From Anaeromyxobacter terrae (GTDB lineage: Bacteria; Myxococcota; Myxococcia; Myxococcales; Anaeromyxobacteraceae), in NCBI RefSeq assembly GCF_022690685.1, contig NZ_JALCYY010000009.1:31093-95092 (forward strand): 64,000 nucleotides of DNA. Reading direction: 5' to 3'. The translations under genes and the position numbers were made by a program. Under the pieces are notes generated by a model that was not told the origin of the DNA, ran no database searches, and saw only the letters and a program-made list of their open reading frames with translations. Shown here in pieces: positions 1 through 64,000 of the stretch. Positions within the stretch are counted from its first letter, which is position 1. Each line of letters starts with the position of its first letter.

Positions 1-28
1 CGCGGGGCACTGTCCCCCGGCCTGTGTT

Positions 29-62
29 GGGCCCCCCCCGGGTCCCGCCCGGGGGGGGGCCC
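29..62. terminator. G/C-only inverted repeat, possible transcription stop
   Basis: Two arms, 29-42 (three G, eight C, three G) and 48-62 (three C, nine G, three C), pair almost perfectly around a five-base loop. The structure lies just past the stop codon of the minus-strand multihaem gene ending at 75, where a terminator would be expected. There is no T-tract on either strand, so a classical intrinsic terminator is not proved. The homopolymer runs are also a place where sequencing or assembly error is likely. Confidence 0.35.
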
Positions 63-74
63 CGCGGCCCCACG

Positions 75-2102
75 TCAGTGGCAGTTGAAGCAGGAGGAGT
101 CCCACGCCGCGCCGACGTCCACGACGCCGTTCAGGTGCAGCGCCGTGTTGGTGATGGCAGTGCCGGTCGCGTTCGCGTCCGGGTGACACAGATCGCAGTT
201 GTTCCCGCCCCCGTGGCCGCCCAGGTGCCAGGTGCCCGTCGCAGGCGGGCTGCCGTGACACGACCCGCACGTCGTCGGCCCGTCGCTCCAGCGCGGCGCG
301 GCCCGCTTGCCGGCGTAAGCCACGCTGTAATAGCCGTCGAAGAAGAAGTACGTGTACGTTCCACCGTAATTGCCGTGGCAGTAGGTCGCGGCGCAGGTGC
401 CGGTCGCGCGGTCCCACGCCGGAGTCGCGCCACCCGTCTTCGCGCGCGCGCCCCAGGTCACGGTCACGGTCGATCCATCCACGTGACCCGCCGCGAGCGC
501 GTCGCTGGGCTTCGCGTGGCACTCGGTGCAGTCATACGCGACCGCCACCGGACTCGCGGTCACATGGGAGGTGTGTGCCCCGACGCGGAGCGCATCGGTT
601 TCGTGGCCCCAGGTCCCGGTGGGCGGCGCGCCGGTCGTGTTCGCGACGCCGCCGTGGCACATGAGGCAGTTCGTGCGCCAGCCCGCGCCGTGGCAGGTCG
701 CGCAGGACGTCGTGGCGGAGCCGCCCACGCCGTCGAGGTTCGTCCCGTGGCAGCCCTGGCAGCCGGCGATCCCCGCGTTCGCGGAGTATGCGTGGAAGCC
801 GGCGCTCGCCGAGTCCATCCACCCGGCCGGGTGGCCGCCCGACGCCTGCACGAGGCCGTCGAGGTGCTTGCCGCCGGCCGCGGGCGCGATGACGGACCCG
901 GCCGCGTCCATCGTGTCCGGGTGGCAGGACGCACAGCGCGTGAGGTCGGCGGCGACCGTCGGGTGCGGCGACGGCGGCGGCAGGCCGTGGCAGGTGCCGC
1001 ACGCGGCCTCGCCGAGGCCGACGCGGGTCCAGACGGGCGCCGTCTTCGTGCCGCCTCCCAACGTCCCGCCATGGCAGTAGACGTTGGAGCAGGTGGCCGT
1101 CGCCCGATCCCAGGCGGGCACGGCGTTCCGAGCGATCGCGACGCCGCTGAACGTCAGCTCCGCGGTCCCGCCGTCCACGTGGCCGCCCGCGAGCGCGTCG
1201 GCCGGCTTCACGTGGCAGACGCCGCAGTCGTACGCGGGCGCGATCGCGCTCCCGGCGCCGTGGAGGGTGTGCGCGCCCACCCGGACGCCGTCGGCCGCGT
1301 TCCCCCACGTCGCCTTCGGCGGCGCGCCCGACGCGGTCTCCGTGCCGCCGTGGCACATGACGCAGTTCACCTTCCAGCTCGCGATTCCGGCGGGGAGCCC
1401 CACGTCGTGGCAGGACGCGCACGCCGAGCTCGCGGCGCCGCCGGAGAGGTCGGCGCCGTGGCAGTCCTGGCACGCGCCGAGCCCGGCGTTCGCCTGGAAC
1501 GCGTGGAAGGCGGGGCTCGCCTGATCGACCCAGGCCGGTTCGTGCGCCACGAGCGCGACGGTGCCGCCGAGGTGGTTGCCGAGCGTGTGGCAGCGCTCGC
1601 AGTCGGAGCGGGTCGCGTTCGCGGCGACCGAGGGGTGACCGGAGGGCAGCGACGTGGTCGCGTGACAGTCGACGCAGGCGAGCGGGCCGACCGCGTCCCA
1701 GGCCACCGCCTTGGCCGGCCCGCCCTTCGGGGAGTGGCAGGCGACGGTGCAGGTGGTGGGGGTGGTCGCCGTGTGCAGCGCGATCGTCCCGCCCGTGGTC
1801 GTGGTGCCGCCCGGGAACGTGTACGGAACGTCGAAGCCGAAGGTCGCGCCGGTCGGGTGGCAGGTCGAGCACGCGAACATGTTGAGGTGCCGCGCGTGAA
1901 CGCCCGTCTCCGGACAGTTCGCGCCGGAGGAGAGCGCGGACGCGTGCGCCGCCCGTGGCCGCAGGGCCGAAGGCGTCGCGGGCTCCGGTGCGACGGGCGA
2001 GCCGCCGCCCTGCCCGCACGCGGCGAGCGCGAGCAGCGCCGCCACCGACCACGCGCGAGCGCGCGTCGAACGGAATTCACCGTAACCAGGGGTGCGGTCC
2101 AT
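75..2102 (-). CDS. Multihaem c-type cytochrome lipoprotein, about 19 haem motifs
   Basis: Predicted 675-residue exported cytochrome. The ATG at 2102 has an AAGGGA ribosome site about 8 bases upstream. The N-terminus has a hydrophobic segment ending in a lipobox (LAAC, Cys29), so surface or outer-membrane lipid anchoring is expected. I count 19 haem attachment motifs: 16 CxxCH, two CxxxxCH (CSNVYCH, CAATYCH) and one CxxxCH (CTVACH). The alternation of CxxxxCH and CxxCH is that of the Geobacter-type CxxxxCH...CxxCH domain family. It lies 74 bases downstream of the giant cytochrome gene on the same strand, so co-transcription is likely. It is a near full-length paralogue of the protein at 32494-34518 (675 versus 674 residues, same haem layout, same Tyr/Phe-rich block near the C-terminus). 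Its electron partner cannot be told from sequence. Confidence 0.9.
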   Translation of the reverse strand: MDRTPGYGEFRSTRARAWSVAALLALAACGQGGGSPVAPEPATPSALRPRAAHASALSSGANCPETGVHARHLNMFACSTCHPTGATFGFDVPYTFPGGTTTTGGTIALHTATTPTTCTVACHSPKGGPAKAVAWDAVGPLACVDCHATTSLPSGHPSVAANATRSDCERCHTLGNHLGGTVALVAHEPAWVDQASPAFHAFQANAGLGACQDCHGADLSGGAASSACASCHDVGLPAGIASWKVNCVMCHGGTETASGAPPKATWGNAADGVRVGAHTLHGAGSAIAPAYDCGVCHVKPADALAGGHVDGGTAELTFSGVAIARNAVPAWDRATATCSNVYCHGGTLGGGTKTAPVWTRVGLGEAACGTCHGLPPPSPHPTVAADLTRCASCHPDTMDAAGSVIAPAAGGKHLDGLVQASGGHPAGWMDSASAGFHAYSANAGIAGCQGCHGTNLDGVGGSATTSCATCHGAGWRTNCLMCHGGVANTTGAPPTGTWGHETDALRVGAHTSHVTASPVAVAYDCTECHAKPSDALAAGHVDGSTVTVTWGARAKTGGATPAWDRATGTCAATYCHGNYGGTYTYFFFDGYYSVAYAGKRAAPRWSDGPTTCGSCHGSPPATGTWHLGGHGGGNNCDLCHPDANATGTAITNTALHLNGVVDVGAAWDSSCFNCH

Positions 2103-2176
2103 GGCCGTCCCTTCGTGGCGCTCCGGAAGCCTTCTCTCGAATCGGCTCGGCATCGCGTCCACCCTCGGCATCGGCG

Positions 2177-5100
2177 TCACCATGTCTCGCTCCCGTGGCA
2201 GCTCAGGCTCGAGCACGAGCGCGTCGAGGCGTTCCACGTGCCGGTCACGGTGCGGCCGCTGTACGTGCCGCCGAACTTCAAGTTGTCCGCGCCGTTCACG
2301 TGGAGCGTCTTGTCCACGAACCCGTTCGACGCGTTCACGACCGCGTTGTGACAGTTCGTGCAGGGCACGCTCTTGCTCTGGTGCGTCGAGTGCCGGCCCG
2401 TGCTCGGCGGGTTGCCGTGGCACGAGGTGCAGCCGACCTGCGTGGTGCCGGTCCAGCTCACGGTCGCGCCCGAGCCGGAGTTCACGCCGCCCGAGAAGCG
2501 GCCGTGGCAGTACGTCGAGGCGCAGGTCGCGCTCGTCGCGCTCGTCCTGGTGTAGGTCGCCGGCGCGCCGCCCGTCTTGGCGAGCGTGCCGAGGGCGACC
2601 TCGGCGATCCCGTTCCCGTCCACGTGGGCGGTGTCGGTCCTGACGCTGGTGGTCCGCGCCGGGTGGCACTGCACGCAGCCGAGCGGCGCGGCGATGGTCG
2701 TCGTCGCGTGCGCCTCGTGGACGCCCACGCTCACGTTCGTCGTGACGGTCCGGCCCTGGATGTCGACCGGCGGGTTCTGGCGGCCCGTCGTCGTGCTGCC
2801 GTGGCAGAACGTGCAGCTCGTGTCCCAGGCCGCGAAGCCGGCGCTCGTGTGGCAGGTGCCGCACGAGGAGCTCGCGCCGAGGTCGCCGTGGCAGCTCTTG
2901 CAGCCCGCGAGGCCGGTGAGGTTCGCCTGGTAGCCGTGCTGCGTCTTGTCCGACCAGCCGGATGCGTGCGGCGAGGCCTGCGCCTCGACGACCCCGTTCA
3001 GGTGCGTCGCGAGGTTGACGCTCGTCTGCGTATAGCCGTCGTGGCAGCTCCCGCAGGCGGTGTTCGCGCTGTGCGGCGCCGGGGGCGGCGCGCCATGGCA
3101 GGTGCCGCAGGCGGCCTGCGTCCCGTTCACCGTGGTCCAGGACGGCGCGTTGAGCAGGTTCCCGCCCACGAACTGCCCGTGGCAGTAGCTCGAGGAGCAG
3201 GTCGCCGTGACCGGATCCCAGGCCGGCACCGCGCCGCTGGTCCTGGCGAGGGTGCCGAACGCGAGCTGCACGCTGGCGTCGGCGTGGTTCATCGCCGTCG
3301 GGACGACGTGGCACTCGGAGCACGCGATCGGCTTCGAGTACGCGCCGGCCGTGAGGTGCTGCTGGTGCGCGCCGACCGCGCGCGACGTCGTGAGCGTCTC
3401 GCCGTTCGTGCCCACCGGCGGGGCGGCGTTCTGCGCCGAGCCGTGGCACGAGGTGCACGAGAGCGGGACCACGTCGACCGTCCCGTTCACGTGCGTCGCG
3501 AGGGTCACCGTCGTCGCGGTGTAGCCCGTGTGGCAGTTGCCGCAGCTCGGGTTCGAGCTGTGCGGCGCGGGCGGCGGCGCACCGTGGCAGGTGCCGCAGG
3601 CGGCCTGCGTGCCGTCCACCTTCGTCCACAACGGGGCCGTGATCGTGCCGCCCGCCGCGAGCGTCGCGCCGTGGCAGTAGTTCGTGCAGGTGAGGGCCGT
3701 CGCGTCGAAGGCCGGCACGGCGCCGCCCGCGGACGCGAGCGGGCCCCAGGCGAGCTGGGCCGCGCCGTCCTTGTGGTTCATGCCCGTCGGGACGACGTGG
3801 CACTCGCCGCAGGCGATCGCGTTAGAGAGCGCGCTGCCGGCGAGGTGCTGCTGGTGCGCGCCGACCGCGCGCGTCGTCGTGAGCGTCTCGCCTGCGGTGC
3901 CCTGCGGCGGCGCGGCGTTCGTGCCGTTGCCGTGGCAGGAGTTGCAGGCCATGGCGCTGATCTCGACGGTCCCGTTCACGTGCTGCGCGAGGTTCACGCT
4001 CGTCGCGGTGTAGCCCTCGTGGCAGCCGCCGCAGCTCGTGTTCTGCGTGTGCGGCGGCGGAGGAGGTGCGCCGTGGCAGGTGCCGCAGGCGGCCTCCGCC
4101 GCGCCGCCCGTCCAGCTGGGCGCGTGGTTCGTGCCGCCCGCGCCGAGCGTCGCGCCGTGGCAGTAGGTGGACGCGCAGGACACCGCGACTGGGTCGAACA
4201 CCGGCGCCGCGCCCTGGAGCGTCGCGCGGCCGCCGAAGGCGAGCAGGACGGTGCCGTTCGCGTGGTCCATCGCCGTGGGGACGGGGTGGCACTCGGAGCA
4301 GGCCGCGGGGCCCGCGAGCGTGCCGGCCGCCGGGCTCACGTGGGCGAGGTGCGCGCCCACCGACCGCGTGGTGGGCTCGGTCTCGCCGCGGGTCCCGAAC
4401 GGCGGCGCCGCCTTCACGTTCGCGTCCGCGCCCGCGGGGGCCTGCCGGGCCTGGTCACCGTGGCAGGTCTGGCATCCGTAGGTGCCAACGCCGCCGCCGC
4501 CGACCTGGACGTAGCCGTCGTTGTGCGTCCCGTCCGGCACGACCTTGTTGCTCGCGTCGACGGTGGTCGGGTGACAGCCGTAGCAGTTCGAGTCGGCGGG
4601 GTGCGCGCCTCCCTTCCGCGTGGAGGTCGGCGGGAAGCCGTGGCAGCTCTGGCAGCCCTGGCCCGAGATGTCGAGCGTGCCGTTGTTGTGCGAGTCGGTG
4701 AGGACGCCCGACGCCAGCATGCTCGGGTGGCAGCTCTGGCAGGCGGTGTCCTGCGGGTGCGGCGCCGCGGGCGGGAAGCCGTGGCAGTTGGCGCAGTTCG
4801 GCGTCACCGGGGAAGGCGTGCCCCAGCGCTGGTAGCCGTGGCACCCGGTGTTCGAGCAGGTGCGCGTGGTGCGGTCGTAGAACGCGAACGGCACGTCGGC
4901 GACGTTGTTCATGTGCGTCGCCGTGTTGGTCGTGGTCGTCGAGTAGCCGGTCCCGTGGCAGCGGCTGCACGGGTACTCGCTGTGCTCGAAGTGCTCGCCG
5001 GACGCGGGCGGCACGCCGTGGCACTGGTTGCAGCTCTGCCGCGCGGCCTGGCCGGTGCGGCCCCAGTACTCGCTCCCGTGGCAGCCGATGTTGCTGCAGG

Positions 5101-8100
5101 TCCGCCGGGTGGGATCCCAGCCCGAGAGCGTCACGTCCTGGCGGGCGTTCCGGTGGAGGACGGGGTTCTCGCTCGTCGTCGTGTAGCCCGCGTGGCACCT
5201 GTCGCAGGTGATGCGCTCGTGCAGGTGCTCGAGGTGCTCGCCGGTCATCGGCGGGATGTCGTGGCAGCTGTTGCAGCCGCTCGGGAAGTCCGAGACGCCG
5301 TTCACGTGCGTCGCCTTGCGGACGCTCGTCTGCGTGTAGCCGGGGTGGCAGCGGATGCACTCGGAGTCCTGCGGGTGCGGCGCCGGGGGCGGCGCGCCGT
5401 GGCAGCTCGTGCAGGTCACCGGCGCCGGGTTCGTCCAGGTCGGGCTGTGGTCCGTGCCGCCGCGGCCGAGCGTCGAGCCGTGGCAGTAGGTGTTCGAGCA
5501 GGTCTGGCCGTCGAACGTGGGCGTGGCCCCGTCCATCGTTGCGAGGCTGCCGAAGGTGACCTGCGAGACGCCGTTCGCGTGGTCGAAGGTGGTCGGGACC
5601 GCGTGGCAGTAGCGACACTTGTTGGGGATGGAGAGCCCGTCGCCCCGGTTCACGTGGGCCTGGTGCTGGCCGACCGAGCGCGACGTGGAGAGCGTCTCCC
5701 CGCGCGAGCCGTAGGGCGGCGCCGCGATGGCGAGCGGGTCCGCCTGCATGACGAGCACGCGCGAGTTGTCGCCGTGGCACGAAGAGCAGGTGAGGTTCTC
5801 GGCCTCCACGAGGCCGTTGATGTGCTTCGCGAGGTTGACGCTGGTGATCGTGTAGCCGGGGTGGCAGTTGTCGCAGATCTGCGTGCGCGGGTGCGGGGGC
5901 GGCGGCGGCGTGAGGTGGCAGGTGCCGCAGGCGGTCTGGGCCGCGCCGCCCGTCCAGACCGGCGCCTGGTTCGTGCCGCCGCCGCGCAGCAGCGCGCCGT
6001 GGCACCACGTGGACGAGCAGGTGAGGGTCTGGGGATCCCACGTCGGCATCGCGCCGTCGTGCCGCGAGAGCGGGCCGAAGGTGATCTCCGGCGTGCCGTT
6101 CGCGTGATCCATCGAGGCCGGCACGACGTGGCACTCGGCGCAGTCCATCGGGCCGCGGAGCGGGCCGCCCGCGAGGTGCTTCTGGTGCGCGCCGACCGCC
6201 CGCTGCGTCTCGAGCGTCTCCCCGTGGGTGCCGGCGGGCGGCGCCGCGTTCGTCGCGGAGCCGTGGCAGGAGTTGCAGGAGAGCGTCACCTCGACCGTGC
6301 CGTTCACGTGGGTCGCGAGGGCGATGGAGCTCGCCGTGTAGCCGGGGTGGCAGCCCTCGCAGGCCGCGTTCGCTGGGTGCGGCGCGGGGGGCGGGGCGCC
6401 GTGGCAGGTGCCGCAGGCCGCCTGCGTCCCGTTCACCGTCGTCCAGGAGGGCGCGTTCAGCGCGTTACCGCCCACGAACTGGCCGTGGCAGTAGGTCGAG
6501 GAGCAGGTGGCGGTCGCCCGATCCCACTCCGGGACGGCGCCGTTCTTCGCCGCGAGCGCGCCCCAGGCGAGCCCCACTCCGCCGTCGGCGTGATCCATCG
6601 CCGTCGGCACGAGGTGGCACTCCCCGCAGGCGATCGGGTTCGAGACGAGCCCGCCGGCGAGGTGCTGCTGGTGGGCGCCCACCGCGAGGTCCGTGGTGGC
6701 CGTCTCGCCGCGCGTGCCGTACGGCGGCGCGGCGTTCTGCACCGAGCCGTGGCACGAGGTGCAGGTCATGCTCTTCACGTCGAGCGCGCCGTCGAGGTGC
6801 GTCGCCAGATTGACCGATGTCGCGGTGTAGCCGACGTGACAGAGCTCGCACGCCGGGTTCTGGGTGTGCGGCGCCGGCGGGGGCGCGCCGTGGCAGCTGC
6901 CGCAGGTGACCTGCGTGCCGTCCACCTTCGTCCAGAGTGGCGTCGTGCTCGCGCCGCCGGCGGCGAGCGTCTGGCCGTGGCAGTAGTTCGCGCAGGTGAG
7001 GGCCACCGGGTCGAAGCCCGGGACCGCGCCGCGCGCCGAGGCGAGCGGGCCCCAGGCGAGCTGCACGGGCCCGTCGGCGTGGCCCGTCGTGGTCGGGACG
7101 AGGTGGCACTCGGCGCAGGCGATCGGGCTCGCGATGGGGCTGCCGGCGAGGTGCGTCTGGTGCGCGCCCACCGCGCGCTGCGAGGTGAGCGTCTCACCGC
7201 GGGTGCCGCGCGGCGGGGCCGCGTTCGCGGCGGAGCCATGGCAGGAGGTGCAGGTGACGGTCGCGTCGACCTTGCCGTCCACGTGGAGGGCCGCGTTCAC
7301 CGTCGCCGCCCCGTAGCCGCTGTGGCACTCGCCGCAGGCGGGGTTCTGCACGTGCGGCGGGGGCGGCGGCGCGCCGTGGCACGCCGCGCACGCCCGCGGC
7401 GAGCCGTCGACGACCGTCCAGACCGGCGTGCGGTTCGCGCCGCCGGCGAGCGTCGCGCCGTGGCAGTAGGTGTTGGAGCAGGTCGCCTGCGCGCGATCCC
7501 ACGTGGGCGTGAGGACCACGCCCTGCGCGGCGAGCCCGGTGAACGTCACGGTCGCCGTGGTCGCGTCCGCGTGGCCCGCGGAGAGCGCGTCCGTCGGGAC
7601 GGGGTGGCAGATCGCGCAGCCCACCGGGCCCGCGAGCGCGTGCGCCGCGGCCACGTGGGAGGTGTGCGTCCCGATGCGGACCGCGTCCGAGGCATTACCC
7701 CACGTCGCCTTCGGCGGCGCGCCGGTCGTCCCGTCCGTGCCGCCGTGACACATCGTGCAGGTCGTTCTCCACGAGGCGCCATGGCACTGCGCGCAGGACA
7801 CCGTGACCGAGCCGCCGACGCCGTCCAGGTTCGCCCCGTGGCAGGTCTTGCAGCTCGCGAGGTCCCGGTTCGCGGAGGCGGCGTGGAACTCCGGGCTCGC
7901 CTGATCCATCCAGGTGACCCCGTGCCCATCGGGCGACCGCGTGCCGCACGGGTGGCAGGCGTCGCAGGTGAAGCCCTTCGTGGCGTAGAGCTCGTGGGCG
8001 GGCGATCCCGCTCCGGCGACGAGCGCGGCCGAACGCGTGCGCAGCGCGGTCGGCGCTTCGGCGCGCTGCGCGCCGGAGTCGCCGCACGCGGTGAAGAGGA

Positions 8101-8209
8101 GCGTGAGGGCCGCAGCGAGCGTCGCGAGCCTGCGATGCGCGCGCGCGCGATCGGAGTGCAGGCTCGGCGCGAGGCGCGACGCGCGAGTGCGTCGGGTCGT
8201 TTCGGGCAC
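2177..8209 (-). CDS. Giant multihaem c-type cytochrome lipoprotein, about 61 haem motifs
   Basis: Predicted 2010-residue cytochrome. I chose the GTG at 8209, which has GGAGAGG six bases upstream; an in-frame GTG at 8266 would add 19 residues. A hydrophobic stretch ends in a possible lipobox (LFTAC, Cys42). About 61 haem motifs are visible: mostly CxxCH, ten CxxxxCH and two CxxxCH (CANYCH, CTNYCH). Most of the chain is built from about eight copies of a roughly 165-residue, five-haem module. Each module starts near a GET-x-T-x-RAVGAHQQH-like segment and contains CxECH-x-VPT, TYCHG, CGTCHGAPPP, CxxCHxGYT and CxSCHG. The centre holds a different section with CSNIGCH and CSNTGCH sites. The protein ends abruptly after CHGSETW. 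A CRP/FNR-like box lies 99 bases upstream of the start. A role in long-range extracellular electron transfer is inferred from haem density and lipid anchor. Confidence 0.9.
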   Translation of the reverse strand: MPETTRRTRASRLAPSLHSDRARAHRRLATLAAALTLLFTACGDSGAQRAEAPTALRTRSAALVAGAGSPAHELYATKGFTCDACHPCGTRSPDGHGVTWMDQASPEFHAASANRDLASCKTCHGANLDGVGGSVTVSCAQCHGASWRTTCTMCHGGTDGTTGAPPKATWGNASDAVRIGTHTSHVAAAHALAGPVGCAICHPVPTDALSAGHADATTATVTFTGLAAQGVVLTPTWDRAQATCSNTYCHGATLAGGANRTPVWTVVDGSPRACAACHGAPPPPPHVQNPACGECHSGYGAATVNAALHVDGKVDATVTCTSCHGSAANAAPPRGTRGETLTSQRAVGAHQTHLAGSPIASPIACAECHLVPTTTGHADGPVQLAWGPLASARGAVPGFDPVALTCANYCHGQTLAAGGASTTPLWTKVDGTQVTCGSCHGAPPPAPHTQNPACELCHVGYTATSVNLATHLDGALDVKSMTCTSCHGSVQNAAPPYGTRGETATTDLAVGAHQQHLAGGLVSNPIACGECHLVPTAMDHADGGVGLAWGALAAKNGAVPEWDRATATCSSTYCHGQFVGGNALNAPSWTTVNGTQAACGTCHGAPPPAPHPANAACEGCHPGYTASSIALATHVNGTVEVTLSCNSCHGSATNAAPPAGTHGETLETQRAVGAHQKHLAGGPLRGPMDCAECHVVPASMDHANGTPEITFGPLSRHDGAMPTWDPQTLTCSSTWCHGALLRGGGTNQAPVWTGGAAQTACGTCHLTPPPPPHPRTQICDNCHPGYTITSVNLAKHINGLVEAENLTCSSCHGDNSRVLVMQADPLAIAAPPYGSRGETLSTSRSVGQHQAHVNRGDGLSIPNKCRYCHAVPTTFDHANGVSQVTFGSLATMDGATPTFDGQTCSNTYCHGSTLGRGGTDHSPTWTNPAPVTCTSCHGAPPPAPHPQDSECIRCHPGYTQTSVRKATHVNGVSDFPSGCNSCHDIPPMTGEHLEHLHERITCDRCHAGYTTTSENPVLHRNARQDVTLSGWDPTRRTCSNIGCHGSEYWGRTGQAARQSCNQCHGVPPASGEHFEHSEYPCSRCHGTGYSTTTTNTATHMNNVADVPFAFYDRTTRTCSNTGCHGYQRWGTPSPVTPNCANCHGFPPAAPHPQDTACQSCHPSMLASGVLTDSHNNGTLDISGQGCQSCHGFPPTSTRKGGAHPADSNCYGCHPTTVDASNKVVPDGTHNDGYVQVGGGGVGTYGCQTCHGDQARQAPAGADANVKAAPPFGTRGETEPTTRSVGAHLAHVSPAAGTLAGPAACSECHPVPTAMDHANGTVLLAFGGRATLQGAAPVFDPVAVSCASTYCHGATLGAGGTNHAPSWTGGAAEAACGTCHGAPPPPPHTQNTSCGGCHEGYTATSVNLAQHVNGTVEISAMACNSCHGNGTNAAPPQGTAGETLTTTRAVGAHQQHLAGSALSNAIACGECHVVPTGMNHKDGAAQLAWGPLASAGGAVPAFDATALTCTNYCHGATLAAGGTITAPLWTKVDGTQAACGTCHGAPPPAPHSSNPSCGNCHTGYTATTVTLATHVNGTVDVVPLSCTSCHGSAQNAAPPVGTNGETLTTSRAVGAHQQHLTAGAYSKPIACSECHVVPTAMNHADASVQLAFGTLARTSGAVPAWDPVTATCSSSYCHGQFVGGNLLNAPSWTTVNGTQAACGTCHGAPPPAPHSANTACGSCHDGYTQTSVNLATHLNGVVEAQASPHASGWSDKTQHGYQANLTGLAGCKSCHGDLGASSSCGTCHTSAGFAAWDTSCTFCHGSTTTGRQNPPVDIQGRTVTTNVSVGVHEAHATTTIAAPLGCVQCHPARTTSVRTDTAHVDGNGIAEVALGTLAKTGGAPATYTRTSATSATCASTYCHGRFSGGVNSGSGATVSWTGTTQVGCTSCHGNPPSTGRHSTHQSKSVPCTNCHNAVVNASNGFVDKTLHVNGADNLKFGGTYSGRTVTGTWNASTRSCSSLSCHGSETW

Positions 8210-8720
8210 GGCGACCTCTCCCTCACGCGCCGAGCGGCGGGCTCGACGTCGTGAAACTGACCACACGTGGAATCGGGCGACCGTAGCAATCGGGTACGGA
8301 CCGAGAGTTGACCCGCATCACACCGGGCGTGTGGCCAAGCGTCGCATTACCCGACGTGCGCGGCCTTCTCCCGATCCTGAGAGCGCGAGGCGGGGAGATC
8401 GAGCGGGGAGGGGTTCAGCGAGCTCTGAGAGGCGCCGCCATCCGCGGATCAGCGTGCGCGAGGGGCTTGCGGAACTTCACTGTGGGGAATGGACGTCGAG
8501 CCGCACAGGTCCCTGCGGAAGATGCGCCCATCGCGTCGGTCCTGCGCGTCTCGCCTCGCCAGCGTTCATCGGGATGCCCGGCGACCGCCCGCCCGACGCT
8601 TTGCCCGCTCCAGGAGCCGGTCTCCGCAGTGGCGACTGCGGTGCCGCCGCGCGGCTTGACGATGCGGAGATCGCCACGCGATAAACGGCTTCGTTCCAGG
8701 GGGACGGACGGGAGCGGCAG
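8210..8720. other. Divergent intergenic region, 511 bases
   Basis: This region separates the minus-strand cytochrome pair from the plus-strand glycosyltransferase-like genes and must hold promoters for both. The only element I can support is the CRP/FNR-like palindrome at 8308-8321. No coding region with a convincing start and composition was seen. Confidence 0.5.
8308..8321 (-). promoter_or_regulatory. CRP/FNR-family-like binding site
   Basis: The plus strand reads TTGAC-CCGC-ATCAC, close to the FNR half-site arrangement TTGAT-N4-ATCAA. On the minus strand it reads GTGAT-GCGG-GTCAA. It lies 99 bases upstream of the chosen start of the giant cytochrome. It matches 12 of 14 positions of the box at 30204-30217, upstream of another multihaem gene. 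Confidence 0.5.
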
Positions 8721-10136
8721 ATGCATCTGGAGCTCGGTGGGGCCGCGGCGGCGGCGGAGCGTCTCCTCGGCGCGTCGTGGCGGCTGACGGTCGCGGCAAT
8801 GGGCGTGATCGTGTTCGCGCTCGCCATCTCGACGCTCGCCTCGCACCGGGACCTCGACTACATCGTCTGGGCGTCGCACTACGTCGCGGACGGCAGGTGG
8901 AACGTCTACCAGGCCGTGTACGACGGGCCGGCGCGCCCGTTCATCGAGGGCTTCACGTACCCGCCGCTCGCGTACCTCTGGTTCGGCGCGATCGTCGCGG
9001 TGGGGAAGGTCTTCGGGCTGTACGGCTACGCGCCCTGGCTCGTCCCGCAGCCGCTCTCGACCGCCGAGTACCTGCTGATGCGGCTCAGCTACCTGCCCGC
9101 GCTGCTCGCGATCGCCTGGACCGCGCGCCGCTTCTGCGAAGGGTTCCTGTGCAGGGGCGAGGATGAGCCCACCGGCGGCCTCGCGTTCCTCGTCGCGCTC
9201 TCGTCGCCCATCCTGCTCTTCGTCGGCTTCGTGTTCGGGCAGTTCGACCTGCTCCCGTCGGCCGCGACCTTCCTCGGCGCCTATCTCGTCTGCGCGCGAC
9301 GGCCGTTCGCGGGCGTCCTCGCCATCTTCGTCGGCATCTGGCTCAAGAACTTCCCGATCGTGTTCCTCGTCCTCCTCCTGCCGGTGCTCGTGACCGAGTT
9401 CGGCTGGCGGCGCGCGCTCGCGCCGGTCGCGGTCGGCGTCGCCGTCAGCGTCCTCCTCGTCGCCGCGTTCTGGAGCCCTGGGTTCCGCGAGGGGTATCTC
9501 GCCTTCAGAAACCACGGCTACGACGCGATCGTCTGGGACGGCCCTGTCCGGACGACGCTCTCGCACTGGCTGCTCGTCGGGCTCGTCGTCGCGGCCGGGT
9601 GGATGAGCCACTTCCGCGGCCTCGCGCTCTGGCAGAAGGTCTCGCTCCTCTACGCGGGGAGCATCGTGGCCCTCCTCGCCCCGCGGTTCTGGTTCCCCCA
9701 GTACATGGCGTGGGTCGCGCCCGCGCTCGTCCTGTTCCTGCTCGCCGCGCTCCGGCACCGCGCCCTGTTCTTCCCGCTCGCGTACGGCGCCGTGAACGCG
9801 CTCTACCTCGCCTCGACGTTCATCCTCTTCCCGGACAACGTCGACACGAACATGTTCCGTGCCCTCGATCCCGACGTCCCCGGCCTCGCGACGAGGCTCC
9901 ACCTGGCGGCGCTCGCGGGGCCGCTCTGGACCGCCATCGCCGTGCTCCTGCTCGTCCTCATGGCGCTCTTCGTCGCCGACGTGCTGCTCGGGGACCGCTT
10001 CGCGCGCCGCCTCGAGCCGCTGCAGACCGTCGCGCCGCGCGCCCAGCTCGTCGCGACCGCGATCGGCGGCATCACGCTCGTCGCGCTCTACGTCGCCGCG
10101 CACGTGGCGAACGCCACGCTGCCGTGGGGCGGCTGA
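8721..10136 (+). CDS. Polytopic membrane protein, GT87-like mannosyltransferase family
   Basis: Predicted 471-residue inner-membrane protein with about ten hydrophobic segments. GGGAG lies about ten bases before the ATG. The N-terminal outer loop has a DLDY motif, then a YPP tripeptide (FTYPPLAYLWF), and GQFDLLPSAA follows later. That set is typical of GT-C enzymes of the GT87/DUF2029 kind, which move mannose or other sugars from polyprenyl-phosphate donors on the periplasmic face. It is the first of a run of four GT-C-like genes placed between the cytochrome clusters. Donor and acceptor are unknown. It converges with the next gene, 70 bases away. Confidence 0.75.
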   Translation: MHLELGGAAAAAERLLGASWRLTVAAMGVIVFALAISTLASHRDLDYIVWASHYVADGRWNVYQAVYDGPARPFIEGFTYPPLAYLWFGAIVAVGKVFGLYGYAPWLVPQPLSTAEYLLMRLSYLPALLAIAWTARRFCEGFLCRGEDEPTGGLAFLVALSSPILLFVGFVFGQFDLLPSAATFLGAYLVCARRPFAGVLAIFVGIWLKNFPIVFLVLLLPVLVTEFGWRRALAPVAVGVAVSVLLVAAFWSPGFREGYLAFRNHGYDAIVWDGPVRTTLSHWLLVGLVVAAGWMSHFRGLALWQKVSLLYAGSIVALLAPRFWFPQYMAWVAPALVLFLLAALRHRALFFPLAYGAVNALYLASTFILFPDNVDTNMFRALDPDVPGLATRLHLAALAGPLWTAIAVLLLVLMALFVADVLLGDRFARRLEPLQTVAPRAQLVATAIGGITLVALYVAAHVANATLPWGG

Positions 10137-10151
10137 GCGGCTCGCTCGGGA

Positions 10152-10197
10152 GCGCGCCCGCCGCGGAGACGGCTCGAGACACGCCCGACGGGCGCGC
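10152..10197. terminator. Inverted repeat between convergent genes
   Basis: Nine-base arms GCGCGCCCG (10152-10160) and CGGGCGCGC (10189-10197) are perfect complements across a 28-base loop, in the 70-base gap between two convergent genes. This could stop transcription from both sides. The long loop and absence of a T-tract make it weak. Confidence 0.3.
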
Positions 10198-10206
10198 GTC
10201 GAACGT

Positions 10207-11877
10207 CTACGGCCGTCGCCCGAGGCGTGCCCGCACGAGCGACAGCGCCTCCTCGATCTCGGCGTCCGTCCCGCCCGCGATGCTCGACGCCTCGGCGAGG
10301 ACGTCCGCCGCGTCGGCGAACCGCCCGGCGCGTGCCAGCGCCGCGCCGAGCCAGTACCGGTAGTCGACGTTCCCGGGGTGCTGCCGGACGAGCGGCTCGA
10401 GGGTGGCGATGGCCTCGAGCGGCGCGTTCGCGAGCGTGAGCATCCGGCCCAGGTCGCGCCGGAACTGCCGGTCGGGCCGGAGCGCGTCCGCGGCGTCGCA
10501 CTCGGCGACGGCGGCCGCGAACTGGCCGGTGCGGAGGCCGAGCAGGCTCCGGGCGCGGTGGCGCGAGGCGGGGCCACGGACGACGCGCGAGGCCTCCTCC
10601 AGATCCGCGATCGCCTCCGCGGCACGGCCGCGCGCGGCGAGCTCGTCCGAGAGCTGCCAGTGCGCCATGAGGCTCCCGGGCGCGGCGCGCACCGCCGCCG
10701 TCCAGAGCGTGAGGTCGTCCTGGAACGCGGCCGCGCGCGTGGCGGTCACGGCCGCGAGGACCACCGCCACCGCGCCCCCCGCGACGACGGCCGCGCGGCG
10801 GTGGCTCGCCGCGAGCCTCGCGAGACCCGCCGCGGCGAGCGCGACGGGGCCCATGAGCGCGACGTACTGGAGGTGGTTCGAGACGGGGCCGAAGCGGAGG
10901 TAGGCGATGTCCACCAGCCCGAGGACCGGGAGGAGCATCACCGCGTGGAAGCCGAGCGCGAGGGTTGCGGGCCGCCCCCAGGTGGCCCGGCCCCACCACA
11001 GCAACGCGAACCCGGCCGCGAGCGCGACGAGAGGCAGGTAGAACGCCGGCGATGCCGCCTCCACCGGCCACTGCGGGTAGACGAACGCGAGCCGTGCCGG
11101 GACGAACGCGGCCTCCAGGTATGACGCGAGCGCCCAGCCCGCGCCGCCGATCCGCTCGCCGAGGCCTCTCTGCGGCAGCCAGCCGTCGGTCATGGCGCGG
11201 ACGTGCTGGAACCAGATCGTCGCGAGCCCGGCCGCGAGCGCCACGCCGAAGAACGGCGCCGTCCGCGCGACGTCCCTGCGATCGATCCGGCCGCGCCGGT
11301 ACCAGGCGAGGAGGAGGAGCACGACCGGCAGCATCACCACCGACGTCTTCGCGAGGAGGGCGAGCGCGAAGAGGGCGAGCGCGGCCGCGAGCTCACGCCG
11401 GCCGCCGGTGCGCTCGGCCCGGAGCCACGCGAGGACCGACAGGAGGAAGAGCGGCGCGGAGAGGGTGTTCTTGAGCTCGGAGATCCAGGCGACGGACTCG
11501 ACCGTCGCGGGGTGGACGGCGAAGAGGAGCCCGGCGAGCCACGCGCCGGGGAGCTCGAGCGCGCGCAGCACGCGCCACAGCAGGATCGCCGTCGCGGCGT
11601 GGAGGAGGACGTTCGTGAGGTGGTAGCCGAGGGGTGCGTCGCCAAAGAGTCGCGCCTGGATCCACAGCGCCGTGTACGTGAGCGGCCAGTAATCCTTGGC
11701 CGACGCGCTGAACCAGATGTCGGACAGTGGGCCGCGGAGGATCGGCCCGTCGGGCAGGAACTGGTGGTCATCGAAGACGAACCCTGCGCCCGTCACCGGG
11801 AGGTACGCGATCACGGTCGCGAGCGCGATCGCGCCCGCCGCCCACGCAGAGGCGGTCCGGGGGTTCCTCGTGAGCAT
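10207..11877 (-). CDS. TMTC-like GT-C membrane protein with C-terminal TPR repeats
   Basis: Predicted 556 residues: a hydrophobic N-terminal part with about ten membrane segments and a soluble C-terminal TPR-like region from about residue 410. The first outer loop has the double-Asp motif FVFDD characteristic of TMTC/PMT-like GT-C sugar transferases, which use polyprenyl-linked sugars. The TPR part could hold protein substrates or partners. The ATG at 11877 has no good ribosome site. A TATACT hexamer ends 11 bases before it, which suggests a leaderless or nearly leaderless message. It is divergent from a second TMTC-like gene at 12118. The true acceptor, protein or glycan, is unknown. Confidence 0.7.
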   Translation of the reverse strand: MLTRNPRTASAWAAGAIALATVIAYLPVTGAGFVFDDHQFLPDGPILRGPLSDIWFSASAKDYWPLTYTALWIQARLFGDAPLGYHLTNVLLHAATAILLWRVLRALELPGAWLAGLLFAVHPATVESVAWISELKNTLSAPLFLLSVLAWLRAERTGGRRELAAALALFALALLAKTSVVMLPVVLLLLAWYRRGRIDRRDVARTAPFFGVALAAGLATIWFQHVRAMTDGWLPQRGLGERIGGAGWALASYLEAAFVPARLAFVYPQWPVEAASPAFYLPLVALAAGFALLWWGRATWGRPATLALGFHAVMLLPVLGLVDIAYLRFGPVSNHLQYVALMGPVALAAAGLARLAASHRRAAVVAGGAVAVVLAAVTATRAAAFQDDLTLWTAAVRAAPGSLMAHWQLSDELAARGRAAEAIADLEEASRVVRGPASRHRARSLLGLRTGQFAAAVAECDAADALRPDRQFRRDLGRMLTLANAPLEAIATLEPLVRQHPGNVDYRYWLGAALARAGRFADAADVLAEASSIAGGTDAEIEEALSLVRARLGRRP

Positions 11878-11888
11878 GAGGGCGCCGA

Positions 11889-11894
11889 GTATAC
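11889..11894 (-). promoter_or_regulatory. Candidate -10 element (TATACT) of a leaderless promoter
   Basis: On the minus strand TATACT occupies 11894-11889, and 11 bases separate it from the ATG at 11877. A transcription start about 7 bases downstream would put the start codon within a few bases of the 5' end. No clear -35 hexamer is present. Confidence 0.45.
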
Positions 11895-12117
11895 CGGCAA
11901 CACGCCGGGTCGAAGCCGTCCGTGCTCCCTTCAGCAGCCCGCCGCTCGGCCGCTCCGCTCGCCCGTCGCGCGGCTGACCCGGCCCTGCGGCTGTGCGACG
12001 CGGTGCGCGCCCGAGGTGTCGGCGTAGCGCGCTCGCGATCGCGGGCGGCGGCGTCGTTGGGGTAAGCTGCGCGCCTTCGCCGGAAGCTGCGGAACCCGCG
12101 CAGCGTTGAGAACGTGG

Positions 12118-13815
12118 ATGGGACGAACCCAGGACACCCCTGTACATCGTGCGCCGGCGGTCGCCGCTCGACCTGGCCCGGCGCCCGGGGCGCGCGGGGC
12201 CGACGCGGGCGCCGCCTCCACGCAGCGGCGACGCTGGGTGATCCCGGCCCTCCTCGTCGCCGCCGTCGCGTTGACCTACGGGAACGCGCTGCCCAACGGC
12301 TTCGCCTGGGACGATCGGCAGATCATCGTCGAGAACCCGACGGGCCACTCGCTCGCGAACCTCGGCGTCGTCCTCACCGAGTGCGACAGGACGGGCGGCT
12401 CGACCCCGTACTACCGGCCGCTGAACCGGGCCCTCTACCTCCTCGATTATCAGCTCTTCGGGCTCGGCGCGTGGGGCTACCACCTCGTCAGCCTGCTCTG
12501 GCACGCAGCCGCCGCGCTCATCCTCTTCGTCGCGGCTCGCCGGCTGTTCAGGGCCGACCTCCCCGCGGCGTTCGCCGCGCTCCTGCTCGCCGTCCATCCC
12601 ATCCACGCAGAGCCGGTGAACTTCATCTCGGGGCGGAACAACGTCATCGCCACCGCCTTCGCCCTCGGCGCGCTCGCGGCTTACCTCCGGGCGCGGGACG
12701 AGGGGAGGCGAGCCTGGTGCGCGGTCTCGCTCGCCTCGTTCTTCCTCGGGCTCCTCTGCAAGGAGCCCGCGCTCATGCTCCTGCCACTCCTCGCGATCCT
12801 GGAGGCGCTCTCGGGGGAGCCCTGGCGCGAGGTGGCGAGGCAGCGGGGCCCGGTCCTGGCGGCCTTCGCGGCCGTCGCGGCGCTCTACCTCGGATTACGC
12901 GCCGCCGTCCTGTCCTCCGCCCTCGGCTCCCCGGTCTCGTACACGCGCCCGGCCGAGGTCCTCTCGAACGTCCTCCACATCGTGCCGAAGTACGCGGCGG
13001 TCGCGCTGTTTCCCCTGCAGCTCACCGCCGTCTACTCGCGCCCGGCGACGTACTTCGCGAACCCGCTCGTCCTCGCGCTTGCCTGGCTGCTGCTCGCGGT
13101 CGCGACCTTCCTGCTGCTGCGCCAGAAGCGGCTCGTGACCCGGTTCGGCGTCGCGTGGGCCGTCCTCGGCTTCCTGCCGGTGAGCACGATCGTGTGGTTC
13201 CCGAGCGCGGAGATCGCCGAGCGCTACCTGTACCAGCCGCTCGTGGGCGTGTGGCTCGTCGCGGCGGACCAGGCCTGGCGGCTCTGGCAGGAGCGCCCGC
13301 GGCTGCGGACCTCCCTCGCCGCCGTCGCGGCGGCGCTGCTCGTCGCGCTCGCCGCGCGCACGGTCGCGAGGAACCCCGACTGGCGGAACGACGAGGCGCT
13401 CTTCACGGCGGCCGTGGGGGTGGAGCCGGACAACGCCGACGCGCACTTCGCCCTCGGCGACGCCCACGCGCGCGCGGGCGACCCGGAGCGCGCGCGAGCG
13501 GAGTGGACGCGGGCGCTCGAGCTCGACCCGAGGAACGTGCTCGCGCTCGCGAACCTCGGGACGTACCACGCGCAGCGCGGCGACTCGGCGCGCGCGGAGC
13601 TCTACTTCAGGCGCATCCTGGAGGTGGACGAGCGCGACGACGTCGCCCACTTCAACCTCGGCCTGCTCATGGAGAGGGCCGGTCACCTCGACGAGGCCAT
13701 CGCCCACTACCGGAGCTTCATCGAGCACGAGCGAGGCGGACGCGCCGAGCTCGTCGCGAGGGTGCGCGAGCGGGTGCTCGCGCTCGAGCGCAGATCCGAC
13801 GACGCCGCTCGCTGA
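12118..13815 (+). CDS. TMTC-like GT-C membrane protein with C-terminal TPR repeats
   Basis: Predicted 565 residues from the ATG at 12118; a TTG at 12106 would add four. After a Pro/Ala-rich cytoplasmic N-terminus come about ten membrane segments. The double-Asp loop motif FAWDD, an RNN-x-IAT stretch and a CKEPALMLLP segment are the usual landmarks of TMTC-type GT-C proteins. Residues from about 440 form at least three TPR units (DAHFALGDAHARAGD, ALANLGTYHAQRG, AHFNLGLLMERAG). It sits divergently to the related gene at 10207-11877 and 56 bases before another GT-C gene. A role in O-glycosylation of exported proteins, or in surface polysaccharide assembly, is possible; the substrate is unknown. 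Confidence 0.75.
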   Translation: MGRTQDTPVHRAPAVAARPGPAPGARGADAGAASTQRRRWVIPALLVAAVALTYGNALPNGFAWDDRQIIVENPTGHSLANLGVVLTECDRTGGSTPYYRPLNRALYLLDYQLFGLGAWGYHLVSLLWHAAAALILFVAARRLFRADLPAAFAALLLAVHPIHAEPVNFISGRNNVIATAFALGALAAYLRARDEGRRAWCAVSLASFFLGLLCKEPALMLLPLLAILEALSGEPWREVARQRGPVLAAFAAVAALYLGLRAAVLSSALGSPVSYTRPAEVLSNVLHIVPKYAAVALFPLQLTAVYSRPATYFANPLVLALAWLLLAVATFLLLRQKRLVTRFGVAWAVLGFLPVSTIVWFPSAEIAERYLYQPLVGVWLVAADQAWRLWQERPRLRTSLAAVAAALLVALAARTVARNPDWRNDEALFTAAVGVEPDNADAHFALGDAHARAGDPERARAEWTRALELDPRNVLALANLGTYHAQRGDSARAELYFRRILEVDERDDVAHFNLGLLMERAGHLDEAIAHYRSFIEHERGGRAELVARVRERVLALERRSDDAAR

Positions 13816-13871
13816 CACGCGCGGAGCTCGCGGCGGTATGCGAGCTCGATCGCGAAGGAAGTGACTGCAGG

Positions 13872-15470
13872 ATGAGCACGATGCCGTCGCAGGAAGCCGC
13901 TCCGCAACCCGTCATCACGGCCTCGACCGAGCATCGTGCCGTTCTCGGCCCCGACGCGGCCCGTCGAGGCGAGCTCGTCTTCGCGGTGCTGCTGGCAGCC
14001 GCGTTCGCGCTCGTCACGGGTTTCGCGACCGCGCATCACGAGCTCTGGCGCGACGAGGCGCACGCGTGGCTCCTCGTGCGCGACAGCGCCTCGCCGATGG
14101 CGCTGCTCCACGCCGCGCGGTACGGCGGCCACCCCTACCTCTGGTACGTGCTGCTGTGGCCCCTGGTGCGCATCACGCACGATCCGAGCGCCATGCAGGC
14201 GCTGAGCGTGACGATCGTCACCGCCGCCGCCTTCATCGTCGCCCGGTATGCCCCGAGCCCGAGGTGGGTCCGGGCGCTCGCGGTGCTGGGCTACTTCCCC
14301 GTGTACGAGTACGGGACCATCGCGCGCAACTACGGGCTGGGGCTGCTCGCGCTCGTCGCGTTCTGCGCGCTGTTCCCGCGCCGTCGTGAGCGCCCGCTGC
14401 TCGTCGCTGCGACGCTCTTCGTCCTCGCCAACACGAGCCTGCCCGCCCTCCTGCTCGCGCTCGCCGCCGCCGGGGGGCTGGCGATCGAGGTGCTCTGGCT
14501 GGCGCCGGAAGCCCGCAGCCGGGCGACCTGGGGCGGGTTGGCGATCGTGGCGCTCGGCGTGCTCCTCGCCGTCGCGCAGATGGTCCCCCCGTCCGACAGC
14601 GGCTTTGCGGTCGCGTGGAAGACCGATCTCGACCCGAGCTATGGCGCGTACGTCCTGAGCGACGTCACGAGCGCGTTTCTGCCCCTGCCCATGCCGGGGC
14701 GCTGGTTCTGGCAGACCGAGGTCCTGCTCGCGTTCTCGGCGTACCGCGAGTACGCCTGGATCCTCGCCGTGCTCATCGTCATCGCCGTCGCGGTCGCGCT
14801 CCTTCGCAGGCCGGTGGCGCTCGTCTACTATCTCTCCGCCACCCTTGCTTTGCTCTCGTTCTTCTACGCAAAGTACAACGGCTACCTCCGGCACCACGGC
14901 TTCCTCTTCCTCGCGTTCGGGAGCGCGCTCTGGCTGGCCGCGTACTCGACGGAGGCGCCCCTCTCGAGATCGATCGCGCGCGTCGTCGTCGCGGCCGAGC
15001 GGTCCGTGCGCGTCGTCGCGGCGATCGTCTTCGCCCTGCACGTCGTCGCCGGCGCGATTGCCGTCTGGGGCGAATACCGGTTCGCCTTCTCCGGGGCGAA
15101 GCAGACGGCCGCCTTGATGCGGGAGCGGAGAATCGGAGGTCTCCCGATGGTCGCCGCCCAGGACGACGCGGCCTCGGCGGTGCTCGCCTATCTCGACAAG
15201 GAGGGCGCGTATTACCCCGCGGGCGGACGCAACGGCTCGTTCGTTCTCTACGACGAGGCTCGCACGCGGCCGTTCGACCTCTGGCGGGAGGTGGACGGCT
15301 TCGCGAGCCGGACGGGCGGGCCTGTGGCGGCGGTGCTCACCGTGCCGGTCCTCCAGGGCACCCCGGCACCTCCAGAGCTCCTGAGACGCACGCGGGCGGA
15401 GGGCTGCGGGGTGAGTGACGTGGTTCCGGACGAGAGCTTCTGCGTCTTCACCGTGTGGCCGCGGCCTTGA
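13872..15470 (+). CDS. Polytopic GT-C (PMT/GT39-like) membrane protein
   Basis: Predicted 532 residues starting at the ATG at 13872, with AAGGAAG upstream. The first membrane segment is followed by an outer-loop motif LWRDEAHAW. This acidic pair is characteristic of GT-C glycosyltransferases of the dolichyl/undecaprenyl-phosphate mannose (PMT/ArnT) superfamily. Eight or more further hydrophobic segments follow, then a soluble C-terminal region of about 100 residues without recognised domains. It is probably co-transcribed with the preceding TMTC-like gene. The acceptor is unknown; its position next to the surface-cytochrome operon makes glycosylation of exported proteins worth testing. Confidence 0.7.
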   Translation: MSTMPSQEAAPQPVITASTEHRAVLGPDAARRGELVFAVLLAAAFALVTGFATAHHELWRDEAHAWLLVRDSASPMALLHAARYGGHPYLWYVLLWPLVRITHDPSAMQALSVTIVTAAAFIVARYAPSPRWVRALAVLGYFPVYEYGTIARNYGLGLLALVAFCALFPRRRERPLLVAATLFVLANTSLPALLLALAAAGGLAIEVLWLAPEARSRATWGGLAIVALGVLLAVAQMVPPSDSGFAVAWKTDLDPSYGAYVLSDVTSAFLPLPMPGRWFWQTEVLLAFSAYREYAWILAVLIVIAVAVALLRRPVALVYYLSATLALLSFFYAKYNGYLRHHGFLFLAFGSALWLAAYSTEAPLSRSIARVVVAAERSVRVVAAIVFALHVVAGAIAVWGEYRFAFSGAKQTAALMRERRIGGLPMVAAQDDAASAVLAYLDKEGAYYPAGGRNGSFVLYDEARTRPFDLWREVDGFASRTGGPVAAVLTVPVLQGTPAPPELLRRTRAEGCGVSDVVPDESFCVFTVWPRP

Positions 15471-15839
15471 GGCGCTCGCTCCCGGCTGTGGACCGCAGAG
15501 CGAGATCGGGCTCCGTCGCGCGCGGCGCTGTCGGATAAGCCCCCCCAGGAACAGCGGTTTTCGAGTGTCCGGGCGTTGCGCGGAAGCCGCAGCGCGCGCG
15601 ACGGCCTGCGCGTCCGCGTCGACGAAGCACCGAGTAGGTAAACGGCGCAGGAACGCGCACTCGCGGCCCCTTCGCTCTTCTCGGCTGCGGGCTGGGTGTG
15701 GCGCATGCCCCAATCCCCGTAGCCGTTGGGGCAAATGGCGCACCGCTGGGTGTCGCCGAGGGGTGGGAAGGGCAGATCTGCCGAGATTTCCGGGATCCGC
15801 GGGCCGGTATCGCGCTTGCAGAACGGGCCGCCAACGCTC
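15471..15839. other. Intergenic region upstream of the OmcS-like operon, 369 bases
   Basis: No convincing gene was seen. The region holds the inverted repeat GCCCCAA/TTGGGGC at 15707-15732 and probably the promoter for the NHL-omcS unit. I could not assign -35/-10 boxes with confidence. Confidence 0.45.
15707..15736. promoter_or_regulatory. Palindromic operator-like element ending TTGGGGCAAAT
   Basis: Perfect seven-base arms GCCCCAA (15707-15713) and TTGGGGC (15726-15732) flank 12 bases. The right arm continues into AAAT, giving TGGGGCAAAT. The same ten bases occur at 37512-37521 in the promoter region of another multihaem gene, again as half of an inverted repeat. This suggests a shared regulator. 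It lies about 105-130 bases before the NHL gene start. Confidence 0.4.
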
Positions 15840-16766
15840 ATGGCCCGCCTCTCGACCGCCATCCTCGCCGTCTTCCTCGCCACCGCCGCTCACGCGGACG
15901 CGCCGGCGGAGCTGCGGACCCGGTATGGCTACGATCTGTCGAGCCTCAGCGGCCGAATCTCCTCGAGCTGGGCGGCCCTCACCTACGACACGGCGAACCG
16001 TGAGCTGTTCATGGTCGACCGGTCGCAGGGCATCGTCCACGTCTTCACCGATCTCGGCATCGAGACCTACAGCTTCGGGGACGAGTCCGAGATCGGGCCG
16101 ATCTCCGGCGTCGTGCCCCTCGAGAGCGGAGATCTGCTCGTCCTCGCCTCGCGCTCCAGCTCCTGGACGGTGTGGCGCTGCAACTTCCGCGGCGAGCCCA
16201 TCGCGAAGCTCTCGATCAAGGGCCTGCCGGACGCGTTCGCGAAGGACTTCGCTCCGAGCGTGCTCCAGCGCGCGGCCGGCCGGACGTACATCGCGGACAA
16301 GGGCTCGATGAGGGTGCTCGTGACGGACGACCAGGGGACGACGGTCGCCACCTACGAGCTGAAGGACCTCCTCAAGTTCGACAAGCGGCACAAGGACGAC
16401 GCGATGAGCGGCTTCAACGTCGATCGCGACGGGAGCATGCTCGTGACGGTCGCTCCGATGTTCCAGGCGTTCGTCGTGTCGCCGAAGGGCGACGTCCGGG
16501 CCTTCGGGACTCACGGAAGCGCGCCGGGCAAGTTCAACATCGTCGGAGGCATCGCGACGGACGAGAAGGGGAACTACCTCGTCACGGACATCCTCCGCGC
16601 CGTCGTCATGGTCTTCGACCGCGAGTTCCAGTTCCTCGGCGAGTTCGGGTACCGGGGTGACGAGCCGGACAATCTCGTCGGCCCCCTCGATCTCGTCGCC
16701 GCGAACGGCAAAGTTTTCGTCGCGCAGTCCGCGAACCGGGGGGTGAAGGTCTTCCGGTACGAGTGA
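15840..16766 (+). CDS. Exported NHL-repeat beta-propeller protein upstream of omcS
   Basis: Predicted 308 residues. The ATG at 15840 begins a classical Sec signal (MARLSTAILAVFLATAAHA, cleavage before DAPAEL). The upstream in-frame codons look non-coding, and the ribosome site is weak. The mature part has NHL-type repeats, for example VFTDLGIETYSFG, VSPKGDVRAFGTHG and VFDREFQFLGEFG, predicting a six-bladed propeller in the periplasm or at the surface. It precedes the OmcS-like gene by 121 bases on the same strand. A second NHL protein closes the operon at 29233. Propellers of this kind commonly act as protein-interaction scaffolds; a role in assembly or stability of the cytochrome filament is inferred from context. 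Confidence 0.8.
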   Translation: MARLSTAILAVFLATAAHADAPAELRTRYGYDLSSLSGRISSSWAALTYDTANRELFMVDRSQGIVHVFTDLGIETYSFGDESEIGPISGVVPLESGDLLVLASRSSSWTVWRCNFRGEPIAKLSIKGLPDAFAKDFAPSVLQRAAGRTYIADKGSMRVLVTDDQGTTVATYELKDLLKFDKRHKDDAMSGFNVDRDGSMLVTVAPMFQAFVVSPKGDVRAFGTHGSAPGKFNIVGGIATDEKGNYLVTDILRAVVMVFDREFQFLGEFGYRGDEPDNLVGPLDLVAANGKVFVAQSANRGVKVFRYE

Positions 16767-16887
16767 CGAGCGACTGAAGCAGGAGTTGCAGCAGCAGTGA
16801 AGAAGAAGTCCAGAGCAGGGGAGTGGTACCCGCAGTAGCAAGGCCCGCGTGATGTCGCAGAGGGCCAAACACAGACAAGGGGAAACA

Positions 16888-18249
16888 ATGAAGTTCGCCA
16901 AGTTTGCCGTTGCAGCGGTCGCCGCGCTGAGCTTCTCCAGCGCGTACGCGTTCCACGACGGCGGCGTCGCGACCTGCGACGGCTGCCACACGATGCACAA
17001 CTCGAAGGGCAACAAGTCGATGTCCCGCAAGGGCGCCGGCGTGCAGTTCCAGGGCGAGATCTACCTGCTCCAGGGCAGCGACCAGAGCTCGACCTGCCTC
17101 AACTGCCACGCGGCGGCTGACACGTCGCCGAAGAGCTACCACATCATGACGTACCCGGTTCCGGCTGCCGGGACGGCGCCCGCCGAGATGAGCCCTGGCG
17201 GCGACTTCGCTTACCTCGCGAAGAGCTACGTCACGGCGATCCGTGGCGCGCCCTACACGAACGCGGGCGACAAGCACGGCCACAACGTGCTCGCCGGCGA
17301 CTACGGCCTCGTCGCGGACTCGAAGCTCGCGACGGCCCCGGGCGGCAACTACGACGCGACGAAGTTCTCCTGCATCTCCTGCCACGATCCGCACAGCCGC
17401 GCCCGTATCGTCGACGCCGCTGGCACGATCGAGTCCTCGGCCTTCGGCGCGAAGACGCTGCCCATCGGCGCGTCGGGCTCCTACGGCGCGCTCCCGATCG
17501 TCGGTGAGGAGGCTGTCGGCGTGTACCGCCTGCTCGCCCCGACGGGCTACGTCCCGATGTCGGTTCCGACCGCCACGGCGTTCGTGAACAACCCGCCTGT
17601 CGCGGTCGCCCCGTCGACCTACAACCGTAAGGAGTCGGCGACCGACACGCGCGTCGCCTACGGCTCGGGCATGTCCGAGTGGTGCGCGAACTGCCACGGC
17701 GCGATCCACAACAACGGCGTCAACTCCGGCAACACGAAGCTCATCCACCCGGCCGGCAACGGCGCGCTCCTGACGGCGCAGGCGAACGACCTCAACGGCA
17801 ACCCGCTCGGCACGACGATCGCGAACATCTACAACGCGTACAAGGGCTCGGGCGACCTCACGGGCACGCAGGCGACCTCGTACGACTCGATGATCCCCTT
17901 CGAGGAGGGCGCGACGGACGTGACTGCCCTCGCCGCGAAGGCCGTCATCGACGGCACGCAGGTTGGCGGCCCGGTGACCGGCACGGAGAACGTGATGTGC
18001 CTCTCCTGCCACCGTGCGCACGCGACGGCGTTCCCGCAGATGAGCCGCTGGAACAACAACGCGCCCTTCGTCGCGGTCGACGGCCAGTGGCCGGGCAAGG
18101 ACATCACGACGAACGCGGAAGTTGCGAACGGCGAGTTCAACCAGGGCCTGACGCAGGCCGAGTACCAGGCGGCGATGTACGACCGCCCGGCGACGCGCTA
18201 CGCCTTCTTCCAGCGCTCGCTCTGCAACAAGTGCCACGCGAAGGACTAG
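16888..18249 (+). CDS. omcS: OmcS-like hexahaem extracellular nanowire cytochrome
   Basis: Predicted 453 residues, ATG preceded by AAGGGG. The signal peptide (residues 1-21) should be cut before FHDGGVATCDGCH, which corresponds to the mature start of Geobacter OmcS (FHSGG...). Six CxxCH motifs lie at Cys30, 70, 162, 266, 371 and 446, the OmcS number and rough spacing. Blocks I recognise from OmcS run the whole length: GCHTMHNS, LLQG-x-x-QSS-x-CLNCH, GHN-x-x-AGDY, TAPGG, AVAPSTYNR, RVAYG-x-GMSEWCANCH, SGDLTGTQA-x-SY, PFEEG, CLSCHRAHA and the terminal CNKCHAKD. The mature His16 equivalent (residue 37 in GCHTMH) is present; in OmcS this residue ligates a haem of the adjacent subunit in the polymer. 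Polymerisation into extracellular filaments is therefore likely but not proved. A strong terminator follows the stop codon. Confidence 0.93.
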   Translation: MKFAKFAVAAVAALSFSSAYAFHDGGVATCDGCHTMHNSKGNKSMSRKGAGVQFQGEIYLLQGSDQSSTCLNCHAAADTSPKSYHIMTYPVPAAGTAPAEMSPGGDFAYLAKSYVTAIRGAPYTNAGDKHGHNVLAGDYGLVADSKLATAPGGNYDATKFSCISCHDPHSRARIVDAAGTIESSAFGAKTLPIGASGSYGALPIVGEEAVGVYRLLAPTGYVPMSVPTATAFVNNPPVAVAPSTYNRKESATDTRVAYGSGMSEWCANCHGAIHNNGVNSGNTKLIHPAGNGALLTAQANDLNGNPLGTTIANIYNAYKGSGDLTGTQATSYDSMIPFEEGATDVTALAAKAVIDGTQVGGPVTGTENVMCLSCHRAHATAFPQMSRWNNNAPFVAVDGQWPGKDITTNAEVANGEFNQGLTQAEYQAAMYDRPATRYAFFQRSLCNKCHAKD

Positions 18250-18279
18250 TCGGCTCGCGCAGCACGCTGGTGTAGTATG

Positions 18280-18312
18280 AGGAGGGGCCGCGAGAGCGGC
18301 CCCTCCTTTCTT
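18280..18312 (+). terminator. Strong intrinsic terminator after omcS
   Basis: A perfect 12-base stem, AGGAGGGGCCGC (18280-18291) and GCGGCCCCTCCT (18296-18307), with a GAGA tetraloop, is followed by TTCTT. It lies 30 bases past the omcS stop and should cut off most transcription before the companion genes, favouring excess OmcS over its assembly factors. Confidence 0.85.
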
Positions 18313-18398
18313 GTCTGCGCCGCTTCATTACGTCGCGGGCGTGAATAGGTCGCCCGTTCGGTTGTTCGCCGAGAGAAGCTCGCGAGATCGGAGCGCGC

Positions 18399-19814
18399 AT
18401 GCGAACACGAACCCTCCTCCAGGCCGCGCTCGTCGCGTCGGTGCTCCTCGCCTGCGCGGCGCGTCCGCGGATCGTCGCCCGCGAGCCGCTCTCCGGCGAG
18501 GCGGACCTGTTCGTCTACGCGCAGCCGTTCCCCGTCGAGGCTCAGAAGCTCGCCGTCACCATTCGCTCGGTCGCCGCGGTGACGGCGCGCGGTGAGACGG
18601 TCCCGCTCGAGCTCGTCCGTCCCGTGCTCTCCGGCCGCGACGCGCGCCACCAGCGGTTGTTCGCGCACGGCCGGCTCGCGCCCGGCGCGTATGCCGGGCT
18701 CCTCGTGGAGGTCGCCGACGCCACCCTGCGCTCCGACGGCGGGACGGCGAACCTGCTCGTCCCGCAGGAGCCGACACGGATCGAGGCGCCCTTCGACGTC
18801 CGCAGCGGCGGCGCGAGGGTCCTGCTCCTGTACCTGAAGCCGGCGGAGGCGATCGAGCGCAACTACGGGTTCACTCCGGCGTTCGCGGTCGCGACGCCCG
18901 AGGTCCCTGTCACGACGCTCGCCGGGGCCTCCTCGAGCACCGCCTGGAACGATCTCTTCCTCTTCGACAAGAAGGCCCGGCAGGTGGTCGCCGCCGTCCC
19001 CACCGGCCGCGAGCCGCGCGGGATCGCCATCGACGAGCGGCAACGCCGGGCCTATGTGGCCCTCGCCGGAGAGGACGAGGTCGCCGTCGTCGACCTGGTC
19101 TCCGCCGAGGTGCTGTCGCGCGTCCGCCTCAACGCCGGCGATCGGCCGGGCCCGGTGGCGCTCGCGCAGAACGGGCAGGTCCTCATCGTGCTGAACGAGG
19201 GGTCCTACACCGTGAGCTTCGTCGACACCGCCACGTGGAACGAGCTCGGCCGCACCCCCGTCGGCCCCGAGCCCGAGTGGCTCGTCCTCGATCCTTCGGG
19301 ACGGCGCGCCTACGTCCTGAGCAGGCGCTCGAACACGATCACGGTCGTGGACACCGTGGCCCGGACGGCGCTCAACACCGCGTCGACGGAGCCGGAGCCC
19401 TTGCGCGCCGTCCTCAACTCCGCCGGGAACCGCCTCTACGTCACGAACGCCGGGTCGCCGTACGTGACGGTGTTCTCCGTTCCCAGCCTCGCGTCGAGCG
19501 ATCGCATCTTCGTCGGACTCGGGGCCGGCGCGGTCCTCGTGGATCGCCGGACGGACCTCCTCTACGTGGCGATGCGGGACGAGCCGCGAGTCCAGGTGTT
19601 CGATCCGTTCTCGTTGTTGCCCGTCGACACCATCGAGCTCCCCGGCCCCGCGTCGTGGATGGTCATCGACGACGTCGAGAACACGCTGTTCCTCCTCATG
19701 CCCGAGTCCCGCGCGATCGCGGTCCTGGATCTCGCGAGCCGCGCCGTCCTGGCCGTCACCGACGTCGGCGAGGATCCGTACGGGCTCGCGATCGCGGGGG
19801 CGCGCGGTCGATGA
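18399..19814 (+). CDS. YncE-type beta-propeller lipoprotein (OscD-like position)
   Basis: Predicted 471 residues; ATG with GGAG ten bases upstream. A short hydrophobic N-terminus ends in a lipobox (LLAC, Cys19). Residues about 25-165 form a beta-rich N-terminal domain. Residues about 185-470 form YncE/seven-bladed propeller repeats of the kind VAAVPTGREPRGIAIDERQR, IAVLDL, VVDTVARTALNT and VFDPFSLLPVDTIELPG. The stop overlaps the next start in ATGA, so it is translationally coupled to the beta-barrel gene. It matches in type and position the propeller protein (OscD) reported among the omcS-companion genes of G. sulfurreducens, as I recall that work, where it affects nanowire morphology. Equivalence should be tested by alignment. 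Confidence 0.8.
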   Translation: MRTRTLLQAALVASVLLACAARPRIVAREPLSGEADLFVYAQPFPVEAQKLAVTIRSVAAVTARGETVPLELVRPVLSGRDARHQRLFAHGRLAPGAYAGLLVEVADATLRSDGGTANLLVPQEPTRIEAPFDVRSGGARVLLLYLKPAEAIERNYGFTPAFAVATPEVPVTTLAGASSSTAWNDLFLFDKKARQVVAAVPTGREPRGIAIDERQRRAYVALAGEDEVAVVDLVSAEVLSRVRLNAGDRPGPVALAQNGQVLIVLNEGSYTVSFVDTATWNELGRTPVGPEPEWLVLDPSGRRAYVLSRRSNTITVVDTVARTALNTASTEPEPLRAVLNSAGNRLYVTNAGSPYVTVFSVPSLASSDRIFVGLGAGAVLVDRRTDLLYVAMRDEPRVQVFDPFSLLPVDTIELPGPASWMVIDDVENTLFLLMPESRAIAVLDLASRAVLAVTDVGEDPYGLAIAGARGR

Positions 19815-22009
19815 GACCCCACGCGCGTGCCGCGCTAGCCCTCCTGCTCGGGCTCTGGGCGACCGGGGCTCGCGGGGACGGGTGGTCGGCGGTCATCGAG
19901 GAGCAGTACACGAGGACCGAGACCAAGGTGACGGATCAGGGCGCCGAGGCGCGGACCTCGTCAGCGGACGTCGTGCTACAGCGGTACCGTCTCGGGGCCG
20001 ACAAGACGATCTTCCCGTATCTGACCCTCGCGGGCGGCGGTCAGTTCGAGGACACGCAGACCTGGCAAGGCGGGTTCGGCTCGAATGACACGACCGACTC
20101 CAGGCTCGCGAGCATCTTCGGCCGGTTGAACGTAGGGGGGCCGACCTTGAACGGTCGCGGCAGCTATGACCGCCGGCAGGAGTGGTCGCGCACGCTCACC
20201 CTGCACTCACCGTCGCTCATCTCCGAGACCCTCGCCTTCGACAGCTCGTGGAGGCCGCTCGATCTGCCCCTGATCACGTTCGGGGCAAGCCGCCAGAACT
20301 CGTTCGACAGCGACCGGGTCGGGCAGGATCAGACGAACGACGTCTTCCTCCTCACCGCCGCGTACAAGGCGTCGAAGGCGCTTCGGGTCGCCTACTCCGC
20401 GCGGTACGACGACAGCGAGGATCGCATCCACGGCGCCGAGCGGACCGCCGTCGGGCAGTCGGGGCGGATCACCTACGACGATCGCTGGTTCGACCGGCGC
20501 ACGCTCGTGCACCTGAACTATGACGTACAGTCGACGTTCGCGAACACGACGGTGCGTGACGCCGGCGCGGAGATCCCCGTCGCACAGGTTCCCCTCGCCG
20601 GGCTGTCCCTGGTGGAGACCTTCCCGACCCCGGAGACGGCGACGCTCGTCCCGAACCCCGCCCTCGTCGACGGAAACACCACGGCGGGCGCGGCCCTGAA
20701 CATCGGGTTTTCCCCCCGTGCGAAGGGCGACGCCAACGCACGGGAGATGGGGGTCGAGCTTCCGATCGTCCCTGCGACGCCGGTCAACACGATCCGTCTA
20801 TGGGTGAATCAGCCACTCCCTCAGCTGGTCGTGAGCGCATTCCGATTCAGCGTCTACGAGAGTGACGACAACGAGCACTGGACGCCCGTCGCCCTCATCG
20901 GCCCGGTCGTGTTCGGCGTGTTCGAGAACCGGTTCGAGCTCCGCATCCAGGAGACCACGGCGAGGTACGTGAAGGTGGTCACGCCTCCTCTGGACCCCGC
21001 CGTCACGCCGGACCCCAAGTACGCGGACATATTCGTGACCGAGCTACAGTTCTTTCAGACGGTCGCCGCCGAGTCCGTGCGTGGACGCAGCAGCGCACTA
21101 TTGAACTCGGTCAGCGCGAGCGCGAGGACGGTCTTGCTCCAGTCGCCGAACGTGGCTCACGATTTCTCGCTTCAGCTCGCGCGCTCCGATACGCGGAGCC
21201 CTGGGCGCGATGTCGGTGAGACACGCCTTGCCCTTGCAAACGGGCTATCGCTCGCTCACAAGCTCGCGCAACCTCTGGTGTTGAACGCACGAATTGCGCG
21301 TCAGGATTTCTTCGCGAAGGCGACGCACTCGGGCATCCTCAACTGGAGCGCAGGCCTCGGGTATACGCCGTTCCAGACGATGAGCCACTCGCTCAACTAC
21401 TCCGGTTCGTGGCGGCAAGGGACCACCGGGAGCGCGCTCACGAACTCCCTCTCGCTCTTCAGCAGGGCGGAGCTCTACCGTGGCGTCAGCGTGTCCGGCG
21501 ACGGCGGATACACCCTCTCGTTTCTCGAGGGGGGTCGACTCTCGAGCGGTGTGCGCACGGGCGCCGCGCTGGGCCTGAGGCCTCACCGCACGTTCCAGCT
21601 TTCCGGCGGCTACCGCCTCTCGAGGACTTCCACCTCGGGGGGCGGCATGCCCTCGAGCAGGTCCACGCAGGAGCAGGTCGAGGGTGGGGCCTCGTACAGC
21701 CCCACCGAGGCGCTCTACGCGAGCGCGTCGGTGACGCGGATCATTCGCGGGGCGCGGCCGACCACGCTCGCCGGCCTGGGCGTGGGATGGTCGCCGCTGC
21801 AGGGAGGAGATCTGACCCTGAACGCGACCTACTCGAGGACCCTCGACACGTCCGCCGACGCGGTGACGCAGTTCATCTCGCCCTCTGCACGCTGGACCAT
21901 CCGCCCCGGCACCTTTCTCGATCTCGCGTATGTCATCAGCGACTCGAGCGCGGCAGCGCAGGAGTCGAACGCGCGTCTACTCACGGCGAACCTGACGGTG
22001 ACGCTGTGA
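19811..22009 (+). CDS. Outer-membrane beta-barrel protein with inserted discoidin-like domain
   Basis: Predicted 732 residues with a Sec signal (residues 1 to about 22, ending TGARG). The chain is dominated by alternating hydrophobic/polar segments rich in Ser, Thr, Arg and aromatic residues, ending in ANLTVTL, as expected of a transmembrane beta-barrel. Between about residues 290 and 420 lies a different domain with RLWVNQPLP, FSVYESDDNEHWTPV, ETTARYVKVVT and ELQFFQ. This resembles F5/8 type C (discoidin) domains, which bind glycans or surfaces. ATGA overlap couples it to the preceding propeller gene. By position it corresponds to a channel-like component of the omcS-companion set (OscE-like, my inference). 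Formation of the filament exit pore is possible but unproved. Confidence 0.75.
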   Translation: MRPHARAALALLLGLWATGARGDGWSAVIEEQYTRTETKVTDQGAEARTSSADVVLQRYRLGADKTIFPYLTLAGGGQFEDTQTWQGGFGSNDTTDSRLASIFGRLNVGGPTLNGRGSYDRRQEWSRTLTLHSPSLISETLAFDSSWRPLDLPLITFGASRQNSFDSDRVGQDQTNDVFLLTAAYKASKALRVAYSARYDDSEDRIHGAERTAVGQSGRITYDDRWFDRRTLVHLNYDVQSTFANTTVRDAGAEIPVAQVPLAGLSLVETFPTPETATLVPNPALVDGNTTAGAALNIGFSPRAKGDANAREMGVELPIVPATPVNTIRLWVNQPLPQLVVSAFRFSVYESDDNEHWTPVALIGPVVFGVFENRFELRIQETTARYVKVVTPPLDPAVTPDPKYADIFVTELQFFQTVAAESVRGRSSALLNSVSASARTVLLQSPNVAHDFSLQLARSDTRSPGRDVGETRLALANGLSLAHKLAQPLVLNARIARQDFFAKATHSGILNWSAGLGYTPFQTMSHSLNYSGSWRQGTTGSALTNSLSLFSRAELYRGVSVSGDGGYTLSFLEGGRLSSGVRTGAALGLRPHRTFQLSGGYRLSRTSTSGGGMPSSRSTQEQVEGGASYSPTEALYASASVTRIIRGARPTTLAGLGVGWSPLQGGDLTLNATYSRTLDTSADAVTQFISPSARWTIRPGTFLDLAYVISDSSAAAQESNARLLTANLTVTL

Positions 22010-22041
22010 CGGTGGCCCGCGTGTTGCATCGGAGTCGCGAC

Positions 22042-22614
22042 ATGCTGATCCCGCGCAAGAACGCGCGCATTCTCCTCGTGATCCTGCTCATGGCGTGCTC
22101 GGGACCGGGTGCACGGCGCCAGTACCGGAATGCCGAGATGGACTTCGGCTCGGTGCACACGGTGCTCGTGATGCCGTTCGCGAACCTGAGCCGCGACTCC
22201 ATGGCCGGCGAGCGCGTGCGGGACGTCTTCGTCAACATGCTGCTGTCGAGCGGCTCGATCTACGTCCTCCCACAGGGCGAGGTCATTCGCGGCGCGAACC
22301 GGGTCGGCATCGTGAACCCCGCGGTCCCGAACGTCGAGGAGGCGGTCAAGCTCGGCGGTCTGCTCAAGGCGGACGCCGTGATCACGGGCGTGGTCCGGGA
22401 GTACGGCGAGCTGAGGTCCGGGACCGCGTCGTCGAACGTGGTGTCGCTCAGCCTGCAGCTCATCGAGACACAGACCGGGAAGATCGTGTGGTCCGCGTCC
22501 ACCACCAAGGGAGGGGTCGGCTTCGGCGCGCGCCTGCTGGGCGGGGGCGGCGCTCCGTTGAACGACGTGACGGAGGAAGCCGTCGATGACCTCCTCAACA
22601 AGCTCTTCAAGTAG
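22042..22614 (+). CDS. CsgG-like lipoprotein, small
   Basis: Predicted 190 residues. The ATG at 22042 has GGAG ten bases upstream. The lipobox LLMAC places the lipidated Cys at 19. The mature part has the CsgG/GNA1162-like signature: VLVMPFANLSRD, a periodic helix with ERVRDVFVNMLLSSG, the strand IYVLPQGEV, ADAVITGVV-RE and a Gly-rich GFGARLLGGGG turn. CsgG forms the outer-membrane channel that exports curli subunits; related lipoproteins such as GNA1162 are periplasmic or outer-membrane. Placed between a beta-barrel gene and a second CsgG-like gene in the OmcS operon, it is a candidate OscF-like part of the cytochrome export channel. It overlaps the next gene by 29 bases. Confidence 0.8.
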   Translation: MLIPRKNARILLVILLMACSGPGARRQYRNAEMDFGSVHTVLVMPFANLSRDSMAGERVRDVFVNMLLSSGSIYVLPQGEVIRGANRVGIVNPAVPNVEEAVKLGGLLKADAVITGVVREYGELRSGTASSNVVSLSLQLIETQTGKIVWSASTTKGGVGFGARLLGGGGAPLNDVTEEAVDDLLNKLFK

Positions 22615-23881
22615 GGCATCGCTCGCGGCGCTCGCGCTCGGCCTCGCCGCACTCGCGTGCGCAGGGCCCCACGCGACGTCCGCGGCCGGTTCGACGCCCG
22701 ATCCCTCGGTCCAGACGGCGGGGCCGGCTTCTCCCGGGCAGCCGCAACCCCGAGAGCGGCCGCGTCTCGCCGGCCGCCGGATCGCGGTGCTCCCCATCGA
22801 GAACCTGAGCGGCGGCCCCGTCCCCGCGAAGCACCTCCTGCAGATCCTCTCGCTCGCGGTCGCGCGCGCGGGCGCGGAGGTGGTCGTCGAGGATCCCGTC
22901 GACGAGTTCCTCTCGCGCCATCGCGTTCGCTTCACCGGAGGGGTGGATTCGAACACGGCGAGCGCTGCCCGTGACGAGCTCGGGGTCGACGCGGTGCTGG
23001 TCACGTCGGTGCTGCTCCATCACGCCGGCTCACAGCCGAAGATCGCGGTCACGATGCGGCTCGTCGCCGCGCAGGAGCATCCCGAGATCCTGTGGATGGA
23101 CGGCGCGGTCATGAGCGGTAACGACGACCCAGGCTTCCTGGACCTCGGGATCATCTCGAACATCGGGCGGCTCGAGCGGAACGCGCTCTCGCGGCTCACC
23201 ACCTCTCTCGCCGGCTTCCTCGGCGGGAAGGGGTCGCCCATGACGACCTGCCCGGCGGAGCGCCGGTTCGAGCCCAGGATCAGCTTCCGCTCGCGGCGCT
23301 TCGCGCCCGGCGCCGCATCGGTCGCCGTCCTCCCGTTCGTGAACCTGACGGAGCGGAGAGGGGCGGGCGAGGCGCTCGCGGTCGAGTTCGTCAGGCATCT
23401 CTCCTCGCTCGGCTCGATGACGGTCCTCGAGCCCGGGGTCGTGCGCGACGCCCTCATCCGCTACCGCATCGTCCTCGAGGGCGCGGTCTCGCTCCTCGCC
23501 GTCCGGACCGCGACGGAGGTGCTCGGGAGCGACCTCGTGCTCACCGGCGTCGTCCGCGAGTACGACGACGCCGGGCCCGTCCCGAAGGCCGACTTCACGG
23601 TGACGCTCATCGACACGCGCACCGAGGAGGTGGTCTGGGAGGCGACCTCGGATCACAGGGGTGACGACGACGTCGTGCTCTTCGATCGTGGCAGGGTCAA
23701 CACGGCGACGGCGCTCGCCTGCCGGATGGTACGGACCGTCGTCGACGGCATCGCCGCGGCGACGAAGCGCGCTCCTGGGATGCGCGATCGGTCTCCAGCG
23801 ACCCAGGAGCAGCAGAGAGCCGCCGAGGCGCAGAGGCAGCGCACCGTCGGCTCCGTGCGTCGCGAGCCGCACGACGGATGA
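22586..23881 (+). CDS. Lipoprotein with two tandem CsgG/TolB-N-like domains
   Basis: Predicted 431 residues; start within the end of the previous gene (29-base overlap, coupled translation). Lipobox ALAC, Cys25. Two copies of one fold are visible: RIAVLPIENLSGGP at about 65-78 and SVAVLPFVNLTERRG at about 245-259. Each is followed by a helix, an EDPV/LEPGVV strand, and a conserved DAVLVTSV or DLVLTGVVREY strand. Copy two ends with LIDTRTEEVVWEA, matching LIETQTGKIVW of the small upstream protein. The last 50 residues are Arg/Gln-rich and probably disordered. It is likely an OscG-like channel component, reported in Geobacter to bind OmcS; the assignment rests on domain type and gene order. Confidence 0.78.
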   Translation: MTSSTSSSSRASLAALALGLAALACAGPHATSAAGSTPDPSVQTAGPASPGQPQPRERPRLAGRRIAVLPIENLSGGPVPAKHLLQILSLAVARAGAEVVVEDPVDEFLSRHRVRFTGGVDSNTASAARDELGVDAVLVTSVLLHHAGSQPKIAVTMRLVAAQEHPEILWMDGAVMSGNDDPGFLDLGIISNIGRLERNALSRLTTSLAGFLGGKGSPMTTCPAERRFEPRISFRSRRFAPGAASVAVLPFVNLTERRGAGEALAVEFVRHLSSLGSMTVLEPGVVRDALIRYRIVLEGAVSLLAVRTATEVLGSDLVLTGVVREYDDAGPVPKADFTVTLIDTRTEEVVWEATSDHRGDDDVVLFDRGRVNTATALACRMVRTVVDGIAAATKRAPGMRDRSPATQEQQRAAEAQRQRTVGSVRREPHDG

Positions 23882-24149
23882 GAGCGCGCAGACCGCTCGC
23901 GGCGGGCGTTCCGGGCCGGCGACACAGGGCAGCGAAAAACGATCGAATCATCGAGGGCCCACGCAACGCTTGCGCAGAAGTCAGGTGCGCAATCGGGCAA
24001 ATCAGGAACGAATCTGCGGAATTGCAGCGGTTTAAGGCGGCCCGTCAGGGGGCACACCCGTTGCAGCCTGCGCCGTCGGCCACGGAACGTGGACGGCGAA
24101 CGACCGCCGAACGATGTGGCCGCGCAAGAGCGCGGTCGAGAGGAGCGAC

Positions 24150-25973
24150 ATGACGACGCGTGCAGTTCTCGCAGCCGTGCTTGCCTCGTTGCCCGCGTGG
24201 GCGTTCTCGGCGGCTCCCGCGAAGGCGACTCAGGCGGCGCCGCCGCCGGCCGCCGCGCCGAAGTCCGAGGCCGCCAAGAGCGGCGCAGGGGCCGCCCCGA
24301 AGACCGCCGCCCCCGGAGGCGCGAAGAAGCCCTCCGAGCCCGAGGGCGTCCAGGCCTACCTGAAGGTGCCGTTCCTGTCGCCGCGGTTCGCCTCGACGCC
24401 GGTCGCCGCCGTCGACGGCGACGCCATCACCATGGGGGAGCTCGTCGACACGCTCGCGCTCGAGCACGCGCCGCGGAAGCCGGAGCCCGGCGCCGAGCCC
24501 GCGACCCCCGCCCAGGCGAGCCGCAGCGACTTCACGCGCGTGCTCGACCGGCTCGTCGACACCCGGGTCGTGGCGTCCGAGGCGCGGGACATGGGGATCG
24601 GCGATCTCCCCCAGATCAAGGAGGAGATGGCGAAGTTCGAGGAGACCGAGCTCCGCAAGACGTTCGAGCGGTCGGTCACGAAGGACCTGAAGCCCGACCC
24701 GGTCGTCGTCGAGAAGCTGTACAAGGACTCGGTCCGCGAGTGGAAGATCCGGTCGATCGCCTTCGACAAGGAGGAGGACGCGCGCGCGGCCGCGCCGCTC
24801 GTGCGCGACGGAAAGGCGTTCGACGAGGTGGCGAAGCGCCTCGTCGCGGAGAAGAAGGCGCGCGGAAACGACGAGCCGGTCTACGCCCCGGAGTCGAAGC
24901 TCCTGCCCGAGATCGTGCAGGCAGCCTCGCAGCTCACCCCGGGCGCCGTGAGCGCGCCCGTCAAGATTCCGTCCGGCTACGCCATCCTGAAGGTCGAGGA
25001 CGTTCGCTACCCGGAGGACCCCGAGGCCCGGGCGATCGCCGAGGAGCGCTCGCTCGAGATGAAGCGGCGCCAGACCGTGCTCAAGACCTACGAGTCGCTC
25101 GCGAAGAAGTACGCCGTCGTCGACGAGAAGCTCATCGATCGGCTCGACTACGAGGCGAAGAAGCCCGGCTGGAACGTGCTGTTCAAGGACAAGCGGCCCC
25201 TCGCGAAGATCCGCGGCGAGGCGCCCATCACGGTGGGCGATCTCGGCGAGGGGATCTCGCTCAAGTTCTTCCACGGGATGGAGGGGCCGATCCGGGCGAA
25301 GCAGGTGAACATCGCGAAGCGCGTGACGTTCGAGGGCATGCTGATGCGGCGGCTCTTCAGGAAAGAGGCGCTCGCGCAGAAGCTCGACCAGAGCGAGGAG
25401 TACAAGGCGGCGACCGCCGAGTACGAGACGTCGCTTCTCTTCGGGATGTTCGTGCAGCGCGCGGTCGTTCCTTCGGTGAAGGTCACCGAGGGGGAGCTCA
25501 TGGAGTACTACGAGAAGAACAAGGCGGATTTCACCACCCCCGCCTTCTATCGGCTCGATGCGCTCGCCTTTCGCAGCGAGAAGGCCGCGCAGGCGGCGCT
25601 CGACAAGATCAAGTCGGGCACGGACCTCAAGTGGCTCAAGGCGAACGCGACCGACCAGGTCCCGGCGGAGCAGCGCGACCTCGACTTCGGCGGGACGATC
25701 TACAGCGCGAAGGGGCTCCCGGCCGATCTCGCGAAGCTGATCGCCAACTCGAAGAAGGGTGAGTTCCGGCTCTACGCGGCGCCCGGCGGACAGGCTTACG
25801 TGGTGCAGATCCTCGACGTCACGCCCGCGAAGGAGTCGCCGTACAAGGAGAGCCGCGAGGCGATCGCAAAGAAGTTGTTCGCCCGCAGCGTCGACAAGGC
25901 GCTCGACGAGTGGGTGGCGAAGCTCCGCAAGGAGCACGACGTCAAGATCTACATCACGCGCGTCGACGGGTGA
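24150..25973 (+). CDS. SurA/PpiC-type peptidyl-prolyl isomerase chaperone (OscH-like)
   Basis: Predicted 607 residues. I chose the ATG at 24150 (GAGGAG six bases upstream), which begins a good Sec signal (MTTRAVLAAVLASLPAWAFSA). An Ala/Pro/Lys-rich linker follows to about residue 70. Next comes a SurA-N-like helical domain (VAAVDGDAITMGELVD) and a parvulin-like region at about 190-290 with IRSIAFDKEEDA and a VKIPSGYAILKVEDVR strand. A second helical part and a second parvulin-like region (YRLDALAFRSEKAAQAAL to YVVQILDV, about 465-565) complete it. Such proteins fold exported outer-membrane and secreted proteins in the periplasm. A prolyl-isomerase chaperone, OscH, is reported to fold OmcS in Geobacter; this gene occupies the same place. 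It begins 268 bases after the CsgG-like genes and 26 bases before the 26-haem gene. Confidence 0.85.
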   Translation: MTTRAVLAAVLASLPAWAFSAAPAKATQAAPPPAAAPKSEAAKSGAGAAPKTAAPGGAKKPSEPEGVQAYLKVPFLSPRFASTPVAAVDGDAITMGELVDTLALEHAPRKPEPGAEPATPAQASRSDFTRVLDRLVDTRVVASEARDMGIGDLPQIKEEMAKFEETELRKTFERSVTKDLKPDPVVVEKLYKDSVREWKIRSIAFDKEEDARAAAPLVRDGKAFDEVAKRLVAEKKARGNDEPVYAPESKLLPEIVQAASQLTPGAVSAPVKIPSGYAILKVEDVRYPEDPEARAIAEERSLEMKRRQTVLKTYESLAKKYAVVDEKLIDRLDYEAKKPGWNVLFKDKRPLAKIRGEAPITVGDLGEGISLKFFHGMEGPIRAKQVNIAKRVTFEGMLMRRLFRKEALAQKLDQSEEYKAATAEYETSLLFGMFVQRAVVPSVKVTEGELMEYYEKNKADFTTPAFYRLDALAFRSEKAAQAALDKIKSGTDLKWLKANATDQVPAEQRDLDFGGTIYSAKGLPADLAKLIANSKKGEFRLYAAPGGQAYVVQILDVTPAKESPYKESREAIAKKLFARSVDKALDEWVAKLRKEHDVKIYITRVDG

Positions 25974-25999
25974 GCGCGGTCCACGACTTCAGCGAGGGC

Positions 26000-27955
26000 A
26001 TGGCTTTGACCTCCAAGACCAACCGGTGGGTGCTCGCGCTCGTGGCCCTGTCGGCGGCGTTCCTCGCCGCCGCTCCGGGCCGGGCGGAAGCGGCGAGACA
26101 GTTCAAGTCGAAGGACTGCATCGAGTGCCACAAGCCGTTCGCGGACAAGTACGACTCCGTCAAGTTCACGCACCCCGCCGTGAAGCAGCGGAAGTGCGAG
26201 GACTGCCACCTGCGGCACGGCGTCGTGCCGAAGCTCGTGCTGAAGGAGCCCGGCGCGAACCTGTGCTTCAAGTGCCACAAGCGCGAGTCGCTCGGCCTCG
26301 ACAAGCCGAACGTCCACAAGGTGCTCCGCACCGGCGCCTGCGGGCAATGCCACGACGTGCACGGCTCGAACGCGCCGCACATGCTGAAGGCCGAGGGCAG
26401 CCAGGTCTGCTACGCCTGTCATGACAAGGCGGCGTTCGAGCGCAAGAACGTGCACAAGGTGCTCGCGAAGGACGGGTGCCAGGCGTGCCACCTCGCGCAC
26501 GCGTCCGACCAGAAGAACCTGCTCGCGGCGGAGGAGGGCAAGCTCTGCTCGAAGTGCCACTCGACCAGCGCGGGCGGGTTCGTGAAGGCGCACGGGGGCT
26601 ACCCGGTCGCGACCTGCACCGGGTGTCACGATCCGCACTCCGCGGATCGCGCGAAGCTCCTGAAGGCGTCCGTCCACCCGCCGGTCGCGGAGTCGTCCTG
26701 CTCCGACTGCCACGTGCCCGCGAAGTCGGCGAAGCCGTTCGCCGTGCAGGAGGTGGGCGCGAAGCTGTGCGCGAACTGCCACGACTCCGCCAAGCTGCTC
26801 GGCGGGGGCACCGTCGTGCACAAGCCCGTGAAGGACGGGCAGTGCGTCGCGTGCCACGATCCCCACGCGTCGAGCGCGCCGAAGCTCGCGCACGCCCCGG
26901 GTAGCCGCCTCTGCCTCGAGTGCCACCCGCAGATGGGCCAGAAGGTCTCGGTCGCGCACGCGCCGATGTCGGCCGCTGGAGGCTGCGTCTCGTGCCACAA
27001 GCCGCACGCCGCCAAGGAGAAGAAGCTCCTCGCGAGCAACGTGGCGACGCTCTGCGGTAGCTGTCACAAGAAGACGTTCGAGGAGAAGCGCAAGATCGCC
27101 CACCAGCCGTTCGTCGATCGCGACTGCGCCGCGTGTCACGATCCCCATGGCTCGAACCTGCCCGGCATGGTGAAGTCGCGTCTCGACAAGGTCTGCTTCG
27201 GCTGCCACGCCGAGGAGGAGACCCGCTTCATCAAGACGCACACCCACAAGCCCGTGCTCGACGGCCGGTGCGGCGCGTGCCACTCCGGGCACGGCTCCGA
27301 CGAGCCGAAGCTGCTCAGGGCAAAGGGCGCGAAGCTCTGCGAGCAGTGCCACGCCGGGATGATGAAGGCGGACGCGAGCGGGACGACGCACGCGCCGTTC
27401 GCGAAGGGCGACTGCCTCACCTGTCACGATCCGCACGGCTCGAACACCGCCGGCATGCTCGTGTCCGACACGAAGGCGCTCTGCTCGCGATGCCACGAGA
27501 AGACGGAGAAGGCGGTCCAGGGCGCGACGAGCGTGCACGCGGCGTTCAGCGCTGGCGACTGCACGAAGTGCCACAGCCCCCACCAGGCGAAGCTGAAGAA
27601 CCTCATGCTCGCGCAGACGCCGGACGTCTGCCTGACCTGCCATGACCGCATGAAGGAGAAGCTCGCGACGGGGAAGCGGCACCAGCCCGTCGAGGACTGC
27701 CTGTCGTGCCACGGGCCGCATGCGTCCAAGCAGCCGAAGCTCGCGGTGGATCGCTCGGCCGAGCTGTGCGGTCAGTGCCACGACGAGAAGGAGGGCAAGT
27801 TCACGACGGCCCACCTCGGCATCGCGGCGACCGACATGAACTGCACGAGCTGCCACGATCCGCACGCATCCAAGGACCCCAAGATGTTCAAGGGACTGCA
27901 GCACGCGCCCTTCGCATCGCGGGACTGCGGCAACTGCCACGTCGTCGAGAAGTAG
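26000..27955 (+). CDS. Periplasmic 26-haem cytochrome, doubled CxxCH family
   Basis: Predicted 651 residues. The start at 26000 gives a clean Sec signal (about residues 1-31, ending GRAEA). No lipobox is present, so a soluble periplasmic or secreted protein is expected. I count 26 CxxCH motifs and no longer variants. They come in pairs, typically CxxCHDPHGS or CxxCHxPHAS followed 20-25 residues later by xLCxxCH, the doubled-CxxCH arrangement; about 13 pairs fill the chain. The Lys-rich spacers make it basic, unlike the Thr/Ser/Gly-rich giant lipoproteins. It sits 26 bases after the prolyl-isomerase gene and 9 bases before a related 16-haem gene. A role in carrying electrons through the periplasm to the OmcS-like filament is inferred. 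Confidence 0.92.
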   Translation: MALTSKTNRWVLALVALSAAFLAAAPGRAEAARQFKSKDCIECHKPFADKYDSVKFTHPAVKQRKCEDCHLRHGVVPKLVLKEPGANLCFKCHKRESLGLDKPNVHKVLRTGACGQCHDVHGSNAPHMLKAEGSQVCYACHDKAAFERKNVHKVLAKDGCQACHLAHASDQKNLLAAEEGKLCSKCHSTSAGGFVKAHGGYPVATCTGCHDPHSADRAKLLKASVHPPVAESSCSDCHVPAKSAKPFAVQEVGAKLCANCHDSAKLLGGGTVVHKPVKDGQCVACHDPHASSAPKLAHAPGSRLCLECHPQMGQKVSVAHAPMSAAGGCVSCHKPHAAKEKKLLASNVATLCGSCHKKTFEEKRKIAHQPFVDRDCAACHDPHGSNLPGMVKSRLDKVCFGCHAEEETRFIKTHTHKPVLDGRCGACHSGHGSDEPKLLRAKGAKLCEQCHAGMMKADASGTTHAPFAKGDCLTCHDPHGSNTAGMLVSDTKALCSRCHEKTEKAVQGATSVHAAFSAGDCTKCHSPHQAKLKNLMLAQTPDVCLTCHDRMKEKLATGKRHQPVEDCLSCHGPHASKQPKLAVDRSAELCGQCHDEKEGKFTTAHLGIAATDMNCTSCHDPHASKDPKMFKGLQHAPFASRDCGNCHVVEK

Positions 27956-27964
27956 AGGACATCG

Positions 27965-29233
27965 ATGAGCGCGAGACCTTTCATCCTCGTCCTTGCGGTC
28001 GCCGCCCTGGCGGGACCCCCGGTCGCTGCTCGAGCCGCTCCGAAGTTCAAGCTGAAGCCGGGTGCGGCAGGCCAGGTGTGCCTCGAGTGCCACCCGGACT
28101 TCTCCGAACGGCTCAAGAAGCAGTTCGTCCACACTCCGGTCCGGTCGAAGGAGTGCACCGGGTGCCACAACCCCCACGCCTCCGACCACGGCAAGCTGCT
28201 CGCCGCGGACGCGAACGCGATCTGCGCGACGTGCCACAAGGACGTCATCGCGAAGAACGCGAAGAGCACGCACCAGCCCGTCGTGCAGCAGCAGTGCGGG
28301 CAGTGTCATGACCCGCACGCCTCGAACGTGAAGTTCAACCTCGTCAAGGGCGGCGCCGAGCTCTGCGGGACGTGCCACAAGACGCTCGTCGACGGCGCCA
28401 CGGCCTCGAAGTTCAAGCACCGCGCCGTCCAGAACGGCTGCGGGAGCTGCCACGACGCCCACGCGTCGGCGACGGGCCCGAAGCTGCTCAAGGCGGACGT
28501 GCCTCAGCTCTGCCTCGGGTGCCACAAGGTCGACGGGCCGATCCTGATGAAGAAGCACATGAACTACCCCGTCGCGAAGGCGCAGTGCACGAGCTGCCAC
28601 GATCCGCACGGCTCGAACACGCGTGGCATGCTCTACAACACGGTCCACGCGCCGGTCGCGAAGGGCATGTGCGCGCAGTGCCACGAGGCCCCGGGCTCGC
28701 CCAACGGCTTCAAGCCGAAGCAGGCGGGGATCGCGCTGTGCCGCGGCTGCCACATCCAGAACATCAACAACATGATGGACAAGAACCGCGTCCATCGTCC
28801 GGTCACCGAGGGCGCCGCCTGCCTGACGTGCCACGGCCCCCACGCGTCGAAGGCGAAGGGGCTCCTCAAGGCCGACATGCGGACGGTCTGCGGCAGCTGC
28901 CACGCCGACACCATCAAGCGCGGCGACATGTCGGTGACGAAGCACCAGCCCATCAAGAACGCCGAGTGCACGAGCTGCCATGACCCGCACGGCTCGGACG
29001 CGGCGCTCATGCTGGTGAAGACCGAAACGATCGAGCTCTGCGGGAAGTGCCACGACTGGCAGAAGCACGCGTCGCACCCGGTCGGCGCGAAGTACGTCGA
29101 CCCGCGCAACAAGAACCTGACGCTGCAGTGTCTCAGCTGCCACCGCGCGCACGGCACCGAGTTCAAGCAGATGATGCCCTACGCGACGGTTCCCGAGACG
29201 TGCACGAAGTGCCACGAGAAGTTCAAGAGGTGA
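27965..29233 (+). CDS. Periplasmic 16-haem cytochrome, doubled CxxCH family
   Basis: Predicted 422 residues; AGAGGA ribosome site before the ATG. Sec signal residues 1 to about 24 (ending VAARA), no lipobox. Sixteen CxxCH motifs in about eight doubled modules (CxxCHDPHAS or CxxCHDPHGS, then ELCGTCH, QLCLGCH, ALCRGCH and similar) show clear homology to the upstream 26-haem protein, so the pair probably arose by gene duplication followed by module loss or gain. The last pair has an RAHGTEF segment. The stop overlaps the next start (TGATG), so translation is coupled to the NHL protein. It may form a conduit or complex with its larger neighbour. Confidence 0.92.
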   Translation: MSARPFILVLAVAALAGPPVAARAAPKFKLKPGAAGQVCLECHPDFSERLKKQFVHTPVRSKECTGCHNPHASDHGKLLAADANAICATCHKDVIAKNAKSTHQPVVQQQCGQCHDPHASNVKFNLVKGGAELCGTCHKTLVDGATASKFKHRAVQNGCGSCHDAHASATGPKLLKADVPQLCLGCHKVDGPILMKKHMNYPVAKAQCTSCHDPHGSNTRGMLYNTVHAPVAKGMCAQCHEAPGSPNGFKPKQAGIALCRGCHIQNINNMMDKNRVHRPVTEGAACLTCHGPHASKAKGLLKADMRTVCGSCHADTIKRGDMSVTKHQPIKNAECTSCHDPHGSDAALMLVKTETIELCGKCHDWQKHASHPVGAKYVDPRNKNLTLQCLSCHRAHGTEFKQMMPYATVPETCTKCHEKFKR

Positions 29234-30147
29234 TGACCGTGCTCAGAGCCATCGACGCGAGGGTGATCGCCTCGCTCGTCGTCGTCCTCGCCGCGAGCGG
29301 GGCACGCGCGGAGAGCGTCTCGTTCAAGCACCAGGCGACCGTGTACAGGGACGCGAAGGACGGCAAGCTCTCCGCCCCCGAGGGCGTGGCCTGCAACGAC
29401 GCCGGGCTGCTCGTGGTCGCCGATACCGGGAACGCTCGGCTCCTCACGTACTTCGTGAAGGAGGGCGCCGTGACGCCGGCGGCCGAGGTGAAGGTCCCGC
29501 AGCTCAAGCACCCGGTCCGACTGCAGCTCGACTCGAAGGGCAACATGCTCGTGCTCGACCGCAAGCTGCGGCGCATTGCACGGCTCGATCCCAAGGGCGC
29601 GTTCCAGGCCTACCTGGACGTGAAGCCCGCGGGTGTGGCGGAGGTCGTGCCCACGAGCTTCAAGGTGGACCGCGCCGACAGCGTGTACGTGCTCGACGCG
29701 ACCGCCGGGAAGGTGTTCGTGGTCGATGCAGCGGGCTCGGTGACGGCGACGCTCCCGCTCCCCACGGACGCAGGAACGTTCACGGACGTCGCGGTGGATG
29801 CCGCCGGAACGATCTACGTGCTCGACGGGGTGCGCGCGGCGGTGTGGTCCGCCGCGAAGGGCGCGACGGCCTTCTCGCCGCTCGGGAAGAGCTTCAAGGA
29901 CTACGCGAGCTTCCCCACCTACCTGATGGCGAACAACCGGGGCGTCCTGCTGGTGGTCGACCAGAACGGCGCCGGCATCGTCATGCTCGGTCAGGACGGA
30001 AGCTACCTGGGGCGTCAGCTCAGCCTCGGCTGGACGGACGGGCTCCTCTATTACCCGTCGCAGATCTGCCTCGACGCTCAGGGCGAGGCGTTCGTGGCAG
30101 ACCGGTCGAACAACCGCGTGCAGATGTTCACGTCGGTCGTTCAATAG
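29233..30147 (+). CDS. Exported NHL-repeat beta-propeller protein, last gene of the operon
   Basis: Predicted 304 residues. The ATG overlaps the previous stop by one base and has AAGAGG upstream. Sec signal to about residue 26 (ending SGARA). NHL-type blades are visible: LSAPEGVACNDAGLLVVADT, LKHPVRLQLDSKGNMLVLDR, FKVDRADSVYVLDA, FTDVAVDAAGTIYVLDG and YPSQICLDAQGEAFVADRS. About six blades make a complete propeller. It resembles the NHL protein before omcS in size and type, so the operon is bracketed by propellers. An intrinsic terminator follows 21 bases after the stop. Function is probably scaffolding for the adjacent cytochromes. Confidence 0.82.
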   Translation: MTVLRAIDARVIASLVVVLAASGARAESVSFKHQATVYRDAKDGKLSAPEGVACNDAGLLVVADTGNARLLTYFVKEGAVTPAAEVKVPQLKHPVRLQLDSKGNMLVLDRKLRRIARLDPKGAFQAYLDVKPAGVAEVVPTSFKVDRADSVYVLDATAGKVFVVDAAGSVTATLPLPTDAGTFTDVAVDAAGTIYVLDGVRAAVWSAAKGATAFSPLGKSFKDYASFPTYLMANNRGVLLVVDQNGAGIVMLGQDGSYLGRQLSLGWTDGLLYYPSQICLDAQGEAFVADRSNNRVQMFTSVVQ

Positions 30148-30168
30148 CGATCCAAGGTGTCCGATTCC

Positions 30169-30205
30169 GGGGCGCGCTTCCACGGGAGCGCGCCCCGTTT
30201 CGTTT
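30169..30205 (+). terminator. Intrinsic terminator of the OmcS-companion operon
   Basis: A perfect ten-base stem GGGGCGCGCT (30169-30178) and AGCGCGCCCC (30187-30196) with an eight-base loop is followed by GTTTCGTTT. It lies 21 bases past the NHL stop codon and marks the end of the transcription unit. Confidence 0.85.
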
Positions 30206-30217
30206 GACGCGCATCAA
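30204..30217 (+). promoter_or_regulatory. CRP/FNR-family-like binding site
   Basis: TTGAC-GCGC-ATCAA matches the FNR-type palindrome in nine of ten half-site positions. It begins at the end of the preceding terminator, 169 bases before the start of the 10-haem lipoprotein gene, and is nearly identical to the box at 8308-8321. Confidence 0.5.
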
Positions 30218-30386
30218 CCCCGTCATTGCCGTGAATCAATTTCGTGCTGCGGCTTGATGCCGCCCACGAAGGCAACTGAGCAGGCGCTCGCACCCATGGT
30301 ACCCTGGTGACCTACCTATTTCACCGCAAGTCGTAGTGGTCGCCCGAAGTGGGGCGCGACTCGCGCGTGAATGAGGAGGGGCCCCG

Positions 30387-32171
30387 ATGTCGATACCGTT
30401 CCGAACGCGTCCGCTGGCTGCTGCCGCGTTCTTGAGCGTCCTGGTCCTCGCGTGTGGCGAGGATGATCCGGTGAACGGAGCGCCGAGGTCGGCGGACTCC
30501 GGCACCTCGCGCGCCGCTGCGACCGCGACCGCGGACGGCCCGGTCTGCAGGGGCACGGGCGCCCACGACAAGCATGGCCTCGTCGGGTTCGGATGCTCCA
30601 CCTGTCACGAGTGCGGCGGGCTCATGCAGTTCTCGAGCACGTTCACGCTCCCCACGAGCGGCGCGTCGATCTCCGGCCCCGGCAACGTGGTGACCGTCGG
30701 GGTGAACGGGGCGCCCACGACGTGCAGCGTCGCGTGCCACAACGTCGGGGGGCTCGCGACGCAGCCGGTCGACTGGAGCACGCCGGGTCCGCTGGCATGC
30801 AGCTCGTGCCACTCGCAGGGGCAGTCCGGGGCGTTCCCGGCGAGGTCGAGCCACGGCGTGGACAGCTCCAGCGCCACCGCGAACCGCGCGGCTTGCCAGA
30901 ACTGCCACGACACCTCGAATCACGTCTCCGGGACGGTGGTGATCCAGGGGGTCGGCGCGCTCGATCCGAACGACCCGGCGCAGGTGGACGGTGCGTGCAA
31001 GAAGTGCCACGGGGGGAGGGGAGCCGCGGTCGCCGGCAAGACGCCGCCGCTCCTCGTGGGCTATGCCGCCGCCGACGGCGACTTCCACGGCGCCCGGGCC
31101 GGCACCGGGTTCGGCGGGTCGCTCATCGGGTACGCCCGGGGCGCGGATCCGCTCCCGTGCATGGCCTGCCACGACGCGCACCAGAGCTCGAACGCGTTCC
31201 TCTTCGCCTCGACGGTGAACACGTCGCCCGTCGCGGATGCGACCATCAACCGCGCAGGCGTCGGAGCGGAGGCGCTCTGCGAGCGGTGCCACTCCGGCGC
31301 GCGTCATGCCGGGTGCTCGGCCGCCGGATGTCACACGACCGACCCCGTGCCCGGTGGGGCGAACAAGCCCTGCTTCTTCTGCCACGGCCACGAAGGCATC
31401 GTGAACTTCAGGCTGCCGACCTGGGCGGACCACCCGGTGCCGGGCATGGCCATCAGCGACCCGAACAATTACTGCTGGCACTGCCATTCGACCGGCTGGT
31501 TCCCTGCGACGCCCGAGTACGTGGCGCCGACGGTGAGCGCCGTGGCCGTCACCGGGATCGCGGCGACGAGCGCCACGGTGCGCTGGAACACCAACGAGAA
31601 GGCCACGTCCTACGTCGAGTGGGGCGTGGGGACGCCCTCGAATGTCGACGGCAATGGCGTGCTCGTCACGCAGGCCTGCGGGGCCGGCGTGAACCCTCCC
31701 TGTCGTGAGGTGACGCTGACGGGCCTCGCGCCGGCCACCCAGTACGTCTACCGGGTCCGCTCGTCGGACGCGTTGCGGAATGTGACCGTGTCGCAGTCGT
31801 ACACGTTCACGACGTCTGATCCGAACGCGCCCGGCCAGCCTTCGATCACCGCCGTCCCCGACGGTGCGGTGCCGTACCCGGAGACCTCGGTGCCGGTCAC
31901 GTTCCAGTGGAGCGCCGTCGCGGATCCCAACGGGGATCCCGTCGAATACCGGGTCCAGATCTCCACCACTCCCGGCTTCACCGCTCCCCTCGTCCTGGAC
32001 GGTCCCTGGACTCCCTCGACGACGTACTCGAGGACCTTCACCGCCACGGAGTGGCCGGGGACGACCTATTACTGGCGCGTGCAGGCGCGCGACGCGGTAC
32101 ATGATCTGCGTTCGCCGTGGTCGAGCGTGGACGCGTTCGGGATCTGGTGGTACGACCCGATGCCGTACTGA
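30387..32171 (+). CDS. Multihaem lipoprotein (about 10 haems) with fibronectin III-like domains
   Basis: Predicted 594 residues; GAGGAGGGG precedes the ATG. Lipobox VLAC, Cys23. The first about 370 residues hold ten haem motifs: eight CxxCH, one CxxxCH (CSVACH) and one CxxxxCH (CSAAGCH). The N-terminal block GTGAHDKH...CxxCHxCGG...TTCSVACH is shared with the next gene and with the protein at 75-2102. The remaining 220 residues lack Cys-His motifs and look like two fibronectin type III domains: VAPTVSAVAVTGIAATSATVRW...TQYVYRVRS, then PVTFQWSAVADPNGDPVEYRVQIS...TYYWRVQA. Such domains bind polysaccharide, minerals or other proteins. The combination suggests a surface-exposed cytochrome with an adhesion module. 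It has its own terminator. Confidence 0.88.
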   Translation: MSIPFRTRPLAAAAFLSVLVLACGEDDPVNGAPRSADSGTSRAAATATADGPVCRGTGAHDKHGLVGFGCSTCHECGGLMQFSSTFTLPTSGASISGPGNVVTVGVNGAPTTCSVACHNVGGLATQPVDWSTPGPLACSSCHSQGQSGAFPARSSHGVDSSSATANRAACQNCHDTSNHVSGTVVIQGVGALDPNDPAQVDGACKKCHGGRGAAVAGKTPPLLVGYAAADGDFHGARAGTGFGGSLIGYARGADPLPCMACHDAHQSSNAFLFASTVNTSPVADATINRAGVGAEALCERCHSGARHAGCSAAGCHTTDPVPGGANKPCFFCHGHEGIVNFRLPTWADHPVPGMAISDPNNYCWHCHSTGWFPATPEYVAPTVSAVAVTGIAATSATVRWNTNEKATSYVEWGVGTPSNVDGNGVLVTQACGAGVNPPCREVTLTGLAPATQYVYRVRSSDALRNVTVSQSYTFTTSDPNAPGQPSITAVPDGAVPYPETSVPVTFQWSAVADPNGDPVEYRVQISTTPGFTAPLVLDGPWTPSTTYSRTFTATEWPGTTYYWRVQARDAVHDLRSPWSSVDAFGIWWYDPMPY

Positions 32172-32493
32172 TCCAAATCAATAAATGTCGGCCCGGACCG
32201 GGGCCGCCGCGCAATGCGGCGGCCCTTTTCCTTCAGCGGTCCTCGACTGGAACGGGGTGGACCTCGCGTGAGGTGCGCCTGAGGGCAAAGCCGCGCCGCT
32301 CCTGGAACGCCACGCCGTGTACTCGGAGTCACCGACGCGCGCGGACGCGATTGCGATCGATTGACGCAGCCGAGGGCGGAATCTTGGGTTGGGCCAAAGA
32401 CGTGCACCCGAACGCTGGCTCGTCGCGTGCGATAGGAGGTGCTTTCTTTGGCCGAGCAATTCAATCGCTGGCCAGGGAACCCGGGGGATCCGC
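32172..32493. other. Intergenic region between two multihaem genes, 322 bases
   Basis: The first 60 bases hold the terminator of the upstream gene. The rest should contain the promoter of the 19-haem gene at 32494, but I could not identify convincing -35/-10 or operator sequences. No small gene was seen. Confidence 0.45.
32201..32229 (+). terminator. Intrinsic terminator after the 10-haem lipoprotein
   Basis: A perfect ten-base stem GGGCCGCCGC (32201-32210) and GCGGCGGCCC (32216-32225), GCAAT loop, is followed by TTTT. It starts 30 bases after the stop codon. Confidence 0.88.
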
Positions 32494-34518
32494 ATGCGCT
32501 CGCGGCAGCTCGATCGAAGGCTCGGCCTGTCCATGCTGGCCGCTTCCGCATTGCTGTTCTCGTCCGCGTGCGGGAGCGGAGGACAGGAAGTCGGGCAGGG
32601 AGGCCCGGCGAGGACGTCGCGCTCCTCGTCCGCCATCGTCGCGAACGACGCCGTGTGCGCCGGCACGGGGGCGCACGACAAGCACGCTTCGTCCGGCGTC
32701 GGCTGCGCGGTGTGCCACCCGTGCGGCGGCGCCTACCAGTTCGGCACGTTCACCTATCCTGGCGCCGGAACGTCGACGTCCGGCGGCACGATCACGCTCG
32801 GCGCGGGGACGGATCCGACGACGTGCTCCGTCGGCTGCCACTATCCGATGGGGACGGCACCCCACCCGATCTCCTGGACGACGCCCGGGCCGCTCGACTG
32901 CACCTCGTGCCACGCCATCGCGGCGCTCCCGTCCACGCACCCGGCCCTCGTCGTCGAGAGCCCGACGCGCGCGGACTGCGAGGCCTGCCACCAGATGGGC
33001 GAGCACACGAAGGGCAGCGTGGTGCTCGTGAGCCACGGCCCGGACTGGATGGAATCGGCGAGTCTCGGGTTCCACGCGTACTCGGCGAACCGGCGCATCG
33101 CGAGCTGCCAGGCGTGCCATGGCGTCGACCTCACCGGCGGCTCGACCCACACCGCGTGCGGTGACTGCCATGACCGCAACCTCCCGGCCGGAGTGACGAG
33201 CTGGCGGACGAACTGCGTGATGTGCCACGGCGACGCGGCGACGGGCCAGTCCGCGCCGCCGCGCGCGACCTGGGGCAACGACGCACCGAGCGATGCCAGC
33301 AACGTCCGCATCGGCGCTCACGCGACCCACGTGACCGGCAGCGCGATCGCGCCGCCCTTCGACTGCGGCGTCTGCCACGTCAAGCCCGCGGACGCGCTCT
33401 CGAGCGGGCACGTCGACGAGGCGACGGCGAAGGTCGTGTTCAGCGGCCTCGCCGCGAACCGCGGAGAGCCCACCGCGGCGTGGGCCCGCGACACGGCGAC
33501 CTGCAGCAGCACCTACTGCCACGGCGCGACGCTCGGGGGCGGATCGAACAAGACGCCCAACTGGACGCGCGTCGGTCAGGGCGAGGCGGGATGCGGCACC
33601 TGCCACGGGCTGCCTCCCCCCGCGCCACACCCCTCGGTCGCGGGCGGCCTCTCCGAGTGCTCGGTCTGCCATCCGGACACCGTCGACTCGAGCGGCGCGA
33701 TCATCCCGCCCAGCGCAAACGGGCTCCACCTCGACGGGCTCGTCGAGGGCGGCCATGACGCTCAGTGGATGGATGAGGCGAGCCCGAAGTTCCACGCGTT
33801 CTCGGCGAACCGCGGCCTCGGTCCCTGCCAGTCGTGCCACGGCGCGGATCTGACCGGCGGCTCGACAGGCGTGGGTTGTGCCAAGTGCCACGACGCGGGC
33901 TGGGAGCGGAATTGCACGATGTGCCACGGCGATCCGGCCGACGGCACGGGCGCGCCGCCCCGGACGACGTGGGGCAACGACGGCGACCCGCTCCGGGTGG
34001 GCGCGCACACGGCGCACGTGAGGGGGACCTCGGTCGCGGCGCAGCTCGACTGCGACCAGTGCCACGTCGTGCCCACTGACGCATTCTCCGCTGGGCACAT
34101 CGACGGTGCGACGGCGACGCTCACCTGGGGACCGCTCGCGACGCTCGGCGGAACCGCGCCGGCCTGGGACCGGACGGCGGGGACGTGCTCCAGCACGTAC
34201 TGCCACGGCAGCTACTCCGGGACGTTCTCGTACTACTTCTTCGACGGCACCTACGCGACGCGCTATGCGGGCAAGCGCGGGACGCCGTCGTGGACGGGGG
34301 CGTCGATGGCGTGCGACTCGTGCCACGGGAACCCGCCCCGGGAGAACGTCTCCTGGCACGGCTATCACGGCGGCGGGAACCAGTGTCAGCTCTGCCACGC
34401 CGACGCGATCGGGACGGCGAACGGCGTCGGGACGGCCGTCACGGATCCGGTGAAGCACATGAACGGCTCGGTCGACATCGAGCCCCAATGGGACGGCAGC
34501 TGCTTCGGTTGCCACTGA
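32494..34518 (+). CDS. Multihaem c-type cytochrome lipoprotein, about 19 haem motifs
   Basis: Predicted 674 residues. The ATG at 32494 has GGGGGA upstream; the longer in-frame extension has no signal-like sequence. Lipobox SSAC, Cys26. Nineteen haem motifs: 16 CxxCH, two CxxxxCH (both CSSTYCH) and one CxxxCH (CSVGCH). The layout, spacing and special C-terminal block (YCHGSYSGTFSYYFFDGTY, then AGKRGTPSW) match the protein at 75-2102 throughout, so the two are full-length paralogues on either side of the OmcS locus. Repeated GTHLDGLV-like and AWMDxASxxFHAYSAN-like blocks occur, as in the 27-haem protein downstream. Probably an outer-surface electron carrier. It converges with the 27-haem gene across a hairpin. 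Confidence 0.9.
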   Translation: MRSRQLDRRLGLSMLAASALLFSSACGSGGQEVGQGGPARTSRSSSAIVANDAVCAGTGAHDKHASSGVGCAVCHPCGGAYQFGTFTYPGAGTSTSGGTITLGAGTDPTTCSVGCHYPMGTAPHPISWTTPGPLDCTSCHAIAALPSTHPALVVESPTRADCEACHQMGEHTKGSVVLVSHGPDWMESASLGFHAYSANRRIASCQACHGVDLTGGSTHTACGDCHDRNLPAGVTSWRTNCVMCHGDAATGQSAPPRATWGNDAPSDASNVRIGAHATHVTGSAIAPPFDCGVCHVKPADALSSGHVDEATAKVVFSGLAANRGEPTAAWARDTATCSSTYCHGATLGGGSNKTPNWTRVGQGEAGCGTCHGLPPPAPHPSVAGGLSECSVCHPDTVDSSGAIIPPSANGLHLDGLVEGGHDAQWMDEASPKFHAFSANRGLGPCQSCHGADLTGGSTGVGCAKCHDAGWERNCTMCHGDPADGTGAPPRTTWGNDGDPLRVGAHTAHVRGTSVAAQLDCDQCHVVPTDAFSAGHIDGATATLTWGPLATLGGTAPAWDRTAGTCSSTYCHGSYSGTFSYYFFDGTYATRYAGKRGTPSWTGASMACDSCHGNPPRENVSWHGYHGGGNQCQLCHADAIGTANGVGTAVTDPVKHMNGSVDIEPQWDGSCFGCH

Positions 34519-34536
34519 CGCGCTGAAACGCCGCGA

Positions 34537-34578
34537 GCACGAGCCCCTGGCCGCGAACCGCGACCAGGGGCTTCGTGC
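34537..34578. terminator. Bidirectional terminator-like hairpin between convergent cytochrome genes
   Basis: Arms GCACGAGCCCCTGG (34537-34550) and CCAGGGGCTTCGTGC (34564-34578) pair with one bulged base across a 13-base loop that is itself CG-rich. It lies between the stops of two convergent multihaem genes. There is no clear T-tract. Confidence 0.6.
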
Positions 34579-34611
34579 GAGAGGATCAGCGTGAGGCGAG
34601 GCGGCTCGCGA

Positions 34612-37404
34612 CTAGCCGGCGCCGTGACACGCCAGCGTGTTGCAGGACTGCTGCGACGTCCAGCCCGTGGTGATGACGGTCCCGGTGTAGAGCACGACGT
34701 CGCGCTTGCCGTCGACGTGCGGCGTGTTGGAGTGGCACACGTCGCAACCCCAGCCCAGGTTCACGTGGAAGACGTGCCGGTCCTGTCCGCCGTCGTTCGG
34801 CGGATTCCCGTGGCAGCTGCCGCAGTTCGCCTGGCCCTGGCCGACGAGCGTCCAGATCGGGGTGGGGTTCGAGCCGCCGTTGGCCGCGTGGCAGTACGTC
34901 GAGGTGCAGGTCGCCGCCGTCCGGTTCCACGCCGTTCCGCTCATGCCCTGCGTGGCGACACCGGAGAACGTGACCTGGGCGGTGGCGGCGTCGATGTGAC
35001 CCGGCGTGAGCGCGTCCGCGGGCTTCGAGTGGCACAGCGCGCAGTCGAAGCTGGCGTGCGACACGTGGGCGCCGATGCGGACGTTCGTGGCGCCGCTCGG
35101 GACGTTGTTCCCCCACGTGGCGCGCGGGGGCGAGGCGCGCCCAGACGCCGTGTCGCCGTGGCACATCGTGCAGTTCGCCCGCCAGCTCGCCACGCCCGCG
35201 GGGAGGTTCGCGTCGTGGCACTGGCCGCAGGCGACGCCGGCGGACCCGCCGGAGAGGTCCGCGCCATGGCACCACTGGCAGGAGGCGAGCCCCTGGTTCG
35301 CCGAGTACGCGTGGAACTTCGGGCTCGCGGTGTTCATCCAGTCCGCGTCGTGGCCGCTCGCCGCCTGGATCGTGCCATCGACGTGCTTGCCGCCCGCGCT
35401 GCGGGGAATGATCGTGCCGCTTGGCGAGACGGTATCCGGATGGCAGGGGTTGCAGCCGGTGAGGTTGCTCGAGACCGGGGGGTGGACGTCCGGGGGAGGC
35501 GGGACGCCGTGGCAGGTTCCGCACGCGGCCTGGCCCGTGCCCGTGCTCGTCCAGACCGGGTTCGGGTTCCTCCCGCCCGAGAGCGTGGCGCCGTGACAGT
35601 AGGTCGAGGCGCAGCTCGCGCTCGCGCGGTCGAACGTGGGGGTCGCGCCGCCAGTCGGCACCGCGACGCCCGTGAAGGTCACGGTCGCGGTGTCGCCGTC
35701 GATGTGACCGGCGGCGAGCGCATCCGCCGGCGTCACGTGGCACACGCTGCAGTCGAAGACGGCGCCGCTGCTACCCTGCGTGACGTGGGCGGTGTGGGCG
35801 CCCGTGCGGACCGGATCGCCCTGGCGGCCCCAGGTCGCCTTGGGCGGCGCGCCCGTCGCGTTGTCCGTCCCGCCGTGGCACATGGTGCAGTTGGTGGCCC
35901 ACGGCTGCCCCGGCCGATCGTGGCAGCGGCCGCACGAGCCGCCGAACCCGGTGCTGCCGTCGAGGCTCTGGCCGTGGCAGACCTTGCACGACGAGAGGCT
36001 GCGGACCGCCGAGTTGGCGTGGAAGTTCGTCGAGGTCGTGTCCATCCACGAGGGCTCGTGGCCGCCGGAGAACTGGATCGCGCCGTCCACGTGCTTGCCG
36101 CCCGACGAGGGCGGGATGAGCTCGCCGGTGGCGGAGACCGTCTGCGGGTGGCAGGCGTTGCAGCCGGCGAGATCGGACGGCACCAGCGGGTGCGGCGCAG
36201 GCGGCGGCACGCCGTGGCACGTCCCGCACGCCGCCTGTCCCTCGCCGACGCGCGTCCAGACGGGCGCGTTCGCCGCGTTCCCGTTCTGGAAGGCCCCGTG
36301 GCAGTACGAGGTCGCGCAGCTCGCCGAGGACGGGGAGAAGCCGGGATCCTTCGCCGAGGACTTCCAGACGCCGTCGGCGCCGGTGTAGCCGGTGAGCTCC
36401 ACCTGGCCGTCGAGGTGCGTGCCGTCGAGGACGGTGCCGGGCTTCGGGTGGCAGAAGCTGCAGTCGAAGGCGGGCGCGAGCGAGCTGCCCCCCACGTGCT
36501 GCCTGTGCGCTCCGACGCCGCGAGCCGTCGTCGCCGTGTTGCCGGAGAGGTCCGCCGGCGGAGCGCCGGAGGGATCCGTCGCATCGCCGTGGCAGGTGTT
36601 GCACGTCACCGTCCAGTCCTTGCCGCCCGCGACCGCGTCGTGGCAGCTCGCGCAGACCAGGCCCGTCACGTGCGGCTCGCCCTTCGCAGCGTGGCACTCG
36701 AGGCACGCTCGAACGTTCTGCGCGGCGGCGGCGCCGTGGAGCGACGGCGAGGACCACCCCTGCGGGTGCTTCGCCTCGGCGCGCACGTCGACCTCGCCGT
36801 TCACGTGCTTCCCCGACGCCGCGAGGATCTTCCCGTCGCTGCCGACCGTCGCCGGATGACACGCGGCGCACGAGGTGAGGTCCGTCGCCGCCCCGGGCGC
36901 GAGGCTCGGGTGCGTCGCCGGGACGGGGTTGCCGGGCGTCCCGTGGCAGGCGCCACAGGCGGCCGCGGCGCCGTCGACCGCGGTCCACCGCGGCGCAGTC
37001 GTCGCGGTCCCGCCGTGGCAGTACACGTTGGAGCACGTCCCGGTCGCGGGGTCGTAGCTCGGCGCGGCGCCGCCCGTCCGCGCGAGGGCGCCGAACGTCA
37101 CGTCCACCTTCCCGTTGCCGTGCTGCGACCGGTCATCTCTGGGATCGAGGTGGCACTCGGAGCAGGCGAGGGCACCGGCGAGCGCGCCCGCCTCGACGTG
37201 CGCGGAGTGCGCGCCCGCGGCCGCGGGGTCGGACCCGATCACGCGGGGAGGCGCCCCGGTCTGGTTCTGCTCGCCGCCGTGGCAGCGGGTGCACTGACCC
37301 GTCTCGGCCGCGCGGCTCTCCTCGAGCGTGCGAGCCTGGCACGCGAGGAGGGTGAGCAGAAACGCCCCGAGCAGCGGGACGTTGAACAGGCGAGGCATGG
37401 CCAT
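34612..37404 (-). CDS. Multihaem c-type cytochrome lipoprotein, about 27 haem motifs
   Basis: Predicted 930 residues. The ATG at 37404 has GAGGG nine bases upstream (a second ATG follows at codon 3). Lipobox LLAC, Cys22. I count 27 haem motifs: 22 CxxCH and five longer CxxxxCH (CSNVYCH, CATSYCH, CASTYCH, CTSTYCH, CNTLACH). The repeat unit resembles those of the 19-haem proteins (GKHVDG, SWMDTTSTNFHANSA, CTMCHGG, GAHTAHV, CxVCHVTPADALAAGHIDG, AACGTCHGVPPP). It lacks the N-terminal GTGAHDKH block of its relatives. Upstream lie a CRP/FNR-like box and a promoter embedded in a large palindrome, the best-defined regulatory region in the window. Probably a surface cytochrome; the partner is unknown. 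Confidence 0.92.
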   Translation of the reverse strand: MAMPRLFNVPLLGAFLLTLLACQARTLEESRAAETGQCTRCHGGEQNQTGAPPRVIGSDPAAAGAHSAHVEAGALAGALACSECHLDPRDDRSQHGNGKVDVTFGALARTGGAAPSYDPATGTCSNVYCHGGTATTAPRWTAVDGAAAACGACHGTPGNPVPATHPSLAPGAATDLTSCAACHPATVGSDGKILAASGKHVNGEVDVRAEAKHPQGWSSPSLHGAAAAQNVRACLECHAAKGEPHVTGLVCASCHDAVAGGKDWTVTCNTCHGDATDPSGAPPADLSGNTATTARGVGAHRQHVGGSSLAPAFDCSFCHPKPGTVLDGTHLDGQVELTGYTGADGVWKSSAKDPGFSPSSASCATSYCHGAFQNGNAANAPVWTRVGEGQAACGTCHGVPPPAPHPLVPSDLAGCNACHPQTVSATGELIPPSSGGKHVDGAIQFSGGHEPSWMDTTSTNFHANSAVRSLSSCKVCHGQSLDGSTGFGGSCGRCHDRPGQPWATNCTMCHGGTDNATGAPPKATWGRQGDPVRTGAHTAHVTQGSSGAVFDCSVCHVTPADALAAGHIDGDTATVTFTGVAVPTGGATPTFDRASASCASTYCHGATLSGGRNPNPVWTSTGTGQAACGTCHGVPPPPDVHPPVSSNLTGCNPCHPDTVSPSGTIIPRSAGGKHVDGTIQAASGHDADWMNTASPKFHAYSANQGLASCQWCHGADLSGGSAGVACGQCHDANLPAGVASWRANCTMCHGDTASGRASPPRATWGNNVPSGATNVRIGAHVSHASFDCALCHSKPADALTPGHIDAATAQVTFSGVATQGMSGTAWNRTAATCTSTYCHAANGGSNPTPIWTLVGQGQANCGSCHGNPPNDGGQDRHVFHVNLGWGCDVCHSNTPHVDGKRDVVLYTGTVITTGWTSQQSCNTLACHGAG

Positions 37405-37475
37405 CTCGAAGCCCTCGAGCTTGCGCGGGTCGTGTGCACGCGCCGGCGGCGCTGCCTGTGGTGACCCTGTGGAGG

Positions 37476-37521
37476 TTGCCCCAGTGTACCCGCCCCGGAG
37501 CGCGGTACAACTGGGGCAAAT
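37476..37521 (-). promoter_or_regulatory. Promoter inside a 44-base palindrome upstream of the 27-haem gene
   Basis: TTGCCCCAGT (37476-37485) is mirrored by ACTGGGGCAA (37510-37519), and the inner GTACC (37486-37490) by GGTAC (37504-37508). On the minus strand the same stretch contains TTGTAC (37510-37505), 16 bases, and TACACT (37488-37483), a plausible sigma70-type -35/-10 pair. An operator overlapping a promoter in this way suggests repression or steric control. The right arm ends TGGGGCAAAT, also found at 15727-15736. Confidence 0.5.
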
Positions 37522-37524
37522 CGC

Positions 37525-37538
37525 TTGATCTAAATCAC
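37525..37538 (-). promoter_or_regulatory. CRP/FNR-family-like binding site
   Basis: The plus strand reads TTGAT-CTAA-ATCAC; the minus strand reads GTGAT-TTAG-ATCAA within TGTGATTTAGATCAAG. Nine of ten FNR half-site positions match. It lies 121 bases before the 27-haem gene and about 37 bases upstream of the candidate -10 hexamer, a position compatible with activation. Confidence 0.55.
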
Positions 37539-37596
37539 ACGCAGTGTCGGTCGCGAGGCCTCGAGCCGGCTCGCGCGCCGCGCTTCCGCGGAACGC

Positions 37597-39117
37597 TCAC
37601 GGTGCCTGGACCGGCGCGACGTCGCCGAGGTCGTAGACGTTCCAGAACTCGTCGAACAGGACCGTTCTCACGCCGGGCTCGAACGCGAGCCGATCGTTGA
37701 ACCGGCGGTTCCACTCCTCCCAGAAGCAGATCACGTAGCGCGCGCCGAAGCTTCGGCGGATCGCCTCGGCCGTTCCGGGAGGCCCGTCGTGAGAGAGCCC
37801 GTACCAGAGCGCGTAACTCTCCGGATCCTTCAGGTACGCGAGCGTCGGATCGAGCGCGACGATGAAGCGGCGCTCGGGGAGCGCGAGCATCAGCGTGCCC
37901 GTGTGACCCCAGTCGCAGGTGAACACCTGCGCACCGGGCGGGATGCGGGCTTGCAGCACCGCCGCGACCTTTGCGGGGAGGCGCTCCTGCTTGTCACCCA
38001 GGCCTTGGAGCGTCGTCGAGATCTGCGGGCCGGCGTACACGATCGCGAGCGCGGCCACCGCGGCGGGATACCAGCGCCACCGGACCCACCGCGCCGAGAG
38101 CGCGAGCGCCATCGCCGAGAGCGGAACGAAGTATTCTGCGAACCGAGCGGTGCGCGCGGTGAGCGCCGCGAACGCGAGCGCGGCGATCGCGAATGCGAGC
38201 GGCGCCGGGTCTTCCCTCCGGTTTCGCCAGGAGAGGACGAGCGCGGCGACGAGCGCCGCCATCGCCGCGGCGAGCCAGCGCGCCCACTGCGCGAGCGTGA
38301 ACGGCTCGAACTCCTGGCCCAGCGAGAATCCCGGGCGGCCGCCCCACGCGTTGCGGAAGAGGACCTCGTAGACGACGATCCAGTTGAACCGCACGAGGTT
38401 CAGCGCGTTCGGGTGGAGCGCGACGCCCGCTGCGATGCCGGCGAGCGCGACCGCGACGGGCTTCCAGCGCGGCCGCTCGCCCGAGACGAGCCGCGCGGCC
38501 TCGACGATCGCGACGAGGACGAGCGGGAGGTGCCACGCGACGTAGGCCCAGGGGAAGATGCCGGAGACGATCGCGAGGGCGACGAGGCGCCCGCGCGCCG
38601 CCGCCCAGAGCACCAGGACCGTGAGCGCGATCGAGAGCAGGTGCGGGCGGGTGAGGGCGAACCGGAACACGAACACCGCGGACAGGGCGAGCGGGAGCAG
38701 CGCCCACGCGCCCGCGTACCGGACCTCCTCGCGCCGGAGCACGAGGTAGAACGCGAGCAGGACGACGCCACCCAGGATGGTGCTCACGATCTTCGCCGCC
38801 GTGATCCAGCTCAGCCCGGCGAGCGGGACGAAGAGCAGGTGGAACAGGAGCTCCTTGTCCGCGTAGTGGTCGGCGAGCCAGCTGAACGGGGTCCACGGGA
38901 ACGCGTGCAGGATCCCGTGCTCGCGGATCAGGCGTCCGACCGCGACGTGATAGGCGGTGTCCGCGTCGAACGGGATCGAGACGAACCCGAACTGGATGGC
39001 GGCCGCGACGCAGAGATAGGCAGCGGCCCACGCGGCGATGGGCCAGCGTCGATGTGTGATCCCTGCGCGCGAGGGGCTGGGCGGGGCAGTCCTGGGGATC
39101 GATCGGTCCGGCAGCAT
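37597..39117 (-). CDS. Polytopic membrane protein, GT-C-like fold
   Basis: Predicted 506 residues with about ten hydrophobic segments and a soluble C-terminal region of about 120 residues. The first outer loop holds FDADTAYHVAVGRLIREHG, an acidic motif and GR-x-I-x-x-HG arrangement seen in a family of uncharacterised bacterial membrane proteins related to GT-C glycosyltransferases. The C-terminal part has FTCDWGHTGTLMLALPERRF and a FWEEWN stretch but no recognised domain. The gene starts 11 bases after the stop of the TPR-containing GT-C gene on the same strand, so the two form an operon. I do not know the substrate. Confidence 0.6.
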   Translation of the reverse strand: MLPDRSIPRTAPPSPSRAGITHRRWPIAAWAAAYLCVAAAIQFGFVSIPFDADTAYHVAVGRLIREHGILHAFPWTPFSWLADHYADKELLFHLLFVPLAGLSWITAAKIVSTILGGVVLLAFYLVLRREEVRYAGAWALLPLALSAVFVFRFALTRPHLLSIALTVLVLWAAARGRLVALAIVSGIFPWAYVAWHLPLVLVAIVEAARLVSGERPRWKPVAVALAGIAAGVALHPNALNLVRFNWIVVYEVLFRNAWGGRPGFSLGQEFEPFTLAQWARWLAAAMAALVAALVLSWRNRREDPAPLAFAIAALAFAALTARTARFAEYFVPLSAMALALSARWVRWRWYPAAVAALAIVYAGPQISTTLQGLGDKQERLPAKVAAVLQARIPPGAQVFTCDWGHTGTLMLALPERRFIVALDPTLAYLKDPESYALWYGLSHDGPPGTAEAIRRSFGARYVICFWEEWNRRFNDRLAFEPGVRTVLFDEFWNVYDLGDVAPVQAP

Positions 39118-39128
39118 CGCGGAAGCCT

Positions 39129-41042
39129 TCAGCGGTTGGAGAGCTGCTCGAGATAGGCCGAGAGCTGCCGCGCCCGGTCCGGCGCGAGGCGGCTCAGGGC
39201 AGCCGTCTCGCGCTGCGCCGCTGCGTAGTTTCCGACCATCGCGTAGGCCACCCCGAGGTTGAAGAGAGCCTCGGGGCTCTCGCTCAGCGTGGCCGCGACC
39301 GGCTCGAGGCGAGCGATCGCTTCGCCGGGCCGCCCGAGGCGATTCAGCGCGGCGGCGTAGTTCGCGTAGGCCGCGGGGAAGTCGGGTCGGTGCTCGATGG
39401 CCTGGTCGAGCAGCGGTACCGCCTCCGCGTACGCGTTCATCTTCTCCAGGAGCAAGGACCCGAGGTTGCAGTATGCCTCTGCGTGGTCGGGTCGCTCACG
39501 GATGGCAGCGCGGAACCAGCGCGCGGCATCGTCGTCCCGCCCGAGCCCCCGGAGCGCGGCGCCCATGTCGTTGTAGACGTCGATGTTCGTGGGGTCGACG
39601 CGGTTGGCCGCCGTGAGCACCTCGACCGCCTCGCCGTATCTGCCAGCCGCGGCCAGCGCGACGCCGAGGTTCTGGTACGGCCGGCCCTTGGCGGGAGCCT
39701 TTCGGGCCGCGTCGCTCCACAGGGTGATCTCGTCCCTCCAGACGCGGTTGCGCGCGAGGGTGAAGCCGGCGAGGCCGACGGCGAGCACCGCGCCTGCCGT
39801 CACGAAGGCGCGCGGGCTAAACTCCCGCCGCCGGGCGAGGAGCGCGCCCGCGGTCGCCACGCCCGCGAAGAGGCCGGCGGACGGCAGGTACGCGCGGTGC
39901 TCGAACATCACGTCCACGATCGGGATGAGGCTCGACTCGACCGAGAGCGCGAGGAAGAACCAGATGATCCCGAACGCGACCACGCGCCACGCCGGATCGA
40001 GCGGGCGAGCGGTGGTGCCGGAGGTGCGTCGGAGCAGGAACGCGGCGAGCGCGACCATGCCGAGCAGCAGGAGCCCGCATCCGACGACGAGCGGCGCGAG
40101 GAAGGAGTGCTGGACCGGGACGTCGTGGTCCACGTTCTGGCCGAACGGGAGGATGAGCAGACGGAGGTAGCTCGCGATGACCGGAAGCTGGGTCGCGAGG
40201 TAGTCGGAGCGGGAGAGCGCCGTCTGCACGCGCGTCGCGTCGGCGGCGGTCGAGATCACCTCCGAGAGCGGCGCCCCGACCCCGACGCGGCCGAGCGGGA
40301 TGATCGGCAGCGTCGCGAGGAGCGGCGCGAGGAGCTTCACGCGAAGGAGCCCCGGCGCGTCGAAGAACACGAGCTCGTAGGCGGCCACCGCGAACGGGAG
40401 CGTGAACGCGATCTCCTTCGTCTTCATCGCGAGGACGGCCGCCGCGAGGATGCCGGCCCACGCGAGCGCGGTGCGAGCCGGAGGCAGCGGGCCGCGCTCT
40501 CGCCGCAGGCGCCAGCGCGCGTACTGGACGGTCGCGAGCAGGTAGAACAGCGTCGCGAGCGAGGTGAACCGCTGCACGATGTACGTGACCGCCTGCGTCT
40601 GCAGGGGGTGCGCGACGAACGCCGCTGCAGTGACGAACGCGATCGCGCGAGACCACGGCGCCGGGAGCGACCCCTTGAGGCGTGGGGTCGCGAACGTGGT
40701 CGTCACGAGCGCGTGGACGAGGAGCGCGTTGGCGACGTGGATCGCGAAGTTGACGAGGTGATAGCCGGTGACGTCGAGGCCGTTCAGCCGGTGATTGAGC
40801 GCGAAGGTGAGATAGCCGACCCAGCGGTTCTCGCGGATCATCCACCCCGCGTCCGCGACGAAGGCTCCGAGGTCTCGCAGGAGGCGCCTGTCCCGGACGA
40901 TGCCGACGTCGTCGAACACGAAGTCGCCGCCGAAGGAATTCGCGTAGGCGACGAGGGCGAGGACGACGAGCCCCAGGAGCGGAAGGGCGCGCTGGAGCGA
41001 CGAGCCTGGAGCGGATCCAGGCGAGCGGTCGAGGGCGGCCAT
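39129..41042 (-). CDS. TMTC-like GT-C membrane protein with long TPR tail
   Basis: Predicted 637 residues from the ATG at 41042; the ribosome site is poor and a longer in-frame form lacks membrane-protein character. The N-terminal 410 residues are polytopic, with the double-Asp loop FVFDDVGIVRD, a QRFTSLATLFYLLA segment and MKTKEIAFTLP, all TMTC-type landmarks. Residues about 430-637 contain at least five TPR units (PYQNLGVALAAAGRYGEAVEVL, DVYNDMGAALRGLGRDDDAA, AEAYCNLGSLLLE, AAYANYAAALNRLGRPGEAI, ALFNLGVAYAMVGN). It is the third such protein in the window. The short gap couples it with the GT-C-like gene downstream. It is divergent from the polysaccharide locus. Confidence 0.72.
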   Translation of the reverse strand: MAALDRSPGSAPGSSLQRALPLLGLVVLALVAYANSFGGDFVFDDVGIVRDRRLLRDLGAFVADAGWMIRENRWVGYLTFALNHRLNGLDVTGYHLVNFAIHVANALLVHALVTTTFATPRLKGSLPAPWSRAIAFVTAAAFVAHPLQTQAVTYIVQRFTSLATLFYLLATVQYARWRLRRERGPLPPARTALAWAGILAAAVLAMKTKEIAFTLPFAVAAYELVFFDAPGLLRVKLLAPLLATLPIIPLGRVGVGAPLSEVISTAADATRVQTALSRSDYLATQLPVIASYLRLLILPFGQNVDHDVPVQHSFLAPLVVGCGLLLLGMVALAAFLLRRTSGTTARPLDPAWRVVAFGIIWFFLALSVESSLIPIVDVMFEHRAYLPSAGLFAGVATAGALLARRREFSPRAFVTAGAVLAVGLAGFTLARNRVWRDEITLWSDAARKAPAKGRPYQNLGVALAAAGRYGEAVEVLTAANRVDPTNIDVYNDMGAALRGLGRDDDAARWFRAAIRERPDHAEAYCNLGSLLLEKMNAYAEAVPLLDQAIEHRPDFPAAYANYAAALNRLGRPGEAIARLEPVAATLSESPEALFNLGVAYAMVGNYAAAQRETAALSRLAPDRARQLSAYLEQLSNR

Positions 41043-41277
41043 CACGAGTGCGTTGCCATCCGGTGGATTGGACCGATTGCGCCGTGCGTCCGCCGAGACC
41101 CGTGGGGCGCGCTGCGGGGTGGGAGGATACCATGCGGTCGGCCTCGCAGGAGCAGTCGAGCGTCCGCTGGCGGCCATCCGAAGGCTCGAGGGCGCGGCTT
41201 CGAGGTCGAGTCGGCCGCGATGCGCGGTACGTCGAGGGCGGTCGGTCGGCGAACCTTCGGCGCGCGCCGGGTGCCGG

Positions 41278-41283
41278 GGTACA
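41278..41283 (+). promoter_or_regulatory. Candidate -10 element (TACACT) of a leaderless promoter
   Basis: TACACT lies 11 bases before the TTG at 41295. The spacing equals that of the TATACT/ATG pair at 11894/11877 and is one base longer than that of the TATAAT/ATG pair at 47017/47033. No -35 hexamer is obvious. Confidence 0.4.
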
Positions 41284-41294
41284 CTGGCCCTGGG

Positions 41295-42560
41295 TTGACT
41301 CGCTCCGGTTCCAGGTCACTGCGCGTCTGCATCGACGCTCGCCTCGCTCATGGGCGTGCGGGGGGCGTCGAGCAGGTCGTGCTCGGGCTCGCGAGCGGAT
41401 TCGCGCAGCTCCGTGATGGGGACGAGGAGTACCTGTTCCTCGCGAACGAGGGCGAGGAGCACTGGCTCGAGCCTCACCTCGGAGGCCCTGCGCGGCTCCT
41501 GCGGGTGGGACAGCCTCCCCGGATCTCGGCGCGTGCCCGGGCCGCCGCATCGTATCCGGCGCTGGCCAGCGCGTATGGAAGCCTGCACGACCTCGTCCTC
41601 CCGCCTCGTCTGCCCGGGAGCGATGGCACCCTGGAACGGGCCGAGGTCGATCTCGTCCATTTCACCTTCCAGGACGCGTTCCTGACGGGCATTCCGTCGA
41701 TCTACCAGCCGCACGATCTTCAGCACGTGCATCTTCCGCGGTTCTTCACCCGCCGGCAGCGGCGGTACCGCGAGCGCGCATACCGCGCCTACTGCGAGCA
41801 GGCGGCGAGGGTCGTCGTCTCATCGACCTGGGTGAAGAACGACGTCGTCCGCCACCTCTCTCTGGCGCCCGAGAAGGTGCAGGTCGTGCCGCTGGCGCCC
41901 ATCGTCGAGCACTACGCGGAGCCGTCGCCGGAGGCACTCTCGGCGATCCGTCGCAAGTTCGCGCTCCCGGAGCGCTTCGCCCTGTATCCGGCGCAGACGT
42001 GGCCGCACAAGAACCACAAGGCGCTGCTCGACGCGCTCGCGCGCGTGCGCGACCGCCACGGTGTCGTCGCGCCGCTCGTCTGTTCCGGCCGGGTGACCGA
42101 CTTCGGGGCGGAGATCTGCGCGCATGCGCGACGCCTCGGGCTCGACAGCGCGCTCCAGCTCGTCGGCTTCGTCTCTCCGGACGAGCTGCAGGGGCTCTAC
42201 CGGATGGCACGCGCAGTCGTGATCCCGACCCTGTTCGAGGCGGCCAGCTTCCCGCTCTGGGAGGCATTCCAGAACGGTGTCCCCGCGGCGTGCTCGAACG
42301 TGACCTCGCTCCCGGAACAGGCCGGAGACGCCGCGCTGGTCTTCGACCCGCGCAACCCGGACGCGATCGCGGAGGCGATCTTCGCGCTGTGGACCGACGA
42401 GCCGCTGCGCCAGCGGCTCGTCGCCCGAGCGAGGACGCGGGTCGCTTCCTTCACGTGGGAACGCACGGCGCGGCTGTTCCGGGCGCACTACCGGTCCGTC
42501 GCCGCGCGCCGATGTACGCCGGAGGACGCAGCGCTCCTCGGGGCTGCGCCGGCGCTGTAG
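41295..42560 (+). CDS. GT-B glycosyltransferase, family 4-like
   Basis: Predicted 421 residues from the TTG at 41295, which places LRVCIDARLAHGRAGGVEQV near the N-terminus as usual for GT4 enzymes. In-frame alternatives are GTG 41271 and ATG 41220. The N-terminal domain carries the Gly-rich acceptor loop (GRAGGVEQ) and YQPHDLQH. The C-terminal domain has YPAQTWPHKNH and the donor-binding PTLFEAASFPLWEA (E-x7-E type). Retaining transfer of a nucleotide-activated sugar onto a lipid-linked glycan on the cytoplasmic side is expected. It opens the polysaccharide locus. The specific sugar is unknown. Confidence 0.85.
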   Translation: MTRSGSRSLRVCIDARLAHGRAGGVEQVVLGLASGFAQLRDGDEEYLFLANEGEEHWLEPHLGGPARLLRVGQPPRISARARAAASYPALASAYGSLHDLVLPPRLPGSDGTLERAEVDLVHFTFQDAFLTGIPSIYQPHDLQHVHLPRFFTRRQRRYRERAYRAYCEQAARVVVSSTWVKNDVVRHLSLAPEKVQVVPLAPIVEHYAEPSPEALSAIRRKFALPERFALYPAQTWPHKNHKALLDALARVRDRHGVVAPLVCSGRVTDFGAEICAHARRLGLDSALQLVGFVSPDELQGLYRMARAVVIPTLFEAASFPLWEAFQNGVPAACSNVTSLPEQAGDAALVFDPRNPDAIAEAIFALWTDEPLRQRLVARARTRVASFTWERTARLFRAHYRSVAARRCTPEDAALLGAAPAL

Positions 42561-42642
42561 CACGACGGAACGAGCGCCCGGCCGCCGCCCTCGGGCCCCG
42601 CCTGAGTGTAAGATGACGCCCGCCACTCGCCGAAGGAGCCGC

Positions 42643-43758
42643 ATGACCCGCATCCCCGTCGCCGCCCCCGACCTCAGCGGAAACGAGGAGAGGTACGTGG
42701 TCGAGGCCATCCGGTCGAGCTGGATCTCGTCGACGGGGCCGTTCGTCGGCCGCTTCGAGCGGGAGTTCGCAGGGCTGTGCGGGACGCGGGCGTCGATCGC
42801 GGTCGCCAACGGGACGCTCGCCCTGCACCTCGCGCTCATGACGGTGGACCTCCGACCCGGCGACGAGGTCCTCGTCCCCTCGCTCACGTACATCGCGACG
42901 GCGAACGCCGTTCGCTACTGCGGCGCGGAGCCCGTCTTCGTGGACGTGGACCCGCATACGTGGTGCATGGACCCCGCGAAGCTCGAGGCGGCCATCACCC
43001 GCCGGACGAAGGGCGTCATCCCCGTCCACCTCTACGGGCACCCGGCCGACATGGACGCGATCAACCACGTCGCCGCGACGCACGGGCTGTGGGTCGTGGA
43101 GGACGCCGCGGAGGCGCACCTCGCGCGCTACAAGGGCCGGCCAGTCGGCGGGCTCGGCCGGATCGGCGTCTTCTCGTTCTACGGCAACAAGGTCATGACG
43201 AGCGGGGAGGGCGGCGCGGTGACGCTCGACGACCGCGCGCTCGAGCACCGCGCACGTCTGCTGCGTGGCCAGGGGGTCGATCCCGAGCGCCGGTACTTCT
43301 TCCCGATCACCGGGTACAACTACCGGCTCACGAACGTCGCGTGCGCGATCCTCTGCGCGCAGGTCGAGCGTATCGGCGCGATCGTCGAGCGGCGCCGAGC
43401 GATCTACGCGCGGTACCGCGCCGCGCTCGAGGGGATTCCAGGGATCGGGTTCCAGCCGCAGGCGGCCTGGGCGGAGATCTCGCCCTGGCTCTTCTGCATC
43501 ACGGTGGACGCGAAGGCCTTCGGGCGGACGCGCGACGAGCTCATGGTGCTCCTCGCCGAGCAAGGCATCGAGACGCGCCCGTTCTTCCGCCCGCTGCACC
43601 GGCTGCCTCCGTTCTGGGAGGAGTCGCGCAGGCGTGGCGAGGTGCTCCCCGTCACGGACCACCTCGGCGAGAGCGGGTTGAACCTCCCGACCTACACGCT
43701 CATGGCGGATGCCGACGTCGAGCGCGTCGCCCGCGCGATCCGGGAGGCGCGGCGTTGA
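42643..43758 (+). CDS. DegT/DnrJ/EryC1/StrS-family sugar aminotransferase
   Basis: Predicted 371 residues; the ATG at 42643 has GAAGGAG seven bases upstream (a GTG or ATG further up is less likely). PLP-dependent enzymes of this family convert a nucleotide-linked ketosugar to an aminosugar. Landmarks: SSWISSTGPFVGRFE near the N-terminus, VANGTLALHLAL, PVHLYGHPADMDAI, the Asp-containing VVEDAAEAH, and FSFYGNKVMTSGEGG with the Schiff-base Lys. It most resembles the GDP-perosamine synthase type. The following acetyltransferase overlaps it by four bases, a pairing seen in N-acylated aminosugar pathways of O-antigen loci. Confidence 0.9.
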   Translation: MTRIPVAAPDLSGNEERYVVEAIRSSWISSTGPFVGRFEREFAGLCGTRASIAVANGTLALHLALMTVDLRPGDEVLVPSLTYIATANAVRYCGAEPVFVDVDPHTWCMDPAKLEAAITRRTKGVIPVHLYGHPADMDAINHVAATHGLWVVEDAAEAHLARYKGRPVGGLGRIGVFSFYGNKVMTSGEGGAVTLDDRALEHRARLLRGQGVDPERRYFFPITGYNYRLTNVACAILCAQVERIGAIVERRRAIYARYRAALEGIPGIGFQPQAAWAEISPWLFCITVDAKAFGRTRDELMVLLAEQGIETRPFFRPLHRLPPFWEESRRRGEVLPVTDHLGESGLNLPTYTLMADADVERVARAIREARR

Positions 43759-44237
43759 GCGACGAACCTGGACGCGGGCAGATGGAGTTCCGGCGGCTCG
43801 CTCCGGACCTGGAGCGTCCGCTGGCGGAGTTCTTCTCGGCGCTCGTCGCCGCGGGGGACGATCGAGTCTTCCATCCGCATCCGTTCACACCCGAGGCGGC
43901 GGCAGAGCGGGCGCGCTATTCGGGAGAGGACGTCTACTGCGTCGCGGTCGCGCGGGACCAGGTGCTCGGGTACGGCATGCTGAGGGGCTGGGACGAAGGG
44001 TACGCGGTCCCGAGCCTCGGAATCGCCATCCACCCCGCGGCGCGCAGCATCGGGCTCGGGAGGGCCTTGATGCTCTACCTCCACGCCGAGGCGCGCCGGC
44101 GGGGTGCACCCAGGATCCGGCTCAAGGTCTACCCGGAGAACACGAGCGCGGTCGCGTTGTACCGTTCTCTTGGTTACGAGCTCTGCCGCGATGACGGCGA
44201 AGGCGACCAGCTCGTCGGATTCAAGGCGCTTGGTTGA
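43755..44237 (+). CDS. GNAT-family N-acetyltransferase
   Basis: Predicted 160 residues from the TTG at 43755, which overlaps the aminotransferase stop (TTGA) and has GGGAGG upstream; an ATG at 43782 is the alternative. The acetyl-CoA-binding motif A is seen as LGIAIHPAARSIGLGRALM (an R/Q-x-x-G-x-G/A variant with SIGLGRA), followed by LKVYPENTSAVALYRSLGY, the typical C-terminal GNAT stretch. Coupling to the aminotransferase suggests it acetylates the amino sugar made there. This is inference; GNAT enzymes have many substrates. Confidence 0.8.
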   Translation: MSDEPGRGQMEFRRLAPDLERPLAEFFSALVAAGDDRVFHPHPFTPEAAAERARYSGEDVYCVAVARDQVLGYGMLRGWDEGYAVPSLGIAIHPAARSIGLGRALMLYLHAEARRRGAPRIRLKVYPENTSAVALYRSLGYELCRDDGEGDQLVGFKALG

Positions 44238-44245
44238 AGGACCGG

Positions 44246-45697
44246 ATGGCCAATGGCAACGCGCCCGGAGGGCCCCGCGGGGAGGACGCGCTGCCGTCCT
44301 CGCCGTTGGCCCGCGCGTGGAGAGACTGGCGCCTGGCGTGGTCGATGGTCCGCATGCGGCCGTTCGACTCCGACTCGGCACACGGTCGCTCCCAGGAGCG
44401 CTACCGGCGGATCGCCCTCACCACGATCTCGAGCCTGGCGGTCCGTGGTGTCGGGACGCTCACCGGCCTCATCACCGTCCCGCTCGTGCTGGGCTATCTC
44501 GGCAAGGAGCGGTTCGGTCTGTGGAGCACCATCACGACCGTGATCGCCTGGGCGACCTTGTTCGACCTCGGCATCGCCAACGGGCTCGTGAACTGCATCT
44601 CGCGCGCGCACGGCCGCGATGAGCGGGAGGAGGCGGCTCGCTACGTCTCGACCGCGTTCGCGGCCCTGCTCGCGATCGCCGCGCTCCTCGGCCTCGCGCT
44701 CATGGCAGGAGCAGGGCACGTCCCGTGGAGCGCGCTCCTCGCGGTCCGGGGAGCCGTCGACGACCGGACGGTGACGTGGTCCGTCGTGGCGGCGCTGGGC
44801 GCCTTCATCCTCGGGTTGCCCCTGTCGATCGTTCCGCAGATCTACGCGGGCTATCAGCGGGCGTACGCGGCGAACGTCTTCACGATGGTCGGAATGCTCG
44901 CCGGGTTCGCCGCGGTCGTCATCGCCGTGCATTCGAGCAGCAGCATGCCGATCATCATCGCGGCGCTCGGGGCCGGCGGGCTGGTCTCGTCCGCGTTGGG
45001 GTTGCTCTACGCGCTCAGGGTCGGGATGCCGTGGCTGCGCTTCCGCGCGTCCGCCGTGTCGAAGGAAGCGCTCCGGGCGCTCGCCGACCGCTCCATCCCG
45101 ATCTTCCTGTTCCAGATCGGGGCGCTGGCGGTGAACGAGACCCAGTCCATCGTGCTCGCGCACCGATGCGATCTCGCTGCGGTCGCCGACTACAGCATCT
45201 TCATGCGGCTGTACGTGCTGGCGCTCGGCCTGATCCAGATGAGCACCGCCTCGTTCGTCCCGAGCTTCCGCGAGGCACGCGAGCGGGGCGACGAGGCGTG
45301 GATGCGGGCCGCGTTCCGGCGCTTCGTGCAGCTGCGGCTCGTGCTCGCGGTCTGCGGCGGGACTGCGCTCGCGGTGGTCGGGAACGACCTGCTGCGCCTC
45401 TGGTTACGGCGCTCCGACATCCGGTTCCAGCCGGAACTCTGGATCTGCCTCGTCGTGGTCATGGTCGCGGTCACATGGGCGACGGCACACTCGGACCTGC
45501 TCTCCATCCTCGATCGCCTCTGGGTCCTGGTGGCGCTGGTCGCCCTGAACGGCGCCGTCACGGTGGCCCTGACCTACTTGCTGGCACCCTCTCTCCGCGT
45601 GCTCGGGGTCGTGCTCGCCTACGGAGCCGTGACGGTCCTCGTGTACAGCTGGCTTCTCCCCTGGTTGACCCTGAGGATTCGCCGCGGCAACGCGTGA
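44246..45697 (+). CDS. Wzx-like polysaccharide flippase, MATE/MOP superfamily
   Basis: Predicted 483 residues; the ATG at 44246 has GAAGG upstream. Twelve to fourteen hydrophobic segments fill residues 50-480. LTGLITVPLVLGYLGKERFGLWS near the first membrane segment and FDLGIANGLVN shortly after are typical of Wzx and related polysaccharide-export proteins, which move undecaprenyl-linked repeat units across the inner membrane. It starts eight bases after the acetyltransferase, so the three genes from 42643 form an operon. No Wzy polymerase is obvious in the window. Confidence 0.82.
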   Translation: MANGNAPGGPRGEDALPSSPLARAWRDWRLAWSMVRMRPFDSDSAHGRSQERYRRIALTTISSLAVRGVGTLTGLITVPLVLGYLGKERFGLWSTITTVIAWATLFDLGIANGLVNCISRAHGRDEREEAARYVSTAFAALLAIAALLGLALMAGAGHVPWSALLAVRGAVDDRTVTWSVVAALGAFILGLPLSIVPQIYAGYQRAYAANVFTMVGMLAGFAAVVIAVHSSSSMPIIIAALGAGGLVSSALGLLYALRVGMPWLRFRASAVSKEALRALADRSIPIFLFQIGALAVNETQSIVLAHRCDLAAVADYSIFMRLYVLALGLIQMSTASFVPSFREARERGDEAWMRAAFRRFVQLRLVLAVCGGTALAVVGNDLLRLWLRRSDIRFQPELWICLVVVMVAVTWATAHSDLLSILDRLWVLVALVALNGAVTVALTYLLAPSLRVLGVVLAYGAVTVLVYSWLLPWLTLRIRRGNA

Positions 45698-45732
45698 AAG
45701 TCGCTGATCGCCGCGGAGCTGGCCGCGGCGCA

Positions 45733-46671
45733 TCAGAGGCCGAACACGTCCGCGATGGTGCGCTCGCGACCGCTGGTGAGGTCGACGACTGGCATCTTCG
45801 CGATGAGTCGCAGCCGATCGCGATGGGCCGTGACGAGCGAGAGCCCGCCGCGCTCGTCGCGTGACTCCCGGAACCGGCTCTCGACCCAGCCTTCGCGAGC
45901 CGTGACGGTGGGCAGCGTGCAGGCGAGATCCGCACGGACGAAGAACGCGTTGTTGCCGGCGCTGTTGGAGCCGAGGAACCGGTAGCCCTTCCGCTCGCCG
46001 AGCGCGCAGAGCGCAGGAAGCGAGGCGCCGGCGTACAGGTTCGAGAAGTGCGCGCGCCCTCGCTCGAAGCTCGGCGAATAGGGGATGGTCACCGCGTGCT
46101 CCGCGCCGAACACGCTGTTGAACTCCACGACCAGGATTCGCGGCGAGATGACGTCGATGGCGTCGAGGATCCAGTAGTCGTTTCCATCGACGTCTATCGA
46201 CAGCAGCCCGATGTCGCCGACGACACCGGCGTCGCGCAGCAGCGTGTTGATGTTCTCACGCGTGATGAACGCGGTGACCGCGTCGATGCTGTGGCGCCAG
46301 GCGAGCTCCGTCCGAGTCAGGAAACGGCGATGCGCGTCGCCGGCGTCCAGGATGACCCCCTTCCAGTTGTCGTGGCAGAGGAGGAATCGTGTGTTCGACT
46401 CCGAGTAGTCCTCGACGCCGAACTCCACGAACGTGCGGTTCTCGATGGGCACCTTGCCGAGGAGGTACTGGATGATCCCGTCCTCCCCCCACTGCGAAAA
46501 CACCCGGAACTCCGCCTCCTGGACGTTCCGGAACGTGCGTTCGCGAACGGCGCGACTCTCGATGCCGCCGAGCGCGAGTCGCAGCGCGTCCATGCGGCGA
46601 TCGAGCGCCTCGACGCGCGGCCCGATGCCGGCGAGGGCGCGCACCGCCGAGAGGATCGAAGAGGCACTCAT
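45733..46671 (-). CDS. FkbM-like SAM-dependent methyltransferase family protein
   Basis: Predicted 312 residues; the ATG at 46671 has GAGGTG eight bases upstream. Recognisable parts are FSQWGEDGIIQYLLGKVP, FVEFGVEDYSESNTRFL, GVILDAGDAH and LLSIDVDGNDYWILDAI. This is the arrangement found in FkbM-related and other Rossmann-fold methyltransferase-like proteins of polysaccharide loci. It is transcribed against its neighbours. The usual GxGxG SAM loop is not clear (VEFGVEDY), so catalytic activity is uncertain. Confidence 0.6.
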   Translation of the reverse strand: MSASSILSAVRALAGIGPRVEALDRRMDALRLALGGIESRAVRERTFRNVQEAEFRVFSQWGEDGIIQYLLGKVPIENRTFVEFGVEDYSESNTRFLLCHDNWKGVILDAGDAHRRFLTRTELAWRHSIDAVTAFITRENINTLLRDAGVVGDIGLLSIDVDGNDYWILDAIDVISPRILVVEFNSVFGAEHAVTIPYSPSFERGRAHFSNLYAGASLPALCALGERKGYRFLGSNSAGNNAFFVRADLACTLPTVTAREGWVESRFRESRDERGGLSLVTAHRDRLRLIAKMPVVDLTSGRERTIADVFGL

Positions 46672-46952
46672 CACATTTCACCTCGCGCGCGAGTCCGCGA
46701 TGGGCCGCCTCGAACCCCGCCGGAATGGCAGCGCAGGCAGGATACGATTGGAACTTCGCGGGGATGAAGTCCGTGATGCCGTGTCGTGCTTGCGCGGCAG
46801 CACGCGTGGGCGTTTGCGTGCCCCGACCGTCTAGCAACTGTACCGCGAGTCCGCAAGGTGCGAGGGCCGTGGCGCCTGCGATCCGGACACCGTCACCACG
46901 GGCGACGCGACGCCGTCCGTCAGCCCCACGCTCCCGGCTCCCGCTCCCGGCA

Positions 46953-47015
46953 CCCGGGGCCCGGGGCCCGGAGCCCGGAGCCCGGAGCCCGGAGCCCGGA
47001 GCCCGGAGCCCGGGG
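46953..47015. repeat. Nine tandem 7-base repeats, CCCGGAG/CCCGGGG
   Basis: Exactly nine heptamers in a row: two CCCGGGG, six CCCGGAG and one CCCGGGG, directly followed by TTATAAT. The array occupies the place of the -35 region of the downstream glycosyltransferase promoter. Similar degenerate CTCCCGG units lie just upstream (46931-46950). The array is intergenic; a translated version gives only a periodic Pro/Gly/Arg/Ser peptide and is not a credible protein. Confidence 0.95.
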
Positions 47016-47016
47016 T

Positions 47017-47022
47017 TATAAT
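47017..47022 (+). promoter_or_regulatory. Perfect -10 hexamer TATAAT abutting the heptamer array
   Basis: TATAAT lies two bases after the last heptamer and ten bases before the ATG at 47033. A transcript starting about seven bases downstream would be leaderless or carry a leader of only a few bases. No ribosome site is present before the ATG. Confidence 0.6.
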
Positions 47023-47032
47023 CACGGCCTCG

Positions 47033-47818
47033 ATGAAGGTCTCGTTCGTCATACCGACACGCAACCAGGCGCAGTTCATCCGCCGGTGCATCGACAGCTG
47101 TCTCGCCCAGGGGATGCCCGACGCGGAGATCCTGGTCGTGGACGGTCGGTCGACCGATCGCACGGTCGAGGTCCTCCGTGAGTACGGAGACCGTGTGCGC
47201 TGGGTCTCGGAGACCGACTCGGGCCAGTCGGAGGCAGTCAACAAGGGCGTGCGGTGGGCGTCCGGCGACATCATCGCGTGGATCAACTCCGATGACTTCT
47301 ATCCCGACGCGACTGCGCTGAGCGACGTCGTGGGGGCGTTCGAGCGGGATCCGGCCACGGACGTCGTGTACGGCGGCGCCCTCGTGGTGGACGCGGATGG
47401 GAACGTGCTCCGAGAGCTATGCGCTCGCCCGATGCGCTCAGCCAAGGAGCTGCTGGTGAAGCCGAACGCGCCCTTCATGCAGCCAGCCATGTTCTTCCGG
47501 CGGGAGATGTTCCTGGCCACGGGCGGCTTGCGACACGACCTTCACTACGCCATGGACTACGATCTGTGGCTTCGGATGCTGCCCCGCGCGCGTAAGCTGC
47601 GGCACCTCGCGCGTCCGCTCGCGTGCGTGACGTTCCACCCCGGGGCGAAGTCGATCGCGGGAATGCTCGAGCAGATTCGTGAGCTCGGCGACCTGAAGCG
47701 CCTGCATCGCGAGGAGTTCGAGCTCGGCTGGCGTGACCGTGCGCGGCTGGGCGCCGGGATGGCGTCCCTGTACTCCTACTGGGCCGCGGTGCGGCTCGGC
47801 CTGAGGCGAGTTTCGTAG
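47033..47818 (+). CDS. Family 2 glycosyltransferase
   Basis: Predicted 261 residues starting MKVSFVIPTRNQ, the usual GT2 N-terminus. Nucleotide-sugar-binding Asp motifs: VVDGRSTDRT and WINSDDFYPDA (DxD type). Further blocks are SGQSEAVNKG, FMQPAMFFRREMF and HYAMDYDLWLRM. It shares these with the GT2 gene at 52515, so the two are related. It is expected to be a cytoplasmic inverting enzyme of surface-polysaccharide synthesis. No Shine-Dalgarno sequence is visible; transcription from TATAAT ten bases upstream would give a leaderless message. The next gene starts immediately after its stop. Confidence 0.88.
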   Translation: MKVSFVIPTRNQAQFIRRCIDSCLAQGMPDAEILVVDGRSTDRTVEVLREYGDRVRWVSETDSGQSEAVNKGVRWASGDIIAWINSDDFYPDATALSDVVGAFERDPATDVVYGGALVVDADGNVLRELCARPMRSAKELLVKPNAPFMQPAMFFRREMFLATGGLRHDLHYAMDYDLWLRMLPRARKLRHLARPLACVTFHPGAKSIAGMLEQIRELGDLKRLHREEFELGWRDRARLGAGMASLYSYWAAVRLGLRRVS

Positions 47819-49102
47819 ATGCCGCTGACAACGTCGCGCACCGCGAGGAACGTCCTGTACCTCGAGCACGCCGGCGCGCCGGGCGGCTCGTGCGTGAGTC
47901 TCGTCACGCTCCTCCAGCGTCTCGACCCGCGCCGTTACAGGCCCGTCGTCCTGCTGTTGCGGCCGAGCGAGGAGATGCTCCGCTTCTACGTGGGAAGCGG
48001 CATCGAGGCGGTGCCGTGGCCCGGGATCCGGACGCTCGAACACACCACGGCTGAGTGGACGAGCATGCGCCGCCCGCTGACGTGGCCGACTGGGCTCGCC
48101 TCGCTCGCCGGGTGGGGGAAGGCGCACCGCCGCACGCTCGACGCGGTCTCGGCGTTTCGGCCGGCCCTCGTTCACCTGAACTCCGTCGTGCTGTACCCGT
48201 CCGCTCGCGCCCTTCACCTGAGCGGCATCCCGTTCGTGTGGCACGTCCGGGAGATGCCGGTTCCGGGGCATTTCGGCTGGCGGCGCCGGCTGCAGCGTGA
48301 CGCGCTCGTCCGGTGGCCCACGGCCGCGCTCTATCTGTCGGAGTCCGCGCGGCACGCGTGGGCCGGGGACGCGTGTGGAATGATCGCGCCCGAGCCGGTG
48401 GACACGGACCGCTTCGACCCTGGCATCGATCGCGCCGAGGCGCGGCGGTCGTTCGGGATTCCCGAGGATGCCCGCGTCGTCCTGTACGTGGGCGGGATTG
48501 CGCGGATCAAAGGGATCCTGCCGCTGCTCGAGGCGCTTGCCCAGGTACGAGAGCGCGAGCCACGCACGGTGTGCCTCATGCCGGGAGCGGACGTTGCTCC
48601 GCCGCGCACGCTTCTCTATCGGGCCGCCGCCTCAGTCCTCCCGGCCCTCGGCTCGAACACGCTGACGCAGGCGGTCGCCTCGAAAATCGAGAAGTGGCGC
48701 CTCGAGCCAATGCTCCTTCGGTATCCGTTCGCCGCAGGAGTCGAGCGGTTCCTCGCGGCGAGCGACCTACTGGCCTTCCCGGCGGTGGAGGATCACTTCG
48801 CACGGCCGGTGGTCGAAGCGGGTCTCATGGAGAGGCCCGTCGTCGCGTCCGACCTGCCTCTCGTCGCAGAACTGGTAGAGGACGGGACGACGGGCCTGCT
48901 CGCGCCCGCAGCGGATCCCGCTGCGCTGGCCGAGCGCGTTCTGGATCTCCTCGGTGATCCGGAGCGGTCGGCGCGCCTCGGCCGCGCTGCGCGTCTGCGT
49001 ATGACCGAGCGGTTCGACGCGGCACGGAACGCCGCCGCCCTCATGGATCTCTACGACGAAATCCTCGATGGACGCGGCGACGCAGAAGAGGAAAGTGCTT
49101 GA
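47819..49102 (+). CDS. GT-B glycosyltransferase, family 4
   Basis: Predicted 427 residues; the ATG directly follows the TAG of the previous gene. The N-terminal domain has LEHAGAPGGSCVSLVTLL and HVREMPVPG. The C-terminal domain has VLYVGGIARIKGILPLLEA and, near residue 330, EDHFARPVVEAGLMERPVVAS, the donor-binding E-x7-E motif. GT4 enzymes are retaining and work on the cytoplasmic face. Its stop overlaps the next start (TTGA). Substrate unknown. Confidence 0.85.
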   Translation: MPLTTSRTARNVLYLEHAGAPGGSCVSLVTLLQRLDPRRYRPVVLLLRPSEEMLRFYVGSGIEAVPWPGIRTLEHTTAEWTSMRRPLTWPTGLASLAGWGKAHRRTLDAVSAFRPALVHLNSVVLYPSARALHLSGIPFVWHVREMPVPGHFGWRRRLQRDALVRWPTAALYLSESARHAWAGDACGMIAPEPVDTDRFDPGIDRAEARRSFGIPEDARVVLYVGGIARIKGILPLLEALAQVREREPRTVCLMPGADVAPPRTLLYRAAASVLPALGSNTLTQAVASKIEKWRLEPMLLRYPFAAGVERFLAASDLLAFPAVEDHFARPVVEAGLMERPVVASDLPLVAELVEDGTTGLLAPAADPAALAERVLDLLGDPERSARLGRAARLRMTERFDAARNAAALMDLYDEILDGRGDAEEESA

Positions 49103-49977
49103 GAGTGACGGTCCTGACGCCGACGCTCGACGCCGAGCGGTTCCTTCCAGAGTGCGTCGCGTCCGTGCGAGCGCAGGCCGGCCATGGCGTCGAGGTCGAG
49201 CACATCGTCATCGATGGTGAGTCGGGCGATCGCACGGTAGAGGTCGCACGGGCGGGCGGTGCGCACGTCCTGGTCGGCCGGGACGGTTCCCTGTACGAGG
49301 CGCTGAACCGGGGGGTTCGCGCCGCGCGAGGCGACGTGATCGCGTGGCTGAACGCGGATGACACCTTCGAGCTCGGGGCGCTCGCGAGCGCCGTTGCGGA
49401 ACTCCGGCGGACGCCTTCGGCGGAGATCGTGGTCGGGCACTACGCGATCGCCCGAGGCGGCCAGCGTCGGGTCATACGGACGCGTGCAGACGCACTGCTG
49501 CGGATTCGATCGGGCATACGGCAGGACGCCTGGGTCACGCCGCTCGCGGTGCTGTACCGCGCCGATACGCTGCGACGGCTGGGCGAGTACACCGGCACGT
49601 ATCGGATAGCCGCGGATCTCGATCTTTGGCTGCGGGCTGCCGCGCGCGAGCCGCCGCCCATGGTCGTGCACTGCGGCGTGGTGCTCGGCACGTTCCGGGT
49701 GCACGAGGGCTCTCTGAGCACGGGCACGAGCCCGGAGCGGAGCCTCAGGGAGACGATAGACATCGCGCGCCGGTGGTGCGAGCGGGCGGACGCGCCCGAG
49801 GGTGTGCGAAGCTTCGCGCGGTATCTCTATCGCCGGCACGAGTTCCTGCTTCGCATCTGGCACCTCCGCGCGGAGCCGCGCTGGCGGAAGGCACTCGCCG
49901 CGTACCGATGCTATCGCGAGCTGAGCGCCCTGGGGCCTGGGACGCTCCGCGATTTTCTGGCGCCGCTCACTCCATGA
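49099..49977 (+). CDS. Family 2 glycosyltransferase
   Basis: Predicted 292 residues from the TTG at 49099, overlapping the preceding stop by four bases; a GTG two codons later is the alternative. RVTVLTPTLDAERFLPECV, IDGESGDRT and AWLNADDTFE are the GT2 fold and DxD motifs. RIAADLDLWLRAA and FRVHEGSLST follow, as in rhamnosyl- and galactosyl-type transferases. Part of a three-gene coupled run (47033-49977) of sugar transferases. Confidence 0.85.
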   Translation: MRVTVLTPTLDAERFLPECVASVRAQAGHGVEVEHIVIDGESGDRTVEVARAGGAHVLVGRDGSLYEALNRGVRAARGDVIAWLNADDTFELGALASAVAELRRTPSAEIVVGHYAIARGGQRRVIRTRADALLRIRSGIRQDAWVTPLAVLYRADTLRRLGEYTGTYRIAADLDLWLRAAAREPPPMVVHCGVVLGTFRVHEGSLSTGTSPERSLRETIDIARRWCERADAPEGVRSFARYLYRRHEFLLRIWHLRAEPRWRKALAAYRCYRELSALGPGTLRDFLAPLTP

Positions 49978-50089
49978 CGGGGGTCAGCTCTGGTCATCGC
50001 GTGTTGGCGCGCGCGAGCTCGTTGAGAAGCATCCGAAGGACACCTTCGGTGCGCGGGTGGCGTCGGTGGGCTTGGTGGGGAGCGGCGTC

Positions 50090-51211
50090 GTGAGGATCGG
50101 CGTCTCGCTGCTCTCGTTCCGGCCGGGCAAGATCGGAGGAGCCGAGACGTACGTCCGGCGCCTGCTGGCGTCGCTGCCCGCGGTGGCCGAAGGGGACCAG
50201 CTCGTCGCGGTGCTCGACGACGATCTCGCCCGAGCGCTCGATACGCCTGGGTTCGAGCGCGTCGTCGTCTCGCGCGGGGCGAGCGCGGTGGTCCTCGAGC
50301 GGATCGCCGAGGCGTTCACGCCGTGGCGAGCGCGATACCTCGAGCGCGCGTTTGCGGCAGCGGCCCTGGACGTCACGCTCTTCCCGCAGCAGTCAGTCTT
50401 CCCGCGGCGTGCGCCTGGACCCGCGGTCGTGACGGTCCACGACGTCCAGCACCTGTACCACGCCGATCGCTTCCCGCTCTTCGACCGGGCGTTCCGCGCG
50501 GCGCTCTACGGGTTCAGCATGGCGCGCGCGTCCCGCGTGATCGCGATCTCCGAGTTCACGCGAAGGACGCTGACCGAGCGAGCGGGGATCCCCGGCGCGA
50601 AGGTGGCCGTGATCCCGCACGGCTTCTCGCCCGACCCGAGCCCGGTCTCTCCACGCGAGGACCTGCCCCGGCCGTATCTCTACTATCCCGCCGCCACGTA
50701 CCCGCACAAAGGGCACGCCACGCTCTTCCGCGCGCTCGCCGCGCTGCGCGCGCGAGGAGCGCTGGCCCACCACCTCGTCCTCACCGGCGAGAGAACGAAG
50801 CGCTGGCCCGAGCTGCAGCGCCTCGCGCAGTCGCTGGGGCTCTCCGACCGCGTGCGGCATCTCGGGTTCTTGCCGGCCGCCGAGGTCCGCCGCGTGTACG
50901 TCGGCGCCGACGCGGTGGTGTTCCCGAGCGAGTACGAGGGATTCGGGCTCCCGGTGCTCGAGGCGGCGGCGCTGCGGCGACGCCTGATCACCTCACGCCT
51001 CGACGTGTTCGACGAGATCGGCGTGCCGCGAACCCAGCAGATCGATTTCCGTGATCCGGGCCAGCTGCTGGAGGCCATCCGGGACGCCGCGCCGGTGTCG
51101 CTCCAGAGGCGCCCACTCACCTGGGACGAGGTCGCCCTCCGGACGCTCGAGGTGTTGCGGGACGCCGCAGCGCGATCGGCGCGAACGGAGCCGCGTCGAG
51201 CAGGTCCCTGA
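50090..51211 (+). CDS. GT-B glycosyltransferase, family 4
   Basis: Predicted 373 residues. I prefer the GTG at 50090 (GGGGAG ten bases upstream, giving MRIGVSLLSFRPGKIGGAETY) over the in-frame GTG at 50057. Motifs: the Gly-rich acceptor loop GKIGGAETYV, HDVQHLYH, YYPAATYPHKGH and PSEYEGFGLPVLEAA near the C-terminus, all standard for GT4. It resembles the enzyme at 41295 in the QHLYH/QHVHL and PHKxH blocks, which suggests related mannosyl-transferase-like activity. This is tentative. Confidence 0.87.
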   Translation: MRIGVSLLSFRPGKIGGAETYVRRLLASLPAVAEGDQLVAVLDDDLARALDTPGFERVVVSRGASAVVLERIAEAFTPWRARYLERAFAAAALDVTLFPQQSVFPRRAPGPAVVTVHDVQHLYHADRFPLFDRAFRAALYGFSMARASRVIAISEFTRRTLTERAGIPGAKVAVIPHGFSPDPSPVSPREDLPRPYLYYPAATYPHKGHATLFRALAALRARGALAHHLVLTGERTKRWPELQRLAQSLGLSDRVRHLGFLPAAEVRRVYVGADAVVFPSEYEGFGLPVLEAAALRRRLITSRLDVFDEIGVPRTQQIDFRDPGQLLEAIRDAAPVSLQRRPLTWDEVALRTLEVLRDAAARSARTEPRRAGP

Positions 51212-51244
51212 TGATCGTTCGGTGAGGTGCCCTCGCCGAAGGCT

Positions 51245-51646
51245 TCAGCTTGCCTCGCGCTCCCGGCCGGGGTCCACGGACGTACGGTTCTCGGCCCGGG
51301 TCCGGGCATCGTCCCGCTCCGCCGACAGGATCGCCAGCTCCTGCGTGAGCCGCCGCACCTGCTCCGTGAGCCGCGAGAGCACGGTCGAGAAGTGAACGCT
51401 GATGAGGAGCAGGAAGACGAGCCCGAAGATGAAGAGCGTCGTGGTCGGGGTGACGGCGCCGCTGAGCCGCGTGAGCCACTCGACCAGGCCGTACCAGATC
51501 GAGAGCACCAGCATGCCGAGCGTGGTGATCACCCACAGGAACGAATACTCCTCGCGGAGCTTCCGCCTGCGGATGAGCTCCAGGATCACGCCGAGCGTCA
51601 CCACGCTCACGGCCATCGCGAAGACGTGCTGGTTCGCGGTCATCAT
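51245..51646 (-). CDS. DUF2304 membrane protein
   Basis: Predicted 133 residues with three hydrophobic segments (about 8-22, 36-55 and 69-90), then a charged helix. EEYSFLWVITTLGMLVLSIW is the DUF2304 hallmark. Such proteins are commonly paired with polyprenyl-phosphate glycosyltransferases and may help membrane positioning; the exact role is unknown. The ATG at 51646 overlaps the stop of the upstream transferase in ATGA, so the two are translated together. Confidence 0.82.
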   Translation of the reverse strand: MMTANQHVFAMAVSVVTLGVILELIRRRKLREEYSFLWVITTLGMLVLSIWYGLVEWLTRLSGAVTPTTTLFIFGLVFLLLISVHFSTVLSRLTEQVRRLTQELAILSAERDDARTRAENRTSVDPGREREAS

Positions 51647-52356
51647 CGCTTCTCGCTCCGGAGCGGAACGAGGAACAGCGCGAGGGACATCCGGAACACG
51701 TAGTAGAGCGGCTTCAAGAAGCCCCCGTGCATGCTCTTGCCCGGAGGCGACGGCAGCATGCGCACCGGCACCTCGGTGAGGCGCAGCCCGGAGCGCGCCA
51801 CCATCGCGAGGACGTCGGCGTCCGGGTAGTCCACCGGGTAGCGCTCGTGCGAGTAGAAGTGCAGCGCCTCCCGCGAGATCGCCTGGAAGCCGCTCGTCGG
51901 ATCGGTGATCCGCTGACCCGACAGAGCGCTCGCGACGGAGCCGAAGAGCCACATCCCGAGCCGCCGCAGCAGGGGAGGGCGGTACGAGCTGCCGTCGAGG
52001 AAGCGAGAGCCGACGACCACGTCGGCGTGCGCCAGCGCCCCCAGGAGCGGAGGGATGGAGGCCGGGTCGTGCTGCCCGTCCGCGTCGAGCTGGAGCACCG
52101 CGTCGTACCCTCGCCGCAGCGCGTAGCGGTAGCCCGTCTGAAGGGCGGCGCCGTACCCGAGGTTGACCGGGTGCGTCGCGACGATCGCTCCGCCGCGCCG
52201 TGCCTCGACGGCGGTGTCGTCCGCGGATCCGTCGTCCACGACGAGCACGTCGCCTTCGACCTGGCCGCGGACCGCCTCCACGACGCGCCGGATCTGCCGC
52301 GCCTCGTTGAAGGCCGGCATCACCACGAGAATCCGGGGGTTCTCGGAGAGAATCAT
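51643..52356 (-). CDS. Family 2 glycosyltransferase, polyprenyl-phosphate-sugar synthase type
   Basis: Predicted 237 residues from the ATG at 52356; a longer form from 52407 lacks a ribosome site. RILVVMPAFNEARQI, VVDDGSADDT, LGYGAALQTGYRYAL, QLDADGQHDP and DPTSGFQAI are the full set of DPM1/ArnC-like GT2 motifs. These enzymes make polyprenyl-phosphate-linked sugars, the donors used by GT-C transferases. Next to a DUF2304 gene, and in a window with six GT-C proteins, it is a good candidate for their donor synthase. Confidence 0.85.
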   Translation of the reverse strand: MILSENPRILVVMPAFNEARQIRRVVEAVRGQVEGDVLVVDDGSADDTAVEARRGGAIVATHPVNLGYGAALQTGYRYALRRGYDAVLQLDADGQHDPASIPPLLGALAHADVVVGSRFLDGSSYRPPLLRRLGMWLFGSVASALSGQRITDPTSGFQAISREALHFYSHERYPVDYPDADVLAMVARSGLRLTEVPVRMLPSPPGKSMHGGFLKPLYYVFRMSLALFLVPLRSEKR

Positions 52357-52514
52357 CGGTCCGCCGCACGTGCACGAGACGCACCCTGCGGCCCAGGGAC
52401 GTAACACATCGGTAACGCGGGGGAAACCGGACGCATGCCCGCGGCGAGCGTTTCGGCCTCACGAAAGATTTGCGCTCGGGGCCCGCTGTTGCCGGCGGCG
52501 GGGATGGGCAGATA

Positions 52515-53315
52515 ATGCGCCGCTCCGGAGGCGCCTTGAAGGTCAGCGTGGTGACGCCCTCGTTCAACCAGGGCGCCTACATCGAGAGGACGATCGAGAG
52601 CGTGCTCGCGCAGCGTGGCGCGTTCGACCTCGAGTATCTCGTCGTGGACGCCGGCTCGACGGACGAGACGCTCTCCATCCTCCGGCGGTACGAGGGGCGC
52701 CTTCGGTTCGTGTCCGAGCGGGACCGCGGACAGTCGGACGCGATCAACAAGGGCTTCCGGATGACCACCGGCGAGGTCGTCGCGTGGCTCAACTCCGACG
52801 ACACCTACGCGCCGGGCGCCCTCGACGCCGTGGTGCGCACGCTCACCCGGACCGGCGCGCGCTGGTGCTTCGGCGAGTGCCCGATCATCGACGAGCGCGA
52901 CGCCGAGATCCGGAGCGCCATCGCCCGGTACAAGACCTGGGTCTCGCGGCGCTACAGCCTGCGGCGCCTCGTGGGGCGGAACTTCATCCCCCAGCCGGCG
53001 ACGTTCTTCCGGCGCGACCTCCTCGACGAGGTCGGTCCGATCGACGAGTCGCTCCACTTCGCGATGGACTACGACCTGTGGCTGCGGTTCGCGCGCGTGG
53101 CGGAGCCCGTCTTCGTGCCGCAGCCGCTCGCGCGGTTCCGGTGGCACGGCGCCTCCAAGACGGGCGCCGGGTACAGGGCGGGCGCGTGGGAGTGCTTCCG
53201 GATCGCGAGCGCGCGCGCCCGTGGGGTGGAGCGGCTCGCGCTTCCTGAGCACCTCCTCCACCTCGCGGCGCAGCTCGCCGTGTATCGCCTGCTCGACCTC
53301 TCCCGTCCGCGCTGA
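52515..53315 (+). CDS. Family 2 glycosyltransferase
   Basis: Predicted 266 residues from the ATG at 52515. A TTG at 52536, with GGAGG four bases upstream and GATAAT at 52511-52516 as a possible -10, would give MKVSVVTPSFNQGAYI, which lines up with the start of the GT2 at 47033 and may be the true start. Motifs: VVDAGSTDET, RGQSDAINKG, AWLNSDDTYA, FFRRDLLDEVG and HFAMDYDLWLRF. A related enzyme lies at 47033. Likely cytoplasmic and part of the polysaccharide locus. A strong hairpin follows its stop. Confidence 0.86.
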   Translation: MRRSGGALKVSVVTPSFNQGAYIERTIESVLAQRGAFDLEYLVVDAGSTDETLSILRRYEGRLRFVSERDRGQSDAINKGFRMTTGEVVAWLNSDDTYAPGALDAVVRTLTRTGARWCFGECPIIDERDAEIRSAIARYKTWVSRRYSLRRLVGRNFIPQPATFFRRDLLDEVGPIDESLHFAMDYDLWLRFARVAEPVFVPQPLARFRWHGASKTGAGYRAGAWECFRIASARARGVERLALPEHLLHLAAQLAVYRLLDLSRPR

Positions 53316-53351
53316 GCGCCGCCGTTCGCCGAGGTCGACGCGAAACGACTC

Positions 53352-53379
53352 GGGCCGGCAGGATCGCTCCTGCCGGCCC
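53352..53379. terminator. Perfect 12-base hairpin between convergent genes
   Basis: GGGCCGGCAGGA (53352-53363), loop TCGC, TCCTGCCGGCCC (53368-53379). It lies between the GT2 stop at 53315 and the minus-strand gene ending at 53404. The stem is strong enough to act on both strands, though neither side has a T-tract. Confidence 0.65.
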
Positions 53380-53403
53380 GCGCTGCGTGGGTCCCCACCC
53401 CGA

Positions 53404-53826
53404 CTACTTCTTCTCTTCCTTCCGAGCGGCGATCTCCTTCTCGAGGCGCTCGAGCTCCGCCGTCGCCTTCGCCTCGTCCGCGCGCCCCTCCTCGCCGGGC
53501 TTGCCGGTCAGGTGCGCCTCACCGGGCGTCCAGCCGGGAGACACGGTGGAGGCGAGCTCCGTCGCGCCCCGCTTCACGCCGCCCGTGAGCTTCTTCACGA
53601 TGGCGTTCGCGAAGAGGTAGAAGCCGATGAACGGCAGGAACATCAGGAAGACGAGCCCGGCGAGCGGCACCACCGCGAGGACGACCGGGAAGGGCAGCTT
53701 CAGGTACTTCGCCGTCGCGTCGCCAGGAAGCCGTCCGCCCTCGGGCGGCACCACCTCGACTCCCCACCGCCTCGGGCTCCAGTAGTAGCCGCTCTCGACC
53801 TTCGAACCGCCCGTGTGCCTGGTCAT
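53404..53826 (-). CDS. Small membrane protein, twin of the upstream gene; unknown function
   Basis: Predicted 140 residues; GAGGAGG precedes the ATG. I do not recognise the family. An N-terminal soluble part (SGYYWSPRRWGVEVVPPEGGRLPG) leads to one long hydrophobic hairpin at about 47-80 (LPFPVVLAVVPLAGLVFLMFLPFIGF). A conserved RGATELASTVSPGWTPGEAHLTGKP block and a charged coiled-coil-like tail (KATAELERLEKEIAARKEEKK) follow. It is a paralogue of the protein at 53875-54300, 48 bases upstream; the core is alike and the tails differ. The high Glu/Lys content of the tail suggests a cytoplasmic or periplasmic oligomerising helix. Confidence 0.75.
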   Translation of the reverse strand: MTRHTGGSKVESGYYWSPRRWGVEVVPPEGGRLPGDATAKYLKLPFPVVLAVVPLAGLVFLMFLPFIGFYLFANAIVKKLTGGVKRGATELASTVSPGWTPGEAHLTGKPGEEGRADEAKATAELERLEKEIAARKEEKK

Positions 53827-53874
53827 GACCGCCTCCTCGCCGTGCTCAGCCGTGCTCGGGAAACCGCGTCCGCG

Positions 53875-54300
53875 CTAGCTCTTCCGCTTGTCGCCGATCT
53901 CCTTCTCGAGGGCGTCGAGCCGCGCCTCCGCGCCCGTCGGCCCCTTCTCCTCCGTCCCGGCGCCCTCCGCGGGCTTGCCGGTGAAGTGCGCCTCGCCGGG
54001 CTGCCAGCCGGGGCTCACGGTGGACGCCAGCTCGGTCGCGCCGCGGTGGAACATGTTCACGATCGGGCTGAGGAGGGCGCGGGCGAAGATGACGAACCCG
54101 ATCAGCGGGAGGAACATGAGGAAGGTGAGGCCGAGCATCGGGATGAGCGCGAGGGCGACGACCGTCGGCACCTTCATCCACTCGCCCTTGCCCTCCGGCA
54201 GCCGGTCGCCGTCCTTCGCGATGGGCTCGACGTGCCACTTGATCGCGTTGAAGTAGTAGCCGCCCTTCACTGCGCTTCCGCTCTTGAACTTGTTGGCCAT
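53875..54300 (-). CDS. Small membrane protein, twin of the downstream gene; unknown function
   Basis: Predicted 141 residues; AAAGGAG about nine bases before the ATG. Family not recognised. It has GGYYFNAIKWHVEPIAKDGDRLPEG at the N-terminus, a hydrophobic hairpin at about 43-75 (VPTVVALALIPMLGLTFLMFLPLIGF), then RGATELASTVSPGWQPGEAHFTGKP and an acidic tail. The 25-residue block after the membrane hairpin is nearly identical to its twin, so this part must be the functional core. The pair probably forms a hetero-oligomer. No neighbour hints at a pathway. Confidence 0.75.
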   Translation of the reverse strand: MANKFKSGSAVKGGYYFNAIKWHVEPIAKDGDRLPEGKGEWMKVPTVVALALIPMLGLTFLMFLPLIGFVIFARALLSPIVNMFHRGATELASTVSPGWQPGEAHFTGKPAEGAGTEEKGPTGAEARLDALEKEIGDKRKS

Positions 54301-54692
54301 GGTGTTTGGCTCCTTTCGATGCTCAATCTCGCTCAATCCGCGTCGATTCGAAATGCGGACGAATGCCCAATTGCGCGGGTAAAAGTCCGGGGGCGGCCGC
54401 TCCTCGCCGCCCGACGCGACCGCCGAGCGCGCCGGAGCGGGGCGGGGGCCGTGGCCCGAGCGAGGCCGGGTCGCGAGCCGGGGCAGCCACCCCCGCGACG
54501 CCGGAGCGTGCGGCGGGCGGATTCCGGAGGAGGCGTCGGGTGGAGTCCCGATGCGCGCGTGCGCCGCGGATCGTGCGGCGAGCTGCCGCGATCCGGACGC
54601 CGGAAGCGGCAGCTCCCGGGCAAGAACGGGCGGCAGGTGTCGCCTGCCCGCGGCGGCGCCCGTTCGCGGCTCCCCTGAAGCAGAGAGAAGCG
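54301..54692. other. Intergenic region, 392 bases
   Basis: It should contain the promoter of the twin small-protein genes. On the minus strand close to their start the octamer GATTGAGC occurs twice, ten bases apart. No convincing gene, terminator or operator was identified. Open frames here look like shadows of GC-rich sequence. Confidence 0.4.
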
Positions 54693-55133
54693 CTACTCGC
54701 GGACCTGGCTGCGCGCGCGGGCGGCGGCGCCCGGCCGGCGCGTCAGCCCGAACTGCGTGAGCGTCCGCTCGACGCTCCGCACCGACACCTCGTGCCCGAG
54801 CGCGGCGAGCTCGTCGGCGATCGCCGCCGCGCTCCGCTCCGGATCGCGCAGGCGCGCGCGAACGATGTGCCGGACGACCTCGAGCGGACGCCGCCACGCG
54901 CCTCGCGGGCCCGGCGGTCGGGCGATGAGGCCCTCGAGCCCGCTCTCCCGGAAGCGGCGCAGCTTCTCGTAGTAGGCGCTGCGCGACCTGCCGAAGCGGG
55001 CCAGGACGTCCTCGAGCGGCGCGCCGCTCGTCTCTCCCTCGATCAGCATGAGCAGATCGAGGGAGGCCGCGTCGCTCGCGGGTAAGGAAAGGATCCCGCC
55101 GGGGCCGCGGATGACGTTGCTCTCGGGCTTCAT
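54693..55133 (-). CDS. Helix-turn-helix protein, transposase-like/homeodomain-like fold
   Basis: Predicted 146 residues from the ATG at 55133 (GGAGGAG upstream). It carries one or two HTH units: [41 protein letters not shown], then [27 protein letters not shown]. This resembles the N-terminal DNA-binding half of IS-type transposases (HTH_28/HTH_32), but there is no DDE catalytic domain or inverted repeat nearby. It is probably a stand-alone regulator derived from a transposase. Target unknown. It is divergent from hemA. Confidence 0.65.
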
Positions 55134-55485
55134 GTGGCTCGGGCTCCTCCGGTCGCGTCCGGACGATGCTGGCGGCAAAGGGCCGCGGGAAAGCAAGCCG
55201 GGTGCCGCACCTAGCGTCACGAGATGTCAAGGGAAATCCCGAACTCATGCGGGCGGATCGGGGATCTCACCCACCGTGCTGGGGCAGGTACCCCAGCGCC
55301 CGCCCCACACCCGCCCCACCCGTCGGCGGCCGAGCGCGCATGCAGGGGTTTCGCCTCCCTCGGCCGAGTGGGTGAAAGGACGCAATGCTTGCGCCGCCCG
55401 GTGCGGGACTCCCTGGAGATCTGGCGGGGATACGGGGGGCACGGCGCTTGCTCGCGAGCCCCGGAAGATCGCGAAAGGAGCCGCC
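55134..55485. other. Divergent intergenic region upstream of hemA, 352 bases
   Basis: Contains the palindrome at 55278-55297 (GCTGGGG-CAGGTA-CCCCAGC), which might be an operator or hairpin for hemA. A TTGACA hexamer is seen on the minus strand at 55230-55225, but no matching -10 follows. No gene was seen. Confidence 0.4.
55278..55297. promoter_or_regulatory. Palindrome upstream of hemA
   Basis: Perfect seven-base arms GCTGGGG and CCCCAGC around CAGGTA, about 190 bases before the hemA start. The CTGGGGCA core recalls the palindrome arm at 37511-37518 in a cytochrome promoter. A role in haem or cytochrome co-regulation is speculative. Confidence 0.3.
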
Positions 55486-56757
55486 GTGCTCGTCGCAGTC
55501 GGGCTCAACCAGAAGGGCGCAACCGTGGCGGACCGCGAGGTGCTCGCGCTTCCCCCGGACGCCCTTCAGCAGGCGCTCGCGGGCTACGCAGCGCTCGATG
55601 GCATCGAAGAGGTCGCGGTGATGTCCACGTGCTACCGCGTGGAGATCTTCGCCGCGACGCGCTGTCCTGCGGCCGCGACGCTCGCGCTCCGCCAGGCGCT
55701 GAACGCGCGCGCGGGCAGGGAGCTGCCGCTGTTCGAGCTCCAGGGTGAGGAGGCGTTCAGGCACCTCGTGCGCGTCGCCTCGAGCCTCGAGTCGGCCATC
55801 CTCGGCGAGCCGCAGATCCTCGGACAGGTGAAGGACGCGTTCCAGCGCGCCCTCGAGCTCGGCGTCGCGGGCAAGGAGCTCACCGCGGTCCTGAACCGGG
55901 TGCTCGCGGGGGCGAAGCGTGTCCGCACGGAGACCGCGGTCGGGCGCGCGGGCATCTCGTGGGGACACGCGGCCGCGACCCTCGCCGAGAAGGTGATCGG
56001 CCAGATGCAGGGCCGGCGCGTGGTCGTCGTCGGCGCCGGCGAGATGGCGCGGCTCTCGGCGCAGCACCTCCGGGATCTGGGCGCCCGGATCGTCGTGCTG
56101 AACCGCACGCTCGCGAACGGCGAGGCGCTCGCGCAGGAGGTCGGTGGAGTCGCGCGGCCGCTCGAGGCGCTCGAGGAGGAGCTCGCGGAGGCGGACGTCG
56201 TCGTGTCGGCGGCGCCGGTCGCGCCCGCGGCGTTCCAGCCCGAGGCGATGACGCGGCTCGCCCGCGCACGGCGGCGGCCCATCGTGCTCGTCGACCTCGC
56301 CGTCCCCCGCGCGATCCCCGCCGCGACCGGCGGCGTCCGCGACGTCTATCTCTGCGACGTGGACGACCTCGACCGGGTGATGAAGGCCGCGATGAGCGAG
56401 CGCGTCGCCGCCGTCGCGGACGCCGAGCGGATCATCGCCGACGAGGTCGTCAAGTACGTCCGCACCGAGGCCGAGCGTCGAGCCGCCCCGCTCATCCAGG
56501 AGATGCGCAGCCGCGCGAGCGCCATCGCACGCGAGGAGGTGGAGCGCACCCTCCGAAGGCTCGGTGAAGATCCGGAGCTCGAACGGAGGCTCGACGCGAT
56601 GGCAGGCTCGATCGTGTCGAAGATCCTCCACGCGCCGAGCACGAAGCTGCGACAGGCCGTGTGCGATGGAGGCGCCGGAGAGGCGCTGGTGGCCGCCGCG
56701 GTGGAGATCTTCGAGCTCTCCGCCGACATCCGCGCACATCGCGGAAACGCTGCGTGA
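55486..56757 (+). CDS. hemA: Glutamyl-tRNA reductase HemA
   Basis: Predicted 423 residues from the GTG at 55486, with AAAGGAG upstream. HemA reduces glutamyl-tRNA(Glu) to glutamate-1-semialdehyde, the first step of C5-pathway tetrapyrrole synthesis. Landmarks: the catalytic Cys49 in [26 protein letters not shown], the NADPH-binding [17 protein letters not shown], and the C-terminal dimerisation helices. Two usual signatures are altered: the N-terminal NHxxAP is NQKGAT, and STCNR is STCYR. It may be a divergent copy. It lies 80 bases before the haem-bearing sensor kinase, so haem supply and redox sensing are genetically linked here. Confidence 0.9.
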
Positions 56758-56837
56758 AGCACCGCACGGGACCGCGCCTTCCCGTCCGCCGCTGTCCTTG
56801 CAATGATGGCGGTCGGCCGAACGTTGTCCCCTAGCGG

Positions 56838-58343
56838 ATGAATCCATTCGAACGCCTCTTCAAGCGGCTCGACTCGAGCATCCGGGCGCGCATCCTGCTC
56901 CCGACGGCGCTCCTGTTCGCCCTGACGATGGCGGCGATGGTCGCAGGCGCGGTCCACCTCTACGGCTCCGACATCGAGCGCGGACGCCGCGAGCGCGCGC
57001 AGATCTTCACCGAGATGGTGGCGTCGGGCGTCTCGAACACCATGCTCTCGGGCCAGCCGAACGCCATCCCGGCGCTGCTCGGCACGCTCATGGCGCACAA
57101 CAACGAGCTGCTCGCGGCGAGCCTCGTCGCGCCGAGCGGCTACATCTCCGTCTCGACGGCGCCGGCGCTCATCGGCGCGGTGCCGTGGCCGGATCTCCGC
57201 AAGTTCGCGACGACGACCGTGGTGCAGTCGCCGAACGGCAACGAGCTGGAGTACGCGGTCATCCACCCGATCCCGAACGCGACCGCGTGCGCGCGCTGCC
57301 ACGGGACCCACTCGCCGGTGAACGGCTGGCTCGATCTGCGCTTCAGCCGCGACGCCATCGAGCTGTCGGAGTCGCGGCTCGCGAAGACGCTCCTCTTCGC
57401 GGCGTCGGGAGCGCTCGTCTGCCTGCTCGCCATCCTCCTCTGGCTCCTCGGGCGCGAGGCGGTGAGCCCGCTCCAGCGCCTCGTCGCCGCGATGCGTCGC
57501 GCGGAGGCCGGTGAGCTCACGGTGCGCGCCGACGAGGGGCGCCCCGACGAGCTCGGCACCGCGGCCCGGGGCTTCGACGCGATGCTCGCCGCGCTCCGGC
57601 GGAGCCAGGCAGAGCTCGAGGCGTTCTACCGGGAGCGGATGGTGCGCGCGGATCGGTTCGCGGCGGTCGGCGAGGTCGCCACCGGGCTCGCCCACGAGAT
57701 CAAGAACCCGCTCGCCGGGCTCTCCGGCGCGCTCGAGCTCCTCGCGGAGGACCTCGCCGAGGATCCGCAGCACGCCGAGGTGGTCGGCGAGATGCGCCAC
57801 CAGGTGCAGCGCCTCACGCACACCATGGAGAGCCTGCTCAGCTTCGCCCGCCCGCCGAAGGCGAGGCTCCGCTCCACCGACGTGAACGGCACGCTCGAGA
57901 AGGTGCTCTTCCTCATCCGCCAGCAGTCGCGCAACGGCGTCGTCTCGGTCGTCCCGGAGCTCGCGCCCGAGCTCCCCGGCGTGCTGGCGGACCCATCGCA
58001 GCTCGAGCAGGTCTTCCTCAACATCTGCCTCAACGCCTGCCAGGCGATGGCCGCCCAGGGCGCCGGCACGCTGACCGTCCGCTCGCGCACCGGCGACGGG
58101 AACGTCGTCGTCGAGATCGTCGACACCGGCCCGGGCATCCCCGCCGATCTCCGCGCCCAGGTGTTCAAGCCGTTCTTCACGACCAAGCGCGAGGGGAACG
58201 GCCTCGGCCTCGCGATCTCCGCGCGCATCGTGGCGGAGCACGGGGGGCACATCGGTTACCGCTGCCCGCCGGACGGGGGGACCGTGTTCACGGTGACCTT
58301 GCAGCTGGCTCGCCCCGCGCGCGCCACGGAGCACGCCGCATGA
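56838..58343 (+). CDS. Histidine kinase with a c-type haem motif in its periplasmic sensor
   Basis: Predicted 501 residues. TM1 about 18-40, periplasmic domain about 41-183, TM2 about 184-204, HAMP about 205-258, HisKA with H-box His286 (HEIKNPL), and HATPase_c with NICLNACQAM, DTGPGIP and GNGLGLAISARIV. The periplasmic part contains CARCH at 151-155, the consensus for covalent c-haem, followed by NGWLDLRFS. The domain resembles Tll0287/DUF3365-like haem sensors. A single covalent haem outside the membrane would let the kinase sense redox potential, oxygen, NO or CO. The stop overlaps the start of its sigma54 response regulator (ATGA). All ATPase motifs are intact, so it should be active. Confidence 0.9.
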   Translation: MNPFERLFKRLDSSIRARILLPTALLFALTMAAMVAGAVHLYGSDIERGRRERAQIFTEMVASGVSNTMLSGQPNAIPALLGTLMAHNNELLAASLVAPSGYISVSTAPALIGAVPWPDLRKFATTTVVQSPNGNELEYAVIHPIPNATACARCHGTHSPVNGWLDLRFSRDAIELSESRLAKTLLFAASGALVCLLAILLWLLGREAVSPLQRLVAAMRRAEAGELTVRADEGRPDELGTAARGFDAMLAALRRSQAELEAFYRERMVRADRFAAVGEVATGLAHEIKNPLAGLSGALELLAEDLAEDPQHAEVVGEMRHQVQRLTHTMESLLSFARPPKARLRSTDVNGTLEKVLFLIRQQSRNGVVSVVPELAPELPGVLADPSQLEQVFLNICLNACQAMAAQGAGTLTVRSRTGDGNVVVEIVDTGPGIPADLRAQVFKPFFTTKREGNGLGLAISARIVAEHGGHIGYRCPPDGGTVFTVTLQLARPARATEHAA

Positions 58344-59719
58344 CGATCCCCTCGGCCCGCGTCCTCGTCGTCGACGACGAGAAGCTCATCCGCTGGTCGG
58401 TGTCGGAGCGCCTGCAGCGCAGCGGCTACGAGGTGCTGTCCGCCGAGTCGGGCGAGCAGGCGCTCGAGATGCTCGCAGCGAACCCGCCCGACGTCATGCT
58501 CCTCGACGTGCGGCTGCCCGGGATCGACGGGGTCCAGACGCTGCAGCGCGCGCTGGCCGAGAACGCCGACCTCATCGTGCTCATGATGTCCGCCCACTCG
58601 ACGGTCGACATCGCCGTCGACGCCATGAAGCACGGGGCGATGGACTTCCTCGTGAAGCCCTTCCCGTTCCAGGCGCTCGACGCCGCCGTGGAGCGGGCGA
58701 TCGCGACCGCCCGGACGCGGAGGCAGATCGCGGCCCTCGCGAACGAGCGCCGCAGCGGGACCGCGCTCGAGGCGATCGTCGGCCAGTCGAGCGCCATGGA
58801 GCAGGTCCGCTCGATGATCTCGCGGCTCGGCGCCTCCGACACGACGACGGTCCTCATCGAGGGCGAGAGCGGCTGCGGCAAGGAGGTGGTCGGCCGCGCC
58901 ATCCACTTCCAGAGCGCGCGCGCCGAGCGGCCGTTCCTGCAGGTGAACTGCGCCGCCCTCCCGGAGCACCTCCTCGAGTCGGAGCTGTTCGGCCACGAGC
59001 GCGGCGCCTTCACCGACGCCCACGCCCAGAAGCGCGGCCTGTTCGAGAGCGCGGAGGGCGGCTCGGTGATGCTGGACGAGATCGGCGACCTGCCTCCCGG
59101 CGGCCAGGCGAAGCTCCTCCGCCTCCTCGAGAACAAGACGTTCCGGCGCGTCGGCGGCGTCCAGGAGCTGCGCAGCGACGTCCGGGTCATCGCCGCGACC
59201 AACGTGGACCTCGAGCAGCGCGTCGCCGACGGCCGCTTCCGCGCGGACCTCTTCTTCCGGCTGAACGTGGTCCGGATCGTCGTCCCGCCGCTGCGCGAGC
59301 ACGTGGAGGACGTCTCCGCGCTGGCCGCGCACTTCATCGCCCGCTTCAACGCGGAGATGAAGCGGCAGGTGAGGGGCGTGACGCCCGCGGCGATGGAGCT
59401 CCTCAGGGCCTACCGCTGGCCGGGCAACGTCCGCGAGCTGCGCAACGTCATCGAGCGCGCGTTCATCCTGCACGCGGGGGTCGAGGAGATCCGCCCGGAG
59501 CACCTCAGCCCTGAGCTGCGTCGCGGCACGCCGGCGAAGCGCGCCGACAAGCTCGTCCCGAGCGTCACGCCGGACGGGCTCGTCCTCGACGACGTCGAGC
59601 GCAAGCTCATCGTCGAGGCGATGGAGCGCGCGAGCGGCAACCAGTCGAAGGCCGCGCGCCTCCTCGGCGTGTCCCGCGACACGCTGCGGTACCGGCTCAA
59701 GAAGCACGGGATCGGGTAG
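58340..59719 (+). CDS. NtrC-family sigma54-dependent response regulator
   Basis: Predicted 459 residues. Receiver domain 1 to about 120 with phospho-acceptor Asp56 (MLLDVRLPG) and Lys106. AAA+ domain about 145-380 with Walker A GESGCGKE (175-182), the sigma54-contact loop GAFTDA (222-227) and Walker B VMLDEIGD. Fis-type HTH at the end (NQSKAARLLGVSRDTLRYRL). The usual loop is GAFTGA; Asp replaces the fifth residue. It is translationally coupled to the haem-bearing kinase and is its cognate partner. Targets should carry -24/-12 promoters; I found none I trust in the window. Confidence 0.93.
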   Translation: MTIPSARVLVVDDEKLIRWSVSERLQRSGYEVLSAESGEQALEMLAANPPDVMLLDVRLPGIDGVQTLQRALAENADLIVLMMSAHSTVDIAVDAMKHGAMDFLVKPFPFQALDAAVERAIATARTRRQIAALANERRSGTALEAIVGQSSAMEQVRSMISRLGASDTTTVLIEGESGCGKEVVGRAIHFQSARAERPFLQVNCAALPEHLLESELFGHERGAFTDAHAQKRGLFESAEGGSVMLDEIGDLPPGGQAKLLRLLENKTFRRVGGVQELRSDVRVIAATNVDLEQRVADGRFRADLFFRLNVVRIVVPPLREHVEDVSALAAHFIARFNAEMKRQVRGVTPAAMELLRAYRWPGNVRELRNVIERAFILHAGVEEIRPEHLSPELRRGTPAKRADKLVPSVTPDGLVLDDVERKLIVEAMERASGNQSKAARLLGVSRDTLRYRLKKHGIG

Positions 59720-59785
59720 CGCCCGGCGGCGCGAACGGAGCAGCTCCCCGCCTCGAGAGACTGGCCGACGGAGTGGACACGAGAC

Positions 59786-59810
59786 GGCCCGAGGCGATTC
59801 GCCCCGGGCC
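59786..59810. terminator. Hairpin between convergent regulator and rpoH genes
   Basis: GGCCCGAGGCG and CGCCCCGGGCC pair with one interruption around ATT. It lies between the stop of the response regulator (59719) and that of rpoH (59847). No T-tract is seen. Confidence 0.45.
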
Positions 59811-59846
59811 GCCAGATCCCCGCCCTCTGAAGCTTCGGGTGCGCGG

Positions 59847-60770
59847 CTACGCCAGCGCCGCGTCGTCCACGTCGACCGGCGTCCCGTCCGTCGGCCACTC
59901 GATCTCCGTCGCGAGCGCGTGCAGCTCCTGCTTCAGCTTCTCCTTCGCGCGGATCTCCAGCTGGCGGGCGCGCTCGCGCGAGAAGCCGAAGTGCTCTCCG
60001 AGCTCCTTCAGCGTGAGCGGGCGATCGGCCATCACGCGCTGCTCGATGATGTAGCGCTCGCGCTGATCCAGCCGGGCGAGGGCCGCGGTCACCTTCGAGG
60101 CGACGATCTGCTGCTCCTCCGCGACGGAGAGCTCGTCGTCCTGCGCCGCCGCCTTGCCGGCGACGAAGTCGATGTGCGAGTAGCCGCCGTCGTCGCCCAT
60201 CGGCGCGTCGAGCGAGAGGTCGCGGCCGTCCATCCGCTGCTCCATCTCCTCGACCTCGGCGGGCTTCACCCGGAGCTTCTTCGCGATCTTGCCCTTGTCC
60301 TGAGCGTCGGAGTCGATCCCGTGCTCGGTGGACATCTTGTCGAGCTCGCGCTTCGTCCGGGCGAGGGAGAAGAACAGCTTCCGCTGGGCCTGGGTCGTCC
60401 CCAGCTTCACCAGGGACCACGACTTGAGGATGTAGTTCTGGATGTACGCGCGGATCCACCACACGGCGTACGAGATGAGCCGGATGCCCTTGTCCGGGTC
60501 GAACTTCTGCACCGCCTTCATCAGGCCGATGTTCCCCTCCTGGATGAGGTCGGCCATCTTGAAGCCGTAGGAGCGGTATTCGTACGAGACCTTCACGACG
60601 AACCGCAGGTTCGCCGTCACGAGCCGGTGCGCCGCGCGCGTGTCCCCCTGGTCCCGGTACAGCCGCGCGAGCCGCTGCTCCTCGTCCACCGTCAGGAGCG
60701 GAAAGCGATTGATCTCCGATAGATACAGCTCGAGGGAGCTGGTGGTCGTCGGGATCGCGATGCGCTTCAT
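59847..60770 (-). CDS. rpoH: RpoH-family (sigma-32) RNA polymerase sigma factor
   Basis: Predicted 307 residues. Region 2 includes [59 protein letters not shown]. Immediately after comes [16 protein letters not shown], the RpoH box typical of sigma-32 proteins. Region 4.2 is [30 protein letters not shown] region of about 50 residues after region 2 is richer in acidic residues than in E. coli RpoH. It would direct polymerase to heat-shock or developmental promoters; myxobacteria have several RpoH-like sigma factors. The C-terminal 20 residues are acidic. Confidence 0.9.
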
Positions 60771-61069
60771 TCGGCCTCCGGGGTGCGCCTAGTGACGGGG
60801 GCTGGATAAAGCAACGCCCGTGCCGCAAAGGGGTAGGGGAAATTAGTGCGCGATTCCAAAGGCTTGGCTGTTAGGACAGGAGCCGCTCGGAAACCGTGTG
60901 GCTGTAAAGATGACAGTAGGCGCGTGAGCCCCTGGCCCCGTTGGGTTTTTTCCCTGTAATTCGTTCAACGGGACCTACCGGGTGGTTGCAGACCTCACTT
61001 GCGCGTGACAGACGGGGTACCCACGTTGTGGCCGCACGCTCGTCGGGATGGCGGCTAGGCAGGTGGATC
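60771..61069. other. Divergent intergenic region between rpoH and a kinase-like gene
   Basis: This 299-base region is less GC-rich than its surroundings. It holds an inverted repeat CCCGTTG (60937-60943)/CAACGGG (60966-60972) with a T6 tract between the arms, just after GTTGGG. This might end a short transcript or form an attenuator; no small RNA can be claimed from sequence alone. No gene was seen. Confidence 0.35.
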
Positions 61070-61795
61070 GTGGAGCGCGAGCAATCCGAGCAACCCAAGA
61101 CCGGGTCGGACCCGAAGGACGTGGCGGCGGACGCGAACGAGCGGCGGAGCGGGTATCTCGGCTTCGTGGCTCACGAGGTCCGCAACCCGCTCTCGACCGC
61201 GCTCTGGACCGCCGAGCTCCTGGCCCGGATGTCTCCCGAGGAGCGCGGGGGTGCCCGCGGCGACAAGCTGTCCGCGATGTGCCTTCGTTCGCTCTCCCGC
61301 GTCCGGCAGCTCGTCGAGGACCACTTCCTCTGCGAGCGCCTCGACGTGGCGGGCATCCCGGTCCGTGCGGAGCCGCTCTCGCTGGGCGAGGTCGTCGAGG
61401 CGCTGCTCGAGCGGCGCCCGGCCGACGCCCCGCCCGTCACCGTCGAGCTCGACGGCCCGATCACGGTGGCGGCAGATCGCTCGCTGCTCGAGCGGGCGAT
61501 CGAGGCGCTGCTCGCCGTCGCGGGCAGCGACGGTACGCCGGTCCGGGTGGTCGCGCGCACGGGCGACGACGTCGCGATCTCGGTCTCCGGACATGCGCCG
61601 GCTCCCGGCGCGCTCGAGGATCCCCGCAAGGGCTCGGCCAGCGATCCGAAGGGGCGGGCCCTCGCGCTGCCGGTTGCCCGCCGCGCGGCTGCGGCGCTGC
61701 GGGGGAGCCTCATCGTCTCCGATGCCGGTTACCTGCTCACGCTGCCGCGGGTGAGGGCATATACTCCCCCGCCCGATTCACCCGCGGAGCCATGA
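61070..61795 (+). CDS. Histidine kinase-like protein with degenerate ATPase domain
   Basis: Predicted 241 residues from the GTG at 61070 (AGGTGG about seven bases upstream); longer forms lack a ribosome site. No membrane segment. HisKA part: GFVAHEVRNPLSTALWTAELL with His35, the H-box. The C-terminal half follows the HATPase_c pattern in outline, but the N-box Asn is missing (LLERAIEALLAVAG), DxGxG is replaced by SGHAPAPG, and GxGLGL by KGRALALP. It probably cannot bind ATP normally and may act as a phosphotransfer or scaffold protein. The stop overlaps the start of a single-domain response regulator (ATGA). Confidence 0.75.
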   Translation: MEREQSEQPKTGSDPKDVAADANERRSGYLGFVAHEVRNPLSTALWTAELLARMSPEERGGARGDKLSAMCLRSLSRVRQLVEDHFLCERLDVAGIPVRAEPLSLGEVVEALLERRPADAPPVTVELDGPITVAADRSLLERAIEALLAVAGSDGTPVRVVARTGDDVAISVSGHAPAPGALEDPRKGSASDPKGRALALPVARRAAAALRGSLIVSDAGYLLTLPRVRAYTPPPDSPAEP

Positions 61796-62169
61796 CAGAC
61801 CCTCTCGTGCTGGTCGTCGACGACGACCCGGACATCCTCGACGCCATCTGCGACATCCTCGAAGGCGAGGGTTATCGCGTCGCGCGCGCGCGTCATGGCG
61901 TCGAGGCGCTCGAGAGGGTCGAGGCGGAGAAGCCCGCCATCATCTTGCTCGATCTGATGATGCCCGTGATGGATGGGCTCGCCTTCGCCCAGGCGCTCCG
62001 CGAGCGGCCGGGCAAGGCGGGGATCCCGATCGTCGTCATCTCGGCGGACGGAAACCCGCAGCGCGCCGCTTCGGTCGGGGCGGCGGGCTACCTCGCGAAG
62101 CCGTTCGACATCGACGCGCTGCTCGCGCAGGTCGCCCAGATGACGTCGTCGGCGTGCGCCTCGTTCTGA
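61792..62169 (+). CDS. Single-domain response regulator (CheY-like receiver)
   Basis: Predicted 125 residues, one receiver domain and nothing else. Acidic pocket VVDDDPD near the N-terminus, phospho-acceptor Asp54 in IILLDLMMPVMDG, VVISADG and the conserved Lys in GYLAKPFD. It is coupled by ATGA to the degenerate kinase upstream, which may be its phospho-donor or partner. It is followed by the rplC promoter. Output is presumably by protein-protein contact. Confidence 0.9.
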   Translation: MTDPLVLVVDDDPDILDAICDILEGEGYRVARARHGVEALERVEAEKPAIILLDLMMPVMDGLAFAQALRERPGKAGIPIVVISADGNPQRAASVGAAGYLAKPFDIDALLAQVAQMTSSACASF

Positions 62170-62220
62170 CGGCGCCGCTCGGCCTTCGCCGGAAAACCGG
62201 CGGCGGTACGCGGGGTTCCC

Positions 62221-62249
62221 TTGACACCCGGGCGCGAGACGGGTAGAAA
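62221..62249 (+). promoter_or_regulatory. Sigma70-type promoter of rplC
   Basis: TTGACA (62221-62226), a 17-base spacer and TAGAAA (62244-62249) form the best consensus promoter in the window. The predicted start is near 62256, leaving a leader of about 63 bases before the rplC ATG. Confidence 0.8.
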
Positions 62250-62318
62250 CCGCCCCTTTCCAACGGCACGTCCTCCGCGGCCATCTGCGACGCGCGGCGG
62301 ACCAATGCGAGGTGACAC

Positions 62319-63029
62319 ATGGCGACAGGGCTTCTGGCGAAGAAGGTGGGGATGACGCAGATCTTCACCCCCGAGGGTGACTGCGTTCCGGTGACGGTGC
62401 TCGAGGCGGGCCCGTGCACGGTGGTGCGCCGCAAGACCGCCGCGAAGGACGGCTACGACGCGATCGTGATCGGCTGGGGTGAGATGGACGAGAAGCACGC
62501 CCACCGGCTCACGAAGTCCGAGGTCGGCGTCTTCAAGAAGGCGGGCACGCCGATCTTCCGGCACGTGAAGGAGATCCGCGTCAAGGACGCGAAGCTCCTC
62601 GGCGAGCTCAAGGCGGGCGACGTCCTCACGGTCGACAAGGTCTTCCAGCAGAACCAGCGCATCGACGTGTCCGGTGTCACGAAGGGCCGCGGGTTCACGG
62701 GCGTCATGAAGCGCTGGAACATGCACGGCGCCGCGCGCGACTCGTCCACGACCCACGAGCACCACCGCCACGTCGGCGCGATCGGGCAGCGCAAGACGCC
62801 GGGCAAGGTGTGGAAGGGCAAGCACCTCCCCGGCCACTACGGCGTCGACAACGTCACGATCCAGAACCTCACGATCCTGGGCGTCGAGGCCGACAAGAAC
62901 CTCCTCCTCGTGAAGGGCGCCGTGCCGGGCCACAACGACGGCCTCCTCTTCGTCAACACGGCCGTGAAGGGCCAGCCGCGGGCCAAGCAGGTGCAGGAAG
63001 TCCGCGCGCGCGCGAAGCCGAAGGTCTAG
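62319..63029 (+). CDS. rplC: Ribosomal protein L3 (uL3), encoded away from an S10-type operon
   Basis: Predicted 236 residues; GAGGTGAC precedes the ATG. The family signature is clear: LLAKKVGMTQIFTPEG at the N-terminus, VTKGRGFTGVMKRW, HRHVGAIGQRKTPGKVWKGKHLPGHYG and NLLLVKGAVPG. L3 binds 23S rRNA and starts 50S assembly. In most bacteria rplC sits between rpsJ and rplD; here it is alone, with its own promoter and terminator, between a response regulator and typA. The loop HGAARDSSTTHEHHRH is unusually His-rich. It may be a second, paralogous L3; the rest of the genome would decide. Confidence 0.92.
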   Translation: MATGLLAKKVGMTQIFTPEGDCVPVTVLEAGPCTVVRRKTAAKDGYDAIVIGWGEMDEKHAHRLTKSEVGVFKKAGTPIFRHVKEIRVKDAKLLGELKAGDVLTVDKVFQQNQRIDVSGVTKGRGFTGVMKRWNMHGAARDSSTTHEHHRHVGAIGQRKTPGKVWKGKHLPGHYGVDNVTIQNLTILGVEADKNLLLVKGAVPGHNDGLLFVNTAVKGQPRAKQVQEVRARAKPKV

Positions 63030-63061
63030 CGAGCTCCGCCGCCCGTCGGCCGAGAGACACG

Positions 63062-63098
63062 AACGCCGCTCCGGACACCGGGGCGGCGTTTCTCGTTT
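63062..63098 (+). terminator. Intrinsic terminator of rplC
   Basis: AACGCCGCTCC (63062-63072) pairs with GGGGCGGCGTT (63080-63090), with one G-T wobble, followed by TCTCGTTT. It begins 32 bases after the rplC stop. Confidence 0.8.
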
Positions 63099-63237
63099 CC
63101 GGGGCCGGGTTGGAGGGGCGGGCTTCGCGGGCGCTCTCGCTGCGCGCCGTGAGCCGAGGAACCCCGAACACGACGACGCCGCCCGCGGACGAGGCCCGGG
63201 GCGGCGTGGGTGTTGCCGGAGCTCGAGGGGCGGGGCC

Positions 63238-64000
63238 TCAGGCCTGGGCCGAGGCGGAGCCGCCCTTCTTGCGATCGCGCTCCAGCTTGTAGCGCAGGGT
63301 CGGGTCGAGGAACTTCTTCCGCAGGCGGATGGAGTGGGGCGTCACCTCCACCAGCTCGTCCTCGGCGATCCACTCGAGCGCCCGCTCGAGGCTCATCTCG
63401 CGCGGCGGCGTCAGGATGACGTTCTCGTCCCGGCCGGCGGCGCGGATGTTGGTGAGCTTCTTCTCCTTGGAGATGTTGAAGTCGAGGTCGTTGTCGTGGC
63501 TGTGCTCGCCGACGATCATGCCGGCATACACCTTGTCGCCGGGCCTCACGAAGAGCGCGCCGCGCTCCTGCGCGTAGAAGCAGGCGTAGGCGACCACGTC
63601 GCCGATCCGGTCCGCCACGATCGCGCCGCTCTTCCGCTTCTCGATGCGCCCCTGCCACGGCTCGTAGCCGTCGAACTGCGAGGACATGATGCCCTCGCCG
63701 CGCGTGAGGGTGAGGAACTCGCCCCGGAAGCCGATGAGGCCACGGGCCGGCACGCGGAACTGGAGGCGGGTGCGGCCCGAGCCGAGCGGCTGCATGTCCA
63801 CCATCCGCCCCTTGCGTCCGCCCATGCTCTGGGTGACGCCGCCCACGCCGTCGTCGGGCAGGTCGCAGACGAGCAGCTCCATCGGCTCGTGGATCTCGCC
63901 CTCGATGGTCTTGAGGATGGGCTCCGGGTTCGAGACGGTGAGCTCGTACCCCTCGCGGCGCATGTTCTCGACGATCACCGCGAGCTGGAGCTCGCCGCGG
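63238..64000 (-). CDS. typA: TypA/BipA ribosome-associated GTPase, C-terminal part (5' end outside window)
   Basis: The last 254 residues are present; the frame is open at the right edge. The visible stretch [92 protein letters not shown] and [13 protein letters not shown] are diagnostic for the domain V and C-terminal domain of TypA/BipA. TypA is a translational GTPase involved in 50S assembly and stress or low-temperature growth. The GTPase domain is outside the window. Proximity to an isolated L3 gene is suggestive for a 50S assembly link. Confidence 0.93.

Follow-up and report, generated by a model that had tools for sequence, protein, structure and literature searches.

An osc (omcS-companion) cluster with a single OmcS-family hexahaem cytochrome in an Anaeromyxobacter relative

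Homology and gene order identify positions 15840-30147 of the window (the whole 64,000-nucleotide stretch of DNA analysed here) as an osc (omcS-companion) gene cluster, which adds a new member, from an Anaeromyxobacter relative, to a system already known. The cluster encodes, in order, an NHL protein, a hexahaem cytochrome, a propeller, a large barrel, two lipoproteins, a parvulin, a 26-haem and a 16-haem cytochrome and another NHL protein, and all ten reading frames are intact. We consider it probable that this cluster serves to make and export a cytochrome filament built from one type of hexahaem subunit.

Gene content and synteny

The ten-gene set proposed in the initial annotation was recovered in full, at or near the positions it gave. 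The features are:

15840..16766, +, first NHL gene, NHL-repeat propeller protein with signal peptide (weak NHL match)
16888..18249, +, OmcS-like hexahaem c-type cytochrome, proposed filament subunit (OmcS homology, 6 CXXCH, signal peptide)
18279..18308, +, terminator-like hairpin between the hexahaem gene and oscD (13 bp stem, loop of 4, T-rich tail)
18399..19814, +, oscD, YncE/YVTN-type beta-propeller lipoprotein (Pfam YNCE E 1.7e-12; TIGR02276 repeats; syntenic homologs)
19811..22009, +, oscE, outer-membrane beta-barrel with an inserted CBM32/F5-8C-like domain (AlphaFold model, fold matches)
22042..22614, +, oscF, PelC/GNA1162/LpoB-like one-domain lipoprotein (profile match to PelC 9h80, E 3e-8)
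22586..23881, +, oscG, lipoprotein with two tandem PelC-like domains (AlphaFold model; top fold matches all PelC)
24150..25973, +, oscH, periplasmic chaperone resembling SurA/PrsA, two parvulin domains (Rotamase_2 E 2.3e-26; Rotamase E 3.7e-10; weak SurA_N_3)
26000..27955, +, oscI, 26-haem c-type cytochrome (26 CXXCH)
27965..29233, +, oscJ, 16-haem c-type cytochrome (16 CXXCH; syntenic homolog in locus L119)
29233..30147, +, second NHL gene and last of the cluster, NHL-repeat propeller protein (NHL E 2.9e-16; syntenic in L119-L122)
30168..30197, +, terminator-like hairpin closing the cluster (13 bp stem)

By homology, OscD, OscE, OscF, OscG, OscH, OscI and OscJ follow the OmcS-like gene in conserved order, and the same gene set and order recur in G010/L119, a Geobacter relative, and in dozens of loci in other genomes. 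Family, order and synteny thus bear out the claim that the companion genes match those of the omcS cluster; they do not scatter into unrelated families without synteny. According to what PMC13194489 and PMC12977616 relay of Shen et al. 2025, the G. sulfurreducens omcS/osc cluster spans GSU2504-GSU2493, and in that account NHL, hexahaem, OscD-OscJ and NHL genes stand in the same order as here. The direct comparison was made through G010/L119 as a stand-in, the PCA genome being absent and the G010 protein being the best OmcS match (72%) among the genomes reached.

A homolog of the first NHL gene lies directly 5' of the hexahaem gene in most osc loci, including G010/L119, and an oscI homolog is likewise found in most, distant phyla included. 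In 20 further loci, no hairpin comparable to the one at 30168-30197 stands behind the second NHL gene. The close spacing and overlap described in the initial annotation hold from oscD onward, apart from a gap of ~270 bp 5' of the parvulin gene; the hexahaem gene is set apart by the hairpin at 18279-18308.

The two large cytochromes had been read as extra components of this host's own operon, a view that we reject. Both are ordinary, named osc members, OscI being GSU2495 and OscJ GSU2494 (PMC13194489); both were noted in Anaeromyxobacter in 2017 (PMC5539420), and both are syntenic elsewhere. The SEEP-SRB1/Anaeromyxobacter/Geobacter core operon of that study, in which Anaeromyxobacter is already named, shares its propeller, 16-haem, 26-haem and peptidyl-prolyl isomerase genes with the window cluster, whereas it was considered there in connection with electron uptake by syntrophic partners, without a link to OmcS assembly.

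The hexahaem cytochrome and its lineage

The protein encoded at 16888-18249 aligns over its full length with OmcS (PDB 6ef8; E 7e-114, residues 22-453 against 1-407) at 54% identity. All six CXXCH motifs and all six further conserved histidines are kept, which places it within the OmcS/OmcT/OmcJ/OscC hexahaem family. The hexahaem of A. soli SG29, a cultivable Anaeromyxobacter, is 84% identical to it. The OmcS filament has a rise near 47 A (PMC12954529), and its haem ligation extends across the subunit interface (PMC9473688); because the histidines for the six bis-His haems are all conserved (12/12), this holds as well for the histidine that is donated between subunits. Among the 128 positions that are invariant in the OmcS clade, 109 are also kept. 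The match to OmcS and the recurrence of the gene order are far beyond chance.

Phylogenetic analysis nevertheless separated the protein from OmcS proper. It falls outside the OmcS clade (10 rows, support 100/99), and in the outgroup-rooted tree OmcS and OscC join each other, with the window lineage outside both. Strict orthology with OmcS (GSU2504) was rejected (p-AU 0.002 for a tree joining it to OmcS without OscC), as was strict orthology with OscC (GSU2501; p-AU 0.007 for one joining it to OscC without OmcS). The earlier term "OmcS-like" therefore stands as a statement of full-length family homology and fails as one of orthology. A residue signature that distinguishes OmcS from OscC has just six columns, not enough to settle the affinity of the window clade, which resembles OmcS in four of them and OscC in one. 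In the tree, the window hexahaem belongs to a third lineage, that of single-hexahaem osc loci.

The G. sulfurreducens cluster, as relayed by the same sources, contains omcS (plus omcT) and oscC, whereas the window cluster has one hexahaem gene, of another lineage. No second hexahaem of the OscC type was found in the cluster or in the genome, which is 99.98% complete and encodes only one hexahaem of the OmcS family. Hence the set described as complete is so for OscD-OscJ and both NHL genes and lacks an OscC counterpart, and the osc machinery here has no other substrate of that family. Single-hexahaem clusters also occur in Geobacteraceae, so the absence of OscC does not exclude osc membership. 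These loci form "Clade 3A" (G. luticola, H2geo, G. daltonii and G. uraniireducens; PMC12977616). An H2geo gene shares an 11-row clade with the window protein; the Clade 3A machinery, in contrast, is of the Geobacteraceae type. Whereas PMC12977616 placed Clade 3A with GSU2501, our tree puts the lineage outside both OmcS and OscC.

The hairpin and the proposed exchange of subunit genes

Of the 34 single-hexahaem loci, 27 have a hairpin at the corresponding place, between hexahaem gene and oscD. In tandem loci it follows 18 of 29 first hexahaem genes and 2 of 18 second genes, and in Geobacter-type tandems it lies 3' of omcS, not of oscC. OscC genes carry no hairpin behind them, while the window hexahaem gene does. 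The hairpin lies directly 5' of oscD in the window and between omcS and oscC in the G. sulfurreducens type. Since the hairpin at 18279-18308 cuts the hexahaem gene off, simple co-transcription with the genes that follow is improbable. A simple scan found no sigma-70-like promoter, a result that says little in a GC-rich myxobacterium. Our literature search found no paper on a terminator behind omcS, and the terminator-like hairpin between hexahaem and assembly genes appears to be new here.

Comparison of the hexahaem and machinery trees revealed strong conflict, which implies subunit swaps. AOG1, H2geo and Geotalea SG265 have hexahaems of the window clade and geobacterial machinery, and locus L027 combines an OmcS-clade subunit with Anaeromyxobacter-type machinery, such that OmcS-clade and window-clade subunits occur before the same kind of machinery. 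This pattern, likewise new here, suggests that the hexahaem gene has been exchanged between bacterial groups in front of differing assembly kits. Collectively, the hairpin position and the tree conflict favour the hexahaem of the window as the subunit that is exported to form the filament, its polymerisation being putative.

A broader reading, which we advance as quite possible rather than probable, is that osc constitutes an interchangeable filament factory. Several hexahaem lineages would be exported and polymerised, OmcS being just one of them; subunit genes would have moved between phyla separately from the machinery; and the conserved terminator would set the ratio of subunit to machinery.

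Proposed export route, alternatives and significance

The AlphaFold model of OscE (pLDDT 87.6, pTM 0.60) has ~28 strands and an insert at about residues 254-419 that is CBM32/F5-8C-like (CBM32 2jd9, E 0.005). No Pfam or NCBIfam model matched OscE itself; its fold matches include the MtrB and LptD barrels, among others. OscF and OscG had been described as CsgG-like lipoproteins, a label that gives way to GNA1162/LpoB/PelC, which match better, PelC being the closest. Both show the PelC fold, and the evidence for lipidation comes from OscF, whose lipobox cysteine is invariant in alignment A3. In the OscG model (pLDDT 85.8), the strands at 136-146/152-161/167-177 and 317-327/334-343/348-358 are joined by short loops, with no further long hairpins. 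A curli-type CsgG channel was rejected for OscG, as its model contains no pore-building transmembrane hairpins and its best fold is PelC, and for OscF by length, since it is short at the corresponding places in A3.

The ring-lipoprotein fold of PelC is shared with the PelB/PelC exopolysaccharide exporter (9h80; PMC12141448), and the proposed plan, a lipoprotein ring at the periplasmic side of an outer-membrane barrel, would be similar; in Pel export the PelC ring on the PelB barrel is dodecameric. The osc system differs in that its substrate is a haem protein, its barrel has ~28 strands and the CBM32-like insert, and its lipoproteins are of two types, of which one has its domain doubled.

From the gene families, synteny, haem and ligand conservation, hairpin and tree positions computed here, we infer the following course. 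The upstream unit (NHL and hexahaem genes) would be strongly transcribed, mostly ending at the hairpin at 18279-18308, while partial read-through or a separate promoter would supply the assembly genes in smaller amount, thereby providing many subunits per machine. The hexahaem would enter the periplasm, acquire its six haems and be held soluble by the two-parvulin chaperone OscH, then exit through the large OscE barrel above a ring of OscF and OscG. Outside the cell, subunits would stack end to end, each contributing a histidine ligand to a haem in its neighbour, as OmcS subunits do, and OscD would act on the filament form. OscI and OscJ may carry electrons through the periplasm to or from the filament base. 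This route is supported by published OscD-OscH genetics in G. sulfurreducens, as far as these are cited in PMC13194489, and by the gene order shared with G010/L119, where OmcS has 72% identity with the solved OmcS. Our literature search found no report of a filament in Anaeromyxobacter.

Several points count against a filament. Among OmcS paralogs, only OmcS is known to polymerise, and homology alone has been held insufficient outside the genus (PMC12977616); the window hexahaem lies outside the OmcS clade, and the requirement for OmcS in Fe(III) reduction is itself disputed (PMC11077965). The cluster might instead mature and export a hexahaem that stays at the surface or outside the cell as a monomeric or oligomeric cytochrome, with polymerisation arising only in the OmcS branch, which would have adopted a pre-existing secretion system. 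This is one of two options proposed for non-OmcS hexahaems (PMC12977616), and it agrees with the position of the window protein outside OmcS plus OscC. The retained ligand histidines and OmcS-clade invariant positions argue against it, as do OmcS-clade and window-clade subunits preceding the same kind of machinery, and we regard it as unlikely, though the strongest of the competing explanations. Outright loss of function, in a decayed or silent acquisition, is very improbable: osc is patchy between genera, with a hexahaem match in just 17 of 117 genomes of the order, but the ten frames are intact, the other near-complete genomes of the genus, seven in number, all have a high-scoring OscD, and the hairpin behind the hexahaem is conserved.

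An MtrAB-like porin-cytochrome conduit across the outer membrane, with OscE joined by OscI/OscJ, perhaps carrying electrons inward from a donor or partner outside the cell and having the hexahaem as outer terminus, would account for the size and fold that OscE shares with MtrB (Z 15.9, 378 residues at 7.4 A) and for the persistence of the 26-haem gene even in remote loci that have no recognised oscD and oscE. A role in electron uptake by ANME partners has also been considered for the four core genes; in A. dehalogenans the 16- and 26-haem proteins were reported not to be expressed during metal respiration (PMC5539420), which also weighs against the filament reading. LptD and usher barrels, however, fit OscE about as well as MtrB does, and the MtrB/PioB family (TIGR03509) has no match in the genome, a weak negative given that no control genome matched either. 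The PelC-like lipoproteins and the chaperone indicate export, and OscEFG has been proposed for OmcS secretion in G. sulfurreducens in the work cited by PMC13194489. We therefore find a conduit more doubtful still than secretion without polymerisation, and favour the exported filament.

It is still debated which of the OmcS-like cytochromes found outside Geobacter truly form wires (PMC12977616, PMC11077965). Complete machinery with one candidate subunit outside OmcS/OscC offers a clean test case: either this protein assembles into filaments or the machinery serves some other purpose. The location of the hairpin and the mismatch between subunit and machinery may serve as sequence markers by which to recognise the filament subunit elsewhere. 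If the osc factory is indeed interchangeable, the window cluster, with its one non-OmcS hexahaem, would be a minimal one-subunit nanowire system.

Gene content, synteny and surroundings of the osc cluster

The ten genes that the initial annotation had listed for the osc cluster (15840-30147; osc denotes the omcS-companion genes) are all intact, with coordinates as it gave them. Its proposed likeness of the hexahaem protein to OmcS proved to be full-length: a phmmer search against solved structures aligned residues 22-453 with residues 1-407 of the chain of 6ef8, the solved OmcS structure and sole match (E = 7e-114). The large cytochromes of the cluster carry 26 and 16 CXXCH motifs. Pfam and NCBIfam recognised these cytochromes, the second NHL protein, the YncE-type propeller and the two-parvulin chaperone, and the first NHL protein weakly. 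The genome (5.65 Mb, 99.98% complete) encodes one hexahaem of the OmcS-like family, whose closest named relative is in Anaeromyxobacter soli SG29 (84%).

Features of the cluster and its surroundings
16888-18249: hexahaem gene, 453 aa, signal peptide, six CXXCH
18279-18308: terminator-like hairpin between the hexahaem gene and oscD, 13-bp GC-rich stem, T-rich tail
30387-32171: multihaem gene directly 3′ of the cluster, CxxxxCH/CxxCH domains
32491-34518: multihaem gene 3′ of the cluster, CxxxxCH/CxxCH domains
34612-37404, opposite strand: multihaem gene, CxxxxCH/CxxCH domains
L128 (upstream locus on the same contig), 1437-7749: consecutive genes for a 4Fe-4S protein, NrfD-like protein, lipoyl-like domains, triheme c7, multihaem c and cytochrome b

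When loci retrieved through the hexahaem were surveyed by phmmer, one gene order kept recurring: NHL, hexahaem, OscD, OscE, OscF, OscG, OscH, OscI, OscJ, NHL. The Geobacter relative G010, whose OmcS has 72% identity with the solved protein, shares this order with the window but has an extra hexahaem between omcS and oscD, which by position corresponds to OscC (GSU2501). The osc gene names (PMC13194489) and the gene block (PMC12977616) are published. Since the operon core (propeller, 16-haem, 26-haem, isomerase) has been known in Anaeromyxobacter since 2017 (PMC5539420) and OmcS homologs of A. dehalogenans were published in 2024 (PMC10954620), the window cluster is a new member of an already known system.

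Arrangements vary among loci. In Geobacter AOG1, H2geo and Geotalea SG265 (L005, L009 and L006), the hexahaem gene precedes the NHL gene instead of following it. Anaeromyxobacter oryzae (L125, L003) has two osc clusters ~30 kb apart with hexahaems of different lineages, and A. soli SG29 (L002/L123/L124) has a second, similar hexahaem gene in opposite orientation at a distance of ~9 kb, probably a recent duplicate, with no machinery of its own within the stretch read. Divergent hexahaem loci from an unclassified bacterium and from Gemmatimonadota, Fibrobacterota and Latescibacterota MAGs (L068, L070, L074, L076, L077) retain OscI and often a remote OscF, with OscD and OscE not recognisable; the strong similarity of L074, L076 and L077 under different phylum names suggests transfer or mis-binned contigs.

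The three cytochromes downstream of the cluster (30387-37404) contain 8, 16 and 22 CXXCH motifs and have domains of Geobacter type, and one bears a fibronectin/purple-acid-phosphatase-like domain. Upstream, 10207-15470 encodes several glycosyltransferase-like proteins with multiple membrane spans, some with TPR-like C-termini by eye. Beyond the window, ~29 kb 5′ of the hexahaem gene, lies a triheme c7 gene (TIGR04257); its neighbourhood (ferredoxin, NrfD-like, cytochrome b) forms a putative quinol:cytochrome oxidoreductase operon, a plausible source of periplasmic electrons.

Predicted export apparatus and transcript boundary

OscE matched no Pfam or NCBIfam family. Its AlphaFold model (pLDDT 87.6, pTM 0.60) shows 11 long strands, an insert at about residues 254-419 and 17 further long strands, ~28 in total as counted from the model's DSSP line. 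The insert, with a weak profile match to CBM32 (2jd9, E = 0.005), would be extracellular if the N-terminus is periplasmic. The fold comparison hit barrels in general, and most residues could be aligned with some of them, MtrB and LptD included; this result says "large barrel" and assigns no family.

The pair described as CsgG-like are indeed lipoproteins, but they belong to the GNA1162/LpoB/PelC group rather than to CsgG. OscF profile-matches PelC (9h80, E = 3e-8), and the OscG model is a tandem pair of domains of this group whose top fold matches are PelC. A CsgG-type channel was rejected for OscG, whose model is devoid of CsgG-kind membrane hairpins, and for OscF, which in its alignment lacks the length for them at the corresponding positions. 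Because OscF and OscG are PelC-like and twelve PelC lipoproteins are known to form a ring that sits on the PelB barrel (PMC12141448), our preferred reading is that OscEFG may be built on a PelBC-like plan.

A whole-region scan yielded no more hairpins than shuffled sequence; those at 18279-18308 and 30168-30197 were by far the strongest pair. Among relatives (stem of at least 8 bp plus T-rich tail), 27 of the 34 loci that have a single hexahaem before oscD show a hairpin 3′ of that gene; in tandem loci one follows 18/29 first and 2/18 second hexahaem genes. Machinery-gene junctions, an imperfect control as internal junctions are mostly coding sequence, have one in 0-8%, and shuffling predicts ~2 per set of 52. 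Fisher tests gave p = 3e-6 and 7e-4, values that are inexact as the loci are related. In OmcS-OscC tandems the hairpin lies 3′ of omcS, with none 3′ of oscC. By this criterion, the window gene would occupy the omcS position, that of the abundant exported subunit, and OscC would be part of the machinery unit, the hairpin presumably acting as a terminator.

Under the favoured mechanism, NHL-hexahaem would be transcribed strongly up to the hairpin and the assembly genes more weakly; OscH would chaperone the hexahaem, which would be exported via OscE with its OscF/OscG ring and stack outside the cell, while OscI and OscJ would carry electrons in the periplasm. What OscD, OscEFG and OscH do in G. 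sulfurreducens follows Shen et al. 2025, cited through PMC13194489. The mechanism warrants caution because no non-OmcS member is proven to form filaments (PMC12977616), both large cytochromes of A. dehalogenans were reported unexpressed when the organism respires metals (PMC5539420), and whether OmcS wires are physiologically needed is disputed (PMC11077965).

Hexahaem lineage and the evolution of subunit and machinery

Phylogenetic analysis of 87 hexahaems placed OmcS in a 10-row clade (100/99) and OscC in a 5-row clade (100/100), nested together in a 33-row group (98/98) that excludes the window protein. The latter belongs to an 11-row clade (100/100) made up of genes from Anaeromyxobacter and some from Geobacteraceae; confidence in the deeper root is lower, with 90/83 support for the larger group around this clade. 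In a 41-row set, joining the window clade to OmcS without OscC (p-AU = 0.002) or to OscC without OmcS (p-AU = 0.007) was rejected.

Bis-histidine ligation of six haems requires twelve histidines. Throughout the OmcS, OscC and window clades, all proteins retain the six CXXCH motifs together with H2, H16, H110, H147, H257 and H335 (6ef8 numbering). OmcS haem ligation draws on a histidine contributed by the adjacent subunit (PMC9473688); because all ligand histidines are conserved, the window hexahaem has the histidine that such inter-subunit ligation needs, yet this property does not discriminate between clades.

In a tree of concatenated OscD-OscH, the machineries of AOG1, H2geo and SG265 fall inside Geobacteraceae, while their hexahaems fall in the window clade. 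Conversely, locus L027 combines an OmcS-clade hexahaem with Anaeromyxobacter-type machinery. Tests on groups picked after viewing the trees, whose p-values therefore flatter the case, rejected placing the three machineries with Anaeromyxobacter (p-AU = 0.0009), their hexahaems with other single-gene Geobacteraceae hexahaems (p-AU = 7e-53), and the L027 hexahaem with the window clade (p-AU = 6e-38).

Because the hexahaem and machinery trees conflict strongly, and in both directions, they are most simply read as an exchange of subunit genes ahead of resident machineries, involving clusters of Anaeromyxobacteraceae type and of Geobacteraceae type. An alternative explanation of the same conflict is gene duplication and loss that the sampling missed. 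If the subunit swaps are true, one kind of machine would have to accept both hexahaem lineages.
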